Shown here piece by piece: positions 1-64,000 of a stretch of DNA of 64,000 nucleotides. Position numbers and translations under genes: made by a program. The stretch's first letter is position 1. The number at the start of each line of letters is the position of its first letter. Source of the stretch: Granulosicoccus antarcticus IMCC3135. GTDB lineage: Bacteria > Pseudomonadota > Gammaproteobacteria > Granulosicoccales > Granulosicoccaceae. The DNA lies in NCBI RefSeq assembly GCF_002215215.1, contig NZ_CP018632.1, positions 948,001 to 1,012,000 of the forward strand. Direction: 5' to 3'. The notes under the pieces are model-generated. The model ran no database searches. It was not told the origin of the DNA and saw only the letters and a program-made list of their open reading frames with translations.

Positions 1-399
1 GATGAAGTTTATCTTGCAAAACGAATTCTGAAGCGTACGCAGCCTTCTCTGACGTTGCATCATTTCGAGCGTTTTGATTCCTTCCAGACCATGCTTGGCG
101 AGGGGCTGAAGCTGGACGTCCAGGGCTCGATCATGGTGCTGGATCTGAACCTGAAGATTTGCAGTGGCATTGATTGTCTGAAGACTTTGCGTGAAGAAGA
201 GCAGTGCGCCGGAATGCTGATCGGAATATGTACCGGTTCCGAGGATCCGGCGGATCGACGCGATGCATTGGAGTCGGGCGCAGATTATTTCATCGCAAAG
301 CCATTGATACCGACGGGTCTTGAGAAAATCTGCAGTTGTATTGATGAGTTGGAATGGGTACCAGACAGTGAAGACGGACTCTACTTGCGACGTATCTGA
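1..399 (+). CDS. Stand-alone response regulator receiver domain (5' truncated)
   Basis: The reading frame is open from base 1, so the start lies outside the window. The 132 visible codons form a CheY-like receiver domain: an acidic start (Asp-Glu), the phospho-acceptor Asp48 in VLDLNL, the conserved Thr78 in ICTGS and Lys100 in IAKPL (numbering from base 1). Only about ten residues, the first beta strand, should be missing. No output domain follows, so it is a single-domain regulator of the Rcp1/CheY type that would pass phosphate from a histidine kinase to a partner. The kinase would be expected upstream and is not visible. Confidence 0.85.
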   Translation, partial: DEVYLAKRILKRTQPSLTLHHFERFDSFQTMLGEGLKLDVQGSIMVLDLNLKICSGIDCLKTLREEEQCAGMLIGICTGSEDPADRRDALESGADYFIAKPLIPTGLEKICSCIDELEWVPDSEDGLYLRRI

Positions 400-435
400 G
401 TGAGGTGTTGGCAGGCAGGGCAATACCTGTCGCTT

Positions 436-561
436 TTACAGAGCTGGCTCAGCAGCCGTGGCTTCTGCCGCTTTGGCGGCAGCAGCATCTGTGTTAGCTC
501 CTGCCCAGTACGAGCATCCACCAGCTTCGCTACAGTATTGTACCGGTTCGTTGATAATCAC
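436..561 (-). CDS. Possible 41-codon ORF with Cys pair and Ala-rich tail
   Basis: Between the response regulator and the lipase the minus strand reads a short frame from GTG to TAA: an N-terminal IINEPVQYCSEAGGCSYW-like stretch with two Cys, then an Ala/Lys/Glu-rich tail ending EPAL. The frame is open further upstream into the 3' end of the lipase gene but offers no ATG. The amino-acid composition looks protein-like rather than random, but there is no clear ribosome site and no family I recognise. It could be a small protein, the remnant of a longer gene, or chance. Confidence 0.22.
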   Translation of the reverse strand: MIINEPVQYCSEAGGCSYWAGANTDAAAAKAAEATAAEPAL

Positions 562-592
562 GAATGACGAGTCCTTGTCAGAAGTGTACCGA

Positions 593-1777
593 TTAACGCT
601 GTGAAAAAAAATTGACTATCTCCTCAGCCCGATTCAATCCGTCTTGTCGACCCAGTTCAATCAGTGTCCGTATGTACTCCTTGTCAAAGAGCAGATAGGA
701 GCTCAGGCCCACGCCGCGTGGTCCGGTGGCACCCAGAATTCGTAACGCACTGCGCGTGGTTCTGGGCAGGTTGCGGATAAAGGGTGCGGCGAGGGAGTCC
801 AGTCGTTGGCTGGGTGTTATGGACAGCAGCTCCAGTGGTTTTAGTTCGGACTCCATTCTCTGCTGCTCAGTCATGAGCTGGAGCGTGCGGTTGATCCGCT
901 CCAGTCTTTCCACATCGCCGGCTACGCCATCCAGGAAAATACTGGCCATGACATGACCGCCAATCTGCCCCAGGCTGGGGTAGTCGGTCTGATGGTTTGA
1001 GCTCTGCAGGGCCTCTGCATCGTCCTCGACACGTCCGGCACCGATCACAACAATACGACGGGCCCCCAGATGTATGGCCGGACTGATGGGGGAGCTTTGA
1101 CGCATGGCACCATCACCGAAGAATTCCAGACGTGCACCGATGGGCAATTGAGTGGCAGGAAATACCAGAGGGATAGCGCTGGATGCCATCAGGTGTTCCA
1201 ACCCGATGGTGCATCGTTCGGCAAGTCGGCGTGTTCTTGTCCAGGGCTTTATATTGTTTCGAGACTGATAAAAGGTAATGTGCTGACCTGAGGAATAGCT
1301 TGACGTGCTGATCGCCAGAGCATCCAGATGGCCTTGGGCAATGGATTTTTCGATGGCACCGAAATCTATTTTTCTGCTTAGCATCTGGCGCAATGGCCGA
1401 TTGTCGAATAATGAGCGTGGAGCCTCACGAATCAACCATCCCATGGATAGTGTGCTCAGCCAGTGAGCCGCGTTGGCAAGGGCTCCGGGGACATCTGTGC
1501 GGTAGACATCACACGGTTTGAAGGCACTCCATTCGGACACCAGTTGACGGACAGCCTGATCGTAGGATTCAGTATGACTGGCCAGCCAGGCAACATTGAT
1601 CGCACCGGCGGATGTGCCACACAGTACGTTGAAAGGGAACGGTTGCTGGTAGTTTGGATCTGCGTTCAGCAGCTGGCGAATGGCATCCAGCACACCTATC
1701 TGGTAGGCGGCGCGGGCACCACCTCCACCGAGAATCAGCGCTGTTTTGGGGGCTGTTGACTTGAGCTTATCAGCCAT
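593..1777 (-). CDS. Patatin-like phospholipase family protein
   Basis: A predicted serine acyl hydrolase acting on lipids. Counting from a TTG start at 1837, it has the oxyanion-loop motif GGGGARAAYQ (residues 37-46), the nucleophile elbow GTSAG (74-78, Ser76) and the second dyad member in DGA (Asp242), all in the usual patatin order. I prefer the ATG at 1777 (MADKLKS), because the upstream start is TTG and the extra 20 residues lie outside the conserved fold; neither start has a strong ribosome site. There is no signal peptide, so the enzyme is probably cytosolic or associated with the inner leaflet. It is monocistronic, downstream of aceA on the same strand and separated from it by a terminator. 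Substrate is unknown. Confidence 0.85.
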   Translation of the reverse strand: MADKLKSTAPKTALILGGGGARAAYQIGVLDAIRQLLNADPNYQQPFPFNVLCGTSAGAINVAWLASHTESYDQAVRQLVSEWSAFKPCDVYRTDVPGALANAAHWLSTLSMGWLIREAPRSLFDNRPLRQMLSRKIDFGAIEKSIAQGHLDALAISTSSYSSGQHITFYQSRNNIKPWTRTRRLAERCTIGLEHLMASSAIPLVFPATQLPIGARLEFFGDGAMRQSSPISPAIHLGARRIVVIGAGRVEDDAEALQSSNHQTDYPSLGQIGGHVMASIFLDGVAGDVERLERINRTLQLMTEQQRMESELKPLELLSITPSQRLDSLAAPFIRNLPRTTRSALRILGATGPRGVGLSSYLLFDKEYIRTLIELGRQDGLNRAEEIVNFFSQR

Positions 1778-1901
1778 GATTGAGCTGTCATGCAATTGAA
1801 TAAGCGTATTGTAGGGGCGGCTGAAAAGGATAGCCAATTGTTTTCCAATCGACCCACACTAGCCTTTGGCTTTATCCCGGAACCACATGTGCTCAACGTA
1901 A

Positions 1902-1930
1902 AAGGGCTCCTGCCATTGGCAGGAGCCCTT
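1902..1930 (-). terminator. Rho-independent terminator of aceA
   Basis: A perfect 13-bp inverted repeat (AAGGGCTCCTGCC with its complement, 3-nt loop) lies 35 nt past the aceA stop. Read on the minus strand it is followed by a short T run (CCCTTTTACG), as expected for an intrinsic terminator. Confidence 0.85.
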
Positions 1931-1964
1931 CAATACAACTCAGAACTTCAGAAAACGTCAGACT

Positions 1965-3563
1965 CTAGCCAAACTGATTCATCGTGTTGTCTTTGCCTGA
2001 AGCCTTGAGTGCCTGAGCACCAGAGAAATACTCTTTGTGATCGTCACCAATGTTGGATCCGGACATATCCTGATGCTTGACGCAGGCCAGTCCTTCACGA
2101 ATCTCACGACGTTGTATTTCGCGAACGTAGGCCAGCATGCCCTGGTCGCCGAAGTAGTCCTTGGCCAGTGAGTCAGTAGACTGCGCCGCAGTGTGGTAAG
2201 TCGGCAAAGTGATCAGGTGATGGAAGATACCGGCATGAGCGGCGGCATCAGACTGGAACGCCTGGATACGAGCATCGGCTTCCTGACCCAGTTCAGTCTG
2301 ATCATAGTTCACACTCATCAGATCAGCACGATCGTAGTCTGTGACAGCGCGGCCTTCTTCCTGCCATGCATCGAATACCTGCTGGCGGAAGTTCAGTGTC
2401 CAGTTGAATGAAGGGCTGTTGTTATAGACCAGTTTTGCATTCGGGATATGTTCGCGGATGCGATTGACCATTCCTGCGATCTGGCCAACGTGTGGCTTTT
2501 CGGTTTCGATCCAGAGCAGGTCAGCGCCGTTTTGCAGGGCTGTGATGCAGTCAAGAACACAGCGATCTTCGCCAGTGCCAGACTTGAATTGTATGAGGCC
2601 ATTAGGCAGGCGGTTCGGTTTGATCAGCTTGCTGCCCTGGCGGATAACCAGATCACCGGAATTAACCTGATCAAACGATTCGATTTCCTCGCCAGCGATG
2701 AAAGCGTTGTACTGATCACCCAGGTCACCTGCTTCACGAGATACTGGAATCTTCTGAGTCAGGCCAGCACCCAATGAATCGGTACGGGCAACGATGATTC
2801 CATCTTCAACACCCAGTTCCAGGAAGGCGTAGCGAATAGCGTTGATCTTGGCCAGAAAATCTTCATGAGGAACTGTAACCTTGCCATCCTGATGACCGCA
2901 CTGCTTGACGTCTGATACCTGGTTTTCGATCTGCAGGCAGCAAGCACCGGCAAGAATCATTTTCTTGGCCAGCTGATAGGTCGCTTCTTCATTACCAAAG
3001 CCGGCGTCGATGTCAGCAATGATAGGTACAACATGTGTCTGGAAGTTGTCGATCTTGTCCATGACAGCTTTTTCTTGCACCTGGTTGCCTTCGGCGCGAG
3101 CGTTGTCCAGATCGGTGAACAGATGACGCAGTTCACGTGCATCTGCCTGCTTGAGGAATGTGTACAGCTCTTCGATCAGGTCAGAAACAGAAGTCTTTTC
3201 ATGAATGGACTGATCTGGCAATGGACCGAACTCGGAACGCATTGCTGCGACCATCCAACCTGACAGATAGAGGTAGGTGCCTTTGGTTGTGCCAAAGTGC
3301 TTCTTTACCGAAATGAGTTTCTGTTGGCCGATGAAACCGTGCCAGCAACCCAGAGACTGCGTGTATTGGCTGGGGTCCTTGTCATAAGCTTCCATGTCCT
3401 GACGCATGATAGTCGCGGTGTAGCGTGCGATATCCAGTCCTGTTTTGAAACGGTTCTGCAATTGCATCCGTGCGACAGATTCGGGATTGATGGCAGACCA
3501 GCTTGTGCCATTGCGAGCGATTGAGTCGGCAGCTTCAGATGAAAGTGTTCGGTACTGATTCAT
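1965..3563 (-). CDS. aceA: Isocitrate lyase
   Basis: Cleaves isocitrate to glyoxylate and succinate, the first step of the glyoxylate shunt. At 532 residues it belongs to the long proteobacterial (Pseudomonas-type) class rather than the ~430-residue E. coli type. The active-site loop reads KQCGH (residues 220-224, catalytic Cys222), preceded by the metal-binding region IIADIDAGFGN (181-191). Later blocks such as ARTDSLGA and NNSPSFNW match the family. The start ATG (MNQYRTL) is well placed. It is followed by a strong terminator. An Lrp-type regulator and a small malate-synthase-like ORF lie upstream on the same strand, so the three may share regulation. No full malate synthase is visible in the window. 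Confidence 0.97.
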   Translation of the reverse strand: MNQYRTLSSEAADSIARNGTSWSAINPESVARMQLQNRFKTGLDIARYTATIMRQDMEAYDKDPSQYTQSLGCWHGFIGQQKLISVKKHFGTTKGTYLYLSGWMVAAMRSEFGPLPDQSIHEKTSVSDLIEELYTFLKQADARELRHLFTDLDNARAEGNQVQEKAVMDKIDNFQTHVVPIIADIDAGFGNEEATYQLAKKMILAGACCLQIENQVSDVKQCGHQDGKVTVPHEDFLAKINAIRYAFLELGVEDGIIVARTDSLGAGLTQKIPVSREAGDLGDQYNAFIAGEEIESFDQVNSGDLVIRQGSKLIKPNRLPNGLIQFKSGTGEDRCVLDCITALQNGADLLWIETEKPHVGQIAGMVNRIREHIPNAKLVYNNSPSFNWTLNFRQQVFDAWQEEGRAVTDYDRADLMSVNYDQTELGQEADARIQAFQSDAAAHAGIFHHLITLPTYHTAAQSTDSLAKDYFGDQGMLAYVREIQRREIREGLACVKHQDMSGSNIGDDHKEYFSGAQALKASGKDNTMNQFG

Positions 3564-3643
3564 TGGGTAAGTCCTGGCTATAAATTGGATCTTGAGAAGA
3601 AGGAGGTGGAAAAAAGCCCGCCTGCGTTAAGGTCGAGCTGGAG

Positions 3644-3988
3644 TTATAAGGAAGTATCTATTTGAGTAAGTAACTGCATTCTGTGCCCGGGATGGGCTTG
3701 TCCCTGTACCGCACATTGGCGACCAGGTTCTATTTCGACTTGAAGACCGTTGTGCTCCAGCAAGATGCAGCAGGGAGCTTCTTCAATGCCGCTGGCTTCG
3801 ACAAACTGCGCAGGTTTTGCCAGACCTGTAGCACTGCCATCAGCCTGGATAACCAGCAGATGATCAAAATAGGAAAGGTAGGCAATTGCGGTGCCGTGCG
3901 AGCCTTCGGAAAGCGGAAAGCTATGATCCAGCATGTCAATTGCCTGATCCCAGCTGGTTGTTGTTCTGAATTGCTGATTCATGCCCAT
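3644..3988 (-). CDS. Free-standing malate synthase G-like domain protein
   Basis: A 114-residue protein (ATG 3988, with GGGAG eight bases upstream; the ORF can also start at a GTG at 3997). From memory of malate synthase G, residues ~25-90 match an internal, non-catalytic segment of that 720-residue enzyme: FPLSEGSHG, then ADGSATGLAKPAQFV, then CCILLEHNGLQVEIE correspond to the ADGSH..., DGS-TGL--P-QFVG and LL-HNGLHIEI blocks. The catalytic TIM barrel is absent. It lies 80 bp upstream of aceA on the same strand, so both are probably in one transcript. It may be a regulator or partner of glyoxylate-shunt enzymes, or a remnant of a fused or deleted gene; the intact frame argues for function. 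No signal peptide. Confidence 0.6.
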   Translation of the reverse strand: MGMNQQFRTTTSWDQAIDMLDHSFPLSEGSHGTAIAYLSYFDHLLVIQADGSATGLAKPAQFVEASGIEEAPCCILLEHNGLQVEIEPGRQCAVQGQAHPGHRMQLLTQIDTSL

Positions 3989-4187
3989 GGCTTTCACTCC
4001 CGAATGTGCGTCTGAAGACGTGGTGCCTGTCTAAAGGCTTAACGGCAGTTTAGAGAAAAACACATTAGAATTTCACAAAAGAAAATACACAGTGTGAATT
4101 ACACAAAATGCGTTATGTTCAAATATTCACAAGTCTTTGAATACAAAGGAATAATGGGTTGTGGGTTTTTTGTGCAATGCAACAAGC

Positions 4188-4210
4188 TGTGTAAAATTAT
4201 TTTCTACACA
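4188..4210. promoter_or_regulatory. AT-rich palindrome at the end of the Lrp-type gene
   Basis: TGTGTA and TACACA flank an 11-bp A/T-rich centre. It overlaps the stop codon of the Lrp-type gene and lies upstream of the malate-synthase-like/aceA pair. The surrounding 3989-4203 spacer is very A/T rich and has several more TTCACA/TGTGAA elements, including a CACAGTGTG palindrome near 4090. It could be an operator for the Lrp-type protein or another regulator; this is inference only. Confidence 0.25.
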
Positions 4211-4677
4211 GATGGAGTCAGCGTGATTGGTCGCTGTTCTTCGATCGCTTCCATGGCGAAAAACGAGGTGACGGTGTCCAGTTCGACTGTCGCAATCAGT
4301 CGCCGGTAGACCGTATCGAAACTGTTCAAGTCCTGGGTGACGACCTTGAGCATGTAATCGTATTCACCCCCAATGCGGAAAAAATCAACGACTTCAGGAA
4401 TGCTGGAAATATGTTCACTGAACTCGGTCAGCCACTGCGTGGAATGATGACGGGTACGAATCATGACAAACACCACCAGACTGGCGCCCAGTAAGTCGCG
4501 GTCCAGGATGACGGTGTGCTGGCGAATGACTCCTGCATCCTGTAACGCCTTGACCCGTCGCCAGCAGGCGTTCTGTGACAGATTGATTTTCTCGGCCAGG
4601 CTTCGTTGCGACTGAGAGGAGTCTTTTTGCAGCTCCTGTAAAAGCCGTATATCTACTTTATCTAGTTTTATGCTCAT
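4204..4677 (-). CDS. Lrp/AsnC-family transcriptional regulator
   Basis: A 157-residue feast/famine regulator of the usual length. Residues 1-60 form the winged helix-turn-helix (LDKVDIRLLQELQKD, then SLAEKINLSQNACWRRVKAL); residues ~65-145 form the RAM/effector domain with VVDFFRIGGEYDYMLKV. Such proteins bind amino acids or related ligands and act on A/T-rich sites near their own gene. It is divergent from the class V PLP enzyme at 4792, with a 114-bp shared promoter region, and sits upstream of the aceA pair on its own strand. Either could be its target; the divergent gene is the classical expectation. Confidence 0.92.
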   Translation of the reverse strand: MSIKLDKVDIRLLQELQKDSSQSQRSLAEKINLSQNACWRRVKALQDAGVIRQHTVILDRDLLGASLVVFVMIRTRHHSTQWLTEFSEHISSIPEVVDFFRIGGEYDYMLKVVTQDLNSFDTVYRRLIATVELDTVTSFFAMEAIEEQRPITLTPSV

Positions 4678-4743
4678 TCTTCGATCATATGATAGAGAAA
4701 CAGAGTTAGGTAAGCATAAATAAGGCGAAATTATGCATTCTGA

Positions 4744-4763
4744 GTAACATAATATTCCGTTAC
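4744..4763. promoter_or_regulatory. Inverted repeat in the Lrp-type/PLP-enzyme divergent spacer
   Basis: GTAAC and GTTAC separated by 10 mostly A/T bases, about 30 bp before the PLP enzyme start and 70 bp before the regulator start. A plausible operator for the Lrp-type regulator, by position only. Confidence 0.25.
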
Positions 4764-4791
4764 GAGTTTTTGATCAGCGAATTGCACACAC

Positions 4792-6237
4792 ATGTCAGAG
4801 TCAGTCTTTTCCAAATTTTCAGCCATGCTGGCGCAGGAAGACCTGCTGGAGCGCCTGCGCGCAGGCTTGATCGGAAACGATGCCATGGTTGATGGGCCGT
4901 TTGGATCCAAGCCTCTGATTTACGCCGATTACGTTGCCTCTGGTAGGGCATTGCGGCAAATTGAACAGTTCGTGATGGAGGAAATTCTGCCTTTCTACTC
5001 CAACAGTCATACCGAAGCTTCTTATTGCGGCGGGTTCTGTACGCGCACACGCCAATCTGCCAGGCGTTACATTGCCGAGCAGCTGGGAGCTACGGATGAG
5101 TACAGCGTGCTGTTTACGGGGGCGGGTGCTACAGCTGGCATCAATAGAATTGTCAGCCTGCTGGGTCTGGCGCAAAGAGTACGTGAAGGCCAGCGCGTCG
5201 TCGTTCTGGTCGGACCCTATGAGCACCATTCGAACCTGTTGCCATGGCGCGAAACCGGAGCTTTGGTTGTTGAGCTTGCGGAAGCCGTTAGCGGTGGCCC
5301 GGATTTGCAGGATCTTGAACAGCAATTACAGCAGCATCAGGGCGCAGAGTGCATTGTGGGCGCTTTCTCTGCGGCATCCAATGTGACAGGCATCGTGACT
5401 GATGCCGATGCTGTCTGCCGATTGATGCATCAATACCATGCAATTTCTATCTGGGACTACGCCTGTGCCGCCCCCTACCTTCCGATGTCGTTGCAGGCAG
5501 GAACGGACACGGCAAAAGATGCCATCGTCTACTCTTCTCACAAGTTCACCGGGGGACCGGGTGCCTCGGGCGTTACCGTCATACGTAATGCCATTGCCAG
5601 CAGCACGACGCCGACCTGGCCCGGCGGTGGCACTGTGAGTTATGTATCACCCTGGAATCATGTCTATTCCGAGAGTCTGATTCATCGCGAGGAATCGGGA
5701 ACACCCAATGTCATCGGCGATATCCGGGCGGCTTTGGTCCTGATGGTCAAGCAGGCCATGGGGGCCGACTGGTTGCAGGCTCGCCAGCAGCAATTACGAT
5801 CCCGGGCCTTACAGCTCTGGCAGCAGAATCCGAATATTGAACTGATGGGCTCAACCACAGCTGAACATTGCCTGCCCATATTCTCGTTCAGGGTTCGTGA
5901 CGGTGCCGGCGGATATGTTCACCATCAGCTATTTACGCGCCTTCTGAGTGATGTGCATGGCATTCAGGCACGCGGTGGATGCGCCTGTGCGGGCTCCTAC
6001 GCACATCGTCTGTTGAGGTTGGATCAGCAGAACGCCGAAGCGGTGTTCGCTGCATTGAAAGCGGGGAACGAGGCGGAGAAGCCGGGTTGGGTTCGTCTGA
6101 ATCTGTCCGCCCTGATGAGCGATGCCAAGGTCGATGAGGTCATCGACTCGGTAAACCGGCTGGCACTCAGTTCTGTTGACTATCAGAAACGCTATCAAGT
6201 GGACATTTCGACGGCCCAGTTTTTACCGCTCAATTGA
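4792..6237 (+). CDS. Aminotransferase class V / cysteine-desulfurase-like PLP enzyme
   Basis: A 481-residue fold-type I PLP enzyme related to cysteine desulfurases and selenocysteine lyases. The PLP-binding Lys251 lies in SSHKFTGGPG, the ring-stacking and pyridine-nitrogen region is GPYEHHSNLLPW (141-152) and WDYACAAPY (221-229). A GGCACAGSYAH segment (~397-407) occupies the place of the catalytic-loop Cys of SufS-type enzymes. It is longer than SufS (~406), with a C-terminal extension. It stands alone, with no suf or isc genes nearby, and is divergent from an Lrp-type regulator, which suggests amino-acid catabolism rather than Fe-S assembly. Exact substrate unknown. Confidence 0.85.
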   Translation: MSESVFSKFSAMLAQEDLLERLRAGLIGNDAMVDGPFGSKPLIYADYVASGRALRQIEQFVMEEILPFYSNSHTEASYCGGFCTRTRQSARRYIAEQLGATDEYSVLFTGAGATAGINRIVSLLGLAQRVREGQRVVVLVGPYEHHSNLLPWRETGALVVELAEAVSGGPDLQDLEQQLQQHQGAECIVGAFSAASNVTGIVTDADAVCRLMHQYHAISIWDYACAAPYLPMSLQAGTDTAKDAIVYSSHKFTGGPGASGVTVIRNAIASSTTPTWPGGGTVSYVSPWNHVYSESLIHREESGTPNVIGDIRAALVLMVKQAMGADWLQARQQQLRSRALQLWQQNPNIELMGSTTAEHCLPIFSFRVRDGAGGYVHHQLFTRLLSDVHGIQARGGCACAGSYAHRLLRLDQQNAEAVFAALKAGNEAEKPGWVRLNLSALMSDAKVDEVIDSVNRLALSSVDYQKRYQVDISTAQFLPLN

Positions 6238-6292
6238 TCTGTTACTCTCGCGGGTATGATTTCCTGTGTTTGAGTGAGGTTTTGAAAGTCCG

Positions 6293-6511
6293 ATGTCGTT
6301 GAATGATCGAGGCGCGCCCACGGCCTCAACCCAAAATGTAATGATGGTTCAGGAGAGCATGAAGGTCGCCGGGTTCTATCATGGGGATATTGATGGCCTG
6401 GCTGGCTCGAAGACGTACAACGCTGTTCGAGCCTACAAGAAGATGAATCATATGCCGGTCAATAATCAGCTGACTGATGAGTTCATTGAACATGTACGGG
6501 AACATGCCTGA
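6293..6511 (+). CDS. Small peptidoglycan-binding-domain-like protein
   Basis: A 72-residue protein made almost wholly of one PG_binding_1-type helical module: VMMVQESMKVAGFYHGDIDG followed by KTYNAVRAYKKMNHM. This is the usual pattern of a hydrophobic helix, a G-Y/F-x-G-x-x-D-G turn and a T-x-x-A-V-x-x-F/Y-Q-like helix. There is no signal peptide or membrane segment, which is odd for a wall-binding domain. A GAGG lies 12 nt upstream of the ATG. It is followed closely by the J-domain-like gene. Confidence 0.65.
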   Translation: MSLNDRGAPTASTQNVMMVQESMKVAGFYHGDIDGLAGSKTYNAVRAYKKMNHMPVNNQLTDEFIEHVREHA

Positions 6512-6523
6512 AGAGACTAGCTG

Positions 6524-6529
6524 TATAAT
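6524..6529 (+). promoter_or_regulatory. Candidate -10 element (TATAAT) for the J-domain-like gene
   Basis: A perfect TATAAT lies 60 bp upstream of the ATG at 6590, in the gap after the PG-binding-like gene. No convincing -35 is seen at 17 bp. Confidence 0.3.
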
Positions 6530-6589
6530 TATCCAGTAGTTACATCGGGCTCGTCTCCCAGCTCTCTCGGCTACCTGCAGACTGAGGGG

Positions 6590-7624
6590 ATGAGAACACT
6601 GATCATCACCTCCGGCAAACGAGAGCACGGAGAGAATACGACACGGTTTCGACAATTGTGGGAGCAGGCAGAGCGCTTCTCGGCGCAAACCGCCGTGCTG
6701 GAATCAGAGCTGGACAGGCTGGCCGCACGGATCGAAGCGCATATTTTGCCGCTGGAACGTGAAGTGGGTGCACTTATTCGGCAAGTGCTGGTTCGGCAAC
6801 TGGATTTTTCAAACAGAAAAACGCTGAGGAACTGGCAACGGGTCGAGCTGGAACGCAGAATCTCGACTCTTGTGTGTGATCTGGTGCAGATGGGACTACT
6901 TGATGCAGCCTTGCATGAACGACTCTCTGTGAGACTGGCTGCGAGTCTGGGGATTGCACTGGATGAGCAAAGTGGACTGTCTGCAGCTGAGCAAATAGAC
7001 CGCTACCTGAATCATGAAATGGCTCAGTTCTACGATCCCTGCCAAGACGAATTCGAAGGCCTTCTGAACCATGAGAGTCAGAATTCTGCAGCGGGTACAA
7101 CGGGTATTACGGCGTCAACAGGAGGCGAGACTCTGGACGATTCTGTCTTCAAACGCCTGTTCCGGCAGGCTGCGGCCGCCTTGCATCCGGATAAGGAAGC
7201 AGATAGTGAGCGGCTGGCAGAGAAGCACGAGTTGATGAAGCAACTGCTCAAAGCGCGCGAGGAGCGTGACCTGATCACTCTGCTGAGCCTGCATGAGCGA
7301 TACGCCGTGGCGGATTCTGCCTTGAGTCGTGTCGATCAACAGCAGCTGGAGACCGTATTGCTTGAGCATCTGGAGAATCTGCATTGCCGACGCGATCAGA
7401 TTGTCCACAAGTCTGCGGTGCACTGCATGGCGTTCCATCAGTTTCATGACAGAGTCCCGGCAGTAGTCGATGAGCTGATTGCTGAGTACATGGAAAGGTG
7501 CGAGCACAGGAAAGCTCCCTTGCGCCGCTTTGTGAGTGAAATTCACACGTTGAAGGATTATCAATCCCTGTTGAAAGACAACCGGGATGAAGACGAGGCG
7601 GATGAGAGGTTCATGGCCAGATAG
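6590..7624 (+). CDS. J-domain-like (DnaJ-related) protein
   Basis: A 344-residue soluble protein. Residues ~182-230 resemble a J domain: a helix FKRLFRQAAAALHPDKEAD with the HPD signature at 199-201, followed by a basic helix (KHELMKQLLKAREERD). This suggests recruitment of a DnaK-type Hsp70. The flanking helical regions (1-160 and 240-344) are not recognised; the N-terminal half is rich in Leu/Glu/Arg and probably coiled coil. The start ATG is preceded directly by GAGGGG, unusually close for a ribosome site, but the only other in-frame ATGs are far downstream. It follows the PG-binding-like gene by 78 bp. Confidence 0.6.
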   Translation: MRTLIITSGKREHGENTTRFRQLWEQAERFSAQTAVLESELDRLAARIEAHILPLEREVGALIRQVLVRQLDFSNRKTLRNWQRVELERRISTLVCDLVQMGLLDAALHERLSVRLAASLGIALDEQSGLSAAEQIDRYLNHEMAQFYDPCQDEFEGLLNHESQNSAAGTTGITASTGGETLDDSVFKRLFRQAAAALHPDKEADSERLAEKHELMKQLLKAREERDLITLLSLHERYAVADSALSRVDQQQLETVLLEHLENLHCRRDQIVHKSAVHCMAFHQFHDRVPAVVDELIAEYMERCEHRKAPLRRFVSEIHTLKDYQSLLKDNRDEDEADERFMAR

Positions 7625-7632
7625 TGAGCCAT

Positions 7633-7655
7633 CAGAGCACGGAAGTGCTGCTCTG
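7633..7655 (+). terminator. Hairpin after the J-domain-like gene
   Basis: CAGAGCAC and GTGCTGCTCTG pair with a GGAA loop and a 3-nt bulge, 8 bp after the stop, followed by TACTTTC. A likely weak intrinsic terminator separating this gene from the export-like operon. Confidence 0.45.
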
Positions 7656-7826
7656 TACTTTCACGAGCGCTGATCTGAAAGTCGGCCTGATAGACAATTT
7701 GACAAACTATCACGCAGTTCGTCTCGACTGTCTGTCGGAGTTATCCAAAGGGTAAATGTATCGGATACAGATTTTTATCCACATGCCGATATTTCCGTAA
7801 TCGTCACAATTACTGAGCATATGGAT

Positions 7827-7844
7827 AGTCGCTGATAAGCGACT
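7827..7844 (+). promoter_or_regulatory. Hairpin just before the operon's first start codon
   Basis: A perfect 7-bp stem (AGTCGCT/AGCGACT, loop GATA) ends nine bases before the ATG at 7854. There is no Shine-Dalgarno sequence in this position, so the hairpin may influence translation of the first gene of the SecA-like/M50/HlyD unit. Confidence 0.35.
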
Positions 7845-7853
7845 CGCAATCTC

Positions 7854-9380
7854 ATGCGTGCTTCTCCCAAACCAGACTTGCCTACTGCCGACCCCGCTAA
7901 ACTGGCGAAAGCAGACCGTGCTCCGGGCTTCGCGGCCAATGATTCGGGTAATGCACAGCCACGCGTCAAATCTGCATTGAATCGCCATATCGGTGATGCA
8001 CGTACCGCTTTACTGGCGAAACGACAGGCTGTTGTGTTGCAGGTGCTGGCTGACTTCAGCAGCGAAGAGTCGTTGGAAAATGGACTGATTGCCGCGACCA
8101 ATACCATCAAGAATCAGCTTCAATGCACACGCGTCTCATTCGGGCTGACTGTCAAGCAGCGCATCAGGGTAGTCGCCATATCGCAACAGGCTGATGTCAA
8201 CGCCTGCACGGCAGAAGCCGAGTTACTGGCGGCCGCCATGCTAGAGGCCAGTCGCCAGGACGAGATGATCAGCCTTTGTGCCTCGAACCTCGGGGATAGT
8301 CGTTTACAGGCTCATCGACTGCTGTTGGCGGGACGTCCGGAGCACCAGATTGTATCTCTAGCTGTCTGTCATGAGGGAAAGTGCCTGGCTGTCATCTGTC
8401 TCGAGAGAGAGTCGTCAATCAGCATGTCGACGCTGACACTGCAATTAATCCGCAATGTGGCGGACACACTAGCGCCTCTGATCGCCGCACGGCGTACCAG
8501 TGAGCGCTCCTTGTACAGGCATGCACGGGATAGTTTGCTGAGCAGGACCAGCACCCTGGTCGCGATTCAGCATATGAAGCTCAAACTAAGCCTGATCTCG
8601 CTACTGGCGTTGATCCTTGCCGCCTCCTTGATCCAGGTTACCTACAACATCAAGGCACCGGCTGAACTGGTGCCCCTGGAGCGAAGAATCATCTCAGCTC
8701 CACGCGATGGCTACATTCGATCGGTTGAGACCGGAGCGGGAGACAATGTCACTGCCGGGGAGGTCTTGCTGCAGCTGGATACCGGAGAGTTGCGTGTCGA
8801 GCAATCACGCTGGAACAGTGAGCTGGCTGGAACAGCGACCAAATTTCGCACAGCCATGGCCACACGAGACCGACGCGAGATGGCCATATTGGGCGCTGAG
8901 TCAAGCAGGCTCAAGGCGCAGCTACAGCTGGTGGAAACACAATTGGCCCGCTCGGCCATAAAGGCACCGGTTACCGGCGTGATAGTCAGTGGTGAGTTGT
9001 CACAGATGGTGGGGGCTCCTGTGGAAAGAGGCCAGACACTGATGGAGATCGCCCCCCCAGAAGGTTATGAGGTCTATCTGATGGTTGATGAGAAAGACAT
9101 CAACAGGATCAGTGTAGCGGACAAGGGCTACTTGTCACTGAAGGCACTATCTGGCGAACAGCTGGCGTTTTCTGTGTCGGCCATTCACCCCATCGGTATT
9201 GCCGAGGGTGGCTTCAACCGGTTTCGTGTGCAGGCAAACATTGAGCGAGGCGATGCGATTCTGTTGCCGGGACAAACAGGTGTTGGCAAGATCGATGTCG
9301 GTTCTGCCTCTGTTCTCTGGCTTATGACGCATGAATTCTCTGACTGGTTCCGGCAGAAATACTGGGAGTGGCTGGGATGA
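7854..9380 (+). CDS. HlyD-family membrane fusion protein with N-terminal GAF-like region
   Basis: A 508-residue inner-membrane adaptor. Residues 1-240 are predicted cytoplasmic, with a GAF-like region at ~60-210 (hydrophobic strands such as IVSLAVCHEGKCLAVICLE). A single membrane helix spans ~243-262. The periplasmic part has a split lipoyl domain (IISAPRDGYIRSVETGAGD... and IKAPVTGVIVSGELSQMVG), a short coiled-coil hairpin (~315-355) and a beta-barrel segment ending near the C terminus. HlyD/MFP proteins link inner-membrane machines to the outer envelope; a sensor-like cytoplasmic region on one is unusual. It is first in a unit of five genes and its stop overlaps the next start (ATGA). Confidence 0.82.
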   Translation: MRASPKPDLPTADPAKLAKADRAPGFAANDSGNAQPRVKSALNRHIGDARTALLAKRQAVVLQVLADFSSEESLENGLIAATNTIKNQLQCTRVSFGLTVKQRIRVVAISQQADVNACTAEAELLAAAMLEASRQDEMISLCASNLGDSRLQAHRLLLAGRPEHQIVSLAVCHEGKCLAVICLERESSISMSTLTLQLIRNVADTLAPLIAARRTSERSLYRHARDSLLSRTSTLVAIQHMKLKLSLISLLALILAASLIQVTYNIKAPAELVPLERRIISAPRDGYIRSVETGAGDNVTAGEVLLQLDTGELRVEQSRWNSELAGTATKFRTAMATRDRREMAILGAESSRLKAQLQLVETQLARSAIKAPVTGVIVSGELSQMVGAPVERGQTLMEIAPPEGYEVYLMVDEKDINRISVADKGYLSLKALSGEQLAFSVSAIHPIGIAEGGFNRFRVQANIERGDAILLPGQTGVGKIDVGSASVLWLMTHEFSDWFRQKYWEWLG

Positions 9381-11524
9381 GCTTTGATTCATTGTTCAGC
9401 GAACATTGGTATCGAGTCAAGAATCTAACGCCGGTGTTGGCGGATGATGTTCAGGTTAGTCGGCACGTCTATCGTTTGCAGCCGTCTTACGTGCTGCGCC
9501 GAGCTTCGACACGTAGCTGGCATCGCATCGATACATCGGGCTACGAGTTACTTGACCGCTTCAACGGTCGCCGTACGGTTCAGGAAGTCTGGGAAGCCAG
9601 TCTCGCCCAGCAAAACGATAATGCGGCGAGTCAGGCAGATCTGATCAACCTGTTGTCGCAGCTGCATGATGCAGATTTGCTGGTTGTCGATGCAAGGCTG
9701 GATACTGAGCAATTACTGGGTCGACGCGATCGCTTGCAAGGTGCCGATAAACGGCAGCGATATGGGAACCCGCTGTTTCTGCGAATGCGCCTGATGGATC
9801 CGGATAGCATTGTGAGCCGGATTGATCGGTCCATTCCGCGTCACTGTTTTCGTGCACTGGCAACAGTGACAATAGCGATCTGGCTTCTGGCCTTGTTCAT
9901 GTTAATGCCCCGCTGGGCAGAACTGGGTTTGCAGATTGCCGACAATCAATTGTTTGACCCCCTGAATATTCTGCTGGTGGGTGCAATCTATCCGGTGCTG
10001 AAACTGTTGCACGAGCTGGCGCATGCGCTGGTGGTGAAACGCTACGGTGGTGATGTACGAGAATTTGGCGTAGCCCTGCTGGTACTGGTGCCCAATCCGT
10101 ATGTGGATGCGAGTGCGGCAAGCATGTTTGCCGACAAGCATCAAAGGATGCTAGTCAGTGCCGCAGGCATACTGGTGGAAGTCACGCTAGCTGCGCTGGC
10201 AACTTTTGTCTGGCTCAATTCTACCGGGCTGATGCAGAGCGTGGCCTTGTCCGTGATGCTGATCGGCTTTGCCTCCACGCTGCTGTTCAACGGCAACCCT
10301 TTGCTCAAGTTCGATGGTTATTTTCTGTTGGCAGATTGGTTGGAGATTCCCAATCTGGCTGCTAAATCCAGGCAGTATCTGCTGGCAAATCTGGCCAGAA
10401 TGACAGGCTCCAAAGTTGCCTCGGAGGTATTGCTGGCTGATGAACGAGAAAAATACTGGCTGCTTGCCTATGGCATCTTGTCCAGTATCTACCGCATTGC
10501 CCTGATGTTCGTGATCGCCTGGGTACTATCGTCGCAGTACTTTTTCTTTGGTGGGCTGTTGGCGGTTTACGTATGCATCACATCCATGGTCCTGCCGTTA
10601 TGGAAAGCCATTGGCTTTGTCGGCAATCAGGAGGGCAAGGTACGCCAGAGAATCATGATCAGCGGAGCTCTGGTTTTCTGTCTGTTCAGCGCTGCCACCG
10701 TTGCCTTGCCGCTGCCCAAGGTGACAGTGACAGACGGCATCGTATGGCTGCCAGAGCAGGCGGTGTTGAGAGTTGTTCAGGGGTGCGAGGTGGAAACACT
10801 GCATGTCGCACCCGGTTCACTCGTCGCCATCGGTGAGCCACTTTTTGACTGCGTTGCTACTGAGTGGTCAGCCGAGGTTCGAATGCTGGAAGCCGATCTG
10901 ATCAAGATTGATGCGCAGAGAGCGGGATTGCTGATCACAGACCCTGCCAGGCATCAAAGGCTGGTGAGTGAGAGAACCTCCATACAGAGTAGTTACGAGC
11001 TGGCGCTAAATCGTTTGAGTTTGCGGCAGGTGGTGGCAGCTAGTACAGGTCAGTTTCTGGTGGAAGGTCGTACTGATCTGCAAGGGCGCTACCTGCAAGC
11101 GAACTCGGTTGCAGGTTTTGTTGTACCGCGCGATAGCCGTACCATCAGACTGGCGCTCACCCAGGCTGAAGCAAGCTGGATGGATAGGGTAGAACAGAAG
11201 ATCGAAGTGCAGTTCGATAACGGTCTGGCATCACGACAGGTATTTGCAAGCCGAATTACCCGCAAGACACCGCAGGCCAGCCAGCAGGTCGCCTCTGCTG
11301 CATTGACGACCCTGGGTGGCGGCAAGTTGCCTGCTGAGACGGGGCAAGACGATGTGATGGTCAGAGAGCCTGTCTTCGATATCGAGTTGGCATGGCCGGA
11401 TACGGCAATCGGGCAGGCCATTGGCACACGAGTGAAAGTACGGTTTGATCAAGGCTCGGCAACGTTACTCGAAAGATTCATGGTCTTTGCCAGGCACGTT
11501 CTGATCACGAGGCAAACGGCATGA
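9377..11524 (+). CDS. PqqD-like / M50 site-2 protease / lipoyl-HlyD fusion membrane protein
   Basis: A 715-residue multi-pass protein. The ATG at 9377 overlaps the previous stop (ATGA) with GGGAG upstream; a GTG at 9368 is less likely. Residues ~30-110 resemble a PqqD-like peptide-binding fold (YELLDRFNGRRTVQEVW). Residues ~160-410 are membrane helices with the metalloprotease motif HELAH (212-216) and the third-ligand motif FNGNPLLKFDGYF (304-316, Asp313), typical of M50/S2P enzymes. After a last helix (~427-446), residues 450-715 resemble HlyD lipoyl and coiled-coil segments in the periplasm. It may process or grip a substrate at the membrane. Its stop overlaps the SecA-like start. Confidence 0.85.
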   Translation: MSFDSLFSEHWYRVKNLTPVLADDVQVSRHVYRLQPSYVLRRASTRSWHRIDTSGYELLDRFNGRRTVQEVWEASLAQQNDNAASQADLINLLSQLHDADLLVVDARLDTEQLLGRRDRLQGADKRQRYGNPLFLRMRLMDPDSIVSRIDRSIPRHCFRALATVTIAIWLLALFMLMPRWAELGLQIADNQLFDPLNILLVGAIYPVLKLLHELAHALVVKRYGGDVREFGVALLVLVPNPYVDASAASMFADKHQRMLVSAAGILVEVTLAALATFVWLNSTGLMQSVALSVMLIGFASTLLFNGNPLLKFDGYFLLADWLEIPNLAAKSRQYLLANLARMTGSKVASEVLLADEREKYWLLAYGILSSIYRIALMFVIAWVLSSQYFFFGGLLAVYVCITSMVLPLWKAIGFVGNQEGKVRQRIMISGALVFCLFSAATVALPLPKVTVTDGIVWLPEQAVLRVVQGCEVETLHVAPGSLVAIGEPLFDCVATEWSAEVRMLEADLIKIDAQRAGLLITDPARHQRLVSERTSIQSSYELALNRLSLRQVVAASTGQFLVEGRTDLQGRYLQANSVAGFVVPRDSRTIRLALTQAEASWMDRVEQKIEVQFDNGLASRQVFASRITRKTPQASQQVASAALTTLGGGKLPAETGQDDVMVREPVFDIELAWPDTAIGQAIGTRVKVRFDQGSATLLERFMVFARHVLITRQTA

Positions 11525-13518
11525 GTCAGACACTCGCGGTCGCCCGGCCGGGTCTCAGGCTGGGACTTCGGCCAGAATCAACTGCATCGTTATCACAAAG
11601 TGAATTTGATGCTGTCATTGCTCGCTGGTTGAACCATCGAGTGGTGCCAGAGTTGCGTAGTCTAAGAAAGTTCAGAAAGCGCCTGCAGGCAATCGATGAG
11701 GCAGAGCGGCAGGTCGGGGGGCTGGATCTTGTGGCCCGCAATTGTGTCGTGATCTCGTTGCGTGAATCCCTTGCTGGCAAGCGACTTGAAACCAGTGATC
11801 TGGTACAGGCCTTCGCCTTGATTCGGCTTGCCATGGAGCAGAGCCTGGGCTTGAGGTTGCACGATGAGCAACTATATGCCGGCTGGTGCCTGTTGACAGG
11901 TAATTGCATTGAAATGCAGACCGGCGAGGGCAAGACTGTCACCGCAGTCTTGCCTGCTATCGTCATGGCTCTTGCTGGGGTTCCGGTGCATGTCATCACA
12001 GCGAATGAATATCTGGTGCAACGAGACTGTCGTGAGCTAAATGCCGTTTATCAATGGTTCGGCTTGAGGAGCGGTATTGTGCTGGCCGAGCAGGACGAGT
12101 CTGAACGCCGCTCTGCCTATGCCTGTGACATCGTCTATTGCACTCATCAGCAGGTCGTATTTGATTATCTCAGGGATAGTCGTGCGATGGAAAAACACCG
12201 TAGAGGCATTACTGAAAAGATTCGCAATCTGCTGGACGTTGAACCCTATACACCTCTGCTGCGTGGTCTGTGTTTTGCCATTGTTGACGAGATCGATAGC
12301 GTACTGATAGATGATGCTCGCACACCGCTCATACTGGCCGAGATCAGCAGCTCAGAGGATCTGAGCATGGCAGATGCCGCCATCGCTCTGGCTATGGCCC
12401 GAGGTCTTGAGGAGGGCCTGCACTACACTTTGAGGCATGAGTTGCGTCAGGCCCATCTTTCCAAGACGGGTTTACAAGTGATTCGTGAGCGTACGCAACA
12501 ACTATCAGGGACATGGCAGTTCGAACGATATCGTCACGAACGAATTTCTCAGGCGCTGACGGCCTTGTATTTGTACAGGCCTGATGTGGATTATCTGGTG
12601 CAGGGCGGCCGGGTAGAGTTGATTGATCAATCAACCGGCAGGCCAACACCACAGCGTCGTCTGCAGCATGGCCTGCATCGCATTCTTGAAGTGAAGGAGC
12701 GATGTAACGTGGGAGATGAATCCAATCCGGTTTCATCCTTGAGTTTTCAACGGTTCTTCACCCGTTACCACCGATTGTGTGGGATGAGTGGAACTGTGTG
12801 GGAAGCCCGTCAGGAATTGCATCGTGTGTATGGTCCACGGGTGGTGTCTGTACCCACTGCGCAAAAATCACTTCGCAAGATCATTCCGACAAGAGTTGCG
12901 GTATCACGCAAGACACAGCTTGAGCTGGTAGCCCGTCAGATCGAACAGCTGCGTAGTGCGGGTCGTTCTGTGCTGATAGGGACCAGAACCGTGCAACTGT
13001 CTGATCAGACCAGCCAGTATTTGTCGCATATCGGTATCGAGCATACGGTGCTGAACGCCCGGCAGGATACCGAGGAGGCCAGTGTGATATCGCAGGCTGG
13101 CAGAAAAGCCCAGGTAACAGTGGCCACGAACATGGCAGGTCGAGGAACTGATATCAAGCCGGATCCGGAGGTTATAGAAGCCGGCGGCCTGCATGTTATC
13201 AATCTGGAAATGAATGATTCCAGACGGATTGATCGGCAGCTGCACGGGCGTTCTGCCCGGCAGGGAGACCCTGGTTCCTGTCAAGATTTTCTCAGTCTTG
13301 ACGATGAATTGATAGTGAAGGAACTTAATCCCTTGCTCTACAGCTTGCTGAGCATATTGGTGAAGGCTTCAGGCAGTGGATCATCACTGCTGATTACAGC
13401 TCTGATCCGTTCAGCGCAAAGCAAGGTTGAGAGACGCCATCACGAGCAAAGACTGGCAGTGTCTAAAGGACAGACACGACTTCAACGTGCTCTCGCTATA
13501 GGCGGTGGCAGTGAATAG
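11521..13518 (+). CDS. SecA-like preprotein translocase ATPase (shortened paralog)
   Basis: A 665-residue SecA homolog, against ~900 for housekeeping SecA. It has Walker A MQTGEGKT (132-139), Walker B VDEIDSVLIDDARTPLI (255-271), a preprotein-binding-type insertion (DYLVQGGRVELIDQSTGR), and the NBD2 motifs ATNMAGRGTDIKP and RRIDRQLHGRSARQGDPGS. All ATPase residues look intact. The protein ends soon after KVERRHHEQRL, so most of the helical wing/scaffold region and the C-terminal zinc motif are missing. The ATG overlaps the M50 stop (ATGA). SecA motors drive polypeptides across membranes; coupling to M50 and HlyD proteins suggests a dedicated export route with unknown substrate. Confidence 0.9.
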   Translation: MSQTLAVARPGLRLGLRPESTASLSQSEFDAVIARWLNHRVVPELRSLRKFRKRLQAIDEAERQVGGLDLVARNCVVISLRESLAGKRLETSDLVQAFALIRLAMEQSLGLRLHDEQLYAGWCLLTGNCIEMQTGEGKTVTAVLPAIVMALAGVPVHVITANEYLVQRDCRELNAVYQWFGLRSGIVLAEQDESERRSAYACDIVYCTHQQVVFDYLRDSRAMEKHRRGITEKIRNLLDVEPYTPLLRGLCFAIVDEIDSVLIDDARTPLILAEISSSEDLSMADAAIALAMARGLEEGLHYTLRHELRQAHLSKTGLQVIRERTQQLSGTWQFERYRHERISQALTALYLYRPDVDYLVQGGRVELIDQSTGRPTPQRRLQHGLHRILEVKERCNVGDESNPVSSLSFQRFFTRYHRLCGMSGTVWEARQELHRVYGPRVVSVPTAQKSLRKIIPTRVAVSRKTQLELVARQIEQLRSAGRSVLIGTRTVQLSDQTSQYLSHIGIEHTVLNARQDTEEASVISQAGRKAQVTVATNMAGRGTDIKPDPEVIEAGGLHVINLEMNDSRRIDRQLHGRSARQGDPGSCQDFLSLDDELIVKELNPLLYSLLSILVKASGSGSSLLITALIRSAQSKVERRHHEQRLAVSKGQTRLQRALAIGGGSE

Positions 13519-13528
13519 CATATGGATC

Positions 13529-14407
13529 ATGAAAAAGTTAATTGATAGCTTGTCAGGGAAAAATGACTCAAGCGTCTGGGTGGCGGTAGTACTGCTGTGT
13601 GTCAGTACGGCTGTCAATGCCGAGGTGCGTATGTCTGACAGCCTTGAGGGCGATTATTCCCATGAGTGTTTGATCGAACCCAACCGGGTGCTGAAACTCG
13701 GTAGTGAAACTCAGGGGCTTGTCGATGTTCTGGAGGTGGATCGGGGAGACTACGTGAAAGCGGGTGATGTGGTCGCTCGTTTGAGATCGACTGTAGAGCG
13801 TGGTCGAGTAGAACAGGCCCGTAAACGTGCTGCCATGAAAGGCGAGATAAACGCACGCAAAGCAGATCTGGAGCTGACCAGTATTGTCTTGAAGCGCTCG
13901 GACAGACTGCACAAACAAGCATTGATTCCCTCACAGGAGCTGGATGAGGCTCGCGCACAGCATCGTGTCGCACAAGCGGCTCTGCGACAGGCTGAAGATA
14001 CTGTCGATCAACTGAAACTGGATCTGGTGCGTGCGGAGGCCTTGCTGGCACAACGAATCATCCGCAGTCCTATTGATGGTGTGGTGGTCGAGCAGCATGC
14101 CTTTGCGGGTGAATACGTTCAGGACAATCCTGTTATAACCATCGCGCAACTGAATCCGTTGCGCGTTGAAGTCGTTTTGCCGTTGAAAGAATTTGGCAGA
14201 TACGTCGTTGGTGATACGGCTGTCGTGAAACCGGAGCTGGGCGGTCCACCGGTTAATGCACGGGTGGATATTGTTGATCCATTGCTGGACGCCAGCAGTG
14301 GTACGTTCGGTATCCGGCTATTGCTGGATAATTCGAAGGGAGATCTGGTGGCCGGTCAGAAATGTGAAGTCACTATCAAAACTGAGAGCGCTGCCAGTGC
14401 AGGCTAA
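13529..14407 (+). CDS. Periplasmic adaptor (RND/MFP-type HlyD_D23 family)
   Basis: A 292-residue exported protein. I chose ATG 13529, 10 bp after the SecA-like stop, because it gives a clean signal peptide: MKKL, a hydrophobic core VWVAVVLLCVSTAV and cleavage near NA/EV; an upstream GTG at 13505 overlaps the previous gene. The mature part has a lipoyl half (GLVDVLEVDRGDYVKAGDVV), a long coiled-coil hairpin (~90-160) with RSDRLHKQALIPSQELDEA, the second lipoyl half (IIRSPIDGVVVEQHAFAGE) and a barrel. No RND pump or outer-membrane factor is adjacent, so it probably serves the upstream M50/SecA-like proteins. Short relative to typical MFPs (~370), lacking much of the membrane-proximal domain. 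Confidence 0.85.
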   Translation: MKKLIDSLSGKNDSSVWVAVVLLCVSTAVNAEVRMSDSLEGDYSHECLIEPNRVLKLGSETQGLVDVLEVDRGDYVKAGDVVARLRSTVERGRVEQARKRAAMKGEINARKADLELTSIVLKRSDRLHKQALIPSQELDEARAQHRVAQAALRQAEDTVDQLKLDLVRAEALLAQRIIRSPIDGVVVEQHAFAGEYVQDNPVITIAQLNPLRVEVVLPLKEFGRYVVGDTAVVKPELGGPPVNARVDIVDPLLDASSGTFGIRLLLDNSKGDLVAGQKCEVTIKTESAASAG

Positions 14408-14456
14408 CCCGCCACGACAGGCAGCGGTTGTCACAGGCACCAGGCCATAAATCACG

Positions 14457-17400
14457 ATGAAAATCGTAACTGCATTCAGGGCCATGATGCAACGCTCGCA
14501 AGCGGTGAAGCTAGCCTTTAGTCTGTCCATGCTGCTGTTGTGTCTGTTGTTCATGGCTGACTTGTTGACGCTACGAGGTAATCCTGCCAATGAGCGGCAG
14601 GCTGCACGCAAGGTGGTCGCAGAGTCGCTGGCCATACAGTTGTCGACACTTGTCAATATTGCCGACAAGCGCGCATTGCAGCATGCCATCAGCGAATTCG
14701 TGATGCGCAACGAGGATGTTCTTGCTGCATCGATTGCTCGATTCTCAGGTGAGAAACTGGCAGAGTATGGTGAGCTTGATAAGCTGACTTACGTTAAAAG
14801 CCGTTCTACACCAACACATATGATCGTCCCTATTCTGGAGAATAAAGCGGTCTGGGGTAATGTGCGGGTGGCCTTCAGATCAGTCGGTAACCTGGTGGAT
14901 GATCTTGTCTATTTCGGCTTTCTGGTGACAAGCGCTTTCCTGGCATTTGGTATTTTTCTCAAGCGAGTATTACTGCAGCTTGACCCCAGCAGGGCTGTAC
15001 CCGTACGCGTGAATTCGGCTTTCAATCTGTTCTCCGAAGGTGTGGTCATCCTTGATTCCAATCTGTTGATCATGCTGACGAATCAATCGGCGGCCAGAAT
15101 GCTGGACAAAGAGCCAGAAACGCAATTGGGTAAACGTATCGATGACTGGCCCTGGGTTAAGGATGAGGGTTGGCAGGCGCCGTGGGAAACCGCATTCAAC
15201 ACCGGTTTGGGTGTGTCGGAACAAAGTCTGTATCTGCAAGACAAGGGTGAACAACGACTGATCGTGGTGAGTTGCACACTCATTGGCGAAGAGGATCCGA
15301 CCCGCAGTGGTGTCATGGTAACGCTCAATGACATGAGTGCCATGCAGAAGAAAAATCGAGAGCTCTCCGTCATCAACTATCAGTTGAAGAAATCGAAGGA
15401 ATCCATCTCCGAGAAGAACCGTGAGCTGGAAACGCTGGCCTGGCGAGATCCTTTGACAGGTTTGTTGAATCGACGAAAATTTCTGGAAAATTTCCAGACT
15501 CTTCTGGAAGAGGCGTTAGAACATTCAAGACCACTGGTTTGCGTGATGCTTGATATAGATTTTTTCAAGGCGATCAATGACAACTATGGTCATGCGGCAG
15601 GTGATGAGGTTATTTGTGCGGTTGCCGCCCAGTTAAGTCTTGCCAGCCGAGAAACAGATATTGTCGGTCGCTATGGAGGTGAGGAATTCGTACTGGTCAT
15701 GCCTGATACCACGATTGAGCAGGGCCTTGAAATATCAGATCGATTGCGGCTGAGCATATTGAAGCTGAGTGAGGATGTGACGGTGCCTGTGCCTCGGGTG
15801 GCTGCGAGCCTGGGAGTTGCAGATGTGCTGCTGGAAGCAGGTCATGACAGCACAGATGCGATGCTTGATCGCGCGGACAAGGCTTTGTACGGCGCCAAGG
15901 AGTCAGGCAGAAACCGGGTTGTGGCATTTGACCCTGACACGCTGGCACTGCTGGCGGCCAACAAAGCGGCCCATGAGGATCAGCAAGTGGTGGTCTCAAA
16001 AGGACAGGCCGAAAGCAGGGCTGACCAAGCTGCGTCCGAAGTTGACGAGAAGAACAGTAGAAGCACTGGGTTGTTTGCCCAGGCACCTGAAGACTCACAC
16101 TCCCATGAAGCGGTACTGTCGGAACAGGCCGATGCTGTGAAAGCATTTGTCAGCAAGCACAATGAGGTTGTGGAGAGGCTCAAAAGCCACGACTTGCTGA
16201 CACAGCTACCACTCAGACAGCTGTTCATGCATGCGGTGGAGAATGAACTATTGCGCGCAGACAGGCTGAGTCGTACGGTAGGAATCGTGTCAATCGAGAT
16301 CAAGGAGCTGAGTCGCTTGCAGTCGAGTCTGGGGCATCAGGAAGTTGAAATAATGATCAAGGAGGTGATTGGCAAGATTCAGGAGGAGCTTCGGGCAAGC
16401 GATATGGTCACCCGTATCAATGAGGCCCACAGCATCTCTCATCTGGCAGAAAATGAATACGGCATATTACTGTCTGATCTGGCTGAATCCGAACAGGCCT
16501 TGCCTATCGTGACACGCATTCGACGTTTGTTGCTGGCTCCGATGGTTCTTAACGGCAAAACGATTTATCTTGGATTTAATATCGGAGTTGCATTATTTCC
16601 CGAGTGTGGCGACACAGCGGTTGATCTGGTGGAGGCTGCTACGCGGGCACGCATCGAGGCTGCCAAGCAACCAGAGAAAGTCTCCTATTTCTTCGCTTCG
16701 ACCGATATGGAACGACAATCAAGAGAGTATCTTCAGCTTGAATCAGACCTGTACCTGGCGGTTGAAGAGAAAAAGCTTGAAGTCTATTTTCAACCAAAAT
16801 TTGATCTGGCATCCCGTACCATCTCCAGTGTCGAGGCTTTGGTTCGTTGGAAAGATGAGACTCGTGGATTTGTGTCTCCTGTCGACTTCATCCCCATTGC
16901 TGAAACCAATGGGTTGATACGTCAGATTTTTCACCAGGTACTGGAAGCCTCATTGCAGCAGATTGTCGAATGGGATAATTTGAAGCTTGCGAAAATGAAA
17001 GTGTCGGTTAATCTTTCTGCCTCCCAATTGCGGGATCCGGAGCTGGTGTCACATGTATTGACAGCCCTTGACAATGTAGGTCTGGCGCCAGAACGACTGG
17101 AAATAGAGCTGACAGAGACATCGATCATTCAGTCACCACAGCGTGCACGCATAGCGCTGGGGCAGCTGCACGATGCAGGTGTGACCATCTCCATGGATGA
17201 TTTTGGTACGGGATATACCTCCATTGGCCTGTTGGCAGAATTGCCGTTGGATTCTGTCAAGATAGATCGCTCTTTCATCGTCGCCATGCAGACCAGTGAG
17301 CGTAGTCGCGCCATTGTCGAATCGGTGATCAACATGGCGCACACTCTCAGACTGCTGGTGGTGGCCGAAGGTGTCGAAACCAACGAGCAGCTGACAACTC

Positions 17401-17522
17401 TGGATGCATTAGGCTGTAACGAAATACAGGGCTATCTGATCAGTCGTCCATTGCCGGGGCTGGAAATTACAGAACTGTTGCGACGTGAGACCCTGAGACG
17501 TGCCAGGTCCAGGGCTGCCTGA
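14457..17522 (+). CDS. PAS-GGDEF-GGDEF-EAL cyclic-di-GMP enzyme
   Basis: A 1021-residue membrane protein. Helices at ~17-36 and ~150-170 flank a periplasmic sensor loop. A PAS-like domain (~185-300) and coiled coil precede a full diguanylate cyclase domain (330-495) with DPLTGLLNRR, LDIDFFKAIND and the active GGEEF (407-411). A second GGDEF-like domain (~575-750) carries AENEYG instead and should be inactive. The C-terminal EAL domain (~755-1010) keeps EALVRW, ELTETSI, DDFGTGYTSI and VAEGVET, so phosphodiesterase activity is likely. It could therefore make or degrade c-di-GMP. It starts 49 bp after the adaptor gene and is the last of the unit, suggesting c-di-GMP control of the export-like system. 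Confidence 0.93.
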   Translation: MKIVTAFRAMMQRSQAVKLAFSLSMLLLCLLFMADLLTLRGNPANERQAARKVVAESLAIQLSTLVNIADKRALQHAISEFVMRNEDVLAASIARFSGEKLAEYGELDKLTYVKSRSTPTHMIVPILENKAVWGNVRVAFRSVGNLVDDLVYFGFLVTSAFLAFGIFLKRVLLQLDPSRAVPVRVNSAFNLFSEGVVILDSNLLIMLTNQSAARMLDKEPETQLGKRIDDWPWVKDEGWQAPWETAFNTGLGVSEQSLYLQDKGEQRLIVVSCTLIGEEDPTRSGVMVTLNDMSAMQKKNRELSVINYQLKKSKESISEKNRELETLAWRDPLTGLLNRRKFLENFQTLLEEALEHSRPLVCVMLDIDFFKAINDNYGHAAGDEVICAVAAQLSLASRETDIVGRYGGEEFVLVMPDTTIEQGLEISDRLRLSILKLSEDVTVPVPRVAASLGVADVLLEAGHDSTDAMLDRADKALYGAKESGRNRVVAFDPDTLALLAANKAAHEDQQVVVSKGQAESRADQAASEVDEKNSRSTGLFAQAPEDSHSHEAVLSEQADAVKAFVSKHNEVVERLKSHDLLTQLPLRQLFMHAVENELLRADRLSRTVGIVSIEIKELSRLQSSLGHQEVEIMIKEVIGKIQEELRASDMVTRINEAHSISHLAENEYGILLSDLAESEQALPIVTRIRRLLLAPMVLNGKTIYLGFNIGVALFPECGDTAVDLVEAATRARIEAAKQPEKVSYFFASTDMERQSREYLQLESDLYLAVEEKKLEVYFQPKFDLASRTISSVEALVRWKDETRGFVSPVDFIPIAETNGLIRQIFHQVLEASLQQIVEWDNLKLAKMKVSVNLSASQLRDPELVSHVLTALDNVGLAPERLEIELTETSIIQSPQRARIALGQLHDAGVTISMDDFGTGYTSIGLLAELPLDSVKIDRSFIVAMQTSERSRAIVESVINMAHTLRLLVVAEGVETNEQLTTLDALGCNEIQGYLISRPLPGLEITELLRRETLRRARSRAA

Positions 17523-17553
17523 GATTCGAACGGTTCAAATCGACTGGCTTGCA

Positions 17554-18651
17554 TCAGTTTTCCAGCAGCGCACCCAGAGCTTGCGCAAGCATGGCATGCT
17601 CGTTTTCTGTTCCCACACCAAAACGTATAAAACGGTCCTGGGGTGGGACCATGGGCTTGCGAAGGAATATTCCCTGCTCGTTCAGAGCTGCCAGTATTTC
17701 AGCCGCACGCTGACTTGAACCCATATCAACCGTGACGAAGTTGGTTGATGAACGCAGGTAGGGAAGTTGCAATGAGTCTGCAAGATCATAGATTCGTTGT
17801 CGACCTGCGCTGACTTTCTGCAAGACAGAGGGCAGTATCTTGGTATCCTCCAGGGAGGCTACTGCAGCAATCTGGGCGAGTCGATTGACTGCAAAATGAT
17901 TGCGTATGCGATTGAATCCGGAGATCAGCTCAGGATTCCCCATGGCATAACCGATTCTCATGCCAGCCAGTCCATAGGCTTTGGAGAAGGTTCTGAAGCG
18001 GATGAGCTGTCGATTGTCCATATCCAGCTCAGGCAGTTCATGATCTGTCATGAATTCCGCATAGGCTTCATCCAGTAGCAAGATGCAACCCTCGGGAAGG
18101 CGCTCAATCATCGACTGGGTCACATCGGCTGACAGGCTGGTGCCCATGGGGTTATCCGGATTGGACAGATAAACGAGCCGAGCGTTGTGCTGTCTGGCGC
18201 AATCGATCAAGGCATCCGGGTCTTCGTGATGGTTTTTGTAAGGCACTGTGTGCAATACACCACCAAAGCCTGCAACATGATAATTGAATGTCGGATAGGC
18301 ACCCAGCGAGGAGACAACCGGCGTGCCTGGTTCAATGGTCATTCTTACCGTTAATCCAAGCAGTGCATCTATTCCTGCATCAACACACAGGCAGTCCATA
18401 TCAACGCCATGTTTCTGTGCCAGAAGTGAACGCAGGTCATGGTTTTCAGGGTCCCCGTACCAGCTGCAGCCGGATGTTCCTATGTGCTCACTGATGGCCA
18501 GAGCTGCCCGGGAAGAAATGCCGAATGCACTTTCATTGGCGCCCAGGCGAGCCTTGAATTGACTGCCGCGTTGCCGCTCGAGCGTTTCTGGTCCGGTGAA
18601 GGGAACACTGGCGGGCAGGCTTTTGAGCAGTGGCGTAAACGGTATGGACAT
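17554..18651 (-). CDS. HisC/CobD-like PLP aminotransferase
   Basis: A 365-residue fold-type I aminotransferase of the histidinol-phosphate family. It has NPDNPMGTSL, the Asp-Tyr-type cofactor contact LLLDEAYAEF and the PLP lysine in FRTFSKAYGLAGMRIGYAMG. It is last in the minus-strand run with the ABC importer genes, 128 bp downstream of the ATPase gene. No other his or cob genes are present, so a true HisC role is doubtful; members of this family also include threonine-phosphate decarboxylase (CobD) and aromatic aminotransferases. Converges with the GGDEF/EAL gene, leaving only 31 bp between stops. Confidence 0.85.
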   Translation of the reverse strand: MSIPFTPLLKSLPASVPFTGPETLERQRGSQFKARLGANESAFGISSRAALAISEHIGTSGCSWYGDPENHDLRSLLAQKHGVDMDCLCVDAGIDALLGLTVRMTIEPGTPVVSSLGAYPTFNYHVAGFGGVLHTVPYKNHHEDPDALIDCARQHNARLVYLSNPDNPMGTSLSADVTQSMIERLPEGCILLLDEAYAEFMTDHELPELDMDNRQLIRFRTFSKAYGLAGMRIGYAMGNPELISGFNRIRNHFAVNRLAQIAAVASLEDTKILPSVLQKVSAGRQRIYDLADSLQLPYLRSSTNFVTVDMGSSQRAAEILAALNEQGIFLRKPMVPPQDRFIRFGVGTENEHAMLAQALGALLEN

Positions 18652-18726
18652 GCAGAATTATCCTGAACGTGTGCTTGATGAACTCCGGCCAGCACAATGA
18701 CTGTGCCGTTGTTCGCCTGAGCTGAT

Positions 18727-18745
18727 CACAGGCAGGTGGCCTGTG
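18727..18745 (-). terminator. Intercistronic hairpin between ABC ATPase and aminotransferase
   Basis: CACAGGC and GCCTGTG form a perfect 7-bp stem with a 5-nt loop in the 128-bp gap. There is no T run, so it may be an attenuator, an mRNA-stabilising hairpin or incidental. Confidence 0.3.
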
Positions 18746-18779
18746 TCGTGAACGGTGCAGAATAGCCTTAAACCGGCGC

Positions 18780-19598
18780 TCAGGGAAGCGCGGGCATACT
18801 GGGGCTGGCTGGCGAGTAGGTGGGAACACAGACCGTGTGGCCACTCTGGGTCTGTTCGACGCTCACCGGCGTACCGTAGGCCAGACTAAGCTTGTCGGCT
18901 GTGAGCGCTTGTTGCGGTCGGCCTTGGCCTATCACTGATTGAGCGTGCATCAGCAGCACATCGGCATTGAGGGTGAAGGCTTGATCCGGATTGTGGGTAG
19001 AGAGAATAATGCCGCGATTGGCTGATGCCATGGTGCGAGTCAATGCGGCTATCTGGCGCATCACGATCGCCTCGTTACCAAAATCGAGGCTGGCAGTCGG
19101 TTCATCCATGATGATGAAAGGTGTTTCCTGAGCCAGGGCACGAGCGATTAAAATCAGCTGCCTTTGTCCACCTGATAGTTGTGAATAGTCCTGATTTGCC
19201 AGTGAGGATATACCCAGTTGTGACAAGGCATTGTCCACCGCCAGATAGTCCTGCTTGCCGGGTTGGCCAAACAGGGGAAGGTGTGCTGCCCGCGCCATCA
19301 TGACAACCTCCGCCGTGGTGTAGGGAAATGGTGGTGCATGTTGTTGCGGAACATAGGCGATCTGACGGGCAAGCCGGGTACGGCTCAGTTCGCAGATCGA
19401 TGTGCCGTTCAGAATGATGTCACCATCCACAGGGGGAAGCAGACCCAGAATAGTCTTGAACAACGTAGTTTTTCCACAACCATTCGGGCCCAGCAAACAG
19501 AGAATCTGTCCTGAAGATAGATTGAAATCTATGCCCCGACACAAGGATAGGCCGCCATGGCCGATGCTCAGCTGATGCGTACGCAGGCTCAGTTCCAC
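18780..19598 (-). CDS. ABC transporter ATP-binding protein (FecE/BtuD type)
   Basis: A 272-residue ATPase subunit of a type II importer. Walker A LGPNGCGKTTLF (~34-45), signature LSGGQRQLILIARAL, Walker B FIIMDEPTASLDFG and the H-loop STHNPDQAF are all present. The first 10 nt overlap the end of the permease gene, so the two are translationally coupled. It powers uptake of the ligand captured by the FecB-type binding protein. Confidence 0.94.
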   Translation of the reverse strand: MELSLRTHQLSIGHGGLSLCRGIDFNLSSGQILCLLGPNGCGKTTLFKTILGLLPPVDGDIILNGTSICELSRTRLARQIAYVPQQHAPPFPYTTAEVVMMARAAHLPLFGQPGKQDYLAVDNALSQLGISSLANQDYSQLSGGQRQLILIARALAQETPFIIMDEPTASLDFGNEAIVMRQIAALTRTMASANRGIILSTHNPDQAFTLNADVLLMHAQSVIGQGRPQQALTADKLSLAYGTPVSVEQTQSGHTVCVPTYSPASPSMPALP

Positions 19599-20611
19599 CC
19601 GCGCTTGCCTCTTGCCAGCAGAGCGATGAAAAAAGGTGCACCGATAACCGCTGTAAGAATACCTATTGGTGTTTCCACCTCGCTGAGGGTTCTGGCCAGG
19701 GTATCAATCAAGAGTAGGTATCCCGCGCCCAGCGCCATGGATGCGGGTAACAACCGTCCAAAACCAGGCCCGACAAGCATGCGTGCAATGTGTGGAATGA
19801 CAAGACCTACCCAGCCGATGACACCGGCGATGGCGGTGACACTGGCGGTGATCAGTGTGGCGGCAACAATGACAGCCAGGCGTAGCTTGCCGGCATCCAC
19901 GCCCAGGGTTTTGGCCTCTTCGTCTCCAAAGGCAAGTACATTGATACGCCAGCGCAGCAAGATCAGTGGTGTCAGGCCCAGCAGTACGGCAGGCAAGGCG
20001 GGTTTCATGTCAGTCAGAGTAATGCTGGCAAGTGAGCCCAGTAGCCAGAAAGTAATGGCAGGCAATTGATCGTAGGGGTCTGCCATGACTTTGAGCAGTG
20101 ATGTCATGGCTCCCGCAAGAGCCCCGATCACCACACCTGTCAGTATGAGTGCCAGAGTTGGGTTGTTATTGTTGCCCAGACGTACCACCAGGCCTACCAG
20201 CAAGACTGCGCTCATGCCACCGACAAAAGCGCAAAGCTGGATCATGGCAACGGGAAGCGACAGGAATATGCCGAGTACAGCTCCCAGTCCGGCGCCGGCT
20301 GAGACACCCAGAATATCTGGTGAGACAAGCGGGTTTCTGAACATGGCCTGGTAAGTAGCACCCGATGCCGCCAGAGCAGCTCCTACCAGCAAGGCCGCCC
20401 CGATGCGCGGCAGGCGGATCTGCTGTACCACGATGTCAGCCTGAGGGTCGCCACTCAGACCAACAAGGGCCGCCAGAGCCTGACTTGCAGACAAGGAATA
20501 GGGGCCAATCATGATAGCGAACAGACTGGCTGCTGCCAGAGCCAGCAATATCAGGCCAGGCCCGATAAAACCGGTAGTCACCGGTAATCGGCGACGGCCA
20601 GAAGTGCTCAT
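19589..20611 (-). CDS. FecCD-family ABC transporter permease
   Basis: About 340 residues with roughly ten hydrophobic helices and typical FecCD/BtuC blocks: LPRIGAALLVGAALAASGA near residue 70, NPLVSPDILGVSAGAGLGAV, and GWVGLVIPHIARMLVG near the C terminus. I favour the ATG at 20611 because it overlaps the upstream stop as ATGA; an ATG at 20635 would add eight residues. This family carries iron-siderophores, heme, cobalamin and, in the MolBC subgroup, molybdate or tungstate. Confidence 0.93.
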   Translation of the reverse strand: MSTSGRRRLPVTTGFIGPGLILLALAAASLFAIMIGPYSLSASQALAALVGLSGDPQADIVVQQIRLPRIGAALLVGAALAASGATYQAMFRNPLVSPDILGVSAGAGLGAVLGIFLSLPVAMIQLCAFVGGMSAVLLVGLVVRLGNNNNPTLALILTGVVIGALAGAMTSLLKVMADPYDQLPAITFWLLGSLASITLTDMKPALPAVLLGLTPLILLRWRINVLAFGDEEAKTLGVDAGKLRLAVIVAATLITASVTAIAGVIGWVGLVIPHIARMLVGPGFGRLLPASMALGAGYLLLIDTLARTLSEVETPIGILTAVIGAPFFIALLARGKRGWN

Positions 20612-21684
20612 TCGGGAGGCTGGCCCTCTGCCCATGACAGCAGCACCTGTAGCTGCTCCTCATCCAGCTCAACGTGATACCAGTCCTGGTAGAACTGAGC
20701 CGCCTCCTCGCTGAGCTCGGTGTCCCATTGTTCCGGATACAGCAGACGTGACATCCACTGTAATCCGATAATCCGGTTGAGCGATGGTGGCCGGTCTATC
20801 CAGCCAAACGGTGCGGTAGGCGAGAGGTAGAACTGGTCTTCCTGCATCGCGCTGATACCTGCCCATAGAGGATTCTGGCGAGCATCGGCAAAGAAGTTCT
20901 GATCCCAGGTAACGATATAGTCGGGGTCGACGGCAATCATGTTTTCCATGGAGATCTCGACCAGCCCACCGTGACGCCCGTCGCCTGCATCAATGACATT
21001 TCTGCCACCGGCACGTTCGATGATTTCGGTATTGATAGAGCCTTTGCTGCCGGTTTCCAGGCCATCAGGACCGCGGGCCAGATAGACGCGAGGTCGGTCG
21101 CCTTCGGCGACTGCTGCGGTGATGGCATCGACACGTGAGAACAATTTTTCTGCCGCCCTTGCCAGAGCCTCACCGCGTTCGCTGGCGCCCAGAATATCGC
21201 CTGTCAGACGAAGGGCGGCCGGCGTTTGATCGAAGCGCCCGTCGATCAGCACATAGGGTATGCCAGTTTGTGCCTGGACCCTGTTGGCCAGATCAATATA
21301 GGTATCGCGGATCGAACCGAAGTCGATTATCAGATCCGGTTTGATGCTTAATACTGTCTCAAGGTTTGCCTCGCCTCCACGTCCGGTGAGTCTGCCGGTT
21401 TCAGGCAGGCTCTGATAGTCAGCTGCGATATAGGGGATCTCGTTCTTTCGCAACGCACGTGGCCAGCCGGCGAGTGTTTCAGGGCGCACAACATAGACCA
21501 GCACCGAGGCGGGAGGGCCGGCAGCGAACACGGTATTGATGGTATCGGGAATCTCAACCGTTCTGCCCGCACTATCGATGATGGAGCGTGAGGCGATGGC
21601 AGGCGAGCACAGTGTGCTGAGCATCACGACAAGGGTTGCAAAGCATAGAGACTTCCGACTGCTGGTGTCTTGTATCGATTCCAT
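20608..21684 (-). CDS. ABC transporter periplasmic binding protein (FecB/BtuF/MolA type)
   Basis: A 358-residue cluster A-II solute-binding protein. A signal peptide lies at the start (SLCFATLVVMLSTLCSPAIA/SRS). The two lobes are joined by the usual long helix: N lobe with SIIDSAGRTVEIPDTINTVF and a variable loop, C lobe with RVYLARGPDGLETGSKGS and IIERAGGRNVID. The ligand is not readable from sequence. The gene directly upstream encodes a ModA-like protein, which is unusual since one importer needs only one binding protein. Confidence 0.9.
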   Translation of the reverse strand: MESIQDTSSRKSLCFATLVVMLSTLCSPAIASRSIIDSAGRTVEIPDTINTVFAAGPPASVLVYVVRPETLAGWPRALRKNEIPYIAADYQSLPETGRLTGRGGEANLETVLSIKPDLIIDFGSIRDTYIDLANRVQAQTGIPYVLIDGRFDQTPAALRLTGDILGASERGEALARAAEKLFSRVDAITAAVAEGDRPRVYLARGPDGLETGSKGSINTEIIERAGGRNVIDAGDGRHGGLVEISMENMIAVDPDYIVTWDQNFFADARQNPLWAGISAMQEDQFYLSPTAPFGWIDRPPSLNRIIGLQWMSRLLYPEQWDTELSEEAAQFYQDWYHVELDEEQLQVLLSWAEGQPPE

Positions 21685-21717
21685 GATGGTGAACTATCCT
21701 TGTTGAGTCGGTGTCTG

Positions 21718-21734
21718 CTTCTGCTTTGCAGAAG
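21718..21734 (-). terminator. Hairpin between the two binding-protein genes
   Basis: CTTCTGC and GCAGAAG pair perfectly around a 3-nt loop in the 75-bp spacer. No T run; possibly an mRNA processing or attenuation element giving more of the upstream ModA-like product. Confidence 0.3.
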
Positions 21735-21759
21735 GGGCAGGCTTGTAGATAGGCTGTTG

Positions 21760-22638
21760 TCAGCGAGGCAGTGTGACTGGGCTGAAACCGTAGCTGGCAA
21801 GTATTGACTGGGCGTCCGGCGAAAGAATGTGCAAAGCCAGTTGTGCCGCGTTTGAATGAGCATCGTTCATGACAGTCAGACCATAATCAGCACCCACGGC
21901 AAAAGCTTCCGGAACTTGCACTATGCCAAGAGCCGGTACTTCCTGTTGCGCCAGAACTGCGTTGGTACAATAAGTGAGAAAGATCTCTGCCTGATCACTG
22001 TCCATGACCCAGGCGTAGTTATTGCGCCCTTCTGGAGGCTGTTTGCTGTTGGGACCGCCGGTGAGTTGCAGGGATTTTCCTTCCAGGGTCTGTTGCGCAC
22101 CTGGCTGTTGGGCATCTGTTTTTGCAAACAGCGTATAGGCATAGTCGCCGGATGGATCGGCTCTGGGGGTTGAGGTTGCGACGCGGTTGGATTCATCGAG
22201 CATGGCATCCAGCAAACCGTCGCTATCGACTGATAGTCCGGCAGCGGTAAGGGCGCATAGTTGGTTTCTGACGAACAGAACAACTGAAGTACTCTTGCCG
22301 GCACTTTGCAGAGTTTGCGGGTGACGCATGTTCGCTGAAGCAAAAAGATCGGCATGTTCGCCCGCCTCTATGCGTTCACGCAGCAAGCCGGAGGGGGCAA
22401 ATTGTGTCTCTACAGCGATACCGGTCTGTTCTGACCACGCTTGAGCGATTTCACCCAATGCAACCTTCAGACTACCTGCTGCAAACAGTTTGACGGGCAC
22501 CATGTCTGCGGAATTGTCCTGTTTATCCTGAGCGTAGGCGTGCAGCGAGCTACCCAGGCACAGGGCCGTTAATAATCCTATTCGTAACAAGCCGACAAGT
22601 AGATTCGGTTTGTTATTTACGCTGATGATATGCGTCAT
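21760..22638 (-). CDS. ModA-like molybdate/tungstate-type binding protein
   Basis: A 292-residue exported protein with a signal peptide (LLRIGLLTALCLGSSLHAYA/QD). The mature part matches class II oxyanion-binding proteins: VKLFAAGSLKVALGEIAQAW, FAPSGLLRERIEAGEHADLF, then FVRNQLCAL and DPSGDYAYTLF, with EIFLTYCTNA in the second lobe. Longer than classical ModA (~257) because of an extended hinge region (~195-210). It is first in the minus-strand run with the FecBCDE-type importer and no modB is near, so it may feed that importer or be a second binder. Confidence 0.85.
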   Translation of the reverse strand: MTHIISVNNKPNLLVGLLRIGLLTALCLGSSLHAYAQDKQDNSADMVPVKLFAAGSLKVALGEIAQAWSEQTGIAVETQFAPSGLLRERIEAGEHADLFASANMRHPQTLQSAGKSTSVVLFVRNQLCALTAAGLSVDSDGLLDAMLDESNRVATSTPRADPSGDYAYTLFAKTDAQQPGAQQTLEGKSLQLTGGPNSKQPPEGRNNYAWVMDSDQAEIFLTYCTNAVLAQQEVPALGIVQVPEAFAVGADYGLTVMNDAHSNAAQLALHILSPDAQSILASYGFSPVTLPR

Positions 22639-22671
22639 TATTGTGTTTAATTTACGATAATATTCAATATT

Positions 22672-22824
22672 TTGAAAGTTAACATAGAACTTGTCAGCAA
22701 GATATGCCCATCGTGCGGTGGATCGAAGCGTTATCCGGTAGACAGTACGAAGCAGTCACCTTTGCCTGTCTGCTGCGACTGTGGCGCAGGCCTCATTGCA
22801 GATGGCCGGTTTGTGGAAAATTGA
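22672..22824 (+). CDS. Putative 50-residue zinc-ribbon protein
   Basis: A frame opening at TTG 22672 encodes two knuckles, CPSCGG (residues 12-17) and CCDCGAG (34-40), separated by 17 residues. This is a typical treble-clef or zinc-ribbon layout (CxxC...CxxC). It ends 34 bp before the preferred start of the DUF3135-like gene on the same strand. The start is uncertain because the upstream DNA is A/T-rich without a good ribosome site. The Cys spacing makes a real protein likely, and co-transcription with the next gene is probable. Confidence 0.5.
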   Translation: MKVNIELVSKICPSCGGSKRYPVDSTKQSPLPVCCDCGAGLIADGRFVEN

Positions 22825-22858
22825 GGCCATACAAACAAGCCACCGGGTAGCAAAATTC

Positions 22859-23215
22859 ATGCGACAGAACAATGCCAGTGAATTCGACTTTGATGATTGG
22901 GCCGGGCTCTACCTGGAGAATCCGCAGGAGTTCGAGGCGCGTCGCCAGGCGACTCTGATGATTGAGATGACGCGCGGATCATCCGAGAATGCGACTGCTT
23001 CGCGAGCTTTACTTGATGCCTATGAGAAAGCTGCCAAGGGATGTTCGCCGGCGCAACGCATGAAAATTGCCAGTGAGATGATGATGGAATCAGCTCATCA
23101 GCTGAGTGCCGAGCTACAGATACTCAAGCAGACTCTGGAGCAGCTTGATCTTGACGTTCCTGCTCCAGATTCGGATTCTGTCTCGAGTCCAGAGCAGGTC
23201 ACGAGCTCAAACTGA
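22859..23215 (+). CDS. DUF3135-like small protein
   Basis: A 118-residue acidic, helical protein. FDFDDWAGLYLENPQEFEARR near the N terminus followed by a C-terminal helical stretch (SAELQILKQTLEQLD) resembles proteobacterial DUF3135 proteins of unknown function. I chose ATG 22859 (GGGTAG eight bases upstream) because upstream starts at 22781 and 22808 overlap the zinc-ribbon ORF and add residues outside the family pattern. No signal peptide or membrane segment. Confidence 0.6.
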   Translation: MRQNNASEFDFDDWAGLYLENPQEFEARRQATLMIEMTRGSSENATASRALLDAYEKAAKGCSPAQRMKIASEMMMESAHQLSAELQILKQTLEQLDLDVPAPDSDSVSSPEQVTSSN

Positions 23216-23241
23216 AGCTATGCCCCTGAAAATACACACGG

Positions 23242-23267
23242 ATTCAGGCATTCAGGCATTCAGGCAT

Positions 23268-23281
<14 letters not shown>
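23242..23281. repeat. Five tandem copies of ATTCAGGC
   Basis: Five exact 8-bp units sit between two convergent genes. The aldo/keto reductase stop codon (TGA, minus strand) falls inside the array, so a change in copy number would alter only the 3' end of that gene or its untranslated region. A candidate slipped-strand (variable number) tract. Confidence 0.9.
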
Positions 23282-24251
<970 letters not shown>

Positions 24252-24338
24252 TGCCTCGTCTCCTGTTCGTGAAGTGAGCAGTATGGCTTTCCGGTTAAGA
24301 TAAGACGACACCAAAAATCAGAAATCATTATTCCGAAA

Positions 24339-25241
24339 ATGAAAAGCTCCAGTGTTGCCAAACTGCATTGGGATGATGCACCCGTTTTCCTGGCCATTGC
24401 CCGACAGGGCACTCTGAGTGCCGCTGCTCGTGAACTGGATCTGGGGGTCGCAACCGTCTCCCGGCGAATCGAACGACTTGAGTCTGGATTGGGGGTTGCG
24501 CTCTTTTTGCGTCATCAGTCCGGTTATACGCTGACCGATGAGGGCGCCGAACTGCTGTCCCGAGCCGAGACACTGGAGAGCGCCATGGCAGGGTTTCGCC
24601 CGGATACTTCGCCGACGGGTCCGGTGCGAGGTCATGTTCGGCTGGCAACGGCCGAAAATCTGGCCAATGGCGTCATCATTCCGGCGCTGGCACCTTTGCT
24701 GGTGGAGCATCCGCAATTAACCATCGATATCGTGACTGATGTGGCGAGTATAAATCTGCATCGACAGGATGCTGATCTTGCTGTACGTATGACAAGACCG
24801 AGTCGTGGCAATCTGAAAGTGAGAAGAGTCGGCACTCTGGGTCTGGGCTTGTATGGTTCGTCCGAATATCTGGCAAGCAGGCAGCCTTTGACAGATACGC
24901 TCGATTTTGAACATCATCGATTTATTGGCTGGTCCGATGTGCAGACAGACCTGCCGGCCGCGCAGTGGTTGGAGCGGGCTCTGCGAGGTGGTGTGCCTGT
25001 GTTGACCACCACCACTTTGAGCGCGCAGGTACAGGCGGCCAGTGCCGGTATCGGGCTGGCGGTACTACCGCACTTTCTAGCGCGTGATGCTGGCTTGCAG
25101 GCGCTACCTATTGTGCTCGGCATTGATCATCCAATATGGCTGGTTGTGCATTCCGATCTCAGTGCTTCCAGGCGAGTCCGAGTCGTGGCTGATCGTATAG
25201 CGCAAACATTGGCCAATGCGAGTTCGCGACTGGAAGGCTGA
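24339..25241 (+). CDS. LysR-family transcriptional regulator
   Basis: A 300-residue regulator with an N-terminal winged helix (LAIARQGTLSAAARELDLGVATVSRRIERLE) written here only by its key parts: TLSAAAREL and VSRRIERLE at ~20-45. The periplasmic-binding-like effector domain (~90-290) contains GHVRLATAENLANGV and AASAGIGLAVLPHF. It is divergent from the aldo/keto reductase with an 87-bp gap, the classical LysR arrangement. Confidence 0.93.
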   Translation: MKSSSVAKLHWDDAPVFLAIARQGTLSAAARELDLGVATVSRRIERLESGLGVALFLRHQSGYTLTDEGAELLSRAETLESAMAGFRPDTSPTGPVRGHVRLATAENLANGVIIPALAPLLVEHPQLTIDIVTDVASINLHRQDADLAVRMTRPSRGNLKVRRVGTLGLGLYGSSEYLASRQPLTDTLDFEHHRFIGWSDVQTDLPAAQWLERALRGGVPVLTTTTLSAQVQAASAGIGLAVLPHFLARDAGLQALPIVLGIDHPIWLVVHSDLSASRRVRVVADRIAQTLANASSRLEG

Positions 25242-25472
25242 TTGGTTTGAACAGGCGAGGTGAAACACTCATCAATCCGCTTGTTGATCCTGCACAGGTT
25301 ACGTGATGCCTTGTTGTACGCTGCTACATCAAGTAGTTTTGATGTGTTGAACCTGAGATGGCCTCTATCAAGCTGAGGCAATTTTGCTTGTTCACGATGA
25401 GGGTCAAGAACGCAGGGCATGGATTCATCAGCCACTGTCGAGGTCGAGCGGCTAATCTGCCTGGGGTAATTC

Positions 25473-26594
25473 ATGGAGTTATGGCATCTGTTTGTGCTCA
25501 TCGCGCTTTTGCTGGCGGTGTTTCTGGTGGGCACCCAGATTACGTTCATGTTCCGTAGTCGTCGGGCTCGCAAGTCACGTGAAAAACTACGTGATCAGGC
25601 CGTTGACCGTGCGCTGGCCTCCAGACTGTTTGTCGGCGGCAGGGTCATTGGCAATGCTGACATGGAACCTTCGACTTCGATCAGCGAGCCTTGCGAAATG
25701 CAGATGGATGATGATGGTGCTGAACCGGAAGCGACTGTCACGCCGCCGACGCAAAGGGCATCGTCACCCAGCGATTACAGTCAGGATGAAGCCATGGTGC
25801 TACGCAGCAGGCTCCAGGAACAAGACGAGACAATCAGTCAGCTGCAGCAGGTACTGGATGAACTGACGACAACGACCGCGACACGCGAGTCAGTCAACTT
25901 TCTGCAAAAGCAGCTTTTAACCGCCAGAACGACCGTACAGCAGCAAGAGGCTGAACTCAAACAGCTGAGGCGCGAGATGGAGCAGCGACGGCCTCTTGCG
26001 GCAACGATGGCGGTTCAACCCGCGGATGAACAGGCATCCAGGCTGCTGATGGAGGAGCTTGATCAGGCGAATCAATTGAACCTTGTGATGCAGGAACAAT
26101 TGTCTGAACAGTTGCGCCGTGCTGAGATCAAGGCAGAGGAGGCGCAGCAAAACGCTGTCGAATCAAATCGTTTGCGCGGTGAACTGGAAAGCTTACGTGC
26201 CGATCGTTCCATGGCTAAAGCCCGCATGGCAGAACTGCAGGTTCGAGTGGATGAGCAACAGATTGCGTTGGACGTGCTTATCAGTCAGCGTGCCGTCATC
26301 GATGCGTTGAGCGTGGCTTCACAGCCTGACGAGAATGAGCGTTCGTTTGTCAGGCCTGCGTATGAAAGCGTGGATGAGCACGACGATCTGAAAATAATCA
26401 AAGGCATTGGGCCGGTCATGGAGCAACGGTTACATGAGCTGGGGCTGACTACGTTCAGACAGCTGGCAGAATGTAGTGAACAGGATATCGAAGCCATTGC
26501 CACCGCTATCGGAACCTTTGCCGGGCACATCAAACGAGATGACTGGGTCGGCAAGGCCCGTGAACTGGCGGCATTCAGCAAGGATCCAGTCTGA
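25473..26594 (+). CDS. Membrane-anchored coiled-coil protein with C-terminal HhH domain
   Basis: A 373-residue protein. Residues 5-27 form one membrane helix (LFVLIALLLAVFLVGTQITF), followed by a basic stretch, an acidic linker, a Gln/Glu-rich coiled coil (~110-275), and a C-terminal helix-hairpin-helix-like domain (~300-370: LKIIKGIGPVMEQRLHELG, then FAGHIKRDDWVGKARELA). Similar C-terminal domains occur in membrane proteins annotated as nuclease-like, though no catalytic site is seen. It could tether nucleic acid or proteins at the membrane. The 231 bp upstream hold no recognisable gene. Confidence 0.7.
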   Translation: MELWHLFVLIALLLAVFLVGTQITFMFRSRRARKSREKLRDQAVDRALASRLFVGGRVIGNADMEPSTSISEPCEMQMDDDGAEPEATVTPPTQRASSPSDYSQDEAMVLRSRLQEQDETISQLQQVLDELTTTTATRESVNFLQKQLLTARTTVQQQEAELKQLRREMEQRRPLAATMAVQPADEQASRLLMEELDQANQLNLVMQEQLSEQLRRAEIKAEEAQQNAVESNRLRGELESLRADRSMAKARMAELQVRVDEQQIALDVLISQRAVIDALSVASQPDENERSFVRPAYESVDEHDDLKIIKGIGPVMEQRLHELGLTTFRQLAECSEQDIEAIATAIGTFAGHIKRDDWVGKARELAAFSKDPV

Positions 26595-26637
26595 GGGTTC
26601 GTGAAGCAGGCTCGTAAGAGATCAGATAGCCAATCAA

Positions 26638-27714
26638 TCAGTCGACAGGCGATGAAGTGTCACGCTCGCCGGCAATCAGCGCAACCTTGTGAGCATCGCC
26701 GACGCTGGCAAGCTCGGCGACATGTTTGAGTTGTGCCACCTGCAGTTGTCTTGCCGGATTGTTGTTCAGGGTATTTTGCAGATCGTTGATAATCATGCGA
26801 CCAATCAATTGACGGCCGCCGGCGACAGCTGCTGCTCTGTGTGGTGAGAGAATGACATTGCGTAGTGCTCTGAGCCGATGAGTGTTGGCCAGCGGTTCAT
26901 CAGGAAAGACATCAATGGCCAGTCTGATATGACCACTGGCCACCGCATCGACGACCGCTTCGAAATCGATCAGGTGTGCACGACTAATCACAACCAGTAA
27001 TGAAGCTTGTTGCATCAGAGCAATGGCACGCGCATCAAGCATCTGATAGTTCGATTGAGTGGGTGCTGCAGTGATGAAGACAACACGGCAACGTTGCAAC
27101 AACTCATCAAATTCCACCAGTTCAACCGCTTCTGTAGTGGCTATCGATTTGTCCAGCCAGGGATCGTGCGCCATGACATTGACGTTGAATGGTTGCATGA
27201 CCTTGCGAGTGGCTCGAGCGATAGATCCAAAGCCTACGAAGCCCACTGTACTGTTAAACAAGGTGAAATCAGTATCGGTATTGTCATTGAGCCATCGCTC
27301 TGTTCCCGTGCGAAAGTTTTCATGCTCGTTGATCAAACCACGGGCGCCTGCCAATGTCATGGCCAGTGCCATTTCGGCAACCGACTCCTGGAAGCCCGGA
27401 GCACAGCTGAGCACTTCTACACCACGTTCTCCACAGGCTTGATAATCCACCGTATCCGGAAAAGCGCCGGATACCTCGATGATGGTATGGAGTTGTGGGG
27501 CGCGAGCGAGACTGCTTGCATCCACTCTGGGGGACGCGGCTATCAGTACAGAGGCGCGTGGCCATGCCTCTTCCAGTATCTCTGCAGGTATGGGCGTATC
27601 CTTGCCCCAGACCACCTCAAAGAGTTGGTGCAGGCTCTCAAGCTCTTGTGGCGAAAACAGCTCGCTTATCTGACGCCAGTGGGCATCGAGTATCAAAGTG
27701 GGTCTGGTATGCAT
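26638..27714 (-). CDS. D-isomer-specific 2-hydroxyacid dehydrogenase family protein
   Basis: A 358-residue NAD(P)-dependent dehydrogenase. The Rossmann glycine motif is VGFVGFGSIARATRK (~155-170). The catalytic triad is readable: Arg in VISRAHLIDFEAV, Glu in DVFPDEPLA and His in ILSPHRAAA. The substrate could be a 2-oxo/2-hydroxy acid such as glyoxylate, hydroxypyruvate or phosphoglycerate; the sequence does not settle it. Converges with the HhH gene. Confidence 0.9.
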   Translation of the reverse strand: MHTRPTLILDAHWRQISELFSPQELESLHQLFEVVWGKDTPIPAEILEEAWPRASVLIAASPRVDASSLARAPQLHTIIEVSGAFPDTVDYQACGERGVEVLSCAPGFQESVAEMALAMTLAGARGLINEHENFRTGTERWLNDNTDTDFTLFNSTVGFVGFGSIARATRKVMQPFNVNVMAHDPWLDKSIATTEAVELVEFDELLQRCRVVFITAAPTQSNYQMLDARAIALMQQASLLVVISRAHLIDFEAVVDAVASGHIRLAIDVFPDEPLANTHRLRALRNVILSPHRAAAVAGGRQLIGRMIINDLQNTLNNNPARQLQVAQLKHVAELASVGDAHKVALIAGERDTSSPVD

Positions 27715-27808
27715 GTCTGGCAGGAAGAATTGACAACGCGGGAATTGATGATTTCACTACGAGGTGTGCGAGTCAATAGAGTGCGCCATTACGGTGCGCT
27801 GCGAGTCT

Positions 27809-27828
27809 GCAGCAGCTTTGCCTGCTGC
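27809..27828. promoter_or_regulatory. Hairpin in the spacer upstream of the esterase lipoprotein
   Basis: GCAGCAG and CTGCTGC pair perfectly around a 6-nt loop within the 256-bp spacer 27715-27970. Function unknown; the rest of the spacer holds no gene I can see. Confidence 0.25.
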
Positions 27829-27970
27829 CAGCAAGCTTGTGTACGGAACCTTCACTGTCTATGCTTTGCTACACTAGCTGGACTATTCTCGCGGATGTGG
27901 TTGATGCTGCGAACAGGGATGCCCCATACATGATGGCCAGATGCCTTTGTAGTCACGCACTGACAATCCA

Positions 27971-29806
27971 ATGAAAAAATACTTGATTTTTGCGCTTCTA
28001 GGCGGGCTTGTGCTTGTCTCCGGTTGCGGCAACAGTAACTCTGGAGCCGTTGTCGGTTCGTCAACCACATCATCTGATAGTGAGGTTGCTGACGGTGCCG
28101 GGGTTGGCGGAAATCCGACGCTGCCTGATGCCGGCGGTGATACTGATTCTGGCAATGACACCGGAGGTACGGACGAGGCTGGTGATACTGGCAACGGGGC
28201 TGGTACGGATAGTAGCGACGGTGCCGGAAGTACAGATGGCGCAGTTGAGGGTGATAGTGGTTCGCAGCTGGATGATCTTGTCGTCACCGACGACATGCTT
28301 CCTCCTGGTAATCTTCGCGCTGTGCGTTACTCGGCTACCGCAGGCGAAGTATTCTGGGATGCATTATCGGATGCAGATGAAAATACTCGCTATCGGATTG
28401 AACGTGACGGCATTGTTCTGGCGACAGTATCCAGTCTCAGCTATTTTACCGAGACACTGCAGTTTGAAACTGTGCATACCATGACGGTCTATGTCGTTGC
28501 TGGAGAGTTGCGCAGCCAGTCGGCAACGATCACGTTCAATGAGCAGATTGATCCGCCAATCGCCGTTCATGAATTCGAGCTGGGCCTGGACCGCAATCGT
28601 GTATCGCTTGATGAAGGTAATGAGGCGGGAAGTACTTTCGTCATCAACATTGCTGCGCAAGGCAATGAGACGGTACAGCTGGAGATTCAAGGTCAGAGAC
28701 CTGACGACACTGCGGGCATTACCATCGAGCTGGGCAAGTCTGTCTTGAGCAGTGAAGAGTCTGATACCAGCGTGACATTCAAGATGCCCGTTGGCATGCG
28801 CCCGATCATGGAGCAGGAACGCAGGTTCAATCTGATTGCAAGCAGTGGTGATCAAGTACGCCAGGCCGAGATCATTCTGGATGTGAAGCCAGTCAATGCA
28901 CCTGATGTCTATCTGCTTATTGGTCAGAGCAACATGGTGGGCTCAAGCAAGACAGGTTTGAAGGAAGTGTATGCCGGTGGGCAAGACGAGCGAAGTGATC
29001 GCATCTGGCAACTCAATGTTGCTCCGAACAACAAACAGATCTTCAGTGGTTTCGATGATTTCCTCAATGAATCCAACAACGCTATAGAACCCCGTTTTAT
29101 CGAAGCCGAGGATCCATTGCACGACCCTCGCAATCCGGTTGTACAGTTCAAAGGGGGCACGACAGTTGGCCCGTCACTGACATTTGCCAAGGCCGCTTTG
29201 GCCAGTACCACCCAGCGTATCTATCTGGTCCCGACTGCCTGGGGTGCTAGCGGTTTTTGTAATGTTACAGGGGAGCTGCTGGCCTGGAATGCCGGTACCT
29301 CCGATAATTCATCACTGGGAGGTAGCGGCTTACTGGAGCGAGCCTTGACGCGGTTGAATATGACCATGCGTGATACCGGTGGAATACTACGCGGGATTAT
29401 CTGGCATCAAGGGGGGGCGGACTCCAATGATCAGGCCTGTGCAGATACGTATGCAGAAAACCTGAGACTGATGGTCGAGCGTTTGCGACGCGATGCGCCG
29501 CAGGATGCTCGAGGTCCAGCGGCCAGAGGTTCGCAGGCACCTATCCCCTTTATTGTGGGCACTCAGTCCAAGGGCGTTGATGATCGTGGTGATTACTCAA
29601 AGTGGCCTTCGACAAAGACTCAGGTAGATGCCGTACAGCGGAATATTTCTGCCATTGTTCCCTATGCAGACTGGGTCAATAATGATGATCTGGTGCCTCC
29701 CTCATACCCTTGTGGCTCAAGCTCTTGTGTGCACTTTGGAGCCACTGCCAATCGTGAGATAGGACGGCGGTTCTACGAAGCATTGACAAGGGTCTGGAGT
29801 CGCTGA
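27971..29806 (+). CDS. Lipoprotein carbohydrate esterase (SASA / sialate O-acetylesterase-like)
   Basis: A 611-residue lipoprotein. The lipobox LVSGC puts the lipidated Cys at 19. Residues ~20-100 are a low-complexity Gly/Asp/Ser/Thr linker; ~110-195 look like a fibronectin III fold and ~195-305 like another beta domain. The catalytic region (~310-611) is an SGNH-type esterase: the nucleophile in LLIGQSNMVG (~315), IIWHQGGADSN (~476) and the C-terminal His in VHFGATANREIG (~592). It probably removes acetyl groups from polysaccharides or sialic acids outside the cell or in the periplasm. Monocistronic, upstream of the pst operon. Confidence 0.82.
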   Translation: MKKYLIFALLGGLVLVSGCGNSNSGAVVGSSTTSSDSEVADGAGVGGNPTLPDAGGDTDSGNDTGGTDEAGDTGNGAGTDSSDGAGSTDGAVEGDSGSQLDDLVVTDDMLPPGNLRAVRYSATAGEVFWDALSDADENTRYRIERDGIVLATVSSLSYFTETLQFETVHTMTVYVVAGELRSQSATITFNEQIDPPIAVHEFELGLDRNRVSLDEGNEAGSTFVINIAAQGNETVQLEIQGQRPDDTAGITIELGKSVLSSEESDTSVTFKMPVGMRPIMEQERRFNLIASSGDQVRQAEIILDVKPVNAPDVYLLIGQSNMVGSSKTGLKEVYAGGQDERSDRIWQLNVAPNNKQIFSGFDDFLNESNNAIEPRFIEAEDPLHDPRNPVVQFKGGTTVGPSLTFAKAALASTTQRIYLVPTAWGASGFCNVTGELLAWNAGTSDNSSLGGSGLLERALTRLNMTMRDTGGILRGIIWHQGGADSNDQACADTYAENLRLMVERLRRDAPQDARGPAARGSQAPIPFIVGTQSKGVDDRGDYSKWPSTKTQVDAVQRNISAIVPYADWVNNDDLVPPSYPCGSSSCVHFGATANREIGRRFYEALTRVWSR

Positions 29807-29831
29807 GAGTCCTGTCCAGTCGCCTTGCTTC

Positions 29832-29849
29832 TTGTCACACTGTTGTCAT
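29832..29849 (+). promoter_or_regulatory. PHO-box-like direct repeat (distal)
   Basis: TTGTCAC-ACTG-TTGTCAT: two 7-bp units at an 11-bp period, matching the PhoB consensus CTGTCAT-N4-CTGTCAT closely. It lies ~195 bp upstream of pstS. Confidence 0.55.
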
Positions 29850-29955
29850 GACAGCGGGCGGCAGCTTGCCCATTCAGGCAGTTTTTGTGTGAGCCGGGAA
29901 GGTTCCTTGTACGTTTCTTGATACTGGTGTTGTTAATTTCGAATAGATCCTGCGT

Positions 29956-29973
29956 TTGACATGTAACTGTCAT
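29956..29973 (+). promoter_or_regulatory. PHO-box-like direct repeat (proximal)
   Basis: TTGACAT-GTAA-CTGTCAT: the second unit is a perfect PhoB half-site and the spacing is the expected 11 bp. It lies ~72 bp before the pstS start, where PhoB would activate transcription under phosphate starvation. Confidence 0.7.
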
Positions 29974-30044
29974 ATGGCGTTGTTACTGTGTGGACTTCAG
30001 TTTTCTTTGTCCACTTACGCTTAATCAGGATGTTTCGGAAATCC

Positions 30045-31100
30045 ATGAACAGCCCACTATTCAGAAAATTAGCGCTCGCAACCGTCGGTGCATCCCTCGT
30101 TGTTGGCAGTTCACTTGTTAGTGCCGACACCAAGTTGATTGGCTCAGGTGCGAGCTTCCCATTCCCTATCTATTCCAAGTGGTTCAAGGATTTCAGTCAA
30201 GCCAGCGATGGTACGCGTATCGACTATCAGGCCAAGGGTTCAGGCGCTGGTATTCAGGATCTTGTAAACGGAACGGTTGACTTCGCAGCCAGTGATGCTG
30301 CCATGAATGAAGAGGAGATGGCTCAGGTTGAAGCCGGAGTTGTACTACTGCCTCTTACAGCTGGCGAAGTGGTATTGGCTTATAACCTCGACGGTGTTGA
30401 TGAGTTGAAGTTGCCACGTGATGTTTATCCAAAAATATTCACCGGCCAGATCACCCAATGGAATGATGACGCTATCGCTGCGGCCAATCCGGGTGTTGAG
30501 CTGCCGGACGAAGAGATCACGGTAGTCGTGCGTTCCGATTCTTCTGGTACCACCTATGTCTTCAGTGGTCATCTGAGTGAGGTCAGTGAGTCATTCAAGT
30601 CAGAAATAGGTCAGGGTAAATCACCACAGTGGCCTCAAACACAGAACTTCGTGAAAGCGCCGAAGAATGATGGCATTACGGCAACCATCAAGCAGACACC
30701 CGGTGCCATCGGTTACATCGAGTATGGCTATGCCAAGTTGACCGGTGCCAAGTCTGCAATGCTTCAAAATGCGGCTGGAAATTACGTTGCAGCGGGCGCT
30801 GAAGCAGGCGCTGCCGCACTGGCCAGTGCCGAATTCTCGGACGGAACTCTGCCCAACAGCGATGTTCCCGATCTGATCTCCTGGATCTATGATCCTGCAG
30901 GTGATCAGGCTTACCCGATTGCCAGTTTTACATGGTTGCTTGCATACAAGGAACAGGACGATGACAAGGCAGCCGCTCTGCGTGATTTTGTTGAATACGC
31001 CATTACCGAAGGTCAGAAGAGTTCTGATGAATTGGGTTATATCCCACTGCCAGAAAATGTAATCGAGCGCGTTCGCTCTGCTGCAGCTCTCATTCAGTAA
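30045..31100 (+). CDS. pstS: Phosphate ABC transporter periplasmic binding protein PstS
   Basis: Captures inorganic phosphate in the periplasm. The start at 30045 (MNSPLFRKL) gives a clean signal peptide cleaved near LVSA/DTK; in-frame starts at 30030 and 29988 are possible. The mature protein begins with the family motif KLIGSGASFPFPIYSKWF. It has the phosphate loop VVRSDSSGTTYVFSGHL and TPGAIGYIEYGYA. The 352 residues are usual for PstS. First gene of pstSCAB with two PHO-box-like sites upstream. Confidence 0.97.
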   Translation: MNSPLFRKLALATVGASLVVGSSLVSADTKLIGSGASFPFPIYSKWFKDFSQASDGTRIDYQAKGSGAGIQDLVNGTVDFAASDAAMNEEEMAQVEAGVVLLPLTAGEVVLAYNLDGVDELKLPRDVYPKIFTGQITQWNDDAIAAANPGVELPDEEITVVVRSDSSGTTYVFSGHLSEVSESFKSEIGQGKSPQWPQTQNFVKAPKNDGITATIKQTPGAIGYIEYGYAKLTGAKSAMLQNAAGNYVAAGAEAGAAALASAEFSDGTLPNSDVPDLISWIYDPAGDQAYPIASFTWLLAYKEQDDDKAAALRDFVEYAITEGQKSSDELGYIPLPENVIERVRSAAALIQ

Positions 31101-31117
31101 GTCACTGGACGCACAGG

Positions 31118-31145
31118 CAGTGCCCCGGGTCTTGGCGTGGCACTG
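31118..31145 (+). promoter_or_regulatory. Intercistronic hairpin pstS-pstC
   Basis: CAGTGCC and GGCACTG pair around a 14-nt loop that can itself pair partly, in the 127-bp gap after pstS. Such hairpins often stabilise or partly terminate transcripts so that more binding protein than permease is made. Confidence 0.4.
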
Positions 31146-31227
31146 TCTTGCGATATGACATCGAGATGTTGATATTCAGGTGCCAGGGTGCGCCTTTTTT
31201 TCTTCCAAAATACTGACAGGAGCCAGC

Positions 31228-32205
31228 ATGGCCCGACATCAATTCAATGTATCCAGCTCCGTGGGCGGCGTTTGCGCTCCACCGAGCTCTCGGCAACTGA
31301 CAAGTGATCTGTTGTTCAGAGGCCTCGCCTGGTGCTGTGCAGCGTTCATCATTCTTCTAACCGGCTACATTTTGTACAAGATCGGAGTGCAGGCGGTACC
31401 CGCCATGCAACAACATGGTCTGGGTTTTATCTTTGGTACAACCTGGGATGTTTCTCGAGACACCTTTGGTGTGTTGCCGGAGATCTGGGGTACGCTCTAT
31501 AGCTCTCTGTTGGCGCTACTGATCGGTGGCACGTTTGGCGTTGCCATCGCAATATTTCTGACACAGGAATTCATCGGTCCCAGGCTTGCATCAGTGTTTC
31601 GCACCATTGTCGAGATGCTGGCAGCCATTCCTTCGGTTGTATTCGGTCTCTGGGGCATTTATGTGGTTATCCCCATGCTGCGTCCGATGTCAGAATTTCT
31701 CAATGAGTATCTGGGTTGGTTCCCGTTGTTTTCTACCGACCTGGCGGGTCCGGGCCTGGCACCTGCGGCGCTGGTGCTGGCCATCATGATATTGCCAACA
31801 GTGGCAGCTATCTCAGTCGATGCAATGCGCAGAATTCCCTACAAGGTGAAAGAAGCCGCTTATGGCATGGGAACAACGCGTTGGGAAGCTATTCTCAAGG
31901 TCATGTTGCCGACAGCATCTTCAGGCATTCTGGCAGCATTGGTATTGGGCTTTGGTCGGGCACTGGGCGAGACCATGGCATTGGCCATGCTCATCGGTAA
32001 CAGCAATCAGATCAATATTTCGCTCTTTGCACCTGCCAATACGCTGGCATCCTTGCTGGCTTCAAGCTTTCCCGAAGCAGGCGTTGTCGAAGTTCAGGCG
32101 CTGATGTATGCCGCACTGGTACTACTTGCCATAACGTTTCTTGTGAATGTAGGTGGCCTGGCCATCCAGCAATACACGGTCAGAAAATTTGAGGGTAAAC
32201 GATGA
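31228..32205 (+). CDS. pstC: Phosphate ABC transporter permease PstC
   Basis: A 325-residue inner-membrane permease with about six helices. Family blocks include FGTTWDVSRDTFGVLPEIWGT, shown here in part as FGVLPEIWGT, AIPSVVFGLWGIYV and the ATPase-contact loop GMGTTRWEAILKVMLP. ATG 31228 has AGGAG five bases upstream and is preferred to the longer frame starting at 31180. Its stop overlaps the pstA start (ATGA). Confidence 0.96.
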   Translation: MARHQFNVSSSVGGVCAPPSSRQLTSDLLFRGLAWCCAAFIILLTGYILYKIGVQAVPAMQQHGLGFIFGTTWDVSRDTFGVLPEIWGTLYSSLLALLIGGTFGVAIAIFLTQEFIGPRLASVFRTIVEMLAAIPSVVFGLWGIYVVIPMLRPMSEFLNEYLGWFPLFSTDLAGPGLAPAALVLAIMILPTVAAISVDAMRRIPYKVKEAAYGMGTTRWEAILKVMLPTASSGILAALVLGFGRALGETMALAMLIGNSNQINISLFAPANTLASLLASSFPEAGVVEVQALMYAALVLLAITFLVNVGGLAIQQYTVRKFEGKR

Positions 32206-33113
32206 GCATCATCAATCCGACAGCTGCTGATTCTGTCAGCCTGGAGGTTGCTGTGCGCGCGATCCCGAAACTCGAACGTCAGACTTTCGAATCTCGTGCC
32301 ATGAAGAGTGGCTTGTTGACCACATTGACCTGGGCGGCAGCCCTGGTTGCGGCTATACCTCTGTTTTCTGTGTTGTACATGCTGGTCGTTGAGGGTGCTG
32401 CCCGTATCGACTTTGAAGCCTTGACCGCATTGCCGCCTGCAGGCTTTGAGCAAGGTGGAGGTTTTGGCAACGCCATTGTAGGTACCTTGCTCATGGTAGG
32501 GATCGGGGCCTTGATTGCCGTTCCGCTGGGTATCATTGCGGCTATCTATCTCTCCATACTGGGCGCACAGACTCGTGTTGCAAAAGTGTCCCGTTTCCTG
32601 GCCAAGGTTCTCACCGGGCTACCCTCCATTTTGGCAGGAGTGTTTGCCTATGCTGCCGTTGTGGTCTGGATGGGAACCTACTCGGCCATTGCCGGCGGTA
32701 TCGCTCTGGGTGTCTTGATGTTGCCAACCGTCATTCTCACGGCAGAGGAGTCCATGAAAGAGGTGCCACAGCGCATGAAGGATGCCGCCTTTGGTATGGG
32801 ATGTACGCGTAGTCAGGTGGTCTGGAGTGTTGTCTTGCCGACAGGCCTGCCGGGTATTCTCACCGGCGTGATGCTGGCTGTGGCTGGGGCTGCGGGTGAG
32901 TCTGCACCGTTGCTGTTTACAGCACTATTCAGTAACTACTATGTGAGTGAGGTGGCAGAGCCGACGGCCTCCTTGTCGATTCTTATCTACAACTTTTCAG
33001 CCATGCCTTTTGATAACCAGATCTCGCTCGCGTGGGCAGCCTCTCTGGTTTTGGTGTTCATGGTTCTTGTCATCAATATACTTGCCAGGCTGCTTGGTCG
33101 GTCCAAGGTCTGA
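32202..33113 (+). CDS. pstA: Phosphate ABC transporter permease PstA
   Basis: A 303-residue permease partner of PstC. Hydrophobic helices carry GLPSILAGVFAYAAVVV, the EAA-type loop with GMGCTRSQVVWSVVLPTGL and a C-terminal segment VLVFMVLVINILARLL. It overlaps pstC by 4 nt, so translation is coupled. Confidence 0.96.
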   Translation: MSIINPTAADSVSLEVAVRAIPKLERQTFESRAMKSGLLTTLTWAAALVAAIPLFSVLYMLVVEGAARIDFEALTALPPAGFEQGGGFGNAIVGTLLMVGIGALIAVPLGIIAAIYLSILGAQTRVAKVSRFLAKVLTGLPSILAGVFAYAAVVVWMGTYSAIAGGIALGVLMLPTVILTAEESMKEVPQRMKDAAFGMGCTRSQVVWSVVLPTGLPGILTGVMLAVAGAAGESAPLLFTALFSNYYVSEVAEPTASLSILIYNFSAMPFDNQISLAWAASLVLVFMVLVINILARLLGRSKV

Positions 33114-33140
33114 TTAACCAGTCATAAAGGAATACATATC

Positions 33141-33983
33141 ATGAATGCAAGTTTGACACCTTCTCGAATAACCATCAATCAGCCAGCGCCAGTGGCAAAC
33201 GAAATCAGAGATGATATCGTTCTGGATTGCAAAGTGAAGGAAATTCACTACGGTGATTTTCTGGCTGTACGGGACAGTAATGTGCCTATTGCCAGAAAGC
33301 AGATTACCGGCTTTATCGGTCCGTCCGGCTGTGGCAAGAGTACGGTTCTGCGAAGTTTGAACCGAATGAACGATCTGATTGATACATTCAGGTTTGATGG
33401 TCAGGTGACTTATCACGGCAAGGATATCTATGCCAGCGATGTCGATCCGGTGGTTGTGCGCCGTTATATCGGTATGGTCTTTCAGCAGCCGAATCCGTTC
33501 TCCATGAGTATTTTCGATAACGTGGCATTTGGCTTGAAGCTCAACCGGTTCAAGGGGGATACGCACGAGAAGGTTGAAAAGGCTCTGCGTGGTGCGGCTT
33601 TGTGGGATGAAGTCAAAGGCAAGCTCAAGAACAGCGGACTGTCGTTATCTGGTGGGCAACAGCAGCGTCTGTGTATTGCGCGCGCAATTGCCACCGAACC
33701 AGAAGTGCTGTTGATGGATGAGCCTTGCTCGGCACTGGATCCGATTGCCACTCGTCAGGTAGAAGAGTTGATGTTGGAGTTGAAGGAAAATTTTGCAGTG
33801 GCACTGGTCACGCATAATATGCAGCAGGCGACACGGGTCGCTGACAAGACGGCATTTTTCGGTGTTGATATGTCTGCCGGTGGCAGAACCGGGTACCTGG
33901 TGGAGATGGGCGAAACTTCCCAGATCTTCAATCATCCTCGTGAGCAATTGACTCGTGAGTATGTTGCTGGCGAGTTCAGCTGA
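33141..33983 (+). CDS. pstB: Phosphate ABC transporter ATP-binding protein PstB
   Basis: A 280-residue ATPase that drives phosphate import. Walker A is [20 protein letters not shown] (~56-75), the Q loop [14 protein letters not shown], signature [15 protein letters not shown], Walker [16 protein letters not shown] and H loop [14 protein letters not shown]. The start has AAGGAA upstream. Lies 27 bp after pstA. Confidence 0.97.
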
Positions 33984-33989
33984 TCGGTA

Positions 33990-34010
33990 CTGACAGATGC
34001 AAGCTGTCAG
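33990..34010 (+). promoter_or_regulatory. Hairpin after pstB
   Basis: CTGACAG and CTGTCAG pair perfectly around a 7-nt loop just after the pstB stop. A possible start codon for the next gene (33997) falls in the loop; I prefer the ATG at 34042. It could reduce read-through into the Fic-like gene. Confidence 0.4.
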
Positions 34011-34041
34011 ATCTTGTGCGTTGACAGAAAGTAGTGGGTCA

Positions 34042-34761
34042 ATGAATGCAGAACCAATCAGTGTAATGGCAAGCAGAACTGCCTGTCTGACCGGAGAGCG
34101 ATTTGATCTGCGAGCAATCAGGCAGGCGCTGGCAGGCTTGCGGCACAATATGGATCGTGTCAATTATTTTCTGGACAACGATCAGGTTGACCTTAGCAGG
34201 CAGAGCGTCGACCAGATCGTACAGGCCTATGGGATGCTTGATCACTACGTGAGTATAGAGCTGCGATTACTGGCGCTGGGGCAATCTCGTGAAGTTCTGG
34301 CGCTGAATCATTGTGTGCTGTTTGGTCAGGAAAACACGGATAATCTGGATTACAGGAAAGCCTTCCGAGCCAATGAAAAACATTTCTATCGGGTTGGAAG
34401 CTCAGGTATTGGTGACATGCTCGAATGGTATTCGCGACACCGTAATCTGACGGTCTGGCGGCAGGCTGCCGGGATCTACCTGAACACGGTAGGTCCACCG
34501 CAATTGTTTCTAGAAGGCAACCACAGAACAGGTGTGCTGTTGGCCAACTACGTACTGGCCCGTGCCAACAAGTCGCCCCTCGTACTCGATGCTCAGCTAG
34601 CCCCGGACTGGTTCCGGCTGACAGAAAAAATTCGCAAGCGAAGAGGCAGTATTTTCGATCCGAAATACTGGTTTCGTTCGCTGGATATAGAGTTAGCGGA
34701 CTTTATCCAGGCCAATGTCAACGAATGCTATCTGCGTTCAGATTCAGGAAACAGGTTCTGA
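34042..34761 (+). CDS. Degenerate Fic/Fido-fold protein in the pst operon
   Basis: A 239-residue soluble protein. Residues ~135-175 resemble the core of Fic AMP-transferases: a helix WRQAAGIYLNTV, then QLFLEGNHRTGVLLANYVLA in place of the canonical HxFx(D/E)GNGRxxR. F156, E158-G159-N160 and R162 are kept, but the catalytic His is Gln154, the Gly before Arg is His161, and the last Arg is Val165. Adenylylation is therefore doubtful; it may be a pseudo-enzyme, a binding protein or a variant with other chemistry. The rest is helical with no signal peptide. It sits 58 bp after pstB where phoU is often found, so a role in phosphate signalling is possible. An alternative start is 33997. Confidence 0.65.
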   Translation: MNAEPISVMASRTACLTGERFDLRAIRQALAGLRHNMDRVNYFLDNDQVDLSRQSVDQIVQAYGMLDHYVSIELRLLALGQSREVLALNHCVLFGQENTDNLDYRKAFRANEKHFYRVGSSGIGDMLEWYSRHRNLTVWRQAAGIYLNTVGPPQLFLEGNHRTGVLLANYVLARANKSPLVLDAQLAPDWFRLTEKIRKRRGSIFDPKYWFRSLDIELADFIQANVNECYLRSDSGNRF

Positions 34762-34762
34762 G

Positions 34763-35029
34763 ATGGGAGTATCTACAGCCAGCAAGTTAAGCCCAACGGA
34801 GCGAGCTGACGCTCTGTACCTGGATCTGTGCAAGCATTACGAAGGCGGGTCAGACAAGGAGGTGCGTGCTGCCGCCAAGCTGCTTCTGGTGGCGCTGGCA
34901 CGCCTGCGTGAGCATGGCGGGGCCCATTGGGATGTGACCCTGGACGCTTACGTCAAAATTGCTAAAAGCCGTCCGGACAAGCTTGCCGCCATACTGCAGC
35001 AGGGCAACTCCAGCCGTCGCAATATGTAG
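34763..35029 (+). CDS. Small hypothetical protein after the Fic-like gene
   Basis: An 88-residue helical protein of unknown family (LSPTERADALYLDLCKHYEG, then a conserved-looking EVRAAAKLLLVALARLREHGG core and a basic tail). ATG 34763 lies one base after the Fic-like stop, so the two are probably co-translated and may work together; the longer frame from 34715 would overlap. Confidence 0.6.
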   Translation: MGVSTASKLSPTERADALYLDLCKHYEGGSDKEVRAAAKLLLVALARLREHGGAHWDVTLDAYVKIAKSRPDKLAAILQQGNSSRRNM

Positions 35030-35076
35030 TCGTCAGCAGGCTTGCGCCTGCTCTTGAACGGCGTCATGCTACTGCC

Positions 35077-36243
35077 ATGAATAGTCGATCCATGCCCAGT
35101 AGTGCCCGTGCCGCCAGACTCAAACCCAGCCAGATTCGTGAGGTTGCAGAGCTGGGCATGACCTTGCCTGATGTCACGCCATTATGGTTCGGCGAGAGTG
35201 CCTGGCCCACCGGCGAGATTGCCGTGCAGGCGGCGATCTCAGCGCTCTCTGGCGGCGATCACTTCTATCAGCCCAATAGCGGCAAAATCAGTTTCAGGAA
35301 TGCTATCTGCCAGTATCTGGAAAGCTGGTACGAACAACCGTTCGAACGGAGTCGTATCACGGTTACCGCCTCGGGTATGCAGGGTCTGGCGCTGACGGCT
35401 CAGGCGCTGATTGATCCGGGCGATCAAGTCGTTTGTATAGAGCCTGCCTGGCCGAACATGGCAGAGTGCTTTCAGATTGCCGGTGCCGATATCCGGACAC
35501 TGGCTCTGGACATTGTCGATGATCAGTGGACGCTGGATCTGGACCACCTGATCAGTCTCATCACCCCCAGTACAAAAGCTCTGGTCATCAACTCGCCGTC
35601 CAACCCCACAGGTTGGGTCATGCCGGCGGCTGATCAGGCCAGTCTGCTGGAGCACTGCCGGAAGACGGGAACCTGGATCGTGGCGGATGATGTCTACGCT
35701 CGTCTGTATCGTCATGGTCCAGTTGCGCCGGGATTTTTGGCGTTGGCGACACCCGATGATCGTCTCATTTCGGTGTCCAGTTTTTCAAAGGCATGGTCCA
35801 TGACGGGGTGGCGACTGGGGTGGATTACCGCACCTGCTGAATTGGAAGCCACCTTTGCGATGCTGACAGAATTCAATATTGCGGGACCGTCCGGCATTAT
35901 TCAGCAGGCAGGCGAGCGAATGATCATCGATGGCGAGTCCGAGGTTGAGCTGCTGACTCAGCGTCTGCAAGCAGGGTACGCCCAGGTGGAAGCCTGTCTG
36001 GAGGCGATACCGACAGTGCGTTTCGTCAGGCCCGAGGGGGCATTCTATTGTTTCTTCGCAGTCGATGGCATGAGTGACAGCGTATCGTTTGCAAAAACGC
36101 TGCTGCACGATGCCAAGGTTGGGCTGGCTCCTGGTAGGGCCTTTGGACCGGCGGGGGAGGGTTATCTGAGGCTGTGTTACGCACAACCGAGTTCCACGCT
36201 GGAACCGGCACTTGAGCGCCTGCGCAGGGCGTTGACACGCTAG
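35077..36243 (+). CDS. Class I/II aminotransferase (AspC-like)
   Basis: A 388-residue fold-type I aminotransferase. Cofactor contacts are seen in NSPSNPTGWVM (substrate/PLP Asn), IVADDVYARLY (Asp/Tyr pair) and the lysine in SSFSKAWSMTGWRLGW. GEGYLRLCYA near the C terminus holds the carboxylate-binding Arg. It probably transfers an amino group between an amino acid and a 2-oxo acid; substrate not assignable. 47 bp after the small hypothetical; may be in the same transcript. Confidence 0.9.
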   Translation: MNSRSMPSSARAARLKPSQIREVAELGMTLPDVTPLWFGESAWPTGEIAVQAAISALSGGDHFYQPNSGKISFRNAICQYLESWYEQPFERSRITVTASGMQGLALTAQALIDPGDQVVCIEPAWPNMAECFQIAGADIRTLALDIVDDQWTLDLDHLISLITPSTKALVINSPSNPTGWVMPAADQASLLEHCRKTGTWIVADDVYARLYRHGPVAPGFLALATPDDRLISVSSFSKAWSMTGWRLGWITAPAELEATFAMLTEFNIAGPSGIIQQAGERMIIDGESEVELLTQRLQAGYAQVEACLEAIPTVRFVRPEGAFYCFFAVDGMSDSVSFAKTLLHDAKVGLAPGRAFGPAGEGYLRLCYAQPSSTLEPALERLRRALTR

Positions 36244-36365
36244 ATCGATCGGTGTTTCGTCGTTGTGAGATAAATAAGGTGGCGACAAATAACCTATCTG
36301 GTGTATCTGAGAGTTACTTTAGTCTTTAGGATAGATTTCGTGCCAATTCAATACAGGAAGTAACG

Positions 36366-37937
36366 ATGACTAACCGGGTTAGATTAAAAAGCGCTACGCA
36401 TGTTCGTTCCGCCTCGCTGAGTACCGCGGCGGCCCTCCTGCTTGCTTCGCCAGCCTTCGCCGGGGTTGGGGTCGATACCTCGGCGTTGAATGATGCTGTA
36501 ACGGCTGAGGGGGTATATGCCCATCTGGAGGTCTTTCAACAGATTGCCGATGACAATGGTGGCAACAGGGAAGCATCCAGCGAAGGCTTCTTCGCCTCTA
36601 TTGATTACGTGGCCCGAGAAATGACGTTGGCGGGCTACCAGGTTTCAGTCCAGTTATTTCCTTATGTCGTCTTTGAAAACAGAACGCCACCGGAGCTGGA
36701 CCAGATAGCACCGGTTGCGGCAAGCTATGAATTCAATGGTGATGAGGGTTTTGCCACTGCCACCTATTCAGGGGCTGGTGAAACGACGGCCATCGCCGAG
36801 CCAGTCGACGTCACTGTGCCTGCGGCGGCGGACGCCAATTCATCGACCAGTGGTTGCGAGGAGAGTGACTTTGCCGGATTCACAGCCGGCAATATAGCGT
36901 TAGTACAGCGCGGCACTTGCTCGTTCTTCATCAAAGCTGCCAATGCGGAAGCTGCCGGGGCTTCGGGTGTCATGATCTTCAACGAGGGGCAGGAAGGCAG
37001 AACCGATGTTGTGGGGGCGACCTTGGGTGAAGCCGGTGTGGGTATTCCTGTCATTGGTATTTCGCACGCCCTGGGCGCCTCTTTCGTTGAGACAGAAACA
37101 ACGCTTCGCCTGAAGGTTGACGCTATTACAGAGGAGCGTGTCAGTGGCAATATTCTTGCGGACACCCCGATTGGCAAACCAGAGAAGACGCTGGTAGTCG
37201 GTGCTCATCTGGATTCAGTGGATGTTGGCCCGGGTATTAACGACAATGGCAGTGGTTCGGCTGCACTGCTTGAGATCGCCTTGCAGATGAGCAATCTTGG
37301 CATGCTGGATAGTGAAGAGACCGGTGTACGCAATCGTGTCCGGTTTGCCTGGTGGGGTGCGGAGGAAGCAGGTTTGCTGGGATCCGAGTACTACGTCTAC
37401 AACCTGGAAGATTCACAGTTCGAGCAGATCGCAGCTAATCTGAACTTCGACATGGTGGGTTCTCCCAACTATGCACGTTTTGTCTACGATGGCGACGGTT
37501 CAGCATCCGAACAGGCAGGACCTGAAGGCTCTGCGTTCATCGAGTGGCTCTTCAATGACTACTTCATGGATCAAGGTCTGGCAGCTGCGCCAACCGCATT
37601 TGACGGTCGGTCCGATTATGGCCCTTTTATCGAAAATGGCATTCCGGCTGGTGGGCTCTTCACGGGCGCTGAGGATGTCAAGACTGAAGAGGAGGCCGCT
37701 ATTTTCGGTGGTGTTGCAGGTGAGGCTTACGATGCGTGTTATCACGATGAATGCGACACGCTCGAGAACATCAATATGCAGGGCCTGGGTGAAATGTCTG
37801 ATGCCGCAGCCTATGCCATCAACGTTCTGGCTGTGAACGATTTGCCTACTCCGGCGGCTAAGCTGCTTGGACGAAAGCTCAGCGTGGCCAATACCGCTAT
37901 CACTCTGGACCACAGTGGTGAGTTCCTGAAGAAGTAG
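36366..37937 (+). CDS. Secreted M28-family aminopeptidase with PA domain
   Basis: A 523-residue exported zinc peptidase. The signal peptide is LSTAAALLLASPAFA/GVG (~18-33). A protease-associated domain is inserted at ~120-245 (NIALVQRGTCSFFIKAANAE, GVMIFNEGQ). The catalytic domain (~255-505) shows the two-zinc ligands: GAHLDSV (His), GINDNGSGS (Asp), AEEAGLLGSE (catalytic Glu and ligand Glu), NFDMVGS (Asp) and CYHDECDT (His). Probably degrades peptides outside the cell or in the periplasm. A 122-bp spacer with A/T-rich sequence precedes it; monocistronic. Confidence 0.93.
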   Translation: MTNRVRLKSATHVRSASLSTAAALLLASPAFAGVGVDTSALNDAVTAEGVYAHLEVFQQIADDNGGNREASSEGFFASIDYVAREMTLAGYQVSVQLFPYVVFENRTPPELDQIAPVAASYEFNGDEGFATATYSGAGETTAIAEPVDVTVPAAADANSSTSGCEESDFAGFTAGNIALVQRGTCSFFIKAANAEAAGASGVMIFNEGQEGRTDVVGATLGEAGVGIPVIGISHALGASFVETETTLRLKVDAITEERVSGNILADTPIGKPEKTLVVGAHLDSVDVGPGINDNGSGSAALLEIALQMSNLGMLDSEETGVRNRVRFAWWGAEEAGLLGSEYYVYNLEDSQFEQIAANLNFDMVGSPNYARFVYDGDGSASEQAGPEGSAFIEWLFNDYFMDQGLAAAPTAFDGRSDYGPFIENGIPAGGLFTGAEDVKTEEEAAIFGGVAGEAYDACYHDECDTLENINMQGLGEMSDAAAYAINVLAVNDLPTPAAKLLGRKLSVANTAITLDHSGEFLKK

Positions 37938-38025
37938 GATCGACTGAAGACAGACAATTCGGTGGAACGTTCAGCTAGGATGCAGGTCTCTGTTTACTTC
38001 TGATGCCACCGGATTTTCTATCTTC

Positions 38026-38715
38026 ATGATCAAGTTCTATTACAGTCCTGCGCCAAACCCCATGAAAGTGGCACTCTTGCTGGCCGAAACGGGTCTGGAA
38101 TTCGAAGCAGTTCCTGTCGATACTCGAAAGGGTGAGCAGTTTGCTCCGGATTTCGTAAAAATCAATCCCAACGGAAAAGTGCCTGTCATCGTTGACGGCG
38201 ATGCGACTGTTTTCGACAGTAACGCCATCTTGCTGTATCTGGCAGACAAATCCGGACAGTTCGTACCGGCTATTGCAGATTCTGCCAAACGTGGACAGAT
38301 GCTTTCCTGGTTGATGTTCATTGCCAGCGGTGTAGGTCCCTTCTCTGGACAATCAGTGCATTTTCGTCACGCGGCACCTGAGCCAAAAGAATATGCTCTG
38401 AATCGGTTTGATTTTGAAGCACATCGTCACTTCGCGGTACTGGAAGGCCATCTTGCCAACAATGCTTTCATGCTGGGTGATGACTACAGCATCGTGGACA
38501 TGGCTTTCTGGGGCTGGGCGCGCATGATGCCTTTCGTGCTTGGTATCGAGAATCCATGGGAGCAATACCCGAACATCAAGCGCCTTCTTGATGTGGTTGA
38601 TGCCAGGCCGGCCAGCGAAAGAGTCAAGGAAATTGTCAGCGCTCATGAGTTCAAGTCAGAAATGGACGATGAAGCCAGACGCTTCATGTTTCCTCAGAAC
38701 GAACGACTGGCTTAG
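38026..38715 (+). CDS. Glutathione S-transferase family protein
   Basis: A 229-residue protein with the thioredoxin-like N domain (FYYSPAPNPMKVALLLAET; INPNGKVPVIVDGD with the cis-Pro; DSNAILLYLADK) and the helical C domain (DDYSIVDMAFWGWARMM). The family pattern is that of Nu-class/Ure2-like bacterial transferases. It would conjugate or reduce with glutathione. No partner genes nearby. Confidence 0.92.
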   Translation: MIKFYYSPAPNPMKVALLLAETGLEFEAVPVDTRKGEQFAPDFVKINPNGKVPVIVDGDATVFDSNAILLYLADKSGQFVPAIADSAKRGQMLSWLMFIASGVGPFSGQSVHFRHAAPEPKEYALNRFDFEAHRHFAVLEGHLANNAFMLGDDYSIVDMAFWGWARMMPFVLGIENPWEQYPNIKRLLDVVDARPASERVKEIVSAHEFKSEMDDEARRFMFPQNERLA

Positions 38716-38727
38716 GGCTGAAATAAA

Positions 38728-38752
38728 ATTCAGGTTTTTTTGTGACCTGAAT
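38728..38752 (+). terminator. Hairpin after the GST gene
   Basis: ATTCAGGT and ACCTGAAT pair perfectly with a T-rich 9-nt loop, 12 bp after the GST stop. A likely transcript 3' end, though no T run follows the stem. Confidence 0.4.
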
Positions 38753-38763
38753 CACGATAAAGG

Positions 38764-38791
38764 CGTGGGAGCTCGATTATGGGTTCCCACG
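38764..38791. other. Second hairpin in the GST downstream spacer
   Basis: CGTGGGA and TCCCACG flank a 14-nt loop. Part of a 256-bp spacer (38716-38971) without a recognisable gene. Confidence 0.3.
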
Positions 38792-38971
38792 ATGCGATGT
38801 CAGGACGGCCCTCGCGCTGCACCCGCGCTGCCCATTGGTGTGCACAGATCGCATTTGACCATTAAGATGTTCCAGAGAATGGCCTTCACAGGGGTGCGAT
38901 TCGTCAATAATGGACGTACACTTGTGTGATCTGCCTGTGCAGGTTGTCATCGGTAAATACTGGATTAGATT

Positions 38972-39523
38972 ATGGGTAATGGTGTGCTGGTTTTCATTGT
39001 GGTTGTCGAGGCCGTTGTCATCATCTGGCTTGCCAGCAAGCTGAAGCAATATCAGAAGTTCGAACCGATGCTGAATGCGCAGCCAGAGACTCCGGCGGTG
39101 GCACCAGCCAGAACCGCGCTCACGCGTCCTGCTGCGCCGAAGTCTGCTCGTAGAGCTCCGGATGACAGTGATGACGATGATGATGAATTACTGGACATGC
39201 CCGGAGTCGAGCCGGAAACGAATATCGAGGAGGCCAAGCGTGTGCAGTTGGTCATGGCTCGCTGTCATTATGCCGAGTTCTACCTGGAGCAACTGGATGA
39301 CGATTACGAACGTGGTCAGTTCAAGCACATCGTGAACAGTTGTATGAGCACCGCCAGTGGCATAGCTGATCCATTTTTCAAGGCCAGCGCCCTGGAACCC
39401 CTCATTGTGCTACTCGACAAGGCGGGTTGGAATGCCAAGCGCGACAAGCTGATGGCAGAGGTTGATGATGAGATCATTCATCAACGTATAGAAAGAGCGT
39501 TGGAAGAGAACGCAGCCAGTTAG
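38972..39523 (+). CDS. Membrane-anchored hypothetical protein
   Basis: A 183-residue protein with one N-terminal helix (VLVFIVVVEAVVIIWLASKL, ~5-24), a Pro/Ala linker, a run of Asp/Glu (~66-74) and a soluble helical domain (~85-180) with AKRVQLVMARCHYAEFYLEQL. No family recognised. It precedes the MITE-like element and the giant gene. Confidence 0.65.
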   Translation: MGNGVLVFIVVVEAVVIIWLASKLKQYQKFEPMLNAQPETPAVAPARTALTRPAAPKSARRAPDDSDDDDDELLDMPGVEPETNIEEAKRVQLVMARCHYAEFYLEQLDDDYERGQFKHIVNSCMSTASGIADPFFKASALEPLIVLLDKAGWNAKRDKLMAEVDDEIIHQRIERALEENAAS

Positions 39524-39531
39524 CTTGACTA

Positions 39532-39704
39532 AGGGATCGTGAAACAATTAACTATCATTTTCAGTCGTCCCTGCATCCTGCCCTGCTGCGTTGTTCGGCG
39601 GTTGAATAGCCGGCTATTCGCCCTTCTCACGCCTTGCCGGACAGGCGGACTGGGCGTCTCCCAGGAACACCTGAAAATTGATACTTAATTATTTCACAAT
39701 CCCT
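39532..39704. mobile_element. MITE-like element with 33/34-bp terminal inverted repeats
   Basis: The left arm (39532-39564, AGGGATCGTGAAACAATTAA...) and right arm (39671-39704, read inversely AGGGATTGTGAAATAATTAA...) match over their length with three substitutions and one indel. The ~106-bp interior has no ORF and holds a perfect 16-bp palindrome, GAATAGCCGGCTATTC (39604-39619). This is the structure of a small non-autonomous transposable element or dispersed palindromic repeat. TA lies next to both ends, compatible with a TA target, but the border is ambiguous by a base. Confidence 0.75.
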
Positions 39705-40044
39705 AAGCAATTGGCTGGCGACTACTAGCGAATTGCATTGTCAAATCCCCCATTGACGCTTTTATGAAAGTCAATCAACTGCTGTGTCTTGCGCAGTTGG
39801 CTTCAGTGCGGCCGATCACATGCCGCGGCAAGATAAGAGGGTGGCCCTCGCTGGGCTAAATCGAACCCACTGTTTGTTTGGGTATTCGAGCATTTTTCGC
39901 GAAAACTTGTAACAGGGTTATCTGCGTTTGCAGTGTGCAAATGAATGCTTTTGGTAAGTGGGTTGCAAGGTGAGTCGTTACGAATCACCTTGTGAGCTGC
40001 CTTGCGATGGACATGCGGGCAGTGATCTATAAAGGATCCACCTT
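39705..40044. other. Upstream region of the giant gene
   Basis: 340 bp with no ORF of note. It includes a perfect palindrome TTTTCGCGAAAA (39894-39905), a hairpin (39966-39992) and a good ribosome site AAAGGA eight bases before the ATG at 40045. The promoter and any regulation of the giant gene should lie here; no clear -35/-10 pair was identified. Confidence 0.4.
39966..39992 (+). promoter_or_regulatory. Leader hairpin before the giant gene
   Basis: CAAGGTGA and TCACCTTG pair perfectly around an 11-nt loop about 50 bp before the start codon. Possibly a 5' untranslated structure or an operator. Confidence 0.35.
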
Positions 40045-43000
40045 ATGCCCGTGCACCCCAAGACCCGGATGCTATCGACTCTACGTCGAACCGCAGTAGT
40101 GTCCCTCTCTGTCGGCCTTTCCGTTGTTCTGCACCCTGGCGATGTAAAAGCCGAGGGTGTTTTTCAGATGGGGCTTGGTCAGGCCTTGCTCGAATACGAC
40201 ACTGTCAAGCAGTTTGGTTATGCGACTGATGACGCTTCCGCATCGATGTATGTGGATATTTTGACCATAGGGGAGGTCATCAACGTGTCGCTGTGCGGTA
40301 CGCAGAATAGCGATGATATAGAGATTGAAATTTATGCGCCGTCCGATGACGCCACTCCGATAGACACGCAGAGCAGTAGTACCAGCAACGTTAATTGTGG
40401 CGATCCGATGACGGCTCCATTGACTAATCCCTTTCGTTACCAGGCGCAGGAGACAGGCGCATATCGGCTGGTGTTGAAGAACAATTCGCAAACCGGAGCA
40501 GCGGGTCGATTTCTACGTTACGACTTCACTGTCACTCCAGATGTATTGACAGACCCTGATCCTACGGCTACTGATGGCCGATTCTGGAGCTATACATTCG
40601 GCTTCAATGCCAACGGTTTCTCCGAAACGCAGTCGACAGATGCTAATTACTTTGCATTGATTCCTGGTGGACGCCCAAGCACCAATTATGTCTGGATGCT
40701 GGATTTGAATAACTTCGCCGGTTTCTATTACAACCTGGTGGCGAACTCCCTGGGACTTGATGATCCGAACTCGGGCTACAGTGACGACACCACCGGTAAT
40801 TCAGTGAGCTATGAATTTCCGATGTATGTCAGCTATCCGGTTGTGGCCGACCCACTGCCGACAGCGCCGCCGACTGTTACGAATGTGCGTTTTACTGATG
40901 ATTCTGGACAGGATCACGCGATATCACCTGCGGGTGCTGATGGTTTGCAGGATAGTGGCAAGTTCGTGTTTGAAACTGATGTCACCGGCACCTACTCGAT
41001 TCTGATCGATTTGAATCAGAACGAAATTTACGGCGACGCCGGTGATAGACAACTGCTCGGTTTGGTCACACCCGGGACAAATGAGGTGGTGTGGGATGGT
41101 ACTGATGCAAGTGGTAATACACCTTCAGAGGGAACCTATTACGCTGAAGTTCAGGTTCATATGGGTGAATACCACTTTATTGCCAATGATGCAGAGACCA
41201 GTGGTGGCGGTACTGCTAATGGTTTGAGTATTTTTCAGGCGAAGAATGACGGCACCGTGTCCGATACTACTGTCTTCTGGGACGATGTTACGTTGTTGGG
41301 AGCAGGCGCTGGTGGAACAAGCAATACGCCATCGGGTGTTTCATCAGGCACACCAGCAGGCCAGCACACCTGGGGTGATTTTACAGGTACTAGCTTTGGT
41401 AACAATCGATATATCGACACCTATGTTTTTGGTCTGGCTACCACCGGCTACGCACCCTCTGTCATCGCCAGTGATAACACTGAACAAGTCAACTACGATG
41501 GTACCGTCACTGCTGACAACATCAGCGTACCGGGCGATTCAATCTCGATTACCGTGTCAGACACAGATCTGAATGCAGACAGCGGTGTTGCTGAAACGGT
41601 TAAAGTGGAAGTGCTCAACGACATCACCGGTGAAACTGAAACAGTTACCCTGACAGAAACCGGGCCGAACACCGGTGTACTGACTGGCACCATGTCGACT
41701 GTCGCAGGCACCACAGCAGGTAGCGATAACGACGGTACTCTCGTAACCGATGGTACTGACACGCTAACAGTGACCTACTGGGATCTGATTGCGGCAGACC
41801 ATACTTCAAAAGAGCGTACCGTCGCACACACGGTTCTGGTTGACACCGACAGAGATGGTATCGCTGATATAGACGATCTGGACGATGACGGCGATGGCAT
41901 CATCGATGTACTGGAAGGCGCTGGTGACAGCGACGGTGACGGCATCAGTGACTCACTGGATACCGACTCAGACAATGATGGCATTCTCGACGCCAACGAA
42001 GATAGTACCAGTCCTGTATTGCTTAATGCGGATGCGGATGGTGATGGCATTGACGATGCGGTCGATGTTGATATTACCAATGGGGATGATGATGACGGTA
42101 ATGGCGTTGATGACGCTTTTGAGCCGACCGATAGTGACGGTGATGGCATAGCGGATCACCTTGATGGTGACAGTGATGCGGATGGTATCCCCGATATCAT
42201 CGAAGGTTCTGTTGATTCTGATGGCGATACGATTCCCGATTATCTGGACCTGGATTCAGATGCGGACGGCATTGACGATGCGGTGGAGGACACCCGGACG
42301 CCAGCCTTGCTGGGAACCGATGCCGACAATGATGGTATCGATGATGCGATCGATGTTGATGTGACGAATGGTACAGATGCCGACGCTAACGGCATTGATG
42401 ACGCACTGGAGCCCAGCGATACCGATGGTGATGGGGCTAACGATTTTCGGGATGTTGATTCTGATAATGACGGTATTCCCGATACGCTTGAAGGGAATGT
42501 GGACAGTGACGGAGATGGCACACCAGATTTTCTGGATACCGACTCGGACAACGATGGCATCCTTGATAGTGTGGAAGCCTCCAATGTTCCCGCTCTGACC
42601 AATAACGATGCAGACAACGATGGAATCGATGATGCGTTCGATGTCGATCTGACCAGTGGTGACGATGACAATGCCAATGGTATAGACGATGCTCTGGAGC
42701 CGATTGATTCAGATGGAGACGGCACGGCTGATTATCTGGATATCGACAGTGATGCTGATGGCATTGCCGATGTTTATGAAGGTTCAGTTGATAGTGACGG
42801 CGATAATATTGCCGACTACCTGGATACCGATTCGGACAACGACGGTATTCTTGATGCAGCTGAAGACAGTAATACCCCTGTATTACTAGGTTCGGATGCC
42901 GATAATGACGGCATTGACGATGCGCTTGATTTTGACTTGATAGGCGGCAACGATGCTGATGGCAACGGCATCAGTGATGCGGTAGAGCCTCAGGACAGTG

Positions 43001-46000
43001 ATGCCGATGGCACGCCGGATCATCTGGATATCGATAGTGATGCCGATGGTATTGCCGACATTCTGGAAACCGCAATCGATTCTGATGGTGACGGTCAACC
43101 GGACTATCTGGACCTGGACAGTGATAACGATACGATTGTCGATTCTATTGAAGACAGCACCAGTCCAACCTTGCTCGGTACCGATGCCGACAATGACGGG
43201 ATTGATGATGCGATCGATGTCGATGTGACAAGTGGTGACGATGATAATTTCAATGGTATAGACGATGCACTGGAGCCAAGCGACTCGGATGGTGACGGTA
43301 TTGCCAACCACCTGGATAATGACAGTGATGCGGATGGCATTGCAGACGTACTGGAGCTGGCAACAGACACCGACGGTGACGGTGATCCGGATTATCTGGA
43401 TCTGGATTCAGACAATGACGGCATTCTTGACGATGCGGAAGATACGACAAGTCCTGTCCTGTTGGGAACCGATGCGGACAACGATGGAATCGATGATGCG
43501 CTTGATGTAACAATTAGCGGTGGCGCAGATGTCAACAACAATGGCGTTGATGATACGTTCGAGCCGACGGATAGTGATGCCGATGGCACACCGGACCATC
43601 ACGATCAGGACAGTGATGCGGATGGTATCCCCGACATCATCGAAGGCTCTGCCGATTCTGATGGCGACACTATTCCAGACTATCTGGATCTGGACTCGGA
43701 TGCGGATGGTATTGACGATGCGGTCGAGGACACACGGACGCCAGCCTTGCTGGGAACCGATGCCGACAATGACGGTATCGATGATGCGATCGATGTTGAC
43801 GTAACCAATGGTACAGATGCTGATAATAATGGCATTGATGACGCGTTGGAGCCCAGCGATACCGATGGTGATGGGGCTAACGATTTTCGGGATGTTGATT
43901 CGGATAATGATGGTATTCCCGATACGCTTGAAGGGAATGTGGACAGTGACGGTGATGGCACACCAGATTTTCTGGATACCGACTCGGACAACGATGGCAT
44001 CCTTGATAGTGTGGAAGCCTCCAATGTTCCCGCTCTGACCAATAACGATGCAGACAACGATGGAATCGATGATGCGTTCGATGTCGATCTGACCAGTGGT
44101 GACGATGACAATGCCAATGGTATAGACGATGCTCTGGAGCCGATTGATTCAGATGGAGACGGCACGGCTGATTATCTGGATATCGACAGTGATGCTGATG
44201 GCATTGCCGATGTTTATGAAGGTTCAGTTGATAGTGACGGCGATAATATTGCCGACTACCTGGATACCGATTCGGACAACGACGGTATTCTTGATGCAGC
44301 TGAAGACAGTAATACCCCTGTATTACTAGGTTCGGATTCCGATAATGACGGCATTGACGATGCGCTTGATTTTGACTTGATAGGCGGCAACGATGCTGAT
44401 GGCAACGGCATCAGTGATGCGGTAGAGCCTCAGGACAGTGATGCCGATGGTACGCCGGATCATCTGGATATCGATAGTGATGCCGATGGTATTGCCGACA
44501 TTATTGAAACGGCCACCGATTCGGATGGCGACGGTCAACCGGATTATCTGGACCTGGACAGTGACAACGATACGATTGTCGATTCTATTGAAGACAGCAC
44601 CAGTCCAACCTTGCTCGGTACCGATGCTGACAATGACGGGATTGATGATGCGATCGATGTAGATGTGACAGGTGGTGACGATGATAATTTCAATGGTATA
44701 GACGATGCGCTGGAGCCAAGCGACACGGATGGTGACGGTATTGCCAACCATCTGGATATCGACAGTGATGCGGATGGCATTGCAGACGTACTGGAGCTGG
44801 CAACAGATACAGACGGCGATGGCGAGGCAGATTTTCTGGATCTGGATTCAGACAATGACGGCATTCTTGACGATGCGGAAGATACGACAAGTCCTGTCCT
44901 GCTGGGAACCGATGCGGACAACGATGGAATCGATGATGCGCTTGATGTAACAATCAGCGGTGGCGATGATGCCAACAGTAATGGCGTGGATGACGCATTT
45001 GAGCCGACTGATAGTGATGGTGACACTATTCCTGATCATCGTGATCAGGACAGTGATGCGGATGGTATCCCCGATATCATCGAAGGCTCTGCCGATTCTG
45101 ATGGCGACACTATCCCGGACTATCTGGATCTGGACTCCGATGCGGACGGTATTGACGACGCGGTCGAGGACACACGGACGCCAGTCTTGCTGGGAACCGA
45201 TGCTGACAATGACGGTATCGACGATGCGATTGATGTCGATGTAACTAATGGTACCGATGCTGATAATAACGGCATTGATGACGCACTGGAGCCCACTGAT
45301 ACAGATGGCGACGGCACCCATGACTATCGGGATGCGGATTCTGACAACGACGGTATTCCAGATCATATTGAGGGTAATGGTGATACCGACGGCGATGGCA
45401 CAGCAGACTTTTTGGATACCGACTCGGACAACGATGGCATCCTTGATAGTGTTGAAGCTTCCAATATGCCGGCACTGGCCAATAGCGATTCGGATAATGA
45501 TGGAATCGACGATGCGTTCGATGTCGATCTGACCAGTGGTGACGATGACAATGCCAATGGTATAGACGATGCTCTGGAGCCGATTGATTCCGATGGTGAC
45601 GGCACGGCTGATTACCTGGATATCGACAGTGATGCTGATGGCATTGCCGATGTTTATGAAGGGTCAGTAGATAGCGATGGCGATACCATTGCTGACTACC
45701 TGGATACCGACTCGGACAACGACGGTATTCTTGATGCCGCTGAAGACAGCAATACGCCTGTATTACTCGGTACGGATGCCGATAATGACGGCATTGATGA
45801 TGCGCTGGATGTTGATCTGACAGGTGGCAGTGATCTTGATGGCAACGGCATTGATGATGCGGTAGAGCCACAGGACAGTGATGCTGATGGCACGCCGGAT
45901 CATCTGGATATCGACAGTGATGCCGATGGTATTGCCGACATTATTGAAACGGCCACCGATTCGGATGGCGACGGTCAACCGGATTATCTGGACCTGGACA

Positions 46001-49000
46001 GTGACAACGATACGATTGTCGATTCTATTGAAGACAGCACCAGTCCAACCTTGCTCGGTACCGATGCTGACAATGACGGGATTGATGATGCGATCGATGT
46101 AGATGTGACAGGTGGTGACGATGATAATTTCAATGGTATAGACGATGCGCTGGAGCCGCTCGACTCAGACGATGACGGCACACCGGATCACCTGGATATT
46201 GACAGTGATGCCGATGGCATTGCTGATGTAATCGAACTGACTACCGATACCGACGGCGATGGCGATCCGGACTATCTGGATCTGGACTCGGACAATGACG
46301 GCCTGCTCGATGCCGCCGAAGACACAACCAGTCCTGTTCTGTTGGGAGCCGATGCAGACAACGATGGAATCGATGATGCGATTGATGTCGATGTCAGTGG
46401 TGGCACTGATGCCGACAGTAATGGCATCGATGATTCTCTGGAACCAACCGATAGCGATGCCGATGGCATACCTGATCATCACGACCAGGACAGTGATGCT
46501 GATGGTATCCCGGACATTATCGAAGGTTCCGTGGATACGGATGGCGACACCATTCCAGACTATCTGGATCTGGACTCCGATGCGGATGGCATTGATGACG
46601 CGGTCGAAGACACGACGACGCCGGTATTACTGGGAACCGATGCGGACAATGACGGCATCGACGATGCGATCGATGTCAACATGACGAACGGCACAGATGC
46701 CGACGGTAACGGCATTGATGACACTCTGGAGCCGACGGATACCGACGGTGACGGCGTTGCCGATCATAAAGATAGCGACAGTGATAGCGATGGCATTCCT
46801 GATAGTGTAGAAACGACCGTTGACAGTGATGGTGACTCTATTCCAGACTATCTGGACCTGGATAGCGATGCGGATGGCATTAACGACAACCTGGAAGCTG
46901 GTGCAAACCCGGCGACACCAGTCGATACCGACAACGATGGTACGCCTGATGTGCTGGATAGCGATTCAGATGGCGACGGCATTGACGATGTTGATGAAGG
47001 AGGCAGCGATTCGGATAGTGACGGCGTGCCAGACTATCGGGATACAGACTCCGACGGTGATGGTATTGATGATGCCGATGAAGGCACGGTCGATACTGAC
47101 GGTGACACTATCCCTGACTACCTGGATGCAGATTCAGACAACGATGGCATCAACGACAGTGTCGAAGCCGGAACAGGTCCGGTAGCCACTGATACGGATT
47201 CAGACGGCACTCCGGACTATCTGGATGCTGACTCGGATGATGATGGTATTGACGATAGTGTCGAAGGACCCGGCGATAGCGATGGCGACAATATTGCCGA
47301 CTATCAGGATACTGATTCAGATGGCGACGGCATTGCTGACAGCATCGAAGGTGTTGTTGATACCGATGGGGACGGCATTCCGAATTATCTGGATACCGAC
47401 TCAGATGGTGATGGTATTCCTGATTCAGCTGAAACAACCGTGGATACCGACAGTGATGGCACCCCTGATTATCTGGATACTGATTCGGATGACGATGGCA
47501 TCCTTGACAGCATCGAGGGTGATGTCGACAGCGATGGTGATGGCACTGCCGATTACAGAGACCTGGATAGCGACAATGACGGTATCAGTGATGCGGATGA
47601 AGGTGTTGTCGATACCGATGGTGACGGTGTAGTCGATTTCCTCGATACCGATGCGGATGACGATGGCATTCCAGATAGTGTGGAAGGCAGCAGTGATACC
47701 GATGGCGATGGCACAGCCGATTATCTGGACAGTGACAGTGACGACGATGGCATCCCTGATGTGGTTGAAAGTGGCATCGACTCTGATGGTGATGGCATCC
47801 TCAACTACGTCGATCTGGACAGCGACAATGATGGTTTGCCAGATAGCGTCGAAAGGGCTCTGGATCCGGACCACGATGGTATTGCTGACTATATTGATCT
47901 GGACAGCGATAACGATGGATTGTCAGATCTTCTTGAAGGCGGTTCTAACCTGGCACTGGATGCGGATGGTGATCTGCGCCTGGATGGTCCGTTTGGCGAT
48001 AACGGTCTGGCTGATGCGATTGAAACCTCACCCGACAGTGGTATTTCGGATACCGATGGCGATGGAATAACCGATGTTGCAATCGATAGCGACGGCGACT
48101 CGGTACCTGACTACCTGGACCTTGATAGTGACAACGATGCGATCTCGGATGTCCTCGAGGCGGGCGGTGCTGACGCAGATGGGAATGCAGAGCAGGATGG
48201 TTTTATTGATGCCAATGGTGATGGCGTGAGCGATAACTTGATTGCGGTTCCTCTTGCAACGCCTGATTCTGATTCTGATGGCTTATATGATCATCTTGAC
48301 CTGGACAGCGACGCAGATGGATTCTTTGATCTGGTCGAGGCTGGTGGAGACGATGTCGATAACAATGGCCTGGTCGATAACTTCACTGATGCAGACGGTG
48401 ATGGCTATGATGATGCCAGCTCAGGTGGTGCGTTCAACAATACCGATACTGATGGCGACGGCATCCCTGATTCCATTGATGATGACTCGGACAACGACGG
48501 CATCAGTGATATCGAAGAAGGTGACGTTGATACCGATGGTGATGGCATCGTTGATCGATTGGACAGCGATTCGGATAACGACGGAATTCCGGATAGCATC
48601 GAAGGTGTTGTTGATACCGATAACGACGGAATCGCCGACTATCATGATACCGATAGTGACGCTGATGGCATTCCGGATTCGATTGAAGCAGGTGTGGATC
48701 CGAACAGTCCTGTCGACTCTGATGGCGACGGGGTGTCAGACTTTATCGACACCGATTCGGATGCAGACGGCATCAACGACAGTGTGGAAGGTAATGCCGA
48801 TACCGACGGTGATGGGATCCATGACTATCTTGATAGCGATTCAGATGGTGATGGCATCGCAGACTCAATCGAAGGAACTGTAGATACCGATAATGACGGT
48901 ATTGCCGATTATCGGGATACAGACTCTGACGGTGATGATGTTACCGATGCGATAGAGGGCACTGCCGATACTGATGCTGATGGTATTCCGAATTATCTGG

Positions 49001-52000
49001 ACCTGGACTCCGATGGCGATGGTATTGCCGATAGCGTAGAAGGTCATACCGATACAGATGGTGATGGCATACCTGATTATCAGGATGAAGATTCAGATAA
49101 TGATGGCATTCATGATTTTGTAGAAGGCTCGGTGGATACCGACGGTGATGGTGTCGTTGATGCTCTGGATACTGACTCGGACAACGATGGCATTCCAGAT
49201 AGTCTGGAAGCCGGAAGCACACCCGACACGCCGGTTGATACTGACAATGACGGTACGCCAGACTATCTCGATGAAGACTCGGATGGCGACAGCATTCCCG
49301 ATGCGACCGAGACGGCGCATGACACGGATGGTGATGGTGTCATGAACTACCTGGATGCCGACAGCGATGGTGACAATATTCCTGATGCCACTGAAGGCGC
49401 TGTGGATACTGACAACGACGGTGCTGCAGATTATGTGGATACCGACAGTGACCAGGATGGTATTGCGGATGTGACTGAAGGCGTTGTTGACACTGATAAT
49501 GATGGCTTGAGAGATTCTGTGGATATCGACAGTGATAGCGACGGTATCCCGGATAGTGTTGAAGGTGCGATCGATACTGACGGTGATCTGGTTGCTGACT
49601 ACCGTGATTCCGATAGCGACGCTGATGGCATCCCTGACAGTGTTGAGGCGGGAACTGATCCGCTGAACCCTGTGGATGCGGACGCTGATGGTGCACCGGA
49701 TTATCTGGATACTGACAGTGACGCCGATGGCATTCCTGACAGCGTCGAAGCCGGAGCAACACCTGCGGTGCCACGCGATACCGATGGAGATTCAATTGCC
49801 GATTATCTGGATACAGATTCGGATGGCGATGGTATCTCTGATAGCGAAGAGGGCTCGGTTGACAGTGATGGCGATGGCATTCCGAACTCAACTGATCCGG
49901 ATTCCAACAATGACGGCATTACCGATGAGGTTGCGGGTACTGATGATCCTGATGGCGACGGTATTCCAAGCTACCTGGATGATGATATCGACGGTGATGG
50001 AATTCCGAATAGTGCGGAGACTCTTGCCGATACGGATGGAGACGGTGTACCTAACTATCGGGACCTGGATAGCGACGGTGATCTGATTCCAGATGCCACT
50101 GATGGGACGGGTGATGCTGATGGCGATAGCGTGCCGAACTTCATGGATGTCGACAGCGATGGCGATGGCATTGGTGACACTGGCGAGGCCGGTAGTGAGC
50201 CTGAGTCTCCCGTTGATTCAGACGGCGATGGTGTTGCTGATTATCTGGATGATGATTCGGACAACGACACGATTCCCGATACGATTGAAGGCGTGATCGA
50301 CAGTGATGCAGATGGTATAGCGAACTACCTTGATACAGAGTCTGACGGCGATGGCATTCCCGATATTCTGGAGAATGTAGTCGACACCGATGGTGATGGT
50401 GCATCAGATTATGTTGATCTGGATGCCGATGGCGACTCGCTGAGCGATGCGCTGGAAGCTGGCAGTAATCCTGAGAGCCCTGTTGATACCGATGCTGATG
50501 GCGTTGCAGACTTTCGCGATACCGACAGTGATAACGACGGTATCAGCGATAGTGATGAAGGTGTCGTTGATACTGATGGCGATGGCATCCCTGATGCCAA
50601 TGATCCGGACTCCAATAACGATGGTATTCCGGATAGTGCGCTGAGTAATGCTGATACCGATGGTGACGGCATTGAAGACTATCTTGATAGCGATATCGAT
50701 GGTGACGGTGTGCCTAACGTCAGTGAAAGTGCTGATGGTGAGAACACGGATACCGATGCGGATGGTATTCCCGATTACCTGGATACCGACTCGGATGGTG
50801 ATGGTATTGCCGACTCTATTGAAGGTAGCAACGATGCGGATGGTGATGGTGTGCCGAACTTCATGGACACTGACAGTGATGGCGATGGCATCAATGATTC
50901 GGATGAGGCAGGTGCTGATACAACTTCACCTGTTGATACCGACACTGATGGAGTAGCGGATTATCTGGATACCGACGCCGATGGTGATGGTATCTCGGAT
51001 ATCACTGAAGGCTCTATTGATACAGATGCTGATGGAGTGCCAGATTATCTGGACCTGGATTCTGACGCTGATGGTATTGCTGACAACGTAGAAGGCAGCA
51101 GTGATGACGACGGTGACGGTGTGCCAGCCTATCTGGATACTGACTCAGACGGCGACGGTATTGCCGATGCCGTTGAAGGTGCCGAGGATGCGGATGCTGA
51201 CGGCATAGCGAACTTTGCGGATACCGACAGTGACGGTGATGGCATCAGTGATTCGATTGAAGCCGGTAATGATGCAACCTCACCTGTTGACTCGGACAGT
51301 GATGGTACTCCGGACTATCTGGATACGGATAGCGATGGTGATGGTGTGTCTGATGCGCTTGAAGGTAGTGACGATGCTGATGGTGATGGTATCGCTAACT
51401 ACCTGGATCTGGATTCCGACGGCGACGGTATTGCTGATAGTGAGGAAGGCGATACGGATACCGATGGAGATGGTGTACCGGATTCTCAGGACAACGACTC
51501 AGATAATGATGGTATCCCGGACGTTGTTGAAGGCTCGGTGGACACCGATAATGATGGTGTCATTGATTCTCTGGATACTGACTCGGACAACGATGGTATT
51601 CCGGATAATCTGGAAGCGGGAAGCGATCCTGCAGCCCCCATTGATACTGACAACGACGGTACGCCGGATTATCTGGACGGTGATTCGGACGGTGACTCCA
51701 TTGCAGATGCGCTTGAAGGTGCGGTTGATACCGATGGTGATGGAGTACTGAACTATGTTGATAGTGACAGCGATGGCGACAATATTCCTGACGCCGTTGA
51801 GGGAGCTGTGGATACTGACAATGACGGTACTGCAGATTATGTGGATACCGACAGTGATCAGGACGGCATTGCTGACCTGGCCGAAGGTGTTGTTGATACT
51901 GACAATGATGGCTTGAGTGATGCCCTCGACGTTGATAGTGACAATGACGGTATTCCGGACAGTCTGGAAGGTGCGCTGGATACCGACGGTGATCTGATCG

Positions 52001-55000
52001 CTGACTATCGTGACGCAGACAGTGATGGTGACGGCATCCCTGATAGTGTGGAGGTGGGAAGTGATCCACTGAACCCTGTCGATACAGATGCTGATGGTGC
52101 GCCGGACTATCTGGATACTGACAGTGACGCCGATGGCATCGCCGACAGTGTTGAGGCTGGAGCGACTCCTGATGCGCCACGCGATACCGATAATGATGGC
52201 ATTGCCGACTTTATCGATACCGATTCAGATGGCGATGGTATCCCGGACAGTGAAGAAGGGACTGTTGATAGTGATGGCGATGGTATTCCGAATGCAACGG
52301 ATCCTGACTCCAACAATGACGGTATTCTCGACGCAGTCGCCGGCAGGGATGATCCTGATGGTGATGGTATTCCAAGCTATCTGGATGACGATATCGACGG
52401 CGATGGTATTCCGAACAGTGCAGAAACACTGGCAGATACCGATGGGGATGGTGTGCCGAACTATCGGGACCTGGATAGCGATGGTGATCAGATTTCCGAT
52501 GCCACCGATGGTACGGGTGATGCTGATGGCGATGGGTCACCGAACTTTCTGGATATCGATTCGGATGGTGATGGTATTGGCGATGCGGGGGAGGCAGGTA
52601 GTAACGCTGCCTCACCGGTGGATTCTGATGCTGATGGTATTCCGGATTACCTGGATGATGATTCTGACAACGACACGATCCCCGACACGACTGAAGGTGT
52701 GGTCGACAGTGACGGAGATGGAGTAGCGAACTACCTCGATACTGATTCTGATGGCGATGGCATACCGGATTCTCTGGAAAATGTGGTCGACACCGATGGT
52801 GATGGTGCTTCAGATTATCTGGACCTGGATGCCGACGGTGACACGCTGAGTGATGCGCTGGAAGCGGGCAGTAATCCTGGCAGCCCGGTTGATACCGACG
52901 CCGATGGTGTTGCGGACTTCAGAGATACCGACAGTGACAACGACGGTATCAGTGATAGCGATGAGGGTGTGGTCGATAGTGATGGCGATGGCATTCCGGA
53001 TTCCAGCGACACAGATTCGAACAACGATGGTATTCCGGATGCTGCGCTGGGTAACACTGACACCGATGGTGATGGTATCCCGGATTATCTGGATAGTGAT
53101 ATCGACGGTGATGGTGTACCCAACGTGAGTGAAAGTGCCGAGGGTGTGGATACTGATAACGATGGCTTACCGGACTATCTGGATACCGATGCGGATGGTG
53201 ATGGTATTGCCGACGCCGATGAAGGTGCCAATGATGCTGATGGTGATGGTGTACCGAACTTCCTGGATACAGACAGCGATGGCGATGGTGTGAGTGATGC
53301 CGAAGAAGCTGGCGATAATGCGGGATCTCCGGTCGACTCGGATGGCGATGGTATTGCGGATTATCAGGATACAGACTCTGACGGTGATACCTTGCCTGAC
53401 AACCTTGAAGGTACAGGTGATCCGGATGGTGATGGACTTTCGAACTATCGGGATACTGATTCAGACGGTGATGGCATTGCCGATGTCGAGGAAGGTATTG
53501 CAGATACAGACGGCGATGGGACGCCTGATTCGCAAGATACTGACTCGGATGGTGATGGCGTTAGCGACGTTGAAGAAGGCACTGGCGACACTGATGGTGA
53601 CGGTGTACCTGACTCACAAGATGTTGATTCTGATGGTGATGGGGTAGATGACGTCGATGAAGGAAACGGAGATAGTGACGGCGACGGTGTACCTGATTCA
53701 CTGGACACGGATTCGGATAATGATGGCATCAGCGATCAGATTGAGTTCGGAGCCGATGCGAGAAATCCTGTAGATACTGATGGGGATGGTGTTATCGATG
53801 CTCTGGATCTTGATAGTGACAATGATGGCATTCCGGATTCTCTTGAAGCTGGTGCGAACCCTGAATCACCGCTTGACAGCGATGGTGATGGGCTCATTGA
53901 TGCTCTTGACCGGGACAGTGACAACGATGGCATGACCGATACGCTGGAAGCCGATGGTGAGGATGCTGATGGCGATGGTGTGATCGATAACTTCACTGAC
54001 GAGAACGGAGATGGCATGGACGATGGTGCACAGGCCAATCCATTACCGGCCGAGGACTTTGATGCTGACGGGATCCGAAACTTCCGTGATCGGGATAGCG
54101 ATAATGATGGCTTGACCGATGTGATGGAAACCCAGGGTTCTCAGGCTGATGCCAATCGAGACGGTGTCGTCGACGGCTTTGTTGATGATAATGGTAATGG
54201 CATGGATGATTCTCTTGAAAGTCGTCTGACTCGTGTTGAGCCTGATGATATTGATGGTGATGGCTTGCCGGACTATCTGGACATCGATAGCGATGGCGAC
54301 GGTATCCTGGATCTGGTGGAAGCAGGGGGCGTGGATGCAGATAACGACGGTATCGTTGACAGCATGGCCGATAGCGACAATGACAGCATTCCTGACAGTG
54401 TCGATGTGGACCTGACGTTCGGTAGTGATGCGGATAATGATGGTATCGATGACAGTGCTGACATTGACTTCAATCCGGGATCGATCGATACCGATGGTGA
54501 TGGAATCATCGATGAAAGAGATCCTGATATTGATGGTGATGGACTGGCCAACTTCCTGAGTGATGGATTTCAACCACTGCCTGATACGGATAACAACGGG
54601 GTTCCTGATGTAGAACAAGTGGATGAGCCCGATATCGGCGAAGCAGAGCCGGGAGTCATTCATACCGGTCTGGAAGGTGGTGGTTGTTCTATCAGTTCAC
54701 GAGGTGCCAGAGATCCACTGTTGCCATTATTGGCTATATTCTCAGCACTTTATCTGCTGCGTCGGCATCGCGGAGTCACAACGGCGAGCTTGTTCGCCGG
54801 AGTGTTCAGTGTCACGTTCAGTGTGTTGGGGACAACCATGAGCAATGCCATTGCAGCAGAGAATCAGGTGTCGCAGCCTGAAGTTGCAAGTGATGGTTTT
54901 CCAGTCTTTCAGCTTGGCAACGATGAAGAACGGAAACTGAGACGCCAGTTCTATGCAGGTTTTGGAGTTGGCCGCAGTTGGCTCAACCCTGATACCAGCG

Positions 55001-55962
55001 AGGTAGATGGGGTTGGTACCAGTGACGGGATTCAAACCGGTTATCAATTGTTCCTCGGCTACGATATCAACAAGTGGCTTTCACTGGAAGTTCATGGTGC
55101 TGACCTGGGTTCTGCCGAGTTGTCACCGAGTGGTTCCATTAGCTACAGGACCTTCGGTGGCAGTGCATTGTTCTATGTCGGTGGTAATCGTGATCGTCAG
55201 AAGAGACGTGGCTTGAGCGGATTTGGACGCCTTGGTTATGGGTATCTGAGCAACCATAGAGATAGCGCATCGGTTAATTATGAGAAAGATAACGCCAATC
55301 ACTTTCTGTACGGCCTGGGAGTTGAGTACATGGGCCGCCGCGGATTGGGAATACGGCTCGAGGGGAACTATATTGATGCGGATATCCGTTATAGCCAGCT
55401 AAGCCTCTTGTACCGGTTTGGTACCAACTCTGATGCTGAAAAGATTCGTCAAGTAGATCAGATGCCTGTGGCGGTAGCTGTCACGGCCCCCATCTCGGCA
55501 TTGCCGGTTTTGAATGATAACGACAACGATGGAGTCAGTGATGATCAGGACAATTGCAAGCTGACAGGGGTAGAGGTCGCCGTTGATGAATTCGGATGTG
55601 GAATATTTGGTGGGATTATTGAAAATGTACACTTCTCGACAAATTCTGCATTGCTCTCGAGCCTGGCCAGGGGGCAGCTGGATGATGTCGTTGCTACGCT
55701 CAAAACCTTTCCGGGTACACAGCTTATTCTCTCGGCGCACACAGATAGCCGAGGGGCTGGTGAATACAATCAGAACCTGTCTGATCAGCGTGTTGTTTCT
55801 GTAGAACAGTATCTGCAAAAAGCAGGCGTTTCGCTGAGTCGTTTGAGACTGCGTCACTATGGTGAAACTCAGCCAGTTGAGAGCAATGCCACGACTGAAG
55901 GGCGACGTATGAACCGGAGAGTCGAACTTGCAGTTTGTCCCGATGGTTGCAAGATCAAATAG
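40045..55962 (+). CDS. Giant TSP3-repeat / OmpA-family surface protein (5305 residues)
   Basis: Residues 1-36 are a Sec signal peptide ([20 protein letters not shown]). Residues ~37-598 are beta-rich, including PPC-like and Ig-like segments. Residues ~599-4865 consist of acidic thrombospondin-type-3-like repeats of the DSDGDGIPD kind, expected to bind Ca2+ and form a long stiff stalk. GGGCS (Cys4881), [16 protein letters not shown] and RRHRG (4877-4910) resemble a C-terminal sorting signal but are internal. They are followed at once by a second signal-peptide-like segment (~4911-4938, ending SNAIAA/EN). Residues ~4950-5145 look like an OmpA-type beta-barrel ([14 protein letters not shown] ... 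LSLLYRFG). A short TSP3 unit precedes the OmpA peptidoglycan-binding domain (~5190-5300: [18 protein letters not shown]). The architecture suggests a fusion of a sorted stalk protein and an OmpA protein. Likely adhesin or surface filament; not proven. Confidence 0.9.
42181..46740 (+). repeat. 1440-nt tandem super-repeat (480 residues), ~3.2 copies
   Basis: Units start at 42181, 43621, 45061 and (partial) 46501 at exactly 1440-nt steps. Each contains five 96-residue modules (288 nt). Copies are very close: 42541-42893 equals 43981-44333 base for base, and 44521-44716 equals 45961-46156. A more diverged partial unit precedes 42181. Recent duplication or gene conversion is likely, and length variation between strains is expected. 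Confidence 0.9.
49010..53400 (+). repeat. 2406-nt tandem super-repeat (about 802 residues), two diverged copies
   Basis: Segments near 49048-51453 recur at +2406 nt; checked anchors include 49080/51486, 49440/51846 and 50460/52866. A two-codon deletion shifts the second copy near 53150. DNA identity is visibly lower than in the 1440-nt array, so this duplication is older. Confidence 0.8.
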
Positions 55963-55996
55963 AAGAGGCAGTCTACAAAGTATAAGTTGGGTACAA

Positions 55997-56020
55997 CGGC
56001 TGCCCCTGTTGGGGCAGCCG
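55997..56020. terminator. Strong GC hairpin between the convergent giant gene and CoA-transferase
   Basis: CGGCTGCCCC and GGGGCAGCCG form a perfect 10-bp stem with a TGTT loop, 34 bp after the giant-gene stop. There is no clear T run on either strand, so it may terminate weakly or protect the mRNA end in both directions. Confidence 0.55.
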
Positions 56021-56127
56021 CGACCAGCATGGGTAGCGGCTGCAGTTACTGAGTGTCTGTGAAGCGCCAGAGCACATTCGCACTGGCGCTACCGTCATAG
56101 CCTGGTAGTCATTGACGCTCAAAGTGT

Positions 56128-57357
56128 TCAGGCAATCTGCACAATACCGTTGGCTACGAATTGTTCGAAGTCCGCATCTGTAAATCCTGCTTCTTCCAGT
56201 ATTTCACGGCTATGCTGCCCTAGCAGTGGAGCTGCGCTGCGAATGCTGCCCGGTGTACCGTGGAACTTGACGGGTGAGCCCAGGGTTTTGACGGTTCCGG
56301 CACGCAGATGCTCCACTTCAACAATCATCTCTCGGGCCAGGGCCTGTGGATCCTGATGCATTTGCGGTATGTTGAGAATGGGGCCTGCGGGTATGCCTGC
56401 CTGGTTCAGAAGCTCCACCCATTCATCTGTTTTTTTCTGTTTGAAGTAGGGCTCCAGCTCGACTATCAGCTCGATTCTGTTCTGCATTCGCAGCGGATTG
56501 CTGGAAAAGCGAGCATCCTCGTTCAAGTGCGTTGCTTCAATAACGGCCAGCATTTTTTCCCAGTTCGCCTGATTGGCAGCTCCCAGGTTCATCCAGCCAT
56601 CTTGCGTGGCGATGGCCTGATAGGGAGCATTCAGCGGGTGGGCGGAGCCTAAGGGTTCGGGAGCTTCGCCGGTGGCAAAGGCGATGGCCGACTGCCAGAA
56701 GGTATGGGTGATGCCAGCTTCGAACAGCGAGGTATCGACGCGTTGTCCCAATCCTGTTTGCAGTTTGGATGCGTAGGCGGCACTGACACCCATGGCGGCA
56801 AGAATGCCTGCGGTAATGTCGGTAATCGGTGGTCCGACCTTGACTGGTGGACGGTCCGGGCCTTCACCCGTGACCGACATCAGGCCGGACATGCCTTGTG
56901 CAATCAGATCGAATCCGCCTCGTTCCCTGTAGGGACCGGTACGACCAAAGCCTGAGATCTCGCAATAGATAAGACCCGGATTCAGTACTTTGAGCGTGTC
57001 GTAATCAAGACCGAGTCGCGCCATGGTGTCGTGGCGGTAGTTCTCGATCACCACATCGGCGCTTTCGAGGAGCTTTTTCAGTATTCGTTTGCCATCCTCC
57101 TGCTTCAGGTCCAGAGCAATGCCGCGTTTGTTGCGATTCATCATCATATAGGCGGCAGACTCGCCCTGGATATCCGGTGGCAGGAAACGCCGGCTGTCAT
57201 CGCCGCCGCCTGTCTTTTCCACCTTGATGACATCGGCACCCATGTCAGCCAGTAGCAGGCCGCAGGCGGGGCCTGCCATGATATGCGCCAGTTCAATTAC
57301 CTTCATGCCGCTCAGAGGACCTGAACGCTGTTTCACGTTGTCGGTACTGGCATCCAT
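56128..57357 (-). CDS. CaiB/BaiF-family CoA-transferase
   Basis: A 409-residue class III CoA-transferase, which moves CoA between acids through an enzyme-bound anhydride. The N-terminal Rossmann part has MKVIELAHIMAGPACGLLLADMGADVIKVE in outline (key pieces: GPACGLLLADMGADVIKVE). The catalytic Asp180 is in GPPITDITAG, and GLGQRVDTSLFE follows. It begins directly after the crotonase stop (zero spacing) and so is co-translated with it. Donor and acceptor acids unknown; together with the TRAP genes it probably activates an imported organic acid. Confidence 0.93.
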   Translation of the reverse strand: MDASTDNVKQRSGPLSGMKVIELAHIMAGPACGLLLADMGADVIKVEKTGGGDDSRRFLPPDIQGESAAYMMMNRNKRGIALDLKQEDGKRILKKLLESADVVIENYRHDTMARLGLDYDTLKVLNPGLIYCEISGFGRTGPYRERGGFDLIAQGMSGLMSVTGEGPDRPPVKVGPPITDITAGILAAMGVSAAYASKLQTGLGQRVDTSLFEAGITHTFWQSAIAFATGEAPEPLGSAHPLNAPYQAIATQDGWMNLGAANQANWEKMLAVIEATHLNEDARFSSNPLRMQNRIELIVELEPYFKQKKTDEWVELLNQAGIPAGPILNIPQMHQDPQALAREMIVEVEHLRAGTVKTLGSPVKFHGTPGSIRSAAPLLGQHSREILEEAGFTDADFEQFVANGIVQIA

Positions 57358-58137
57358 CTACTGTCCTCGCCACTGAGGTTTGCGCTTGGCCAGAAATGCA
57401 TCCATGCCTTCGCGAAAATCCTCACTGGTATAGCATTGAACAATCAGGTCATCACCTTCTATATCGGCGGCGTGCTCTCGCAATCGACGCAAGCCTTCCT
57501 TGGAGGCTGCCATGGTCAGGGGGGCATGCTGTTGCAGTGTGGTGGCCAGTTCCATGGCACGGTTCAGGGGATCCGCAACGCATTCATTGATCAGCAAGGT
57601 TGCCAGTGCTTCATCTTTGGTGATGAGTCTGGCGGTGAGTAGAATATCCCGGGTCCTGGCTGCGCCCAGCAGTTCGACCAGTCGGGACAGATTGCTCAGA
57701 GAGAGGCAATTGCCCAAGGTGCGAGCGATCGGGAAACCGTACTTGATGTCCTCGCTGGCAACACGTAAATCACAACAGGCAGCGATGGCCGCACCACCGC
57801 CGGTACAGGCGCCACGAATGGCGGCAATGGTTGGAATGGGCAACGATTCCAGTACACCCATTACCCGGTCCATCGTGCGTTCGTAGTTCAGAGCATCATC
57901 GGCCGAGCTGAAGTCACGGAACTGGGAAATGTCGGTACCGGCGGCAAATGCCTTGTCACCGGCGCCAGTAATGATCAGTGCCCTGATATCCACTGAATGA
58001 TCGAGAATGCTCTCGCAGATAGTTGCCAGCGTCTCATACATGCCAAAGGTCAGGGCGTTACGAGCCTCTGGCCGGTTGAATGTAATGATACCGATTCCGG
58101 ACTGTTGTTCAAACAGGAGTTCGTTGTTTTCATTCAT
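57358..58137 (-). CDS. Enoyl-CoA hydratase/isomerase (crotonase) family protein
   Basis: A 259-residue crotonase-fold protein. The oxyanion-hole regions AFAAGTDISQF (~64-74) and GACTGGGAAIAACCDLRVA (~107-125) bind the acyl-CoA. The two glutamates that hydrate in classical enoyl-CoA hydratase are not at their usual places (GGGAAIA instead of GGGCELA; FPIARTLG instead of the PEI..G block). The reaction may therefore differ (isomerase, hydrolase, lyase or decarboxylase). Forms a pair with the CoA-transferase. Confidence 0.9.
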   Translation of the reverse strand: MNENNELLFEQQSGIGIITFNRPEARNALTFGMYETLATICESILDHSVDIRALIITGAGDKAFAAGTDISQFRDFSSADDALNYERTMDRVMGVLESLPIPTIAAIRGACTGGGAAIAACCDLRVASEDIKYGFPIARTLGNCLSLSNLSRLVELLGAARTRDILLTARLITKDEALATLLINECVADPLNRAMELATTLQQHAPLTMAASKEGLRRLREHAADIEGDDLIVQCYTSEDFREGMDAFLAKRKPQWRGQ

Positions 58138-58208
58138 GAGCAGATTGACTAGTCGCAGTGTTTATCAAAGGCCCGCGGATATATGTTGTCATCGGTTGCG
58201 AATAACCT

Positions 58209-59489
58209 TTAGCGATAGAAGTATTCAACGAGGAACATGGGAATCGCCGGTATATAAGTACACATGATCAGCACAACCAGAAGCACGGCCACAAAGTATA
58301 CGTTGACCTTGGAGACATCCCAGATATTGGCTTTGGCAATGGAGCAGGAGGTGATCAGCACCGAGGCAACCGGTGGTGTCTGCTGACCGATGGCCAGATT
58401 CAGTGTCACGATCAAACCAAAATGAACAGGGTCGATTCCTGCCAGTTCAATCAATGGCACAACGATGGGCACCACCAGAATAATGGCGGCAACTGAATGC
58501 AGAAAGAAGCCGATAACCAGAAAGAAGATATTCAAAATGAACAGGATGACGTACTTGTTGCTGGTCATGTCCATCATGCTCTGAGCCAGTTCTTGCGGTA
58601 CCTGTGCACGGGTCAGAAATCCTCCCATGAGTACTGAAGCTGCAACCAGCAGCATCACCACTGCTGTCTGAATACCCCCTTCGATCATGGCCTGACGCAA
58701 TCGTTTGACGTTGATCTCTCCGTAGTAGACTCCCAATCCCAAGGAGACAAGCACAGCCAGTCCTGCGGCCTCTGTTGCGGTGACGTAGCCGCCAAATATT
58801 CCGCCCAATATGATGACGGGCAACAAGAAGGTTGGCAGGGCTTCCTTGAAAGCCTGTTTGACGCGTTGGGTATTGAAAGATTCTTCTTTAGGCAGGTTGT
58901 ACTTGCATGCAAATCCATAGGCCACACCCATCAGACCGGCAGCACCCAACAGTCCGGGTACCAGTCCTGCCACAAATAATTGTTCGATACTGGCATTGGC
59001 AGAAACACCGTAGACAATCATGGGAATAGAGGGTGGAATGATGATGGCCAGAGAGGCCGAAGATGAGGTTATTGCGGCTGCCAGAGGGCCTGAGTAACCG
59101 CGTTTCTTCATTTGCGGAATCATCACCGAACCCAGCGCTGCAACGTCCGCAACAGCCGAGCCGGATATCTCGGCAAAGAACAACGATACACCAATGTTCA
59201 CCATCCCCAGGCCACCACGAACGAAACCGATCAGGGAGGCCACGAAGTTGATCAGTTTGTCTGTAATACCGCCCGCGTTCATGATGGCGCCCGCCAGTAC
59301 AAACATGGGGATGGCGATCAGCGAGAATTTAGTGGAGCCGTCGTACATATCCAGTGCGACGGTGACAAGAGAGCTGACGCCTTCAGTGGCGACAAGACCG
59401 ACAATGGCGGCTACAGCCAATGCCACGGCGATGGGTACGTTAATGCAAATCAGTAGTACCAGAACGATGAAAATTCCCAGAACATTCAT
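58209..59489 (-). CDS. TRAP transporter large permease (DctM family)
   Basis: A 426-residue membrane protein with about 12 helices, the transport subunit of a Na+-coupled tripartite importer. Family blocks include KFSLIAIPMFVLAGAIMNAGG in part, FAEISGSAVADVAALGSVMIP and PPSIPMIVYGV. Its ATG overlaps the DctQ stop by 4 nt (ATGA). Confidence 0.95.
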   Translation of the reverse strand: MNVLGIFIVLVLLICINVPIAVALAVAAIVGLVATEGVSSLVTVALDMYDGSTKFSLIAIPMFVLAGAIMNAGGITDKLINFVASLIGFVRGGLGMVNIGVSLFFAEISGSAVADVAALGSVMIPQMKKRGYSGPLAAAITSSSASLAIIIPPSIPMIVYGVSANASIEQLFVAGLVPGLLGAAGLMGVAYGFACKYNLPKEESFNTQRVKQAFKEALPTFLLPVIILGGIFGGYVTATEAAGLAVLVSLGLGVYYGEINVKRLRQAMIEGGIQTAVVMLLVAASVLMGGFLTRAQVPQELAQSMMDMTSNKYVILFILNIFFLVIGFFLHSVAAIILVVPIVVPLIELAGIDPVHFGLIVTLNLAIGQQTPPVASVLITSCSIAKANIWDVSKVNVYFVAVLLVVLIMCTYIPAIPMFLVEYFYR

Positions 59490-60016
59490 GTGCGTTGCAT
59501 CTCCGCTTCAATTTCAGCCTCTATCTCTGCGTGCTCAGCCGACTCACCGGCAGCTACCATGCGTAAATAGCTCGGTGCACTGATCAGCTCGCAAATAATG
59601 AACAACACGGCGCCGATGGGAATAACAGATTGGGTGAGTTGCACGGGTACCCAGCGCAGGCTGACCAGTGTATCGCCTTCAAGTACCAGAAGTACCTGCC
59701 AGCCAGCCCAGGCAAGCAGGATGAAGAAGGCCAGAAAGACCACTTCGGCAAACACTGCGGTATACATCCGCAATGGCATGGGAATGGCAAGCAGGACGCT
59801 GTCAAAACCGATGTGTTTGCGCTTGAGAACCGCTAATGCTCCGCCGTAGTAGGTGATCCATGCCAACGCGATACTGGCTACCTCGTCATACCAGGATAGG
59901 GAGGCATCCAGTTTTCGGTAGACGACAGATATGATGACGATGGTGGTCAGAGCCACCATCAGCAACATCAGAAACCACTCGAGCAGGCGCTCAAGCACAT
60001 TGGAATATCGATTCAC
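59486..60016 (-). CDS. TRAP transporter small permease (DctQ family)
   Basis: A four-helix partner of DctM, with ALAWITYYGGALAVLKRKHIG in the middle as in other DctQ proteins. I favour GTG 60016 (GAGGAA upstream, start MNRYSNVLERLL); a GTG at 60055 would add 13 residues. The C-terminal tail (AEIEAEIEAEM) is unusually acidic and repetitive. Confidence 0.9.
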   Translation of the reverse strand: MNRYSNVLERLLEWFLMLLMVALTTIVIISVVYRKLDASLSWYDEVASIALAWITYYGGALAVLKRKHIGFDSVLLAIPMPLRMYTAVFAEVVFLAFFILLAWAGWQVLLVLEGDTLVSLRWVPVQLTQSVIPIGAVLFIICELISAPSYLRMVAAGESAEHAEIEAEIEAEMQRT

Positions 60017-60113
60017 TGGAATTCCTCTCAAGGGTGCGACTGGCAGCCGTGCCACCCGAAGGCACGGCCACGCGGCAAAGCTTTACGCCTGAATAAGGCG
60101 CGCTGGTCGGCGA

Positions 60114-61094
60114 TTACTTGGCCAGAGACTGGACGTTGGCGATCAGTTGGGCACCGCCATCAACCGAGCTCGCAAATTCATCATAAATTGGCTTGGATGC
60201 GGCAATAAAAGCCTCTTTGTCAGCTTCATTGACTTCAACACTGGCATCTTTGAGTTTTTGCAGAAGATCAGTTTCCAGCTGAGCTGCCATGGTGTAGACC
60301 GCTTCCTGAGATTCGGCAGCGGCGGCAATCAGATCACTCTGGATGTCTTCAGGCAACTTGGCAAAACCCTTGGAGGAAGTCAGTACATAGGCAGGGGTGT
60401 AGACATGGCCCGTGATGGATAAATACTGCTGTACTTCCTGGAATTTGGACGACCAGATTTGGGCGTAGGGGTTTTCCTGACCATCGATGACACCGGTTTT
60501 CAGGGCGGTAAAGACTTCTGACAATGCCATGGGCGTCGGGTTTGCACCATAGAGCTGAAACATCTTGACGCGCCATTCGCCATTGGGTGTGCGCAGTTTT
60601 ATTCCCTTGAGGTCTTCAGGTACAAATACTGGTCTTGTATTATTGGTGATATGGCGAAAACCATTTTCAAAGTAGCTCAGTATCTTGTAGCCTTTTTTCT
60701 CGGCGGCCGCATTGAAAACACTGTCACCCATTTCAGCTTGAATGGCTTTCATGTGCTCGCGAGATTGCACGATATAAGGCATTTCGAAAACACCAAATTC
60801 ATCGGCGACTGAGGACATGATGGATGAAGGCAGGGCAAATGTGATCTGTCCCAGTTTGAGCTTTTGCAGAAGCTCTTTGTCTTTACCAAGCTGGGAGGAA
60901 CCAAAGGCTTGAACCTCGGCACGATCACCCAGCCTGGCATTGGCGTTCTTGACGAACTCGTCGACGGATGCCTCAAACAGTGAACCCGGATTACCGACAT
61001 GACCAAATTTCAGGATCAGCTTTTCGGCAGAAGCCTGTCCTGCGCTCAGTGAGAGTGCGGCGCCGAGCAAGACGGTGGTTATCGTTCTTTTCAT
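60114..61094 (-). CDS. TRAP transporter solute-binding protein (DctP family)
   Basis: A 326-residue periplasmic binding protein. ATG 61094 has GAGGAG upstream and gives a signal peptide (TTVLLGAALSLSAGQASA/EK); the frame extends upstream to 61145. Typical blocks: LKFGHVGNPGSLFEASVDEF, the carboxylate-binding Arg in GIKLRTPNGEWRVKMF, and VIDGQENPYAQIWSSKF. The ligand is expected to be an organic acid with a carboxylate. Top of the TRAP genes, followed by DctQ and DctM. Confidence 0.95.
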   Translation of the reverse strand: MKRTITTVLLGAALSLSAGQASAEKLILKFGHVGNPGSLFEASVDEFVKNANARLGDRAEVQAFGSSQLGKDKELLQKLKLGQITFALPSSIMSSVADEFGVFEMPYIVQSREHMKAIQAEMGDSVFNAAAEKKGYKILSYFENGFRHITNNTRPVFVPEDLKGIKLRTPNGEWRVKMFQLYGANPTPMALSEVFTALKTGVIDGQENPYAQIWSSKFQEVQQYLSITGHVYTPAYVLTSSKGFAKLPEDIQSDLIAAAAESQEAVYTMAAQLETDLLQKLKDASVEVNEADKEAFIAASKPIYDEFASSVDGGAQLIANVQSLAK

Positions 61095-61175
61095 GGTGAC
61101 TTTCTCCTCAATGTATCTGTCGCTAAAGCGACGAAAACCAGACACGCTAGCGAACTTACGCCGCCTTTGTCGTGT

Positions 61176-62342
61176 CTAGCTGGTTGATTTAAGGTAGTCC
61201 AGTGCTGCCTGTGTTCCGCCTCCCTGGTGTGGGACCTGGGCCAGATGCAATCCCATCTCAATGGCAGCCAGTGTGCCCAGTAGCATGACGTCGTTGAAGT
61301 CGCCCAAGTGGCCAATGCGGAATACCTTCCCCTGTACCTTTGACAGACCATTGCCCAGAGAGGTATTACAGTGTTCAAGAATGACCGAACGTAGTGCATC
61401 GGCATCGGTGCCATCGGGCACCCGCACGGCAGTCAGAACCGGTGAAAACTCTTCATCCACGGTGCATTGCACTTCCAGCCCCCAGGACTCTACCGCCGCT
61501 CGGGTGGCAGCTGCATGTCGCTTATGTCTGGCAAAGACATTATCCAGACCTTCCTCATGCAGCATGTCGATGGCTTCGGCCAGCCCGAACAGCAGGTTGG
61601 TTGCTGGGGTGTAAGGGAAATAGCCACGCTGGTTGGCTTCGATCATATCGCGCCACTGCCAGTAGGCATTGGGTAGAGTTGCTTTGGCATTCGCTGCCAG
61701 AGCCTTTTCGCTAACGGCGTTGAACGATAATCCCGGTGGCAACATCAGGCCTTTCTGGGAGCCTGATATAGCGACATCGACACCCCATTCATCGAAACGG
61801 AAGTCTGCTGAACCCAGACCGGAGATCGTATCCACCAGTAAAAGGGCTGGGTGTCCGGCCGCATCGATAGCTTCTCGAACCTTGGCGATTTGCGAGGTGC
61901 TACCCGTTGATGTCTCGTTATGTACGACGCAAACGGCCTTGATGCTGTGGCTGCTGTCCTGGCGCAGAGCTTCTTCGATAAGTGCCGGGTCCGCACCACC
62001 TCGCCAGTCTGTGCTGATCAGTTGTGGTTCCAGGCCGAGCTTCAGGGCCAGTTGTTGCCACAGGTAGGCAAAGTGGCCTGTTTCCACCATCAGCAATTTG
62101 TCGCCAGGGCTGAGCGTATTGACCAGCGCCGCCTCCCAGGCTCCGGTACCCGAAGCAGGGTAGATAACCACCGGCTGTACAGTTTTGAAAATGGTCTTGA
62201 TACCACTCAATACTCGATGACCCAGATCGGCAAATCCGGGTCCGCGATGATCGACAACAGGCATGGCGATTGCCTGCAGGATGCGGTCCGGAACGGCGCT
62301 GGGGCCGGGAATTTGAAGGAAGTGACGGCCGGGCTGACGCAT
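61176..62342 (-). CDS. Class V aminotransferase (serine/aspartate-glyoxylate type)
   Basis: A ~388-residue PLP enzyme that probably moves an amino group to or from glyoxylate or a similar 2-oxo acid. It starts with FLQIPGPSAVPDRIL; other motifs are TGTGAWEAALVNTLSPGDK in part, VVHNETSTG, the Asp in LLLVDTISGLGS and the PLP lysine in SGSQKGLMLPPG. From memory it resembles the AGXT/SgaA group and BhcA of the beta-hydroxyaspartate cycle. I favour ATG 62342 (GGAG ten bases upstream); 62378 adds 12 residues. Divergent from the FAD oxidase. Confidence 0.88.
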   Translation of the reverse strand: MRQPGRHFLQIPGPSAVPDRILQAIAMPVVDHRGPGFADLGHRVLSGIKTIFKTVQPVVIYPASGTGAWEAALVNTLSPGDKLLMVETGHFAYLWQQLALKLGLEPQLISTDWRGGADPALIEEALRQDSSHSIKAVCVVHNETSTGSTSQIAKVREAIDAAGHPALLLVDTISGLGSADFRFDEWGVDVAISGSQKGLMLPPGLSFNAVSEKALAANAKATLPNAYWQWRDMIEANQRGYFPYTPATNLLFGLAEAIDMLHEEGLDNVFARHKRHAAATRAAVESWGLEVQCTVDEEFSPVLTAVRVPDGTDADALRSVILEHCNTSLGNGLSKVQGKVFRIGHLGDFNDVMLLGTLAAIEMGLHLAQVPHQGGGTQAALDYLKSTS

Positions 62343-62416
62343 ACGGTAAGGCTCCACAAGCAGTTGCTTAATTTGCATTTTGCATTCATTATTATTTTAT
62401 TTTCTCGCGGATTGCA

Positions 62417-64000
62417 ATGAATTCTTACGTTCCATCAGAATTTCTGCGTCGACTCAAGGCAGAAATGGCCGGCCCGGTACACGGTGATGTCTTCACGCGT
62501 GGTCGATATGCCACCGATGCATCCATCTATCAGATGATGCCTGCGGCCGTGGCGATTCCCAGGGATGTAGAGGACATACGGACAGCACTGGCACTGGCGC
62601 GAGAGTTCGAGGTGCCCATGACGCCCCGTGGCGGAGGTACCTCGCAGTGCGGTCAGACCGTCAATCGAGGTCTGATTCTGGACAACTCACGCCACCTGAA
62701 TGGTTTGCTGGAACTGGATGTCGAAGCAGCACGTTGTGTGGTGCAGCCGGGCATTGTTCTCGATGAGCTCAATCGACTTCTGAAGCCCCATGGGCTCTGG
62801 TTTCCAGTCGATGTATCAACAGCCTCGCGAGCCACGATCGGTGGTATGGCTGCCAATAATTCCTGCGGCCAACGCTCTATTCATTACGGCACCATGCGAC
62901 ACAATGTGCACGCGATCGATGCCATTCTGCCCTCTGGTGAGCAGTTCCATTTCGGCGAAGTTCCAGTCTCTCTTGAGGGACTGGCCGGGGAGCAACGGGC
63001 ATTGGTTCAGGAGCTCCTGAGCCTGGGGGCACACGAGTCTGCGAATATTCAGGAACGCTTTCCTTCGGTGTTGCGACGGGTGGGTGGTTACAATATTGAC
63101 GCCCTGATGCCCTATGAATATGCCAAGGGTGGTGCGATGAACGCACGCCACAGCTACAAACTGGCTGATTTGCTGGTCGGCTCAGAAGGGACGCTTGCCT
63201 ACTCTACGGCCATCGAGTTGAAATTGTGGCCGTTGCCACAGCAGCGAGTGTTGGGGATCTGTCATTTTCCGGGCTTCTATGAGGCCATGGATGCGACACA
63301 GCATCTGGTGGAACTGGGCCCTCATGCCGTTGAGTTGGTGGACAACACCATGGTGGCTCTGGCTCGTGATATTGATCTGTATCGGGACTCGGTGGCTGAG
63401 TTTGTGCGTGGTGATCCTGCCGCCTTGCTGATTGTCGAATTTGCTTTTGAAACCGAGGCTGAAAATCTGCGGCATCTGAGGTTGCTGCATGAACGCATGG
63501 CCGATCTGGGCTTCAGCTGGAAGGGGCAGGGCAAGTCATGGGGCGGTGTGGTGGAGGCAATTGATCCAGGCATGCAGGCACGCATCGGCGAGGTCAGAAA
63601 GGCGGGGCTGAACATCATGATGTCGATGAAGGCCGAAGGTAAACCGGTGTCCTTTGTCGAGGACTGTGCTGTGGATTTGCCGGATCTGGCTGAATACACC
63701 GCGGCCCTGACTGAGGTATTCAACAAGCACGGTACACCGGGCACCTGGTATGCCCATGCTTCGGTCGGTTGTTTGCATGTCAGGCCGGTACTGAACATGA
63801 AGCTGGAAAAGGATGCCAATACCATGCGCCAGATCGCCGAGGAGGCGTTTGATCTGGTACTCAAATACAAGGGCTCACACTCGGGCGAGCACGGAGATGG
63901 TATCTCGCGCTCCGAATTTCACACCAAGATGTTTGGTGAGCAGATGGTCAAGGCGTTTGAAACAATCAAGCGCCACTTTGATCCGCAGAATCTGTTCAAT
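62417..64000 (+). CDS. FAD-binding oxidase/dehydrogenase (D-lactate/glycolate oxidase type), 3' truncated
   Basis: The frame is open from ATG 62417 to the window end (528 codons), so the C terminus is missing. The FAD-binding (FAD_binding_4) domain is readable: AVAIPRDVEDIRTAL, then MTPRGGGTSQCGQTVNRG (diphosphate-binding loop), ATIGGMAANNSCGQRS and LLVGSEGTLAYSTAIELKLW. The C-terminal oxidase part includes SHSGEHGDGISRSEF with likely catalytic/metal His. Such enzymes oxidise D-2-hydroxy acids; large members continue into Fe-S domains, which could lie beyond the window. It shares a short A/T-rich promoter region with the divergent class V aminotransferase. Confidence 0.92.
   Translation, partial: MNSYVPSEFLRRLKAEMAGPVHGDVFTRGRYATDASIYQMMPAAVAIPRDVEDIRTALALAREFEVPMTPRGGGTSQCGQTVNRGLILDNSRHLNGLLELDVEAARCVVQPGIVLDELNRLLKPHGLWFPVDVSTASRATIGGMAANNSCGQRSIHYGTMRHNVHAIDAILPSGEQFHFGEVPVSLEGLAGEQRALVQELLSLGAHESANIQERFPSVLRRVGGYNIDALMPYEYAKGGAMNARHSYKLADLLVGSEGTLAYSTAIELKLWPLPQQRVLGICHFPGFYEAMDATQHLVELGPHAVELVDNTMVALARDIDLYRDSVAEFVRGDPAALLIVEFAFETEAENLRHLRLLHERMADLGFSWKGQGKSWGGVVEAIDPGMQARIGEVRKAGLNIMMSMKAEGKPVSFVEDCAVDLPDLAEYTAALTEVFNKHGTPGTWYAHASVGCLHVRPVLNMKLEKDANTMRQIAEEAFDLVLKYKGSHSGEHGDGISRSEFHTKMFGEQMVKAFETIKRHFDPQNLFN

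Follow-up and report, generated by a model that had tools for sequence, protein, structure and literature searches.

The described systems closest to the locus studied here are type I secretion (HlyB-HlyD-TolC, with LapBCE for giant adhesins), the translocase SecA, the accessory Sec pathway (SecA2/SecY2), and the PqqD-M50 proteases of RiPP clusters (daptide, YydH/LiaK). In RiPP systems, PqqD-like domains bind leader peptides. In c-di-GMP receptors of the LapD type, the GGDEF and EAL domains are both degenerate. According to one study, the two-helix finger of SecA sits in the SecY funnel, and the PPXD and the scaffold domain also touch SecY (PMC6599042). Another study describes a C. difficile SecA2 that retains the helical wing and the two-helix finger, with limits at residues 578-625 for the HSD helix, 626-705 for the HWD and 706-781 for the 2HF, while the helical wings of other SecA2 proteins are shortened (PMC7503281).

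The LEPR-XLL/DUF4347 giants (NF012209, PF14252), which we consider the likely cargo family of the system described below, already have curated, named entries in NCBI and Pfam, and they are among the largest proteins encoded by bacteria. In full-text searches, with preprints and most subscription journals outside their scope, we found no paper describing the present gene set or its pairing with LEPR-XLL proteins, and no export route for LEPR-XLL/DUF4347 proteins.

Layout of the window operon and domains of its products

The window, i.e., the whole 64,000-nucleotide stretch of the Granulosicoccus antarcticus genome (G000) analysed here, contains the following five genes:

7854..9380, plus strand: GAF-HlyD adaptor, 508 aa, with a GAF-like domain, a membrane segment at aa 245-263 and a barrel-sandwich HlyD part
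9377..11524 (from the ATG), plus strand: PqqD-M50-HlyD membrane protein, longest frame from 9368
11521..13518, plus strand: truncated SecA-like ATPase, 665 aa
13529..14407 (from the ATG), plus strand: second HlyD adaptor (HlyD2), longest frame from 13505
14457..17522, plus strand: PAS-GGDEF-GGDEF-EAL protein, 1021 aa

All five open reading frames are present where the initial annotation had placed them. Read directly from the sequence, the GAF-HlyD/M50 and M50/SecA-like junctions are the 4-nt ATGA overlaps that it had described, and the SecA-like stop codon is separated by the expected 10 bp from the likely HlyD2 ATG; the c-di-GMP enzyme said to follow the fourth gene begins 49 bp downstream of HlyD2. 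By this gene layout, the five genes are predicted to form a coupled operon. Promoter and terminator scans of the operon gave no signal above chance level.

Based on Pfam searches, the GAF-HlyD protein matches HlyD_3 (1.9e-17) and HlyD_D23, with a weak GAF match (19.2 bits vs a cut-off of 22.4); GAF was matched in 12 of 17 aligned GAF-HlyD proteins (E up to 0.05). We infer which side of the membrane each of its parts occupies. The second gene product is arranged as a PqqD-like N-terminus, an M50 core and a C-terminal HlyD part, with matches to PqqD (2e-4, 22.1 bits vs a cut-off of 23.4), M50 (3.3e-6, 27.0 bits, slightly below the cut-off of 27.2) and HlyD_3 (6.4e-7). At E up to 0.05, 16 of the 17 M50 proteins in the alignment matched M50 and 8, weakly, PqqD; the assignment of the N-terminus to PqqD is a weak one. 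The M50 core carries HELAH at aa 215-219 and the sequence NGNPLLKFDG, and H215, E216, H219, N308, N310, P311 and D316 are invariant across the 17 aligned sequences; the HExxH and N-P-D residues of the M50 (site-2) proteases are thus present. Averaged hydropathy gives seven or eight membrane segments for this protein. If aa 233-255 are taken, as we presume by analogy with site-2 proteases, to be the strand region after HExxH, the protein has seven segments and an N-in/C-out orientation. This predicted topology, in which the PqqD-like domain and the active site face the cytoplasm while the HlyD part is external, fits the charge pattern: the positive loops lie inside, and the C-terminal HlyD part has a mean net charge of -4.3. 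An eight-segment reading would place the PqqD-like domain outside, and the model of leader recognition proposed below would then fail.

HlyD2 matches HlyD_D23 (8e-17) and has a hydrophobic, Sec-type N-terminus. In the c-di-GMP protein, Pfam identified two GGDEF stretches and an EAL domain; at the sequence level, the first GGDEF domain reads GGEEF, the second is degenerate and the EAL motif is intact.

The SecA-like protein (SecA_DEAD, 4e-81; SecA_PP_bind, 6e-18) keeps both nucleotide-binding domains (NBD1 and NBD2), the PPXD and the start of the scaffold helix, and lacks the helical wing, the two-helix finger and the C-tail. A profile of 14 SecA-like sequences, in which GEGKT, DE-x-DS and the motif VI residues show little or no variation, aligns as far as residue 608 of the B. 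subtilis SecA chain (3jv2) and residue 612 of the C. difficile SecA2 chain (6t4h). Based on the published C. difficile SecA2 limits, the similarity therefore ends inside the scaffold helix, ahead of the HWD and the 2HF. Since the helical wing is shortened in some SecA2 proteins, its loss alone is not unique to the SecA-like protein. In a quick tree with SH-aLRT supports, in which L210 and L120 were flagged as long branches, a branch with support 100 separates 29 SecA-like proteins from 5 housekeeping SecAs. Because the PPXD and the scaffold domain are kept wholly or in part, the SecA-like protein may still bind SecY. We give even chances to its being a motor.

Association with giant LEPR-XLL proteins

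A search for SecA_DEAD over the whole G. antarcticus genome (one 7.78 Mb contig) identified five places: besides the housekeeping SecA and the window gene, these were two paralogues and a partial match. The partial match (PF07517, at 7.53 Mb) was surrounded by no system gene and was rejected as a further copy. A scan of genome contigs with one SecA-like protein was also set aside; it returned only an ordinary-length SecA (L001, 976 aa) and contig-edge fragments (L002). The L002 fragments are of HlyD2 and the SecA-like gene.

Both paralogous loci, L008 and L009, show the four-gene order of the window with a giant gene directly after it. The L008 giant (L008:1090-8571) has 2493 aa, and the L009 giant, open to the locus edge, has at least 2701 aa. 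Both carry DUF4347, pentaxin, laminin-G-like and cadherin-like domains and a LEPR-XLL signature at residues 15-34 and 16-37, respectively (19.2 and 19.3 bits, cut-off 17). The genome encodes seven M50-HlyD genes and seven DUF4347 giants (nine domain matches in seven frames). Six giants carry LEPR-XLL above the cut-off, and the seventh (L064) begins LEARIMLDGA. Five giants adjoin a system, two of them with a SecA-like gene (L008, L009) and three without (L060, L061, L064), while L062 and L063 stand apart from any system. Four M50/GAF-HlyD pairs in this genome have no SecA-like gene. The seventh M50 gene (L223) has as neighbours response-regulator/signalling genes, a hybrid histidine kinase and a GGDEF/EAL protein, with no giant in the neighbourhood.

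We extended the comparison to 274 genomes of the class and 398 genomes of the phylum. In the class sample, the truncated SecA-like gene was found in 17 genomes (606-995 bits, frames of 647-837 aa, at a threshold of our own choosing; the next-best match below it was a 899-aa frame with 571 bits), LEPR-XLL in 23 (E up to 0.01) and M50-HlyD in 37 (E up to 1e-40). M50 was present in all 17 genomes with the SecA-like gene, which in turn occurred in 17 of the 37 M50-bearing genomes, and LEPR-XLL was found in 13/17 SecA-like genomes vs 10/257 others (p=4e-13). M50 accompanied LEPR-XLL in 19 of 23 genomes. Among the exceptions, two motif frames are only 99 and 168 aa long and may be due to chance, and one LEPR-XLL match lies on a 3-kb contig (G099); G236, with a 7373-aa LEPR-XLL frame and no M50 match, is a real counter-example.

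The phylum sample contained LEPR-XLL in 41 genomes (E up to 0.001), with open frames of up to 19,427 aa, and M50-HlyD in 89 (E up to 1e-60). M50-HlyD was found in 40/41 LEPR-XLL genomes vs 49/357 others (p=7e-29), the sole exception being G494, a genome 86% complete. Counted by genus, M50 was present in 24/24 LEPR-XLL genera vs 22/189 others (p=2e-19), a count that reduces but does not remove phylogenetic dependence; the p values are uncorrected for genome size. Conversely, 49 of the 89 M50 genomes had no LEPR-XLL match. Considering 53 LEPR-XLL places outside G. antarcticus (its own six left out), at least 27 lie on the same contig as a listed M50 gene and at least 20 within 10 kb of one; with at most two M50 candidates per genome, these are lower bounds. 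Within 24 genomes of a single genus, M50 occurred in 22 and DUF4347 in 23. The truncated SecA-like gene was present in 29 of the 41 LEPR-XLL genomes, two of these being doubtful (G572, whose 516-aa frame contains one stop, and G450, with a 1370-aa frame), and absent from 12. With this distribution, and with the gene in only 17 of 37 M50-bearing genomes of the class, the SecA-like protein is not an obligatory motor for the whole family, and some other motor must serve the 12 genomes that lack it. The most widely shared part of the cluster is M50-HlyD, usually with GAF-HlyD.

To describe the gene neighbourhoods, we used 47 loci that were picked for holding M50, many from one genus and several ending at contig edges. 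In 20 of them, the cluster contains or adjoins a frame with the motif, which is strict in 15 and looser in 5 (L060, L068, L069, L107 and L128). In some loci, e.g., those of G130 and G263, the body of a giant adjoins and its start lies beyond the locus. As a rough control, we took the 386 non-system ORFs with 200 aa or more in the 47 loci and found the strict motif in none shorter than 700 aa; the set includes the giants, left unscored as background. Four M50/GAF-HlyD loci outside the 47 (L223-L226) had signalling genes and no motif protein. Distant M50 relatives adjoin proteins with related starts (LEPRMMFDGA in L202, LEERVVLDAA in L208 and LEQRVVLDAA in L209), and no looser-motif protein was seen alongside the other distant M50 genes.

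The recurrent large secreted-type neighbours that the initial annotation had anticipated thus exist, as giant LEPR-XLL/DUF4347 proteins beside the clusters, and the gene order, on whose conservation it had staked its proposal, is conserved in related genomes. Conservation gives good support to its specialised secretion route as a dedicated export unit; the SecA-like gene is not family-wide, and no cargo gene adjoins the window copy. The SecA-like truncation, the further copies of the cluster beside LEPR-XLL giants and the outer-membrane channels of some related clusters did not figure in the initial annotation.

OEP/TolC-type proteins are encoded in six clusters (L116, L117, L119, L131, L203 and L208) and SapC-family proteins next to L110 and L113. 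The earlier statement that the unit has no outer-membrane channel therefore holds for the window operon, where no such gene was found, though not for these six clusters. Likewise, Pfam found no ABC transporter in the window operon, in agreement with the reported lack of an ABC pump. With a home-made ABC profile, 8 ABC-like frames were found within 8 kb of M50 across 51 loci; the window's own lies at 18780-19598 on the minus strand, and that of L009, a 613-aa protein, is 3.7 kb off on the opposite strand. Only in L208 and L209 does such a frame directly follow M50, and both of these carry ABC_tran_Xtn and C-terminal domains, which we take to be marks of soluble ABC-F proteins. GGDEF genes, with or without EAL, also recur as neighbours, as does a hybrid kinase paired with a GGDEF/EAL gene of the response-regulator type; based on this recurrence, c-di-GMP control of the system is tentatively suggested.

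The N-termini of 32 motif-bearing proteins, orphan giants included, were compared. The shared motif, LExLExRxLLxSA, lies in a short leader, 12-31 residues from the start in 24 of the 32 N-termini and preceded by a net positive charge in 27. The 12-residue hydropathy maximum of the cargo N-termini ranges from 0.8 to 2.1. It exceeds 2 in 1/32 of them vs 11/14 HlyD2 controls, as judged by hydropathy rather than by a signal-peptide predictor, with start codons as predicted and some HlyD2 control frames beginning upstream of the likely ATG. The cargo tag therefore looks unlike a Sec signal. This difference, together with the presence of M50 in every class genome with the SecA-like gene, argues against a route in which the housekeeping SecA-SecYEG moves the giant, M50 and the HlyD proteins process, hold or pass on the chain, and the SecA-like protein is a helper or unfoldase. 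Such a route would agree with the 12 of 41 LEPR-XLL genomes that lack the SecA-like gene, with the loss from its product of the helical wing and the two-helix finger, two of the SecY-contacting parts, and with the conserved M50 catalytic residues; nevertheless, we regard it as unlikely.

A 5305-aa TSP3-repeat protein encoded in the window (40045-55962) was considered as cargo of the window operon and set aside; by eye, it has an ordinary-looking signal peptide, its start has no LEPR-XLL, and its gene lies 22.5 kb past the end of the GGDEF/EAL gene.

The window copy and its candidate cargo encoded in trans

Two other genomes, G012 (L065) and G019 (L066), keep all five window genes with 58-70% protein identity to the window; the GGDEF/EAL relatives, in the same position, are 69-70% identical. 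No giant adjoins the window operon or either orthologue. Nevertheless, the three genomes have in common two unlinked LEPR-XLL giants in conserved synteny, which in G. antarcticus are located at about 2.85 and 3.0 Mb (L062 and L063). Based on flanking genes with 76-94% identity, antisense frames left out, L062 matches L214 and L216, and the N-terminal part of the giant is ~41% identical between L062 and L216. L063 matches L215 and L217, with flanks 56-93% identical and giants 42-43% identical over ~1190 residues. In G012, the window-type operon is the single SecA-like operon, accompanied elsewhere by one further M50 gene, of the L224 type; none of its three DUF4347 giants was seen beside a system, all being near contig ends with their surroundings partly covered.

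The relocation of a giant has a precedent in a pair of genomes. The G020 giant is flanked by HlyD2 and a GGDEF gene; in G008, the orthologous operon has no giant, HlyD2 directly precedes the counterpart of that gene (PAS-GGDEF, with no EAL), and a giant 82% identical to that of G020 (3002 aligned positions) is on another contig. In the SecA-like tree, the window clade (support 100) is sister to L008 and L067 (99). As both of these have adjacent giants, it is simpler to suppose that the window clade lost this adjacency. On balance, we favour the view that the window copy acts in trans on LEPR-XLL giants. Since its genome holds seven systems with M50 and as many giants, several cargo pairings are possible for it.

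The missing giant could also be read differently, the window copy being a relict or, after losing its giant, having turned into a c-di-GMP signalling unit. In all three genomes GGDEF/EAL stands in the place of the giant, and L223 is an M50 pair that lives with a hybrid kinase and a GGDEF/EAL regulator. We consider this improbable, given that three genomes keep the five frames intact, with proteins 58-70% identical to those of the window and the catalytic motifs conserved, and that the same three genomes conserve the two unlinked LEPR-XLL giants.

Proposed export route and comparison with known systems

Based on these associations, export of LEPR-XLL proteins by the system is quite probable. 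Nearly as strongly, we propose that the operon is a dedicated envelope-spanning exporter of giant LEPR-XLL (usually DUF4347) surface proteins, serving them in trans in the present case. The PqqD-like domain of the M50 protein would recognise the leader with LExLExRxLLxSA on the cytoplasmic side, and the M50 core would hold or trim this leader; cleavage by M50 is suggested with some reserve. The truncated SecA-like ATPase, where present, would clamp the unfolded chain and feed it forward, and the three HlyD parts would bridge from the inner membrane to a channel of the TolC type; in some genomes the cluster itself encodes this channel, and in G. antarcticus its gene presumably lies elsewhere. 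The c-di-GMP enzymes beside the cluster may set production or activity, and the window copy would serve the two unlinked LEPR-XLL giants at about 2.85 and 3.0 Mb. We infer PqqD recognition, M50 holding or trimming, SecA-like pushing and HlyD-TolC passage from the seven-segment reading of the M50 protein.

It is conceivable, though we rather doubt it, that the system represents a new secretion class, in which PqqD-M50-HlyD reads and holds the N-terminal LEPR-XLL leader and a SecA descendant without two SecY-contacting parts drives one-step HlyD-TolC export of proteins thousands of residues long, with no ABC transporter and perhaps no SecYEG. If a truncated SecA does drive transport without the two-helix finger, it would provide a test of current models of how SecA moves polypeptides. 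The near-complete tie of the LEPR-XLL giants to a definable gene set opens the question of their export to a direct deletion experiment.

The M50 protein matches NF041824 (daptide HExxH; 8e-43, 146.9 bits, cut-off 300) and NF058609 (LiaK/YydH; 3.5e-11, 43.3 bits, cut-off 225), both far under the family cut-offs, and shares with the RiPP proteases the PqqD-like and M50 architecture; nevertheless, a RiPP-like peptide maturation and export unit, with PqqD-M50 cutting the leader off a small peptide as in daptide/epipeptide systems, is very improbable, since the recurrent partners are giant proteins and M50 tracks LEPR-XLL. No RiPP-modifying enzyme was noticed, the frames considered being of 60 aa or more. 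The window M50 also differs from the RiPP proteases in its fused HlyD part.

Like type I secretion, the preferred dedicated exporter has HlyD/MFP adaptors and nearby c-di-GMP genes, several of its clusters encode a TolC-type channel, and its likely cargo consists of very large repeat proteins. It differs in that the window operon is without an ABC transporter, the inner-membrane part is an M50-HlyD fusion and the conserved cargo tag of the LEPR-XLL system is N-terminal. The window c-di-GMP protein differs from LapD-type receptors in its GGEEF in the first GGDEF domain and its intact EAL. As in accessory Sec, an extra SecA-family ATPase is linked to large surface proteins; in contrast, the window system is Gram-negative and its SecA-like protein has neither helical wing nor two-helix finger, and no SecY2 gene was noticed among the cluster neighbourhoods read. 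From SecA itself, with which it shares NBD1, PPXD, NBD2 and the invariant GEGKT and motif VI residues, the SecA-like protein is distinguished by a similarity that ends early (608 of 3jv2) and by its separate clade. Thus, with the ABC transporter of type I secretion and the helical wing and two-helix finger of SecA looked for and found missing, we rate the system as a new kind: every part comes from a known family, transport is the function suggested by association, and it is the gene set and its pairing with the cargo that appear to be new.

M50-HlyD genes beside signalling genes

In the source genome, a GAF-HlyD and M50-HlyD pair lies beside signalling genes, of which one encodes a PAS-hybrid histidine kinase with Hpt and the other a GGDEF/EAL regulator; a gene for the giant, the very large LEPR-XLL protein proposed as cargo of the export cluster, is absent from this neighbourhood. 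Loci resembling it occur in genomes G012, G020 and G008 (L224-L226). Locus L200 is a further case of M50-HlyD with a signalling partner and without a giant.

L223:6922-15997 (G000:C1, about 292-301 kb), paired genes for GAF-HlyD and M50-HlyD
L200:8552-12920, M50-HlyD gene directly adjoining a gene for a histidine kinase/receiver/guanylate-cyclase-domain protein

Divergent cluster and unusual neighbours

At L210, the SecA-like gene is divergent and shorter (571 aa), and a tyrosinase-domain protein adjoins the cluster; no giant was seen within this stretch. SapC-family proteins lie by the export cluster in two genomes other than the source, and a three-domain frame is located upstream of a LEPR-XLL giant at L219.

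L210:5110-13830, SecA-like gene with M50, GAF-HlyD and HlyD2
L110:13896-14675 and L113:18597-19316, SapC-family proteins (PF07277) adjoining the export cluster
L219:13125-16160, phosphotransferase (APH), M23 peptidase and class III aminotransferase domains in a single frame

Other genes of the window

6590-7624, forward strand, 344-aa protein with an HPD motif
40045-55962, forward strand, 5305-aa ORF with DxDxDG repeats and an ordinary-looking N-terminal signal peptide

The HPD motif is of the J-domain type; a Pfam search of the 344-aa protein at E 0.01 returned zero matches. In L065 and L066 its relatives (38-41%) are encoded upstream, with other ORFs between them and the related operons.

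In the 5305-aa ORF, the repeats are TSP3-like. Close to its end (aa 4878, nt 54676), a GGGCSIS...LRR stretch, which is sorting-tail-like, is followed by a second hydrophobic stretch and an OmpA-like C-terminus. The sequence looks as if two exported proteins had been joined in a single frame.
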